From IMG/VR virus record IMGVR_UViG_3300044802_000078, positions 1 through 25,368 of that record: DNA of 25,368 bases, one strand, 5' to 3'. Source of the stretch: a virus. Of the stretch, positions 1-25,368 are shown in pieces. Position numbers and translations under genes: made by a program. How positions within the stretch are numbered: the first letter of the stretch is position 1; every line of letters starts with the position of its first letter. Below the pieces are notes generated by a model. It made no database searches. It was not told the DNA's origin and saw nothing but the letters and a program-made list of their open reading frames with translations.

Positions 1-2
1 GG

Positions 3-2645
3 GTTCGGGAAGTCGAGCCTGGAAAGAAGAGTCTCTCGGAATGCCGGGATGATTCGGAAAGTTCGGGGAAGTCCCTGTTAGTAAGGGTCGAAGCTACTCA
101 TTCAGGGATAGTGAATGGTAATCAAAGATTTTACCGTCCTGACCGTATGCAGGATTCAGTCTATCGCTGGACTGAACCCAATAAGCCTTTGAAGCCTGTT
201 CTCGTTGAACATGAGAAAGAGGGCTCAGCAATCGGGCGTGTTCATTCCGCCCACTACATCGATCTCTCGTATCAGTATCGTGATGATCTGCCCGAGATCG
301 GTAACATGCTCTTTTACGCAGACGCGACAACAAAGCGTCTCGACCTTTTTAAGTCCATCAACATGGTTTTGGATAAGCTCCAGCCACTCGATGATTATAA
401 AGGTCTAGGGTACATCGAGTTGGGGATGAAAATCACCAATCCCGATGGGATCCGAAAGGTGCTCACGGGTGAGTACCTTACAGTCTCGGTTGGTTTCCAA
501 ACTGACCAGGCCATCTGTTCCGCGTGCCATACTGACTGGGCTGTCGACGATCGTTGTGAGCACAAATTGGGAGAAATGGTTGACGGTAAGAAGATGTTCC
601 TTATCGCTGGCAACTTCTTCTATAAGGAATTAAGCTTCGTCAATTTCCCCGCCGACCCATTTGCACAGGTTATCTCTAAGGAACTCCTGAAAGATAGTCT
701 ACATAATAAGATGTTCTTTATGGGTTTGCGTCAGGAACGCCAGGCTAAAGTACTAGCAGCCTGCGACATGACTGATAGTCTTGACCTGGGTAAGATGTAT
801 GAAGCAGATATTCAGGTTGCAGATCCTACCGACATCAAGGACAGTGAGATGCTTGTTGAACTGCAAAGCTATCTAGATGAAATGAATAAGGCGCCGCTCA
901 CAAAAGAGCGCGCTGCTGAAATCTCCGACAAGATCAAAGCCTTGGATCCCAAGGAAGAGCCTGAGAAGGAGATGGTGCGCAGGGTAAATACGACCCTGAA
1001 GTCACACATTCAGAAGCACGGTTTAGAAGCCGTGGCTGACAAAAAGATTACGAAGGAACAGGTCGAAGCCAAGATTGAAGCTTTGATCCCAACCCTTCAA
1101 GATATGTCGGTTGAAGCGCGCGGTCATTATCTGACCCGCATCGCCGAAGAGGCCAAGCAGTTCGAATTGGAGGTTCCTCCGATCGATGTTGCTACCCTCG
1201 AGCCATATCACGATTGGAAGATCGAAGAGCTCCCTGAAGATGAGAGAGCTTTCTTCGCCGACCCAGACGCCCTGTATGAACAGATGTTCGCCAAGGCGGA
1301 TACCGAAGAGGCTGTCAAGGCTGAGGATGCCGAATTTGGCGAAATCCTGACCGATGCCAAGCTCTCTACAGAGAAGCGCAAGAGCCTTAAGGGTTCAGCC
1401 TTCTGTGGCCCGGGTCGCAGCTTCCCAGTTCCGGATTGTGCCCACGTTACAGCCGCTCGCCGTTTAATCGGCCGCGCCAAGGTGGGCAGTGCAACCAAGT
1501 CCAAGATACTCGCCTGCGTATCCCGCAAGGCCAGTGCAATGGGCTGCGGTGGCAAGAAGAAGGATGCAGACCCAACACCAGTTCTGACGGATTCCGTCAA
1601 GACCCTGTTGGCAGAACTCCACAAGGTGGAGATCTTCTCCTTCGAAGATGCAAAGATTCCTGCAGATACGCTCACTCATCTGGATGCTCTGAATGGCCAC
1701 TACAAGGCCGCAGACGACCAGGGCAAGGGAGCAATGCGCTACGGCCTATACGCTAATTTGGGTCACTGGCAGTCCATGTCCGACCGTTGCTACGCAATGG
1801 ATCGCATAAAGGAAATCGAAGAAGGAGCCGAAAAGAAAGACTCCATCACTGAGATCGTCCTGACGGATGCCGAGAAGAAAGCACCTCTTATGTTGGTGGG
1901 TGCTGGACTCAAGACCGAGATGGGCAAGGGTTTTGTGCCCAAGGGTGCTTCGAATAGTTACGAAGCTCTCCATAAGGCACACAGCGGCGCGGACGTTGAG
2001 GGCAAGTCCCACATCGTTAGTGCAGCCGGCGCCCTTCTAGAGACCTGGCATTCCGGATCCCTGCTTGAGTATCATCGCAAGCTGTTGGCTCCTGGAACAG
2101 GCCAGACTTTAAAGGACATGATTGTCCTGACCGCGGAAGAGCATGACACTCTTATCGTGGGTCAGGAAAAGCTCGAAACTCAGCTCGCAGCAGTAAGGGC
2201 TGAAGTCGATGCTCTGCAGCAACAGAATACCATTCTGGTGAAGAGCCTGAAGAAAGACAGGGCCACGACACTTGTAGCAATGAAAGTGCTCACCGGAGAA
2301 GCTGGCTTCCAGGGTCTTTCGGATACCGACCTTCAAACGAAGGTAACCGAAAGAGAGCAGCGCAGCCTGGCAAGTCTGAGAGATGCGCTGGATGATGAGC
2401 TGGCTAAGCTGTCCGGTTTCACATTCCAGGGTAGCACGTCAGCAGCGAAGCCCAATGAGGCGGGTGTTAAGTCCATTGCAGACAATGCAAAGCTTAACCC
2501 AGACGGTTCTACAAACGTGACCGACAACAAGGATAGCAAGCAAGATCCCCCGGCACGTAAACTTCCAAGAGATCCAAAGGCAGCAAGATCAGTCCTGTTC
2601 TTTGAAAACAAGACCAAGGACATCAAGCCAGCCCCTAAGGAGTAA
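3..2645 (+). CDS. Prohead protease fused to scaffold-like region (5' partial)
   Basis: Head maturation protease joined to a long scaffold-like tail. The frame is open to the left edge, and residues encoded before the GTG at 111 (ending THSGIVNGNQRFYRPDRM) look like the start of a protease domain, so the true start lies upstream. Numbering from the GTG, a histidine at 34 (LVEHEKEG), a serine at 126 (YLTVSVGF) and an acidic residue at 173 (YKELSFVNFPADPF) fit the His/Ser herpes-assemblin-like prohead protease fold. A CSAC...CEH cysteine/histidine cluster (about 136-151) may bind zinc. Around residues 430-480 is a conserved phage block with FCGPGRSFPVPDCAH, resembling DUF6582. The region after about 660 is predicted coiled coil and the end is charged, as in scaffolds. 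The SD of the next gene overlaps its stop. Protease call is strong; scaffold role is inferred. Confidence 0.8.
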   Translation, partial: VREVEPGKKSLSECRDDSESSGKSLLVRVEATHSGIVNGNQRFYRPDRMQDSVYRWTEPNKPLKPVLVEHEKEGSAIGRVHSAHYIDLSYQYRDDLPEIGNMLFYADATTKRLDLFKSINMVLDKLQPLDDYKGLGYIELGMKITNPDGIRKVLTGEYLTVSVGFQTDQAICSACHTDWAVDDRCEHKLGEMVDGKKMFLIAGNFFYKELSFVNFPADPFAQVISKELLKDSLHNKMFFMGLRQERQAKVLAACDMTDSLDLGKMYEADIQVADPTDIKDSEMLVELQSYLDEMNKAPLTKERAAEISDKIKALDPKEEPEKEMVRRVNTTLKSHIQKHGLEAVADKKITKEQVEAKIEALIPTLQDMSVEARGHYLTRIAEEAKQFELEVPPIDVATLEPYHDWKIEELPEDERAFFADPDALYEQMFAKADTEEAVKAEDAEFGEILTDAKLSTEKRKSLKGSAFCGPGRSFPVPDCAHVTAARRLIGRAKVGSATKSKILACVSRKASAMGCGGKKKDADPTPVLTDSVKTLLAELHKVEIFSFEDAKIPADTLTHLDALNGHYKAADDQGKGAMRYGLYANLGHWQSMSDRCYAMDRIKEIEEGAEKKDSITEIVLTDAEKKAPLMLVGAGLKTEMGKGFVPKGASNSYEALHKAHSGADVEGKSHIVSAAGALLETWHSGSLLEYHRKLLAPGTGQTLKDMIVLTAEEHDTLIVGQEKLETQLAAVRAEVDALQQQNTILVKSLKKDRATTLVAMKVLTGEAGFQGLSDTDLQTKVTEREQRSLASLRDALDDELAKLSGFTFQGSTSAAKPNEAGVKSIADNAKLNPDGSTNVTDNKDSKQDPPARKLPRDPKAARSVLFFENKTKDIKPAPKE

Positions 2646-2651
2646 TACACA

Positions 2652-4160
2652 ATGTCTCTCGACATCAATAACAATTACCGCGGTACTTTGTATGGTCGTG
2701 ACCGTCTAGGCTACACGACTCCGGATGCTGATGCATCTGAACCGCTGCGTCCGTTCCTCCCTGTGCCCTATCCAGCCCCGTGGCTGCCTGGCAAGCGCTT
2801 GGATGAAGGTCACCCAGTGGGAGCTCAGGTCGTGCTCAGCTCGCACTCTATTGTCGGTCTCGACAAGTCGGGTGCATTGGTCCCTGCCGGTTTGATTGCA
2901 GGTACTCAGAACTCTTCGCAAATAGCAACTATAGACAATGATGCTACGAACACAGCTGCGCATGCTGGTGGTGTAGTAACACTTACCCTCCCTGACGCAA
3001 AAGTTGATGTGACCGGTATTGTTTCTGGCACGAATAGTGCACCAGCAACTTCTCCTCATGTTGACAACGGTGGAGATGCTTCCTATGCTGCTGGCGATAC
3101 TATTAAGATCCTTACCTCAGGTGTTCCTAATCTTGATGGTTCCTATGTGCTGCTCAGCGCAACACATACAGCCACCCCCTCCTGGGTTCTGACAGTTGCT
3201 GAGAGTGCTTCTATCACTCCCGGTCAGTTTACCGGCGGTACACTCCGCAACACTCGCGGCCTCTACTGCGCAGTTCAGTATGGTCAGAATGACGTCGGCT
3301 TTGCCCGCAACGTTGCAACCGGTAACCCGGTGGCAGCAGCTGGCGAATACGAAGTTCTTGCTGCTCCATCTGATGGCGTGCAGGGCGATATTATCGTATT
3401 CCCGAACGGGAACGTGATCTCTGTCCTGACTGCAGATGTAACTTTTGGTCAGGGATGCAACGTTATTCCTAATGGCGTGGCTCGCCCAGTCGGATATGTG
3501 GTCCGCAACGTGTTCCAGTTCCTCGGTGGCGTGAATCTCATTAGCGCAACCAACGGTATCTTCTACACCCTCGAGTCGATGGTTCCTCTTCAGTTCCGCG
3601 TTCACAACTACATGCATGAAATGGGCACTGCAATCCAGACCCACTTCGTTCTCCGTATGCCGTGGATCGGTGCAAGTCCGGCAGCCCTCCAGGCTTTCGC
3701 GACTGCAGATGGTATCTCTGGATACGTCCAGACTGATTTCGGCCGTAGCTTCGTACACGCAACAGGTGGCACAGCTGGCAACCCATATGCCCTTAACGGC
3801 TTGTCGGTTGTTGCTTCCCGCCTCGGCTGTGGACAAGATGCCGGCAACTATTCCTTCTACAATTCCAACGTAAACGGCTTCGATGAAATTTGCGGCCGCG
3901 TGCTTGGCGTAGAATCTCTGTATCCTATCCGTGACTTCGCAAACCGCGTTCGTACACAGTTTGAACGCGCGACGGAAGCGGTAGGACCGTTCACAACCAA
4001 GACCCCGTCTATCGGACAGCTTGGTGGATCGGCAACCCGCGGTATGGATTATATGGTCAACCTGACGAACGACGGAATTCTCCGCCTCGCCTCCGACCAG
4101 AATAAGACCATCCGTCCGGAATATGCAACTTATGTCTATGTTCACTTCCTGGCTCGTTAA
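2652..4160 (+). CDS. Capsid-associated structural protein
   Basis: 502-residue protein between the prohead protease and the major capsid gene, with AAGGAG at 2637-2642, nine bases before the ATG. I do not recognise a named family. The first ~80 residues are proline-rich and end in a short beta segment (VGAQVVLSSHSIVGLD). Residues about 90-190 form a small beta-rich module (GGVVTLTLP, AAGDTIKILTSG, LDGSYVLLSA, WVLTVAES) whose pattern recurs in the sheath and in the protein at 6000-7619. The C-terminal 300 residues are unrelated to that module and end YATYVYVHFLAR. There is no signal peptide or membrane segment. The position suggests a decoration, vertex or inner-capsid protein, possibly cut by the protease. 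Function is inferred from context only. Confidence 0.6.
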   Translation: MSLDINNNYRGTLYGRDRLGYTTPDADASEPLRPFLPVPYPAPWLPGKRLDEGHPVGAQVVLSSHSIVGLDKSGALVPAGLIAGTQNSSQIATIDNDATNTAAHAGGVVTLTLPDAKVDVTGIVSGTNSAPATSPHVDNGGDASYAAGDTIKILTSGVPNLDGSYVLLSATHTATPSWVLTVAESASITPGQFTGGTLRNTRGLYCAVQYGQNDVGFARNVATGNPVAAAGEYEVLAAPSDGVQGDIIVFPNGNVISVLTADVTFGQGCNVIPNGVARPVGYVVRNVFQFLGGVNLISATNGIFYTLESMVPLQFRVHNYMHEMGTAIQTHFVLRMPWIGASPAALQAFATADGISGYVQTDFGRSFVHATGGTAGNPYALNGLSVVASRLGCGQDAGNYSFYNSNVNGFDEICGRVLGVESLYPIRDFANRVRTQFERATEAVGPFTTKTPSIGQLGGSATRGMDYMVNLTNDGILRLASDQNKTIRPEYATYVYVHFLAR

Positions 4161-4207
4161 GAGCTGGTAAGTCGAATTAGATCCCGGTGATTGTTTGCGA
4201 GGGACCC

Positions 4208-4429
4208 GTGCGCTTATTGACCTTTATTACAAAAGGCAAGGCAGTTATTCAAGGCGATTCACTGCGATGCGCGGCTCCCCGGGCAAACGATAACCGTAGA
4301 CAGTGTAATAAACTTTTGGCAAAGAAGAACGAGCAAGGTCAGATCGCTGGCAATTTCCGTTGCGAGCGATGTCATCAGGAAATAGAAGTAAAGTTGGCAC
4401 CCGCTCGCGAAGACCTAGCCAAGTCCTAA
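4208..4429 (+). CDS. Small Com-like zinc-ribbon protein
   Basis: 73-residue basic protein with four cysteines (C21, C33, C52, C55). The core QCNKLLAKKN followed by FRCERCHQEIEV matches the pattern of the phage Mu Com family, small zinc-finger RNA-binding translational regulators, although the first cysteine pair is spaced wider than usual. I chose GTG at 4208 because GAGGG at 4199-4203 lies just upstream; the same frame also opens with a GTG at 4187, which has no SD. It sits between a capsid-associated gene and the major capsid gene. In Mu, Com activates translation of the adjacent mom gene; no mom-like gene is visible here, so a role in controlling a neighbour such as the capsid gene is speculation. 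Zinc-ribbon identity is fairly safe; function is open. Confidence 0.6.
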   Translation: MRLLTFITKGKAVIQGDSLRCAAPRANDNRRQCNKLLAKKNEQGQIAGNFRCERCHQEIEVKLAPAREDLAKS

Positions 4430-4477
4430 AGTAATCGCAAGAGGTTCAAAGTAACCCTAATCTCATTTGGAGAAATC

Positions 4478-5842
4478 ATGGCCAAGAACGTAAAACTCGA
4501 ACAGCCCGACTGGAACGACTCACAGGTAAAGACTGACCTTGCACGTATGGAAGCTATCTTCCGTACAGGCGGGTACGACCCAGTCGAAAAGAAACAGATC
4601 TCGATGAAGGACGCTTTGGACATTCCAAACGCCGCATTCTTGATCCCTCGGGTTCTGACGACCTTCGTTCAGGAAGGCATCGAGCCCATGTTGATTGGCA
4701 CCAGCCTGCTTCAGCGCGTTGACTACGTGCCTGGCATGCAGACTGTCTTCCCAGCCATCGACGTGCTCATAGCACGTGAAGTTGGCGACGGAATGGCACT
4801 GCCGATCTTCAATATCAACATTGGTGGGGCACAGACCTTTGGCGTGCATGTCACGCGTCACGGGTTGGCGCTCCGCATCAGTGAGCGCTTCGTGGAACAG
4901 TCCACCTATCCGTGGATTCAGTACTGGATGCGTCTCGCCGGCAATGCGCTTGCACGCCACAAGGAAGAGTTCATCTTCAATTTCATTACCCAGCTCGGCA
5001 CGGTGATCTTTGACAACGATCCAAGTGCTCGTACTACTGGCTCTGTCCAACAGCCTGTTAAGGGTATCACCACAGGTCGTAACCTTAAGGGTCAGTTCAA
5101 CGGTTCTATGACCGCTGACGACGTGTTCGACATGTATGCCCAGATCCTCACTCAGGGTTTCATCCCTGACGTGATGCTGATTCACCCGATGTCATGGCTG
5201 CAGTGGGTCAAGGACCCGGTGCTCCGTGAATTCGCCATCCAGAATGGAGGCGGCTCCTACTTCGCACAGTGGACTGGTCAAGCCAATGAGCTGAGCAAGC
5301 CGTTCTTTAACTTCGGTGCTCTCGGCTTCGGTCAAGGACAGACTGGACAGTTTACTGCCGGTGCTCTCACTGGTGGTCAGACGTCTACAGCAGCTGGCTT
5401 GCCTCAGACTCAGAAGTCTGGGCCTGTGCTGCCTAACTACCTCGGACTCCCGTTCCGCATCGTAGTCAGCCCGTTTATGAAGTTTGACCCTGTCAACCGC
5501 CTGGTTGATACGGTTATCTTCAATAGCACGAACCTGGGCGCCCTGATCGTTGATCAGGATCCTCATGTTAACTCTTGGGATGACCCAATGTACGATCTCC
5601 GTAACATTTCAATCGAAGAGTCCTATGGTCTCGCCCTCATCAATGAAGGCCAGGCAATCGGCACTGCTAAGAACATTAAGCTCCGCCCGAACGAAATCGT
5701 TCTGCCGGCTCGCTCCATCATGGACATCGGTGTTGCTCAGTCTGCAGGCACTTTCCAGACCTACGAGAACACGCAAGTCTTTGGTGCATCTCCAGTCGAT
5801 CCTACGCTCGTTGCGCTTTCGGATCTCCCGACGACCGACTAA
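4478..5842 (+). CDS. Major capsid protein (HK97 fold)
   Basis: 454-residue protein with GGAGAA just before the ATG. The order of segments fits HK97-fold capsid proteins: an N-terminal arm, a stretch with alternating hydrophobics and GVHVTRHGLALRISERFVEQ, a long helix (the spine) through ALARHKEEFIFNF, then DDVFDMYAQILTQGFIPDVM and HPMSWLQWVKDPVLREF, the typical A-domain pattern in which a residue window is addressed as a position on a plate. The tail contains LGLPFRIVVSPFM and a final beta-rich segment. It follows the protease-scaffold gene and precedes a hairpin plus a new promoter candidate, as expected for a highly expressed capsid gene. No clear N-terminal propeptide cleavage site can be picked by eye. 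Confidence 0.87.
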   Translation: MAKNVKLEQPDWNDSQVKTDLARMEAIFRTGGYDPVEKKQISMKDALDIPNAAFLIPRVLTTFVQEGIEPMLIGTSLLQRVDYVPGMQTVFPAIDVLIAREVGDGMALPIFNINIGGAQTFGVHVTRHGLALRISERFVEQSTYPWIQYWMRLAGNALARHKEEFIFNFITQLGTVIFDNDPSARTTGSVQQPVKGITTGRNLKGQFNGSMTADDVFDMYAQILTQGFIPDVMLIHPMSWLQWVKDPVLREFAIQNGGGSYFAQWTGQANELSKPFFNFGALGFGQGQTGQFTAGALTGGQTSTAAGLPQTQKSGPVLPNYLGLPFRIVVSPFMKFDPVNRLVDTVIFNSTNLGALIVDQDPHVNSWDDPMYDLRNISIEESYGLALINEGQAIGTAKNIKLRPNEIVLPARSIMDIGVAQSAGTFQTYENTQVFGASPVDPTLVALSDLPTTD

Positions 5843-5891
5843 TAGGTTGGCGGCTTAAGCAAGACCTTAGGGCAGCCTAGCTGTCCGCACA

Positions 5892-5947
5892 GAGGGTGGC
5901 CCGGTAAATCGGCCCGAAAAACCCGGGCTGACCACTGGACCACCCTC
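5892..5947 (+). terminator. Long stem-loop after the capsid gene, possible terminator
   Basis: An 8-bp perfect outer stem (GAGGGTGG 5892-5899 with CCACCCTC 5940-5947) encloses a second 7-bp stem (CGGCCCG 5910-5916 with CGGGCTG 5924-5930, one G-U pair) with a 7-base loop. A T-rich stretch (ATTGTGTTTT) follows. This placement, 50 bases after the capsid stop, suits an intrinsic terminator, but the two-stem shape is unusual and a stable mRNA 3' end or other RNA role is possible. GCCCGG at 5899-5904 can also pair with CCGGGC at 5923-5928, an alternative fold. Confidence 0.45.
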
Positions 5948-5955
5948 ATTGTGTT

Positions 5956-5984
5956 TTGGGGCAAATCAAATTACGTGATATCAT
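5956..5984 (+). promoter_or_regulatory. Candidate sigma70-type promoter
   Basis: TTGGGG at 5956-5961 and TATCAT at 5979-5984 are separated by 17 bases, and TG at 5976-5977 makes an extended -10. It follows the stem-loop after the capsid gene and precedes the SD of the gene at 6000. The -35 match is weak. Confidence 0.35.
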
Positions 5985-5999
5985 TTAAGAGGATATACA

Positions 6000-7619
6000 A
6001 TGTCTACAGCTTACTCAATTCCTATAGTACAGGCAGAAACGGATAACACTGGAACACATCTTCCATTTGCCCTGACACTCAATCTGCCAACAACCACGCC
6101 ATTGACAGGTGGAGCGGTAACCTGGGCTCTCTCTGCCAATGTAGGCGGTCATGCAGGTACACTAACACCGTCGAACGATGGTCAGTCGGCCCTCTATACT
6201 GTGAATTCGGCCGGGGTGTCTACTGATCACGAGACTGTTACAGCTACTACTAAAACAGCTGCTGCAGGTGTCTGCGGTTCTTGGCAGCCGGGCAGACTCT
6301 ATCGCCTAGGTGATAAGATCGTTGATCAGAATGGGTATCTCCAAACAGTCACATCAGCTGCTCGACTGCTTCCATTACCATATACTCCAGAGCACAATTC
6401 TATTCCTTCGTTTGTTACTGGATGGAATCAGGCTGCTCCTAATGAAGATGTAGGTGATGGTGGTTGGTTTGAGGCCATCAGTGATGCCAAGTTAGTCAGC
6501 GCTGCCGCTTTAGCAGTATTCTCAATTGATCCAAACGGTCTCAACTTCATCTTGAATCAGGGTGATGGTGACATTAATGGTGACTGGCCTCTGGGAGCAA
6601 CTCTACCAGCCGGCGCGGATACCAACCAGCAAGGCCCAGCAACAGGTTATCACTTGAACTCGGCTGGTGCTATCGTTGCCGGTCCATCTCCTATTCCAAC
6701 AACAGCCGCTTTGGTTACTGTGCTTGCTGCTGGTTTCTCAAGCGGAGCTAATTACATCGCTTATCCAGGTGCTACTGAAGCTGGTACTTCTGCAGGTATT
6801 GATTCCCCGGTTCCGACCGTTCTTACATTAACTGCAGTAGCAGCTTCTTCTGGCGGTGTGGCAGTTTATACCGGTACGATCGCAGCCAACGCTACGATTG
6901 CTGCTGGCCTTGTCGGTCTTACATTCGTTGTATCTGGCTTTATTGTCGCTGCGGACAATGGAACGTTCCTCTGCACAGCAGCTTCTACAACGACCTTGAC
7001 TTTGCAGAACGCATCTGCAACAGCTCAGACACATGCAGGTTCTGCTTATGCTCTGGTTCCTACAGATCTTCGTATAAAGAATGCTTCTTACTCGGAAAGA
7101 GGAGCAGGTGCTCTTGGCACCTTCGTTCTCACCGGAGTAACGACTACAGTTGCCGGTAGTGGTGTGGCGGTTTATGCTGGCACAATCACTGGTGGCGCAA
7201 CGCCTGCCAATAATGCTTTTGCTGGTTATGCTTTCACAGTTGCTGGATATGTTACATATCCAAAGAACAATGGTGTCTTCCTCTGCACGGCTTCTACGGG
7301 CTCGACTCTGACCCTGGCCAATGCATCGGCAACAACTGAATCAATCGCATCAACTGCAACTAATACTGGCGTCCGTGCATATCTTGACGCACAAGGCAAT
7401 GCTCACGTTGGTTGGCAGATTGCTGAAGGTACTCAGAACTTCTCAGAAGCTGTGGCTATCCCGCCAAACTTCTCCACAACCGGCAGTGCGTATACGAATG
7501 ACAATGAACTGATCTGGCAGAATGGTGGGCTGGCAGCTACAGCTTCATCGGTTGCTACTGTTCTCACTCTTGCAACAGGTGCTTCTATTCCTCTTGGCTA
7601 CTCTGCTCTCTTAGGCTAA
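6000..7619 (+). CDS. Modular virion surface protein with Ig-like repeats
   Basis: 539-residue protein, SD AAGAGGA eight bases before the ATG. Residues about 10-88 look like a bacterial Ig-like (Big) domain. Residues 95-120 contain WQPGRLYRLGDKIVDQNGYL, a W-x-x-G-x-x-Y-x-x-G-D carbohydrate-binding-like module that recurs twice in the gene at 8123. Residues about 274-349 and 375-456 are two copies of one beta-sandwich module (GGVAVYTGTI...NGTFLCTA and GSGVAVYAGTI...NGVFLCTA), near-matching in key positions. No catalytic motif, signal peptide or membrane segment is seen. Such modules are typical of phage decoration, whisker or fibre proteins that bind surface glycans. The gene follows the capsid gene, so a head decoration or head fibre is the best guess. 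Confidence 0.65.
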   Translation: MSTAYSIPIVQAETDNTGTHLPFALTLNLPTTTPLTGGAVTWALSANVGGHAGTLTPSNDGQSALYTVNSAGVSTDHETVTATTKTAAAGVCGSWQPGRLYRLGDKIVDQNGYLQTVTSAARLLPLPYTPEHNSIPSFVTGWNQAAPNEDVGDGGWFEAISDAKLVSAAALAVFSIDPNGLNFILNQGDGDINGDWPLGATLPAGADTNQQGPATGYHLNSAGAIVAGPSPIPTTAALVTVLAAGFSSGANYIAYPGATEAGTSAGIDSPVPTVLTLTAVAASSGGVAVYTGTIAANATIAAGLVGLTFVVSGFIVAADNGTFLCTAASTTTLTLQNASATAQTHAGSAYALVPTDLRIKNASYSERGAGALGTFVLTGVTTTVAGSGVAVYAGTITGGATPANNAFAGYAFTVAGYVTYPKNNGVFLCTASTGSTLTLANASATTESIASTATNTGVRAYLDAQGNAHVGWQIAEGTQNFSEAVAIPPNFSTTGSAYTNDNELIWQNGGLAATASSVATVLTLATGASIPLGYSALLG

Positions 7620-7656
7620 TTGTTAAAGACATTCATGCGACCCCGGAGGTCCTAAT

Positions 7657-8130
7657 ATGTCCAATGTTATAGAGTTCCCAGTTACCCCGGAATACGCCGG
7701 GAAGCTGGTAGCACTCTCTCCGGAGTGTGCCGCCAATCGCTTCCAGTGCCGGGGCTTCGTTGTATTCCGCAATAAACCCCAAGTTGTACCTCCCGGTGCC
7801 GACATGGCATCTATTCAGACGGGTATCCTGGACGGCCGATTGCTCGAGATGGCGCCTGGCAGTGTCCTCGCCTCCAAGAACGCCAGCCTGAACCCCGCCT
7901 CCGAACTTGGGGAAACAGACAAAATCATATTCACCCTCATGACAAAAGAGGGTCTTATTGTGATCACTCCAGATACTCCTGAACAGTCCGCGGCAATTGA
8001 AAAAGAGCTGCAGGAAACAGGACAGCTGGATCTCTCCCATTTCCCCAATATCCAGAAGAGCAAGGCAGTTGTTCCTCATCTTACTGGCATAACCATGACG
8101 GAACTAGAGCCCGAGAAAACAGATGACTAA
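7657..8130 (+). CDS. Hypothetical protein in head gene cluster
   Basis: 157-residue protein with a good SD (GGAGG about 7645-7649) before the ATG. The sequence is mixed alpha/beta with a cysteine pair near residues 24 and 31, a beta-rich centre (DKIIFTLMTKEGLIVITPD) and an acidic C terminus (TELEPEKTDD). I recognise no family and see no membrane segment. Its last eight bases overlap the start of the Ig-like gene at 8123, so the two are likely co-translated. A small virion or assembly protein is plausible from position only. Confidence 0.55.
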   Translation: MSNVIEFPVTPEYAGKLVALSPECAANRFQCRGFVVFRNKPQVVPPGADMASIQTGILDGRLLEMAPGSVLASKNASLNPASELGETDKIIFTLMTKEGLIVITPDTPEQSAAIEKELQETGQLDLSHFPNIQKSKAVVPHLTGITMTELEPEKTDD

Positions 8131-9214
8131 TCTTCTTGTTTCAAGTGTCAGCCCTGCAGATGGTGCAACCGATGTTGTGCTCGGCTCACCTATCACTGTC
8201 ACTTTCAACCAAGTAATTGATACAGATTCATTCAACAACGCTACCTTCGTTCTTACGGGCCCGGATCTCGCCGAGATAGTAACTGTCCATCAACTTATAG
8301 AACAAACACCTGTTCCGGTATACGGCAACCGTTATATCCTGGGTACTTTTGGTTTCTCTACCAAGACTTTTTCCCCTTGGGTTGCCGGCCAGACATACCA
8401 TGTCGGTGACGAGATTGTTGATAGTAATGGAAACGCCCAGACTGCCAGCGAGGCTGGTATCTCTGCCCCTTATGCTCCGGCCTGGCTCACATCACTGGCT
8501 GCAGTCACAACCGACAACAATCTTCCGATCTGGCAAGCCAATACCAACTATCCTTTCGGGCAATATATCCTGGATTCCAATGGCAATATCCAGAAGTGTA
8601 CAACCAGCGTTGGTGGGACTTCTGGCGCCGCTGTTCCGCAATGGAACAGATCAATCAGTGGTATCACCTTCGATGGCAGCATCAGTTGGACGAACTATGG
8701 TTTGTTAGATCCAGTTGTTTGGGTCAACAACGGCCCGGCCAACAGCGGTGTCACAATAGCCTCATTCGTACCAGCCAAATCTATGCTCCCGGGAGAGACA
8801 TATACGGCTTTGGTTGTGGGCTCCGATTCAACGGTAGCTGCCACATTCGTACATGATCCTTCTGGTCATCCCCTCGTAAACTCCAAGCAATGGACTTTTA
8901 CAACTGGTAAGCTGTCGGGGGCCACTCCTCCCGTTCAGAATCCAATTCCTCCTATAACGACTTATCTCGATCCTGCTCAAATCATTGTCCAACCCCGGCC
9001 CCCGGTCGGTGTAGATGATCCTTCTATAAGCAATATCACACAGATCGAACTGATCTTCCCTGCTCCGATAGATCCCAATTCATTTGATCCTACTCAGTTG
9101 CTGATAGGCATAGAGCCTATCATGAATGACCCAGATGTCCAGATCAATTCCGCAGCTAATGCATCCTATATCATTCAAGGCAACAAAATCATAGTTACAG
9201 TTACAGGTGCTTAA
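8123..9214 (+). CDS. SbsA-type Ig-like protein carrying carbohydrate-binding-like inserts
   Basis: 363-residue protein. The first ~48 residues (VSSVSPADGATDVVL, ITVTFNQVIDTDSF) are the first half of a SbsA-type bacterial Ig-like domain; its second half appears at about residues 211-262 (FVPAKSMLPGETYTALVVG, DPSGHPLV, QWTFTTG). Between the halves, residues about 84-195 hold two carbohydrate-binding-like modules (WVAGQTYHVGDEIVDSNGN and WQANTNYPFGQYILDSNGN, the second ending DGSISWTNYG). A second, degenerate Ig-like unit covers about 295-363. The start overlaps the previous gene by eight bases, and the stop overlaps the next start as TAATG. A surface adhesin or fibre component is the best reading. 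Confidence 0.65.
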   Translation: MTNLLVSSVSPADGATDVVLGSPITVTFNQVIDTDSFNNATFVLTGPDLAEIVTVHQLIEQTPVPVYGNRYILGTFGFSTKTFSPWVAGQTYHVGDEIVDSNGNAQTASEAGISAPYAPAWLTSLAAVTTDNNLPIWQANTNYPFGQYILDSNGNIQKCTTSVGGTSGAAVPQWNRSISGITFDGSISWTNYGLLDPVVWVNNGPANSGVTIASFVPAKSMLPGETYTALVVGSDSTVAATFVHDPSGHPLVNSKQWTFTTGKLSGATPPVQNPIPPITTYLDPAQIIVQPRPPVGVDDPSISNITQIELIFPAPIDPNSFDPTQLLIGIEPIMNDPDVQINSAANASYIIQGNKIIVTVTGA

Positions 9215-9621
9215 TGGCATATGAACAGTATGATGATCTTCACTTGCTTGCTCTTTGCGTGTGGCGAGAAGCTAGGGGAGAAGTGAATGATGCCCAACTT
9301 GGAGTTGCCTGTTCTATCCGAAACAGAGTTGATAAGCCTGGCTGGTGGGGAACCGATTATCGATCAGTTATTCTCAAGCCCTGGCAATATTCTTCCTTCA
9401 ATGCCGGCGATCCCAACAGCATCAAGTTTCCTGACGAGACTGATTCTGTATGGCTCCAATGTCTGGAGAATGCTTCGTTGGTGATCAATGGCAACTGCCC
9501 AGACAACACAGATGGGGCCCAGTCTTACTTCGACAAAAGCCTTGACAACAATCCTCCCAAATGGGCAGCAACAATGACCCACACTCTGGACATCGGCAGA
9601 CTACATTTCTACAAGGTATAA
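9214..9621 (+). CDS. SleB-type cell wall hydrolase (endolysin candidate)
   Basis: 135-residue enzyme of the SleB / Hydrolase_2 family, which cleaves the glycan strand of peptidoglycan. Visible family landmarks are LLALCVWREARGE with the presumed catalytic glutamate, VACSIRNRVD, WQYSSFN, and a C-terminal DGAQSYFDKS ... PPKWA ... LDIGRLHFYKV block. It is the length of a single catalytic domain, with no signal peptide, membrane segment or cell-wall-binding repeat. The ATG overlaps the upstream stop (TAATG) with AGGTG five bases before it. Two small membrane proteins follow directly, so the group reads as a lysis cassette; a virion-carried hydrolase for entry is the alternative. Confidence 0.8.
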   Translation: MAYEQYDDLHLLALCVWREARGEVNDAQLGVACSIRNRVDKPGWWGTDYRSVILKPWQYSSFNAGDPNSIKFPDETDSVWLQCLENASLVINGNCPDNTDGAQSYFDKSLDNNPPKWAATMTHTLDIGRLHFYKV

Positions 9622-9622
9622 T

Positions 9623-9877
9623 ATGGAATTCCCGCATCTCAATCTCGACAAAATCCTAACGGATATCTCAGATTACCACGTTGCCGTTGGTGTCCTCGTC
9701 TTCATCACCGGAGCGGTCTTCCAATGGTTCCATCACCTTGATCCGGGCTTCACGGCATTCTGCGGGACGATACTTGGTTTCCTATTCGGACATGGTTGGA
9801 TACAGGCCAAGAATGGAGTAGATGATAGTAAAACAGGAGCACAAGATGGCAACACAGACCACAACGACAAGCACTAA
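9623..9877 (+). CDS. Small two-helix membrane protein, holin candidate
   Basis: 84-residue protein with two hydrophobic segments, about residues 19-36 (HVAVGVLVFITGAVFQWF) and 43-60 (FTAFCGTILGFLFGHGWI), and a short charged, hydrophilic C terminus (DDSKTGAQDGNTDHNDKH). Size, two-helix layout and position immediately after a peptidoglycan hydrolase fit a class II holin, which would form the inner-membrane holes that start lysis. Its end overlaps the next gene by 32 bases. No family signature is visible, so the call rests on topology and context. Confidence 0.6.
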   Translation: MEFPHLNLDKILTDISDYHVAVGVLVFITGAVFQWFHHLDPGFTAFCGTILGFLFGHGWIQAKNGVDDSKTGAQDGNTDHNDKH

Positions 9878-10574
9878 TTGGCTTTCAACGCACTGGACTT
9901 GGGTGCTTTCTCATCTTCTCATCGTAGCACTTATCGGCGGGTTGGTTTGGGGTGCAGTATATGGTGTAGATGCAATGCTCGCCAGACATGATTTGGCGAC
10001 CGAACAGAAGTATGAGTTGATTCTTGCCAAGCAGACCGCAGTAACGAAAGCATTGGAAGATAAGTTGGATGCCGATACTGCCCAGCACGCACAAGAGGCT
10101 CTCGCCTACCAGCAGCAGATAGCCGCTGACCAACAGGCAATGAAACAGCGTGATGCCCTTTTGGCTACGCTCGTTGCCAAAATAGGAACGATGACTCCGG
10201 TTCAGATCCAAGCGGATCTTCAACCAAAGCTCCGCCAAGGAACAGCGACTGCTCTTCCCGATGGCGTGAAGTTGGATACTCCTGCCGCGCGTGATGTGGA
10301 CCAGCAAATAACGGAGGGCGCCAATGCGAAGACAGACCTCGCAGCAGCCAAGACAGATCTTGCGGCAGAAACGAAGATCGCTTCCAATGCCACGGCCGAT
10401 CTGGCAACGGCCAAGCAAGCCATCACCTCCGAGCAAGGAAAGAACGCTGCCCAGGTAAAAGCCTGTGACACTGAGAAAGACACCATCAGATCGGATGCTC
10501 GTAAGAGCAAGACCAAGTGGGCTGCTATTGCTGGTGTTATCGGATTCCTCATTCGGGTAGCAACACACGCTTAA
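9846..10574 (+). CDS. Coiled-coil membrane protein, spanin-like candidate
   Basis: 242-residue protein. I place the start at the ATG at 9846, which has GGAG at 9837-9840, rather than the in-frame ATG at 9822. Residues about 16-38 are a membrane helix (WVLSHLLIVALIGGLVWGAVYG), followed by a long alanine/glutamine/lysine-rich helical region with coiled-coil character, including an internal repeat (AKTDLAAAKTDLAAETK), a single cysteine near 214, and a second hydrophobic segment near the end (AAIAGVIGFLIRVA). The gene overlaps the holin candidate. An inner-membrane spanin (Rz-like) role fits the N-terminal anchor plus periplasmic coiled coil, but the C-terminal hydrophobic segment is not typical. 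No Rz1-like lipoprotein ORF was seen inside it. Confidence 0.55.
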   Translation: MATQTTTTSTNWLSTHWTWVLSHLLIVALIGGLVWGAVYGVDAMLARHDLATEQKYELILAKQTAVTKALEDKLDADTAQHAQEALAYQQQIAADQQAMKQRDALLATLVAKIGTMTPVQIQADLQPKLRQGTATALPDGVKLDTPAARDVDQQITEGANAKTDLAAAKTDLAAETKIASNATADLATAKQAITSEQGKNAAQVKACDTEKDTIRSDARKSKTKWAAIAGVIGFLIRVATHA

Positions 10575-10583
10575 GGAGATTTC

Positions 10584-11543
10584 ATGTTCTACGCAGGCGA
10601 CTATTATAACTTCATCCTGAACATTCCGGCGCTAGGCCCGGGCACCACAACTATTACCAGCCCTTATGTTCTAATCACCGTTCTGGATATTCTGGATCCA
10701 GGCTCACCTATTGTGTCCGGCGCACACATGACACTGGTAGCAGGAACCAGTTATCTCTACTATTATTCCTTTACTGCTCCGAATGCTTCTCCAAAGGACT
10801 ACGTAGCTATTTATAGTTATGCGACTTCCTATGCCGAATCTCTGGGCACAGCAACCGCGGCCACTGATGATAATACCTATGCATCTTTCACATTCCCGCT
10901 GCCTTTGCCGACCAGTTGTGTGCCAGGTGCCTTGCTCACAACGACCGGTTTCACCACAAGTTCTGGTTCCGGAAACTTCAATGTTTCAGGTATACCGATT
11001 AGAACAGTCAACCAGTCTACAGGCGTAGTTGTCTGCGCTGATGCGGGAACATCTATGGTAGTTGGTACCAAGGGAACGGGTTCCATTGCCACAGACGTGA
11101 CGGTTTCGAATCAGTCTATCTCATTGACTGACCATCTGCACATTGGCGATTCTTATATCACAGGCCAAGTGGCTTTGAATGCTACAGTGGCCCAAAACTC
11201 CACAGTAGCCAAGGATGCAACAGTCTTCAAATCGTCTCAATGGGTAGCCCCTCAAAACGACCCATTGGTACAAACTATCAATACCGCCGTCCAGACAATC
11301 TTCACCAACAGCAATACCGAGATCGTTCTCCTTGGCACTTTGGCCGAGGGTACGCTATCTGGTTTGATTCAGGACATCTACGATAACTTATTTGGAACCT
11401 GGACAATCGATCAGACTGTCAGTCCTCCTATTCTCTACATAAATAGGGTTGGCGGAGGGAACATTGCCAGCTTCCAGCTCATCAATAACGCTTCTACCAC
11501 ACAGCGTAACGTGCTTACGCACCCGCCGGAAAGCAGCGTGTAA
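10584..11543 (+). CDS. Virion structural protein with N-terminal beta domain
   Basis: 319-residue protein, strong SD (AAGGAG) before the ATG. Residues about 1-90 look like a beta-sandwich (PYVLITVLDILDPGSPIVSG, LYYYSFTAP) of the sort found at the start of phage fibre and baseplate-wing proteins; the collagen-like protein at 12875 has a comparable beginning. Residues about 185-225 contain short spaced repeats (ALNATVAQNSTVAKDATVF) that could form a trimeric rod. The last ~80 residues include a compact domain (LFGTWTIDQ, PPILYINRVGGGNIASFQL) often seen in phage surface proteins. No enzyme motif. A fibre or host-contact protein is likely, not proven. Confidence 0.55.
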   Translation: MFYAGDYYNFILNIPALGPGTTTITSPYVLITVLDILDPGSPIVSGAHMTLVAGTSYLYYYSFTAPNASPKDYVAIYSYATSYAESLGTATAATDDNTYASFTFPLPLPTSCVPGALLTTTGFTTSSGSGNFNVSGIPIRTVNQSTGVVVCADAGTSMVVGTKGTGSIATDVTVSNQSISLTDHLHIGDSYITGQVALNATVAQNSTVAKDATVFKSSQWVAPQNDPLVQTINTAVQTIFTNSNTEIVLLGTLAEGTLSGLIQDIYDNLFGTWTIDQTVSPPILYINRVGGGNIASFQLINNASTTQRNVLTHPPESSV

Positions 11544-11557
11544 TCCAAGTAAAATCC

Positions 11558-11609
11558 ATCTCTTCATAGTCTTGGCTAGTCTCTATACTAACCAGGAATA
11601 TGAAGAGGT
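11558..11609 (+). other. Long near-perfect hairpin between genes
   Basis: The strand folds on itself over 23 paired positions with a 6-base loop (11581-11586). The outer arms ATCTCTTCATA (11558-11568) and TATGAAGAGGT (11599-11609) pair with one G-U; the inner arms (11570-11580 with 11587-11597) pair with one G-U and one C-A mismatch; one G-A mismatch separates the two parts. There is no T-run after it, so it is not a standard terminator. It ends 15 bases before the next start codon, and the right arm contains the 15-base motif that recurs at 14534. Confidence 0.7.
11583..11597 (+). repeat. 15-base motif shared with 14534-14548 (copy 1)
   Basis: CTATACTAACCAGGA occurs here and at 14534-14548, both times in the short gap upstream of a gene start (28 and 19 bases from the ATG). 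TATACT inside it resembles a -10 element, but no good -35 is present at either copy. In this copy the motif is the right arm of a hairpin. Confidence 0.5.
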
Positions 11610-11624
11610 CTGTCTAGGTGGACT

Positions 11625-12389
11625 ATGTCCGTAAATACAGTTGTGACCGTTCAACTTCCTGAAGGCTTTGCATTGACCAGCGGCGCCAAGCTGAGGGAGC
11701 CAATGCAGTTTCAGGTGATTTCCGGTTTATCGCCCTACTATTCAACCGTCGACTTGGTTAGACTGAATGGCGGTATCTATCTTCGTAAAGTCACCGACAT
11801 TACGATTGCCAGTATGATCTACTATAACAGCAAGCAAGCCGATGCTTTGACTTGGTCGCTGCCGATGATACCTCCTTCTTATGCCCCGTTCACCGACTTC
11901 CAGGAAGTCCATTTCAGGAACTTCCTCATGGCGCGCGTGAATTGGGTGACATTTCAGTCAGCTCAGCAGCTGATCCTGAATATGTTCGATTTGAACGCCG
12001 TCCGCGGCAGCAAGACTCTAGCCAACTTCTCTGTAAGCCGGCAGGACTTCTCCAATGATAGTGGCGTTCCTGGCAAGCTAAAGGATTTGAAACAACAGGT
12101 AAATGACTGGGAGCTCGCCCTGAAGAGCGGTGGTAATATCGGCCATAAAGGCCATGTCAAGCCGCGTATGGCAGCCAAGGGTCTCTATGACGACAGCGAT
12201 AACACGCCAGGTCGTACGTGGTTGAACTCTGGTCCCGGCGCAAATACTTACTCGATGACCGGCGTCAGTTCGGCTGGCGGTAGAAGTAAGACAGTCAAGT
12301 TCTACTCACCTGTTGTGGTGGGTAATAGGATTGGACGCTATTTTGGGCCGACTGTTTTGGTCACATGGCCTAGAGTTCCCTCTTACTAA
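11625..12389 (+). CDS. Hypothetical phage protein, neck/head region
   Basis: 254-residue protein with AGGTGG shortly before the ATG. The first half is mixed alpha/beta (FALTSGAKLREPMQFQV, LNGGIYLRKVTDI, WVTFQSAQQLILNMFDLN), residues about 145-170 are helical and charged, and the last 80 residues are glycine/serine/tyrosine-rich and basic (NSGPGANTYSMTG, GGRSKTVKFYSP). No family is recognised, and no signal peptide or convincing membrane helix is present. It stands alone between a long hairpin and a coiled-coil membrane protein gene. Position among neck and fibre genes makes a virion role likely, but that is inference. Confidence 0.55.
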   Translation: MSVNTVVTVQLPEGFALTSGAKLREPMQFQVISGLSPYYSTVDLVRLNGGIYLRKVTDITIASMIYYNSKQADALTWSLPMIPPSYAPFTDFQEVHFRNFLMARVNWVTFQSAQQLILNMFDLNAVRGSKTLANFSVSRQDFSNDSGVPGKLKDLKQQVNDWELALKSGGNIGHKGHVKPRMAAKGLYDDSDNTPGRTWLNSGPGANTYSMTGVSSAGGRSKTVKFYSPVVVGNRIGRYFGPTVLVTWPRVPSY

Positions 12390-12412
12390 GTCTAGAGTTC
12401 AAAGGAACCATT

Positions 12413-12850
12413 ATGCTTTTTGCAGATCCCACATTCTGGGACAGCATCAGTACCCACATTCCCATCGTAGGCTGGACATTCCTCTGCGCTTGCATAGGTT
12501 TTTGCTCTCGCTTGGTTTGGAAAATGCGTGGGGCAGTTGATGATTTTGTTGCCGGCCAAGCAGCTGACCGCGAGCTGGCAAAGAAGACCCTGGAGACCCT
12601 GGAAGCGGCCAAGAAGGCAGCCATGGAAGAGGTAGAGAAAGCCACAGCCCATGGAGAAGAGAAAGCCAATGAGTTGAGACAGAAGATTGAAGACAATCAG
12701 GCTGCTCTCACTATGATCAGTTCTAATCACCTTGCCCATATAGAGAAAGATATGATGGAGATGAATGGCAAGCAGGATAAAGTGATCGACCTGCTCTTCA
12801 ACATGGATAAGAGTCTAGCCATCCTCGTGGATAGAAGCGAGAGAAAATAA
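12413..12850 (+). CDS. N-terminally anchored coiled-coil protein
   Basis: 145-residue protein with AAAGGA before the ATG. Residues about 15-36 form one membrane helix (THIPIVGWTFLCACIGFCSR) followed by a basic residue run, then a long charged helix (residues about 55-110, rich in A, E and K) with coiled-coil heptads, and a C-terminal helical part. The layout, one N-terminal anchor plus a coiled coil, is the layout of inner-membrane spanins and of some phage membrane-fusion or DNA-injection helpers. It is separated from the lysis cassette by two genes, so lysis is only one option. No known family was recognised. Confidence 0.55.
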   Translation: MLFADPTFWDSISTHIPIVGWTFLCACIGFCSRLVWKMRGAVDDFVAGQAADRELAKKTLETLEAAKKAAMEEVEKATAHGEEKANELRQKIEDNQAALTMISSNHLAHIEKDMMEMNGKQDKVIDLLFNMDKSLAILVDRSERK

Positions 12851-12874
12851 GACAGAGGAAGTTATAATTCCCAG

Positions 12875-13885
12875 ATGTCAATTGAATCCACAGACGTCTT
12901 TACAATTAATCAGAACTATCCGACACCAGACGCCCTTCTAGTTCCCGGTTCCAATCCAGAATCCTACACTGTCTTTATCTACAAATATTTGGATTGGTCG
13001 ATTGGACATCAGGATACTTCCTTTGCCATAGCGCAAAGCGACGTCAATACGGACGGCACCTGGAAAGGTGTGCTTGACCCATACACGCAGCTTTACTCTC
13101 CTATTATCCTCTCCACAGTAGAAGAAGATGGTTCTCCTGCCTCCCCTTTCACTGTAGTAGCAATCAGCTATACAACTAAGATAGTTCTTGGATTAAAAGT
13201 AGCCGGACCTGCACCCACTCCCACGGGTGTGGGTGTAACTTCCTTGGATGGTCTGGAAGGTGATCTTACTTTTGTTGAAGGTCCAGGTATAACTATAACA
13301 CCTTCTGGCAGTACAATCACTGTTTCATCTGGTGGTTTTACGGGAGCAACCGGTGCCACTGGTTCAACGGGCTCTACAGGACCTTCAGGCGGCCCTCCAG
13401 GTCCAACTGGTCCAACTGGTGTCATAGGTCCCACAGGACCTACAGGTTCAGGGATTACCGGACCAACAGGTTCTATTGGACCAACAGGTGCTACTGGGTC
13501 ATCGGGTGGTCCTCTTGGACCAACAGGCCCCACAGGATCAACTGGTTCGACCGGCCCTGCAGGACCAACAGGTGCAACAGGCACGACAGGTGTTACTGGA
13601 CCTACAGGCGCAATCTTTGGACGAGTTATAGTATCTGGTTCCACCTATCAAACTGGGGCTTCGGATGTTGGTAAAGCTCTTGATCTGCAAGCATCGACTC
13701 CTGCACTTGTTACATTAGGTGCGACTGGCACAAACTTTACAGGATGGATCCAGAATAACACTCTGTATCCGGCAGTGATTAAAAGAGTAAGTGGTCTCAT
13801 CAATGGCGAACCTGATATTCAGCTTGCTTCGGGAGATGGCTGCACGATTTGTGATGACGGTACAGATGCGACAGCAGTGATGTAA
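12875..13885 (+). CDS. Collagen-like fibre protein
   Basis: 336-residue protein. Residues about 1-110 form a beta-rich head. Residues 119-152 hold a fibre signature ([20 protein letters not shown] followed by a short beta segment). Residues about 154-246 are Gly-X-Y collagen-like repeats rich in GPTG and GATG with a few breaks (SGGPPG, GSGITG), predicted to make a trimeric triple helix. The C-terminal ~90 residues form a beta-rich tip ([20 protein letters not shown]) with a cysteine pair at CTIC. Proteins with this order, head, collagen stalk, tip, are typical phage fibres or whiskers. The SD-like GAGGAAG is about 14 bases from the ATG, longer than usual. Confidence 0.75.
13334..13614 (+). 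repeat. Collagen-like Gly-X-Y coding repeat
   Basis: Imperfect 9-base repeats around GGACCAACAGG and its synonyms encode the Gly-X-Y stalk of the fibre protein. The DNA is degenerate at third positions, so the repeat is kept at protein level. It is a likely site for copy-number change by slippage or recombination. Confidence 0.85.
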
Positions 13886-13895
13886 AGGGATCTAT

Positions 13896-14519
13896 ATGGC
13901 AGAAACAATCATCAATAAATCTTATACCTACAATCAAACCCCTTTCTCCAAGCCTGTCCATGGGTCCTCCGAAGATACTATGTATCCAGAGATGACTTCC
14001 TTCGATCTACGAGAGTGGTTTGAATGGACCATGTTGGGGAATTTCGAGGATCCTGGCATCGCACGCCCGGCTGTATACAGAAAGCTATCGAATACACATT
14101 GTACTTGCTATGATGCCTTGGGCGGCTCTCCCGACCCCAACTGCGTCTATTGCAATGGAGAGGGTTACCTCTTTACTGAAGAAATCAAGATGGTTTACTT
14201 TGCCAAGAACTTTGGCTCGGTCCTGGGTAGTTCTACCCAGATCAGCCAACAAAGCCAGCTGGCGCCATATGGCGTAACAGATGCCAACCGCTGCCTGGCT
14301 TTCATGTTCTGGTATGATATACCGGACTATGAGCGCTATTCGATTCCTACCCGGCCGGCCCCAGATAAGCTCTTTGAGCTGAAAACCTTGCCGGATGGCA
14401 GTATGGACCCCAGCCAGATTAGAACGGAGGAATGGCGTGTCAGGTCAGCCACCGCCCACCACGGAGATAATGGCAGAGTTGAATTCTTCGAGCTGGGCTG
14501 TGAAAAGGTATCTGTTTAA
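13896..14519 (+). CDS. Zinc-binding neck/virion protein candidate
   Basis: 207-residue protein, SD AAGGGA six to seven bases before the ATG. It has a four-cysteine cluster (C69, C71, C83, C86) in HCTCYDALGGSPDPNCVYC followed by NGEGYLF, the CxC...CxxCxGxG zinc-ribbon-like pattern found in several tailed-phage neck and tail-completion proteins. Flanking regions are beta-rich with a helical segment near 37-50. Order in the genome, just before a tail-terminator candidate and the sheath, supports a head-tail connector or closure role, which I infer from context. Zinc binding is inferred from cysteine spacing. Confidence 0.6.
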   Translation: MAETIINKSYTYNQTPFSKPVHGSSEDTMYPEMTSFDLREWFEWTMLGNFEDPGIARPAVYRKLSNTHCTCYDALGGSPDPNCVYCNGEGYLFTEEIKMVYFAKNFGSVLGSSTQISQQSQLAPYGVTDANRCLAFMFWYDIPDYERYSIPTRPAPDKLFELKTLPDGSMDPSQIRTEEWRVRSATAHHGDNGRVEFFELGCEKVSV

Positions 14520-14533
14520 GGATAAGCGAATTA

Positions 14534-14548
14534 CTATACTAACCAGGA
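14534..14548 (+). repeat. 15-base motif shared with 11583-11597 (copy 2)
   Basis: CTATACTAACCAGGA, identical to copy 1, ends 18 bases upstream of the ATG at 14567. Unlike copy 1 it has no complementary partner nearby, so the shared element is not explained by hairpin formation. Confidence 0.5.
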
Positions 14549-14566
14549 TGGAATGAGGTGCGTTTG

Positions 14567-15259
14567 ATGGGCGAGCTGAACGAGGCACATCAGCCTAAGT
14601 ATTTGACCCGCACGCCATTACCGGCCGTCGATTGGGCAACTTTCTTTGACGCTGTTAATGAGGCGATGAAGTTGCACTTGGAGACCTACGGGCCTCCTGG
14701 TCGAAAGGCACCTATTTTGGTAGCCGAAGTTCCCAAGACAAATGAGGGGAATTTCGATACCAGTTTTGATCCTATCTTGTTCAAGATCATGGAGTCCAAG
14801 AGGGCTGGTACTGATCCTAGCGGCAGACGCAGGATTCCTAAGGGCCCCACAGTTCGGGAAGTCAAGCCTCATCCAACCAAGGAACGCTATCATATAATGA
14901 CCCTTGGCTGGTGGGAGTTGATGAAGGTTCGATTCATCATTTATGCTCTGTCCGCGGACCGGGCAGGTGAAGTCACAAATTGGTTTCACCGCATGATGAT
15001 GAGATACACTTTTGATCTCGACTTCTTCAAAGCTCGCGGCGTACACTATCTGACGTACGAGGGACGTGGGGAAGATCAATTTTCGCGGGAGTACGGACAG
15101 GAACTCTATATCCGTAATCTCGATTACAATGTTCGCTTAGAACTATTAGAGAACTTCGAAGTCAAAGACATCGAGTCTCTGAATATCAAGATTGGCGGAC
15201 CTCCGAATCCACAATTGGAAGTGGATTTGGACGAAGAATATATTATTCCTAAGCCGTAA
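14567..15259 (+). CDS. Tail terminator / neck protein candidate
   Basis: 230-residue protein. GAGGTG at 14555-14560 serves best as the SD for the ATG at 14567; a GTG at 14558, inside that SD, and a TTG at 14564 are poorer starts. Helical N terminus (DWATFFDAVNEAMKLHLETY), then a conserved-looking central beta/alpha region (RYHIMTLGWWELMKVRFIIY, AGEVTNWFHRMMMRYTFD) and a C-terminal beta region with acidic end. Myovirus genes in this position, directly before the sheath, usually encode the tail terminator or tail completion protein. I see no motif that proves the family, so the call rests on gene order and fold impression. Confidence 0.5.
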   Translation: MGELNEAHQPKYLTRTPLPAVDWATFFDAVNEAMKLHLETYGPPGRKAPILVAEVPKTNEGNFDTSFDPILFKIMESKRAGTDPSGRRRIPKGPTVREVKPHPTKERYHIMTLGWWELMKVRFIIYALSADRAGEVTNWFHRMMMRYTFDLDFFKARGVHYLTYEGRGEDQFSREYGQELYIRNLDYNVRLELLENFEVKDIESLNIKIGGPPNPQLEVDLDEEYIIPKP

Positions 15260-15279
15260 AGAAACTTCCGGAGGGAAAG

Positions 15280-18078
15280 ATGTCTTTCACTTTTGCAAAC
15301 TTACCGGGTGTGCAGGTTGCTACCGTAGACGGTGGTCTGGCAGCTGTTAATACCCCTACAACTAAGTCAGTCATGGTCCTGGGTACCTCCGCGATCGGAC
15401 CAGCCAATACACCTTATCAGGTGATTAGCCTCGCCACAGCAGCCAAGCTTTTTGGACTGAATGGTACCTTGGTTCGCGGCATGTCGGAAGCTTCGGCATA
15501 CAGCGATAATGTTTTCCTGTTCCGCGTGGGTGCTGCTCAGGGAACATTTGCTGTCGGTTCTACAAGCCCAGATGTAGGCACTACGAACCTGATACACTCG
15601 GCATCTAGCTTAGGTGGTTTAATCACCTATAGTCTGGGTGCTATAGCTCCTAGCGGTGATGTTACAATCGGCGCTCCAGTTTCAATTACTGGATTCGCTA
15701 ACACCGAATTCAACAGCCCAGGCAATCCTGGCGGCAATACCTACATCGTTTCCTTTGTAGGTTCTACATACTTCCAAGTTCAAGCTCCGAGCGGCACTGT
15801 GGCAGACGCAACAGAAGGCGTCTACGCAGATAATTACGCGCGTAGCACTGACTTCTCGGTACTTACCACATGCACCTTTGCATCGTCTGGTGGCGTTGCC
15901 ACTGTGCATTATGTTGGCGCACCTCCGATAGGAATCGTAGCTGGTGATATCGTTACTACAGATTCATTGGCTGGAACTCCTTCCCCTGATGCTAGCGCAG
16001 ATGGTCTATTCACGGTAGTGAGCAAGAGTGCACATGATCTTGTAATGACGCCGATCGATTTCGTTCTGGTTCCTTTTGCTACCAGCACACTGTCGGGTGG
16101 TACTCTTACTGCTGGCGCCATTACGATGACAGTATCAGGCACCAATACAGCCACTTTGAGTTATGCGGCTGCTCAGCCAGCTTATGCACCAGCAGGTCTA
16201 AAGGCTGGTGACAAGGTTGTTCTGGCATCCTTGGCTGATGCGGCTGCGGATATCGCAGCTGATTGGGATAACACCTATACTGTAACCAGCAATATTGGTT
16301 CCAGCTTGGTTCTTTCCAAGACTGGTTTGACCAATGGTGGTCCAAAGACCTTAATTGCAGGTACTCTCTCTTCTTATGCACAGAATAACGGTCATCTGAT
16401 CATTCCTGCTCAGGATGGCTACAATGTAACCCTTGGTCAGGTTGATGCTACGGATAATGTGCGTTACAAGATTTGGTTCAAGACCGGTGGCGGTACAGCA
16501 CCGAGCCTTCTGTCCATCTGGTTAGACAACAATCTGGTATATTCGAATGACCCATCGTACACCGTTAATACCGGTGATTGCGAAGTTCTTGGCAGCACAA
16601 CCGGTGGTACTGATGTCGGCGACCCGGCAGCAGATATACTAGCAAACGCTGTTACGATTGCTGCAGCCGGCGGGCTTATTACCTATGTGGCCCCGCAGAC
16701 TGGAATTGGTCTGACCGCCCGTCAGCTTTATATTGCCATTCAGAATGCAATGAATTTGCTGCAGGGCTTCCCGATCGACGAAGTTTATCTCCCGGGTAGC
16801 TTGCTTGGTAACGTAGGTGCTCTTGCGGACAACCCGAACGTAGCATTCTATGTGCCGGCAACTCCATCAACATTGGTCAACAACCCAGCAGTCAATATAC
16901 AAGCTCTTGACTGGCTGTGGACTGGCATCGATGTTGACGGCAATCCTATCTATCAGTGGGCATCGGAAAATAAGTTCTGGCTCTGGAACAACCAGCCTGC
17001 AGCAACATACACACTGCAAGGCCAGGGTTCTCCAACCACACCTATAGTAGAAGTCTTCACTGATCCTACAACTCGTTTGGCAGCCGGCGTCGGTTCTGGC
17101 AACTTGCAGCCCGAAGGCTTCCATGAAGTCAATTTTGCTTATCAGCTGGCTCGCTTCTGCGCAGCCCAGTCTGAAGCTCCTCAAGCCGATAACGGCGGAT
17201 GCCTTGGCTTCATTGGCACCAGTGGACCTGCAAGTCTCAGTGACTTCTCTCTGCCTGCTGTGAAGCGTTGGATCGGTTATCTGCCTGTTTATGATCCTAC
17301 TTCAGGCGGTGCAACAGTATCTGGAGCCGGTTTGCTCGGTATTCCATTCCTCGTTGGCTGCTCGATTGACAGCTTGAATGATGCTTGCGCTGAACAAGGC
17401 GTTGCTTCATTCCGTGTTCCTGGACTGTTCTCTTCGGTTTCCGGTGAATATGATGGTGGTCCTGAAATCGATGCTAACGGCTATAAGATTGATGACGGTG
17501 CTTACATTGCCGTGCAGGGTGATTATGCTCTGCAATCCAATGGCTACGGCACATACGTTGGCAATATTGCCGGCTTAGTAGCTGGCTTGGTCAGCTCGCT
17601 CGACCAATTGAATTCTGTTACGAATAAACAGGTTGCTAGCGTGTCGCAGCTCTATCGCGCCAGCCTCAACCAACTTGATGCTCTTACCTTTGCGGACGTT
17701 GATATGCTTCGCTTCAAGGGTACAGGCGCTCTGCCGGTTTGCCTGCACGATAAGACTGCAGCCACAACCGCATCCGATTATACTTTGATGCTGCGTCAAC
17801 GCATCAAGTTCCTCGTTATTCAGACATTGCTCGCCGAAGCCAACAACTACATTGGCAAGGGTACGAACGATGGTCTGACTTTGACAGCCTTGAAGACAGC
17901 TCTCGATGCCGATTGCTCGAATCTCCAAAAGCGCGGTTATCTGTCGAGCTACAACTTCACGATCACCTCAACAAAGGCCCAGCAGAAGATCGGTCAGGCC
18001 TCGATTCAAATCAGCTTCGTTCCTGCTAACGAACTGGTTCAGCTCAATGCCACAATCGGCATCAACCTGAACGGTTAA
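15280..18078 (+). CDS. Tail sheath protein
   Basis: 932-residue contractile-tail sheath subunit. The N terminus (NLPGVQVATVDGG, VMVLGTSAIGPANTPYQVIS) and C terminus (DYTLMLRQRIKFLVIQTL, LQKRGYLSSYNFTITSTKAQ, IQISFVPANELVQLN) match the conserved ends of sheath proteins, and residues about 720-810 carry the middle domain (DDGAYIAVQGDYAL, GTYVGNIAGLVAGLVS). Residues about 95-370 are a large insertion of small beta modules (GGVATVHYVG...GLFTVVSKS and TATLSYAAAQ...NTYTVTSN) related to those in the capsid-associated protein at 2652. Sheaths are more often 400-700 residues, so the insert explains the size and should be exposed on the tail surface. SD GGAGGG precedes the ATG. It fixes the phage as a myovirus. 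Confidence 0.9.
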   Translation: MSFTFANLPGVQVATVDGGLAAVNTPTTKSVMVLGTSAIGPANTPYQVISLATAAKLFGLNGTLVRGMSEASAYSDNVFLFRVGAAQGTFAVGSTSPDVGTTNLIHSASSLGGLITYSLGAIAPSGDVTIGAPVSITGFANTEFNSPGNPGGNTYIVSFVGSTYFQVQAPSGTVADATEGVYADNYARSTDFSVLTTCTFASSGGVATVHYVGAPPIGIVAGDIVTTDSLAGTPSPDASADGLFTVVSKSAHDLVMTPIDFVLVPFATSTLSGGTLTAGAITMTVSGTNTATLSYAAAQPAYAPAGLKAGDKVVLASLADAAADIAADWDNTYTVTSNIGSSLVLSKTGLTNGGPKTLIAGTLSSYAQNNGHLIIPAQDGYNVTLGQVDATDNVRYKIWFKTGGGTAPSLLSIWLDNNLVYSNDPSYTVNTGDCEVLGSTTGGTDVGDPAADILANAVTIAAAGGLITYVAPQTGIGLTARQLYIAIQNAMNLLQGFPIDEVYLPGSLLGNVGALADNPNVAFYVPATPSTLVNNPAVNIQALDWLWTGIDVDGNPIYQWASENKFWLWNNQPAATYTLQGQGSPTTPIVEVFTDPTTRLAAGVGSGNLQPEGFHEVNFAYQLARFCAAQSEAPQADNGGCLGFIGTSGPASLSDFSLPAVKRWIGYLPVYDPTSGGATVSGAGLLGIPFLVGCSIDSLNDACAEQGVASFRVPGLFSSVSGEYDGGPEIDANGYKIDDGAYIAVQGDYALQSNGYGTYVGNIAGLVAGLVSSLDQLNSVTNKQVASVSQLYRASLNQLDALTFADVDMLRFKGTGALPVCLHDKTAATTASDYTLMLRQRIKFLVIQTLLAEANNYIGKGTNDGLTLTALKTALDADCSNLQKRGYLSSYNFTITSTKAQQKIGQASIQISFVPANELVQLNATIGINLNG

Positions 18079-18090
18079 TAAATCCGTCTG

Positions 18091-18119
18091 GGGGACGGTT
18101 TCCTAAAGCGACCGTCCCC
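18091..18119 (+). terminator. Strong stem-loop after the sheath gene
   Basis: GGGGACGGT (18091-18099) and ACCGTCCCC (18111-18119) form a 9-bp GC-rich stem with an 11-base loop, 12 bases after the sheath stop. No T-run follows, so it may be an attenuator or mRNA-stabilising 3' hairpin rather than a full terminator. Confidence 0.45.
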
Positions 18120-18140
18120 TGGAACATCCCTCAGAAATAT

Positions 18141-18153
18141 CTCCTCCCAGGAG
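18141..18153 (+). promoter_or_regulatory. Hairpin that covers the tube gene SD
   Basis: CTCCT at 18141-18145 pairs with AGGAG at 18149-18153 across a 3-base CCC loop. AGGAG is the SD for the ATG at 18164 (10-base spacing), so the fold would hide the ribosome site. It is short and may simply melt under ribosomes. Confidence 0.4.
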
Positions 18154-18163
18154 TCATAACAAC

Positions 18164-18859
18164 ATGGCAATCAATATTGGCGGTAGCTCTCTCGAAAGCG
18201 AAATCGCCCGTTCCTACAACTCGTTCTCCGGCTCGGATATTCGAGCAGTCATCGGCAACATCCCGTTCGCCGAGATCCAGGCGATCAGCTACAGCGTTAC
18301 CCGCGAAAAGGCGCCTATCTACACGATGGGATCTCCCGATCCTCGTTCATTTAGCCGTAATAAGCGCGGTGTTGCTGGCTCGCTGGTTTGGGTCAATTTC
18401 GATCGTCACGCTCTCTTGAACGTGATCTACAAAGCATTCGGAACGTTCGTAGCTAACGTCGATGACGTTAAAGCTGCGTTCAATCCAGCTCAAGAACAAA
18501 TCATCAGTCAAACAGCTGTCTTTACTTCCTCCCTCGGCCGTCCAGTACCTATTCCTCTCCCAACGACAGTTGATGCTGCTGATGTACCGATCAACAGTGT
18601 ATCTGGGTTTAAAATGGAAGCCACTCCTTGGTATTCCGACCAGATCCTTCCCTTCGACATCACACTTGCTGCCACGAGTGAATATGGCGCAGCAAGCACG
18701 ATGAAGGTTTTCGGTGTTGAAATCCTGAACGAAGGTTCAGGCGTCAGCATCGATGACGCGGTGACCGAGATGCAGACAACGTGGGTTGCTCGTCTCGTTG
18801 AACCATGGCAAGCTGTACAAACTGCCTTCCCAGATCTCTCCGGTCAGGGTGGTAGCTAA
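18164..18859 (+). CDS. Tail tube protein (paralogue 1)
   Basis: 231-residue protein directly after the sheath. Its core starts at about residue 20 (SFSGSDIRAVIGNIPFAE) and runs through AISYSVTREKAPIYTMG, RGVAGSLVWVNFDRHALL and LPFDITLAATSEYGA ... MKVFGVEILNEGSGVSIDD. The same landmarks, in the same order, occur in the next two genes, so this is the shortest and least decorated member of a three-gene family. Length and position fit the main tail tube subunit, which forms the inner tube through which DNA passes. It has hairpins on both sides, including a strong terminator after it, consistent with separate, high-level expression. The alternative is that one of the paralogues is the main tube. 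Confidence 0.75.
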   Translation: MAINIGGSSLESEIARSYNSFSGSDIRAVIGNIPFAEIQAISYSVTREKAPIYTMGSPDPRSFSRNKRGVAGSLVWVNFDRHALLNVIYKAFGTFVANVDDVKAAFNPAQEQIISQTAVFTSSLGRPVPIPLPTTVDAADVPINSVSGFKMEATPWYSDQILPFDITLAATSEYGAASTMKVFGVEILNEGSGVSIDDAVTEMQTTWVARLVEPWQAVQTAFPDLSGQGGS

Positions 18860-18892
18860 AAGTCAGGCAATAATTATTAGTTAATCCCTCCT

Positions 18893-18928
18893 AGGCTGCT
18901 TGGTGCTGGAAGCGCCGGGCAGCCTTTT
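18893..18928 (+). terminator. Intrinsic terminator after tube paralogue 1
   Basis: AGGCTGC (18893-18899) pairs with GCAGCCT (18919-18925), and inside it GGTGCT (18902-18907) pairs with AGCGCC (18911-18916, one G-U pair) across a 3-base loop; a TT/GG internal loop divides the two. TTTTGCTTT follows directly. This is the clearest intrinsic terminator in the window. Confidence 0.85.
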
Positions 18929-18946
18929 GCTTTATCCCTCCCTCTT

Positions 18947-19939
18947 ATGTCCATACCTTCCCTCAGTTTGGTTACAAACGGGCTGAATCCAGATCTCAAC
19001 GGCAAACAAGTATCCTTGATTGATGCCGGTCTGGATGATTTATCACTGCCTCAGCTTGGGGCTCTGGACTCATCCCCGGCTCTAATAGCATCGCAAGGGC
19101 AATCTATTGCCGCGGGTTTGGTAGCACAAGGCCAGATACCTCCACAAGCGGTAGGATCAGCTGTAGGAGCTGCTACTGGGATCCCAATTGGTCCTAATCT
19201 TCCGCTACCCAATCTGAATAATATTCTCCCTAATCTTCTTCCTGCACCTGGGATCAGTCCTTTCAATCCTGCCGGCTCGGTGGCCCAGGAATTAACGACA
19301 GATGCCGCTAGCTATACAGGTTCGGATCTGCGGATTGTTGTGGATCTGGTGGATACCAGCACTGCCTCCCAGACAGCCCCTCAATTGAAGCAATTAATTG
19401 AATGCACTACATTCACGATTTCGATACATAGAGAGAAGGCTGCTGTCCGCGCGGCTGGTTATATCAATCCCAAGGGCTTTGCCCGCGGGCGCCGCACGAT
19501 AGCAGGCACGATAGTTCTCACTCAATATACTGTGGATGTCCTATATAACTTCCTCAAGGGACAGAACTTATCTGCCCACGATCTATCCAAGGATACAACC
19601 TACACCAAAGTCGATCAGCTCCCGGCCTTCAATATGACCTTGCTCTTTACCAATGAATACGGTAATGTGAGTTATCGCAGAGTATTGGGAGTTGAGTTCG
19701 TTACGGATGGTGTAGTTTATTCGACCAACGATATGCTGGCCGAGCAAACAATCAGCTATATGGCAGCTGACTTCACGCCACTGTTAGATCTGGCTTCTGG
19801 TCCTATCTTCCATGCCAATATCACTAGCCAGGTGTTTGCTCCGGAACGCACTGTTCAAACAGTTCTATCCAATACAAAGCAGCAAAACGCCGTCCCTTCC
19901 ACGAATATCTACTCGCCCAGCGGTACTAATCTGAGTTAA
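18947..19939 (+). CDS. Tail tube-like protein (paralogue 2) with N-terminal extension
   Basis: 330-residue protein. Residues about 1-118 are a low-complexity extension rich in L, P, N and G (PNLPLPNLNNILPNLLPAPG). From about 122 the tube-like core appears: SYTGSDLRIVVDLV, FTISIHREKAAVRAAG, PKGFARGRRTIAGTIVLTQY, LPAFNMTLLFTNEYG, RVLGVEFVTDG and a final TISYMAADFTPL. These match the landmarks of the gene at 18164. No SD is visible before the ATG, and a terminator ends only 18 bases upstream, so how it is transcribed and translated is unclear. Candidate roles are a tube-initiating, tube-terminating or baseplate-hub-proximal ring. Confidence 0.7.
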   Translation: MSIPSLSLVTNGLNPDLNGKQVSLIDAGLDDLSLPQLGALDSSPALIASQGQSIAAGLVAQGQIPPQAVGSAVGAATGIPIGPNLPLPNLNNILPNLLPAPGISPFNPAGSVAQELTTDAASYTGSDLRIVVDLVDTSTASQTAPQLKQLIECTTFTISIHREKAAVRAAGYINPKGFARGRRTIAGTIVLTQYTVDVLYNFLKGQNLSAHDLSKDTTYTKVDQLPAFNMTLLFTNEYGNVSYRRVLGVEFVTDGVVYSTNDMLAEQTISYMAADFTPLLDLASGPIFHANITSQVFAPERTVQTVLSNTKQQNAVPSTNIYSPSGTNLS

Positions 19940-19941
19940 GA

Positions 19942-21276
19942 ATGGCACTTTACACACCAATCACATTGATAGTTACGGATGTCTCCACTAATGCTCCTAT
20001 CGCAGGGGCTAAGGTGTATATCAATGGCTCAGCGAACTTCGATCCAACTCAGTTCACCGTAGTCACGGATGCCAGCGGACGTGCGTCTTTCCAGATTCTA
20101 ACGAGTCCCACGGCCGTATTGATGCAGGTTGGGGCTGATACCTATCAATCCAATAGCACACCCTTGCTGGTCAATTCAACCAACCCTCAGACACAGCAGA
20201 TTACGCTTGCTCCTAATCCCCAGCAATCTGCATCCTTGACCTTCCAGTTTACTCCTGCTGTAGCGGGTATTGTATGGAATCTTAGTAGTCCTGTGACGGC
20301 AACAGGCGTTAGCACACCCGATGGAACGTCATCCACGTCTACGGCCATTCCTTTTGGCTCGTATTCGATGACGGCATCCTTATCGGGCTATCAAACCCTG
20401 GTTACCACTATTGTTGTTAATGGCCAGACCAGTCCCTATCCTTTGGTCCTGGTCAAAAATAACGACCCAAGCACTATTCAGACTGGTACCACTACCAGCA
20501 ATTCTTCACAAGGCACTTCCCAGCCTGCCAGTATAGTCAGCCAGGTATCAACAGCAGCTCCGGATCAATCTGAATACATCTACCCAAATAGCGAGTATGA
20601 TAAGTACTTTACGATTGCCGGCGCGCGCATCTATATAGGCAACCTGTTCATCGATGAGTTAAGCTCTATCCAGTATACCCTCCAGGATAACGCCATCCCT
20701 GTTTATGGGTATGCCAGCCGCTACGCGGATGCTTATGCCCAAGGTCATTCCTTGGTCCAGGGTCAGCTCGCCATTAACTTCGTGACGGAAGGATATCTGT
20801 ATACAGTTATGAAGGAGTATAATAGGCTTCTGAGCTCAACGCAAAGCACAGCTTTCCCTATTAACAGTCCCCAGGCTAATACGGTTGCTCAGATTCTCGG
20901 AATGATGACTACCCGAGACGCCTTGATACAACAGGCTAATAATAATCCTAACAACAGTACATCAGGAGCACAAGCTGATAAGCTGCAAACAGCCATCAAT
21001 GCGCTTCAGCAAGGCCTGACCTCGGATCAAATGAAGGCATTGTCGACTCTGCGCAACAAGCAACTGAATGTCATCCCGGATGCAGTTGGCTTTGATAATG
21101 CCGTCTATCAGGATGTCCTGTTCGACATCCGGATAGAGATGGGTAATGAAGTGACTGGGGTAAAACGAGTTCGATACATCGAAAAGTGCAAGCTGATATC
21201 CAATGAGCAGATCATCGCTCCCGACGGGCAGTCGCTGATGGACTCTTATGGATTTATCGCAAGGAGACTTAGATAA
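19942..21276 (+). CDS. Tail tube-like protein (paralogue 3) with Ig-like N terminus
   Basis: 444-residue protein starting two bases after the previous stop. Residues about 1-90 look like a carboxypeptidase-regulatory-like beta domain (NAPIAGAKVYINGS, VTDASGRASFQI). Residues about 97-172 look like a PEGA-type domain (IPFGSYSMTASLSGYQTLVT). A Ser/Thr linker follows, then the tube-like core from about 222: YFTIAGARIYIGNLFIDELS, IQYTLQDNAIPVYGYA, HSLVQGQLAINFVTEGYLY and, after a variable Gln/Asn-rich loop, VLFDIRIEMGNEVTGVKRVR. Its stop overlaps the next ATG as TAATG. A decorated tail tube or baseplate-end ring is likely; exact position in the tail is not known. Confidence 0.7.
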   Translation: MALYTPITLIVTDVSTNAPIAGAKVYINGSANFDPTQFTVVTDASGRASFQILTSPTAVLMQVGADTYQSNSTPLLVNSTNPQTQQITLAPNPQQSASLTFQFTPAVAGIVWNLSSPVTATGVSTPDGTSSTSTAIPFGSYSMTASLSGYQTLVTTIVVNGQTSPYPLVLVKNNDPSTIQTGTTTSNSSQGTSQPASIVSQVSTAAPDQSEYIYPNSEYDKYFTIAGARIYIGNLFIDELSSIQYTLQDNAIPVYGYASRYADAYAQGHSLVQGQLAINFVTEGYLYTVMKEYNRLLSSTQSTAFPINSPQANTVAQILGMMTTRDALIQQANNNPNNSTSGAQADKLQTAINALQQGLTSDQMKALSTLRNKQLNVIPDAVGFDNAVYQDVLFDIRIEMGNEVTGVKRVRYIEKCKLISNEQIIAPDGQSLMDSYGFIARRLR

Positions 21277-21443
21277 TGGAGACCCTAGAAGATATCATCC
21301 GCAAGAGAGGCAGTCAGTGGTGTGTCCTCTCAGAGAAGAAGGGCAAGAGTGGCAAGCGCAAGAACCTGGGTTGCAGCACTTCCAAGCACCAGGCGCATGT
21401 CAGGCTTGGCCAGGTAGAATACTTCAAGAAGAAGAAGAAATAA
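21276..21443 (+). CDS. Small basic phage protein
   Basis: 55-residue protein whose ATG overlaps the previous stop (TAATG). It is lysine/arginine-rich and has a tidy order: WCVLSEKKGKS, KNLGCSTSKHQAHVRL, GQVEYFKKKKK. The last part matches the end of a common tiny phage protein family that finishes with RLRQVEYFK-like residues; function unknown, perhaps nucleic-acid binding. A longer reading frame overlaps it in another phase (21248-21475) but shows no such organisation, so I prefer this gene. It lies just before a promoter candidate. Confidence 0.65.
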   Translation: METLEDIIRKRGSQWCVLSEKKGKSGKRKNLGCSTSKHQAHVRLGQVEYFKKKKK

Positions 21444-21445
21444 CT

Positions 21446-21473
21446 TTGGCAATCGATTTCAGTATGATACTAT
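21446..21473 (+). promoter_or_regulatory. Candidate sigma70-type promoter for tail chaperone genes
   Basis: TTGGCA (21446-21451) is one change from consensus, 16 bases before TACTAT (21468-21473), with TG at 21465-21466 giving an extended -10. The pseudo-palindrome CTGATCATCAG (21481-21491) follows and could be an operator. The SD AGGAG of the next gene overlaps its end. Confidence 0.5.
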
Positions 21474-21502
21474 AGATCATCTGATCATCAGGAGAAGACA
21501 GA

Positions 21503-21955
21503 ATGACAAACGAAGTAGCAACACCCGCAACAGAAACCCCAGCTCCCAATAAAACAATGACCCCACAAGAATTCCTGGCTAGTCTGCCTGGCGGCCCAAC
21601 ACCGGACCAGATTGCTGCCTGGAAGGCTCAAGCTCCGGCCAATAGGATCGAGTTACTGGCGATGCCTGATGGCAAGCGTGCTTGGATTGGACGTGGCTTG
21701 ACCGGGCTTGAATTGACTCAAATCCAAAAGCAGGTCCAACAGATTCAGGGCGCTTCCGATCCTGATCTGGAAATGCAGATCGCATCTGTCGTCAAGGCTA
21801 CACTTTGGTGTAATTTTGGCGTGAACGGCAAGCTAACAGATGTGGTCCTTCGCACTGGCACTGCCGGCCTTCCTACTACCTTGTTCACCAAGGTAACCAA
21901 ACTGTCGGACTTCCTAGATCCCCAAACGATCGAAATGCTGTCTGCCGAGCTGTAA
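21503..21955 (+). CDS. Tail assembly chaperone candidate 1
   Basis: 150-residue protein with a clear SD (AGGAG) before the ATG. It begins with a Pro/Thr-rich disordered stretch, then RIELLAMPDGKRAWIGRGLT and LELTQIQKQVQQIQG, followed by a helical region with SVVKATLWCNF and a C-terminal KLSDFLDPQTIEMLSAEL. That order, between tube genes and a giant tape-measure-position gene, matches the first of the two tail assembly chaperones (G/GT or gp-like pairs), which hold the tape measure during tail building. The TAA stop is separated from the next ATG by one codon (TCA) in the same frame, so no frameshift is needed or visible. Confidence 0.65.
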   Translation: MTNEVATPATETPAPNKTMTPQEFLASLPGGPTPDQIAAWKAQAPANRIELLAMPDGKRAWIGRGLTGLELTQIQKQVQQIQGASDPDLEMQIASVVKATLWCNFGVNGKLTDVVLRTGTAGLPTTLFTKVTKLSDFLDPQTIEMLSAEL

Positions 21956-21958
21956 TCA

Positions 21959-22570
21959 ATGACAACTAGGGCCGCAACTTGGCCCAGTGGGGTACGTGTA
22001 GTCTGGCGATCCCTTACCTGGGGTGAGTTCCGGGAGATCCGCGCGATTCAGGCTACTCCCGCTGAGCGAGCTCTGGTTGTGTATCAAACCTGCCTGGTAG
22101 AAGGACCTCCTCCGGAACTTATATTAGCAGGTATCATGATGTGGATCTGTATGGATGAGCTGGAGAATTCTCCCTTCTCCGGCTCATTCCAAAACCTTTC
22201 CCTGCCACTGGAAGAATCCCGGAACAAAATCAGATCCAATTATCTCTTATCAGCACAAGCTTTCATAGCCTCTGTCTTCAAGATACCTTTCGAAGACATG
22301 AATGACTGGGATGCTGATACTCTGCTCACCCGCCTGGCACAAGCCGAGTTTGTTAGTGGTGTTCCTCTCAATCCAGTAGATCCTAAAACTAAGAAAACCA
22401 ACAAGAAGGCTCCCCGACCAAGCAAACTGACTGAAACCCAGAGAAAGGTCATGGAGAGATCACACCCTGAAGCTGTCAGCTATAACACAAAGGATGTAAT
22501 CGATCACGGAGAACAGCCCTCCCAACTGAGAGAAACAGAAAGATCGGAGACTTTTACATATACAAGATGA
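21959..22570 (+). CDS. Tail assembly chaperone candidate 2
   Basis: 203-residue protein in the same frame as the gene before it, TAA-TCA-ATG apart. The N-terminal two-thirds are helical (VRVVWRSLTWGEFREIRAIQ, AERALVVYQTCLVEGPPPEL, NYLLSAQAFIASVF); the last 70 residues are basic and disordered (DPKTKKTNKKAPRPSKLTET). Helical core plus a charged tail suits the second tail chaperone. There is no strong SD before the ATG, so translation may depend on coupling to the upstream gene or on stop read-through. Its TGA overlaps the next gene as ATGA. Confidence 0.6.
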   Translation: MTTRAATWPSGVRVVWRSLTWGEFREIRAIQATPAERALVVYQTCLVEGPPPELILAGIMMWICMDELENSPFSGSFQNLSLPLEESRNKIRSNYLLSAQAFIASVFKIPFEDMNDWDADTLLTRLAQAEFVSGVPLNPVDPKTKKTNKKAPRPSKLTETQRKVMERSHPEAVSYNTKDVIDHGEQPSQLRETERSETFTYTR

Positions 22571-22887
22571 TCACACTAACTGATGCCGCTATAAAGAAAT
22601 TAGCTGATGTCCTCAAGACTAATGACGAATATGCTTATGTCCGTCTTGGTGTCCGCGGCGGCGGTTGTTCCGGCTTTGAATATTCGATCGGGCTGGTTGA
22701 GACATACGAAGAAGATTGGACGATCGTTGAATGTACTGATGTGACGGTCGTCATAGATCCGATGAGTATGATGTATCTTGAAGATGTAACAGTAGATTAT
22801 ATTGAAAGCCTAGAAGCATCTGGATTCAAATTCACCAATCCTAATGTGCGCAGCCAATGCGGCTGTGGAAAGAGCTTCTCAGTTTAA
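22567..22887 (+). CDS. A-type iron-sulfur cluster carrier (IscA/ErpA/HesB family)
   Basis: 106-residue protein, full length for the family. A-type carriers accept an Fe-S cluster and pass it to client proteins. All three cysteine ligands are present: C34 in RGGGCSGFEYSIG, and C98 and C100 in QCGCGKSFSV. Between them are the family's DYIESLEASGFKFTNPN segment and a central acidic part. The start is coupled to the preceding chaperone gene by an ATGA overlap, with only a distant SD-like GGAGA. Phage-borne A-type carriers are known from aquatic phages; their place between tail chaperones and the tape-measure position here is notable. The likely client is a viral tail protein or a host Fe-S enzyme; the sequence does not decide. 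Confidence 0.9.
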   Translation: MITLTDAAIKKLADVLKTNDEYAYVRLGVRGGGCSGFEYSIGLVETYEEDWTIVECTDVTVVIDPMSMMYLEDVTVDYIESLEASGFKFTNPNVRSQCGCGKSFSV

Positions 22888-22892
22888 TATGC

Positions 22893-25368
22893 ATGGCTGC
22901 CTCCTTCAACAAACCGTTCTTCCATGTTATAGACGTGGAAACCACAGGCCGGTCTCCAGGTCATAGACAAACCGGTCTCTTCCAGATTTATGCCTCAAAT
23001 CTCCCTCCTTATCAAGGTGCTTTGCCTTGGGATCCTCGTACTTTTGTCAAGCCCTCCCCGGGCTATGTAGATCCCCGTACCAGTCAATTCACCCCCTTCA
23101 CATTCAACTATGAAAAAGGCGAACCCGTTCTTCGGGCCGCCCGTAAGCTAGGTGTGTCTAGTGAAGAGGAATCAGCTCGTATCTTCTTTGAAGCTGCTTC
23201 AAAGTTCGAAGAACAGCGTGACATTTTCAAACGCACTGCCCGGATCAACACGCAAGCTGTGCCAGGACGTCGTTTTATCTTTGCTGGCTGGAATCCAGAA
23301 TATGACAAAGGTGTGCTTGAAGAAATAGCTCAACGCTATCCCAGTTTGGAACAGTATCGTGGATTCTTCAAGCGCCCGGGCGTAAGCGTATTACATCTTG
23401 AAAAGCCATTCCTTGACCTGGCTTTCATGTATGGGCAGGAGAATCCGGAATTCGCTCGTCGTTATTTCCGTATGGCAGCCAGCACGCCGATCGGCAAGGG
23501 TGTTGGCCCAGGTGCGATACCAAAATCCCCAGGAGAAATGCGCTATGTCTCCGGCTGGGGATTGGAGAATGTCGTCCGCGCAGCCGGCGGTCAGGAACGC
23601 CTGATCGGTATTGGCGCGCAGCACCATGAAGCTGTCGCTGACGTCAGACTTGAAGAGCAACTCTTCGAGCGATCCCGCACAGCTAAGAAGCTTGTCGGCC
23701 GTGGCTATTCTTTTGATGTGGCTATGCGCTCTGCCGGCCTACTGGCAGAAGGCGAGACAGCAGAAACATTCTTCACCAAGACCTATGCTAGCGAATGGAG
23801 CAAGCGTTTAGCCCAGCAAGCTGAAAGAGGTATTGCTCTAAAGCCTCCCACAGCTAACCGTTTTGCTGGGGCAGCTACTAAAGTTCTATTAGTCGCTGCG
23901 GCTGCCACCGCGGCTTATGCTATCGCGCACAGCAAGCGTGAAGATCGACAGACCAGCATCACCGGTTTAAGCGATACTGGTTTATCGGCCAAGCTACGTC
24001 ATGAAACTACAGACTTCGGTTCCGGCTGGCAAGGACAGGATAACCGCACCAAGCAACTGGCTGAGACTCTCCTTACGGGTGCGGCCGTCTTTGCTGCTCA
24101 TAAATGGGCTACTGCTAACTGGGCCGGCTATGCTGAAGGTGTCTATCGCACCCTCAAGATAATAGAGGAACGCTCTCCATCCGAACTATTCCGCACGTTT
24201 GGTCTGTCTCAGCTTCAATCCAGTTACCTGGTCAACGAAGTATTCCTTCGCCCAGAACAATTGATCTATGGTACTTCGCTAACAGCAACCGGCGAACATA
24301 TCCAGCGTCTGACGGGCTTGAATCCTTTGGACTTCAAGCGGGGAATGCAGTTCCGCCGTGCATCCAAGTACTCAGCTTATCTTGAATTGGAAGGCAAGCC
24401 TGGTGTTGCGGTTCGCTTTGCTGAGCGCGGAAGACTGACCGGCGCCTCGGCTCGTTATGGTGGAGAACTTTATGAACCTCTGCCTGGGCGAACATCTGCC
24501 AGTTCAGTTTACGGGGAGTTCAAGGATCTATTCCGCCAGCGCCAGAGACGTCAGGAACCACGTAGCCCTCTAACAAAGAGAGGGGCTTTCGTCTTTGAAG
24601 CCGGCGGTGAGAAGCGTCTATATGAGCCTCTCTTTGGACAGCGTGCTGGCCTTATTGGCAGAATGCAATCTGCCTTTGAGAAGGGTGAGCGCGTAGCCTT
24701 TGAATGGGCTGAGCGTCCTCTGCGCTTACTCGCCAACATTGGTATGGGTCTCGAGCAAGGGACCTATAATAAGCTCTTTCATATCCCCGTCATCGGGGAA
24801 GGAGGCATGCTCAATCAGCTGATGCTGAAAAGAGTGTTGCCTGCTTATCTTGCTGTTACAGCCGCTCGTTACATCAACTACCAGCTGGGGAATAGGCCGG
24901 CCGAGATCGCTGCTGGCATTCCTCTCAAGGCCAAAGTTGCCTGGGCTGAAGCTACAGACAAGATTCCAGGTCTCCGTGAATTGACTGACAAGTATGCGGA
25001 GATAGTTCCCGGCCCACAATATGGTCCATTAGCCTTGCCTATTGCTGGCGGTGCTATCGGTGCTTTTGCACATTATGCATCCGTAGCACGTGGTACAATC
25101 ACTTACGGCGCGCGTGCTGCTCGTGTCAAGGCTGCCCGCTTGGCATTCCGTAAGGGAGCTCTGATCGGCGGCTTAGCGATGCTGCCTTTGCTCCCAGGCA
25201 TGATCGGCAGCCGTCAGACGGCAGACGAACTCCGCAGGATTTATTCCGGTGAGCAGGAAGTACCTATTCGTGCAGGTCGTTGGTGGGATGTAGGGTCTAC
25301 TCCATTCCGCGGCGGGCGCATCAAGTACTTCCGTCAACACTGGTATCCATTGATGCAATCCAAGGCGG
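22893..25368 (+). CDS. Giant protein with N-terminal DEDDh exonuclease domain, tape-measure position (3' partial)
   Basis: Open frame of 825 codons with no stop, running off the window. Start is the ATG at 22893; no good SD is visible. Residues 1-258 contain the DEDDh 3'-5' exonuclease set: FFHVIDVETTG (D14, E16), FAGWNPEYDKGVL (D138) and GIGAQHHEAVADVRLEEQLF (H245, D250). Later segments include hydrophobic runs near 326-345, 390-408, 713-731 and 754-772 with basic stretches between, and a final RWWDVGSTPFRGGRIKYFRQ block. No cysteine occurs in the visible part. Position right after the tail chaperones is where the tape measure normally lies, and length plus hydrophobic segments agree. A virion protein delivered with the DNA is the alternative. 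I recognise the nuclease motifs but not the rest. Confidence 0.75.
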   Translation, partial: MAASFNKPFFHVIDVETTGRSPGHRQTGLFQIYASNLPPYQGALPWDPRTFVKPSPGYVDPRTSQFTPFTFNYEKGEPVLRAARKLGVSSEEESARIFFEAASKFEEQRDIFKRTARINTQAVPGRRFIFAGWNPEYDKGVLEEIAQRYPSLEQYRGFFKRPGVSVLHLEKPFLDLAFMYGQENPEFARRYFRMAASTPIGKGVGPGAIPKSPGEMRYVSGWGLENVVRAAGGQERLIGIGAQHHEAVADVRLEEQLFERSRTAKKLVGRGYSFDVAMRSAGLLAEGETAETFFTKTYASEWSKRLAQQAERGIALKPPTANRFAGAATKVLLVAAAATAAYAIAHSKREDRQTSITGLSDTGLSAKLRHETTDFGSGWQGQDNRTKQLAETLLTGAAVFAAHKWATANWAGYAEGVYRTLKIIEERSPSELFRTFGLSQLQSSYLVNEVFLRPEQLIYGTSLTATGEHIQRLTGLNPLDFKRGMQFRRASKYSAYLELEGKPGVAVRFAERGRLTGASARYGGELYEPLPGRTSASSVYGEFKDLFRQRQRRQEPRSPLTKRGAFVFEAGGEKRLYEPLFGQRAGLIGRMQSAFEKGERVAFEWAERPLRLLANIGMGLEQGTYNKLFHIPVIGEGGMLNQLMLKRVLPAYLAVTAARYINYQLGNRPAEIAAGIPLKAKVAWAEATDKIPGLRELTDKYAEIVPGPQYGPLALPIAGGAIGAFAHYASVARGTITYGARAARVKAARLAFRKGALIGGLAMLPLLPGMIGSRQTADELRRIYSGEQEVPIRAGRWWDVGSTPFRGGRIKYFRQHWYPLMQSKA

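Follow-up and report, generated by a model that had tools for sequence, protein, structure and literature searches.

Gene A, an open reading frame that runs off the right-hand end of a 25,368-base linear viral record (the window, analysed here at its full length), encodes on sequence evidence a two-part protein, in which an N-terminal module of ~383 residues precedes a virion-protein core that begins at residue ~385. The module (residues 1 to ~383) comprises, in order, a DEDDh-type 3'-5' exonuclease domain, a hydrophobic segment and a motif of ~35 residues that ends in TDFGSG, hereafter the FGSG motif. A sequence-only reading of the same DNA had claimed that an exonuclease domain and a giant tail-module protein share one reading frame, and the sequence supports this. 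Because the pair of exonuclease and motif is fused to a large tail gene here and forms a separate protein in relatives, the data suggest that a group of giant phages carries nucleases in the particle and injects them with the genome. The reading we favour, with a probability of about 0.5, is that the gene A module is a virion cargo nuclease, a separate protein elsewhere, that has been fused to a tail protein and is delivered at infection.

No stop codon interrupts gene A from its ATG at 22893 to the end of the window (Table 1), and the earlier description of an ORF of more than 825 residues leaving the window at the right is thus borne out. A second in-frame ATG upstream, at 22857, falls within the preceding gene, and the relatives L086 and L095 both have an ATG at the site aligned with 22893. 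The complete gene A of L086, a 215-kb contig, spans 7727-12652 and encodes 1641 residues. An assembly chimera of the window contig is ruled out because the fusion of exonuclease and gene A recurs in L085/L086, two contigs identical across the compared stretch, and the gene A of L095 also opens with the exonuclease.

Table 1. Features of gene A and of the genes upstream of it in the window.
Feature	Position	Strand	Basis or remark
Tail sheath protein	15280..18078	+	phrog_16991, E 1.3e-42
Tail tube-type protein	18164..18859	+	
Tail tube-type protein	18947..19939	+	
Third tube-type protein, CarboxypepD_reg domain	19942..21276	+	
First tail-chaperone-position gene	21503..21955	+	Position only; place of ME3_33 'putative tail chaperonin'
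Second tail-chaperone-position gene	21959..22570	+	Position only; same order in L086, ME3 and KLEB27-3
IscA/ErpA-like A-type Fe-S carrier, 106 aa	22567..22887	+	PF01521
Gene A as present	22893..25367	+	ORF and start codon; 825 of about 1640 residues
DEDDh exonuclease domain, gene A residues 1-275	22893..23717	+	Motifs, alignment, profile comparison
Motif I, D14/E16	22932-22940	+	
Motif II, D138	23304-23306	+	
Motif III, H245/D250	23625-23642	+	
Hydrophobic segment, residues 327-345 (AATKVLLVAAAATAAYAIA)	23871..23927	+	Also in L086 at 314-332
FGSG motif, residues 347-382 (SKREDRQTSITGLSDTGLSAKLRHETTDFGSGWQGQ)	23931..24038	+	E 2.0e-20
Gene A core, residues 385-825, ended by the contig end	24045..25367	+	orf145/ME3_35-like virion protein; hhalign, tblastn

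Gene A had been described as following the tail chaperones, which holds by position; however, the IscA-like gene separates it from the two chaperone-position genes. The carrier cysteines (Cys 34, 98 and 100) are kept in the IscA-like proteins of the window and L086, and such a gene occupies the same place at L086:7401-7721 and in L095 near 9648-9993. The carrier might be connected with a tail protein that has an Fe-S cluster. In MTATph1, an annotated S-adenosylmethionine decarboxylase gene (L004:6947-7303) lies between two tail tube-type genes. The tube-type protein at 18164-18859 and its relatives carry the PHROGs label 'major head protein' (phrog_9206); this label looks wrong in view of the position among tube genes and of the name 'tail tube protein' given in KLEB27-3. 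The conserved C-terminal motif and eight tube proteins were also aligned, but the sequences diverge too far for these alignments to be used as search queries.

The DEDDh exonuclease domain is established by sequence comparison at several levels. The five catalytic residues listed in the sequence-only reading (D14, E16, D138, H245 and D250) were all located at the head of the ORF, distributed over three motifs of which the third is of the H-x4-D form. Their spacing was reproduced in none of 20,000 shuffles of gene A residues 1-305, which rules out a chance occurrence, and was found in 9 of 1,929 ORFs of related loci, all nine being proteins treated here or near-duplicates of them. All five residues are kept in L086, which is ~55% identical to the window over the domain, and are invariant in a six-row alignment whose four outer rows are 18-21% identical to the window. 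A profile built from four independent exonucleases (L103, L104, L114 and L117), with the window and L086 left out, picked up the domain of L086 (E 2e-5) and, only weakly, that of the window (E 0.42). Profile-profile comparison of window plus L086 against the same four gave 98.0% (E 1.5e-12, residues 3-276), compared with ≤0.1% for six controls (four other pieces of gene A, the sheath and a tube protein).

Comparison with known exonucleases, as the sequence-only reading had proposed, succeeded through the four-relative profile, which matched the solved DEDDh enzymes 9mrd (3.4e-11), DnaQ 8h18 (8.8e-7) and Cas2-DEDDh (2.9e-6), but not with the profile of window plus L086 alone, which matched no DEDDh structure in the PDB profile search. 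The window protein by itself had no match in Pfam, PHROGs or the PDB by sequence; as single queries, the exonuclease domain against public phages and the window protein against viral contigs found nothing. The link of the window to DEDDh enzymes therefore runs through the wider family. Two AlphaFold models were both too weak (mean pLDDT 45.5 and 51.6) to confirm the RNase H-like fold predicted for the domain; the 31 best PDB matches of the second (pTM 0.51) were all RNase T, followed by DnaQ, at non-significant E values of at least 0.035. The domain shares the D-E-D-h-D motifs I-III and a family-level profile similarity with RNase T, DnaQ epsilon, the PolC exonuclease and Cas2-DEDDh. Unlike them, it is ~280 residues long, has insertions between the motifs and is joined to a giant tail-module protein.

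The C-terminal boundary of the module is drawn by the relatives L087 and L018, whose gene A has no counterpart of the first ~390 residues and can be aligned with what follows them. Instead of a module on gene A, L087 and L018/L019 have separate FGSG-motif proteins, encoded next to the large terminase and to small Gly/Ala-rich proteins: G002 (724 aa), whose exonuclease motifs have decayed, and G012 (1076 aa), whose start is of the DEDDh type. The L086 genome has a single FGSG site, on gene A, and none near the terminase. Since the motif protein is separate in L087 and L018/L019 but part of gene A in L086, fusion or relocation of the module is proposed. Many of the stand-alone FGSG proteins have a ~270-residue protein on one side and, on the other, small Gly/Ala-rich proteins with the terminase after them; terminase and portal genes beside these proteins were named by reading sequences rather than by family search.

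A scan for the FGSG motif found 23 loci. Among FGSG proteins, counted as those of at least 700 residues carrying FGSG[WYF] with fused gene A copies included, an N-terminal DxE[TA]xG is present in 12 of 21; of 111 other large ORFs, 1 has it. The Fisher p of this difference, 1e-10, is too small because the sequences share ancestry. By Pfam, several of these proteins also have other enzyme domains, either kinase-like or SNase, the latter in L006, L101, L105, L111 and L114 (E 7e-15 to 4e-12), and those of L103 and L114 have more than one enzyme domain. The gene A of L005, L006 and L027 also bears the FGSG motif, and the truncated gene A of L009 begins with a DIETSD sequence. In L027, gene A (13051-20283) additionally shows an intein-like insertion (PF14890, PF14528) and, ahead of its DEDDh domain, a PD-(D/E)XK-like stretch recognised by eye and lacking Pfam confirmation. 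Some copies may be inactive, as the stand-alone relatives L102 and L112 have lost motif I and the stand-alone L101, L105 and L120 have glutamate in place of the motif II aspartate; the subgroup with this glutamate (QNLxFE, HNAIFE) comprises L101:1860-6425, L105:7865-14122, L120:4094-7324 and the L027 gene A. When bacterial and archaeal genomes were scanned for the FGSG motif, no relative came to light, no phage record of the collection matches the stand-alone proteins of L103 and L105, no FGSG module is detectable in ME3, and no Pfam or PHROGs family spans the motif of the window protein.

By homology, the core of gene A is a member of the orf145/ME3_35 virion protein family, which belongs to the jumbo-myophage lineage of Bacillus phage 0305phi8-36 and Acinetobacter phage ME3. 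In hhalign comparisons it matched gene A 71-596 of L087 plus L018 at 99.9% (E 6.6e-32) and ME3_35, over part of its length, at 99.3% (E 2.8e-20). The annotation of ME3_35 cites homology to YP_001429636.1, a virion structural protein of 0305phi8-36, and KLEB27-3 gp031 is annotated 'structural protein'; through these homologues, gene A would be present in the particle. ME3_35 and YP_001429636.1 (the latter compared via the ME3 annotation) share with gene A the place past the chaperones and before the tape-measure slot as well as a homologous core; unlike gene A, ME3_35 has neither the exonuclease nor the FGSG motif. The ME3 hub protein, ME3_37, is annotated as homologous to YP_001429638.1. These two homologies place the ME3 protein between ME3_35 and ME3_37 at the position of orf146, the orf numbers being matched to accessions by what we infer from the accession series. 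For 0305phi8-36, orf146 was tentatively assigned as the tape measure by its authors, mainly from tail length (PMC2147016).

The sequence-only reading had put the exonuclease protein in the tape-measure slot. By synteny gene A lies after the tail chaperones and before that slot, with the downstream side known from L086 only, and a separate giant gene stands at the orf146 position in L086, ME3 and KLEB27-3. In L086 this gene encodes 1589 residues and is followed directly by the hub-position gene; the slot assigned earlier is therefore one gene off. A separate tape measure downstream of a protein that is a non-virion enzyme had been named as the finding that would speak against the earlier proposal; the giant gene of L086 supplies the first half in part, as a gene of a relative and under the tentative assignment, whereas the non-virion half is improbable. 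It is unlikely, though compatible with cargo delivery, that gene A is itself the tape measure and bears an exonuclease domain. In favour are its place as the first of the giant genes past the chaperone-position genes, the hydrophobic segments reported in the sequence-only reading (confirmed at residues 327-345 and 755-773), and an assignment of the next gene in 0305phi8-36 that leans mainly on tail length; against this stand the orf145 position of gene A by homology and synteny and the additional giant gene before the L086 hub.

Exonuclease domains on giant tail-module proteins are not unique to the window. KLEB27-3, MTATph1, L091, L092/L046 and L017 carry a DEDDh-type domain, of a subgroup distinct from that of gene A, on the next giant gene, so that there are at least two architectures in the lineage, in addition to the stand-alone proteins. 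The MTATph1 domain matches PF00929 above its cut-off, and the domain-bearing KLEB27-3 gp034 is annotated 'structural protein'. Bacillus phage KLEB27-3 gp034 and Moorella phage MTATph1 CDS0027 thus resemble gene A as DEDDh-bearing giant tail-module proteins of the same lineage; they differ in having the domain in the tape-measure-slot gene, in a separate subgroup and without the FGSG motif. The giant gene past gene A also has a DxDxD motif, which in KLEB27-3 reads NRYPT...KADYDGD and resembles the catalytic loop of RNA polymerase beta', at L003:19298-26602, L086:12723-17492, L087:12357-16628, L018:16539-20450, L091:13225-20165, L092:13216-20165 and L002:17352-22163. This gene may encode a virion RNA polymerase like that of P23-45; the KLEB27-3 copy matched Pfam PF00623 at E 0.015 only, and a PDB profile search with the gene gave no match. 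A stretch of the ME3 hub protein (L002:22179-29168) resembles a staphylococcal nuclease domain (GDTLDV...RVAGLDTPET) and is possibly another nuclease on a tail protein.

If the gene A module is a virion cargo nuclease, it would be built into the particle as part of gene A and pass into the cell together with the genome, where the exonuclease, predicted to be active from its five catalytic residues, would work on nucleic acid early in infection. Most likely it would attack 3' ends, of DNA or RNA that is either the host's or competing. Being part of gene A would take the place of the loading route by which the stand-alone protein enters the particle. The hydrophobic segment could instead be a sign that the protein inserts into a membrane and that the enzyme does not pass into the cell. 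A role as proofreading subunit of the phage polymerase is argued against because the family-A polymerase of L086, encoded ~100 kb from gene A, has its own 3'-5' exonuclease domain.

The exonuclease might alternatively act on the phage's own DNA in the virion or during assembly, trimming or holding the end that enters the tail or clearing the tail lumen. The location of the module on a protein encoded beside the tape-measure slot, and of stand-alone versions beside terminase and portal genes, would fit such a role, but it leaves the SNase and kinase-like domains of other FGSG proteins unexplained, and ME3 is viable with no detectable module; we regard it as unlikely. Proteolytic processing is common among giant phage proteins, and a linker and hydrophobic segment lie between domain and core, which would suit a domain that is active only in the producing cell and is then cut off gene A as a non-virion enzyme. 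Such an enzyme would need no fusion to a tail protein, however, and the L086 polymerase already has an exonuclease domain, making this alternative improbable. Retention of the fold for DNA or protein docking in the tail, with no catalysis, recalls the loss of motif I in L102 and L112 but is the least probable of these alternatives given the five residues kept in the window, L086 and four distant relatives.

Delivery of the gene A module as virion cargo would have a precedent in Thermus phage P23-45, whose gp96 combines a tape measure with a virion RNA polymerase, as experiments showed (PMC10770324). It is likewise a virion-carried enzyme joined to a giant tail protein; it differs in that the enzyme is a polymerase, that domain and gene are unrelated to gene A, and that gene A is known here from sequence. 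The polyvalent proteins of phages and conjugative elements are large, multidomain, late-gene-encoded proteins that combine unrelated enzymes and are predicted to be injected (PMC5512222). Gene A shares their late-gene, virion-protein context, and the window protein has one recognisable enzyme domain where polyvalent proteins have several. The recurrence of nucleases and kinase-like domains on FGSG proteins beside virion genes would fit the injected-enzyme theme of that work, whose main text mentions exonuclease once and DnaQ, SNase and tape measure not at all (PMC5512222). In the open-access literature, no description of a tail protein bearing a DEDDh exonuclease was found, subscription papers lying outside the scope.

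More tentatively, the FGSG motif and the hydrophobic segment before it could be a loading or ejection tag that a jumbo-phage group uses for interchangeable cargo enzymes, with tag and cargo fused to a tail protein in some lineages; we consider this possible but doubtful, and hold as tentatively that the cargo set would then comprise DEDDh, SNase, PD-(D/E)XK-like and kinase-like domains. Virion-carried enzymes shape the first minutes of infection, yet only a small number have been characterised well. Because some phages have the nuclease module fused to a tail protein and others have it as a separate protein, it is a natural experiment on cargo loading, and the FGSG motif is searchable and thereby offers a route to more such enzymes. 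If the motif is indeed a tag, it would by itself predict injected enzymes across uncultured phages.
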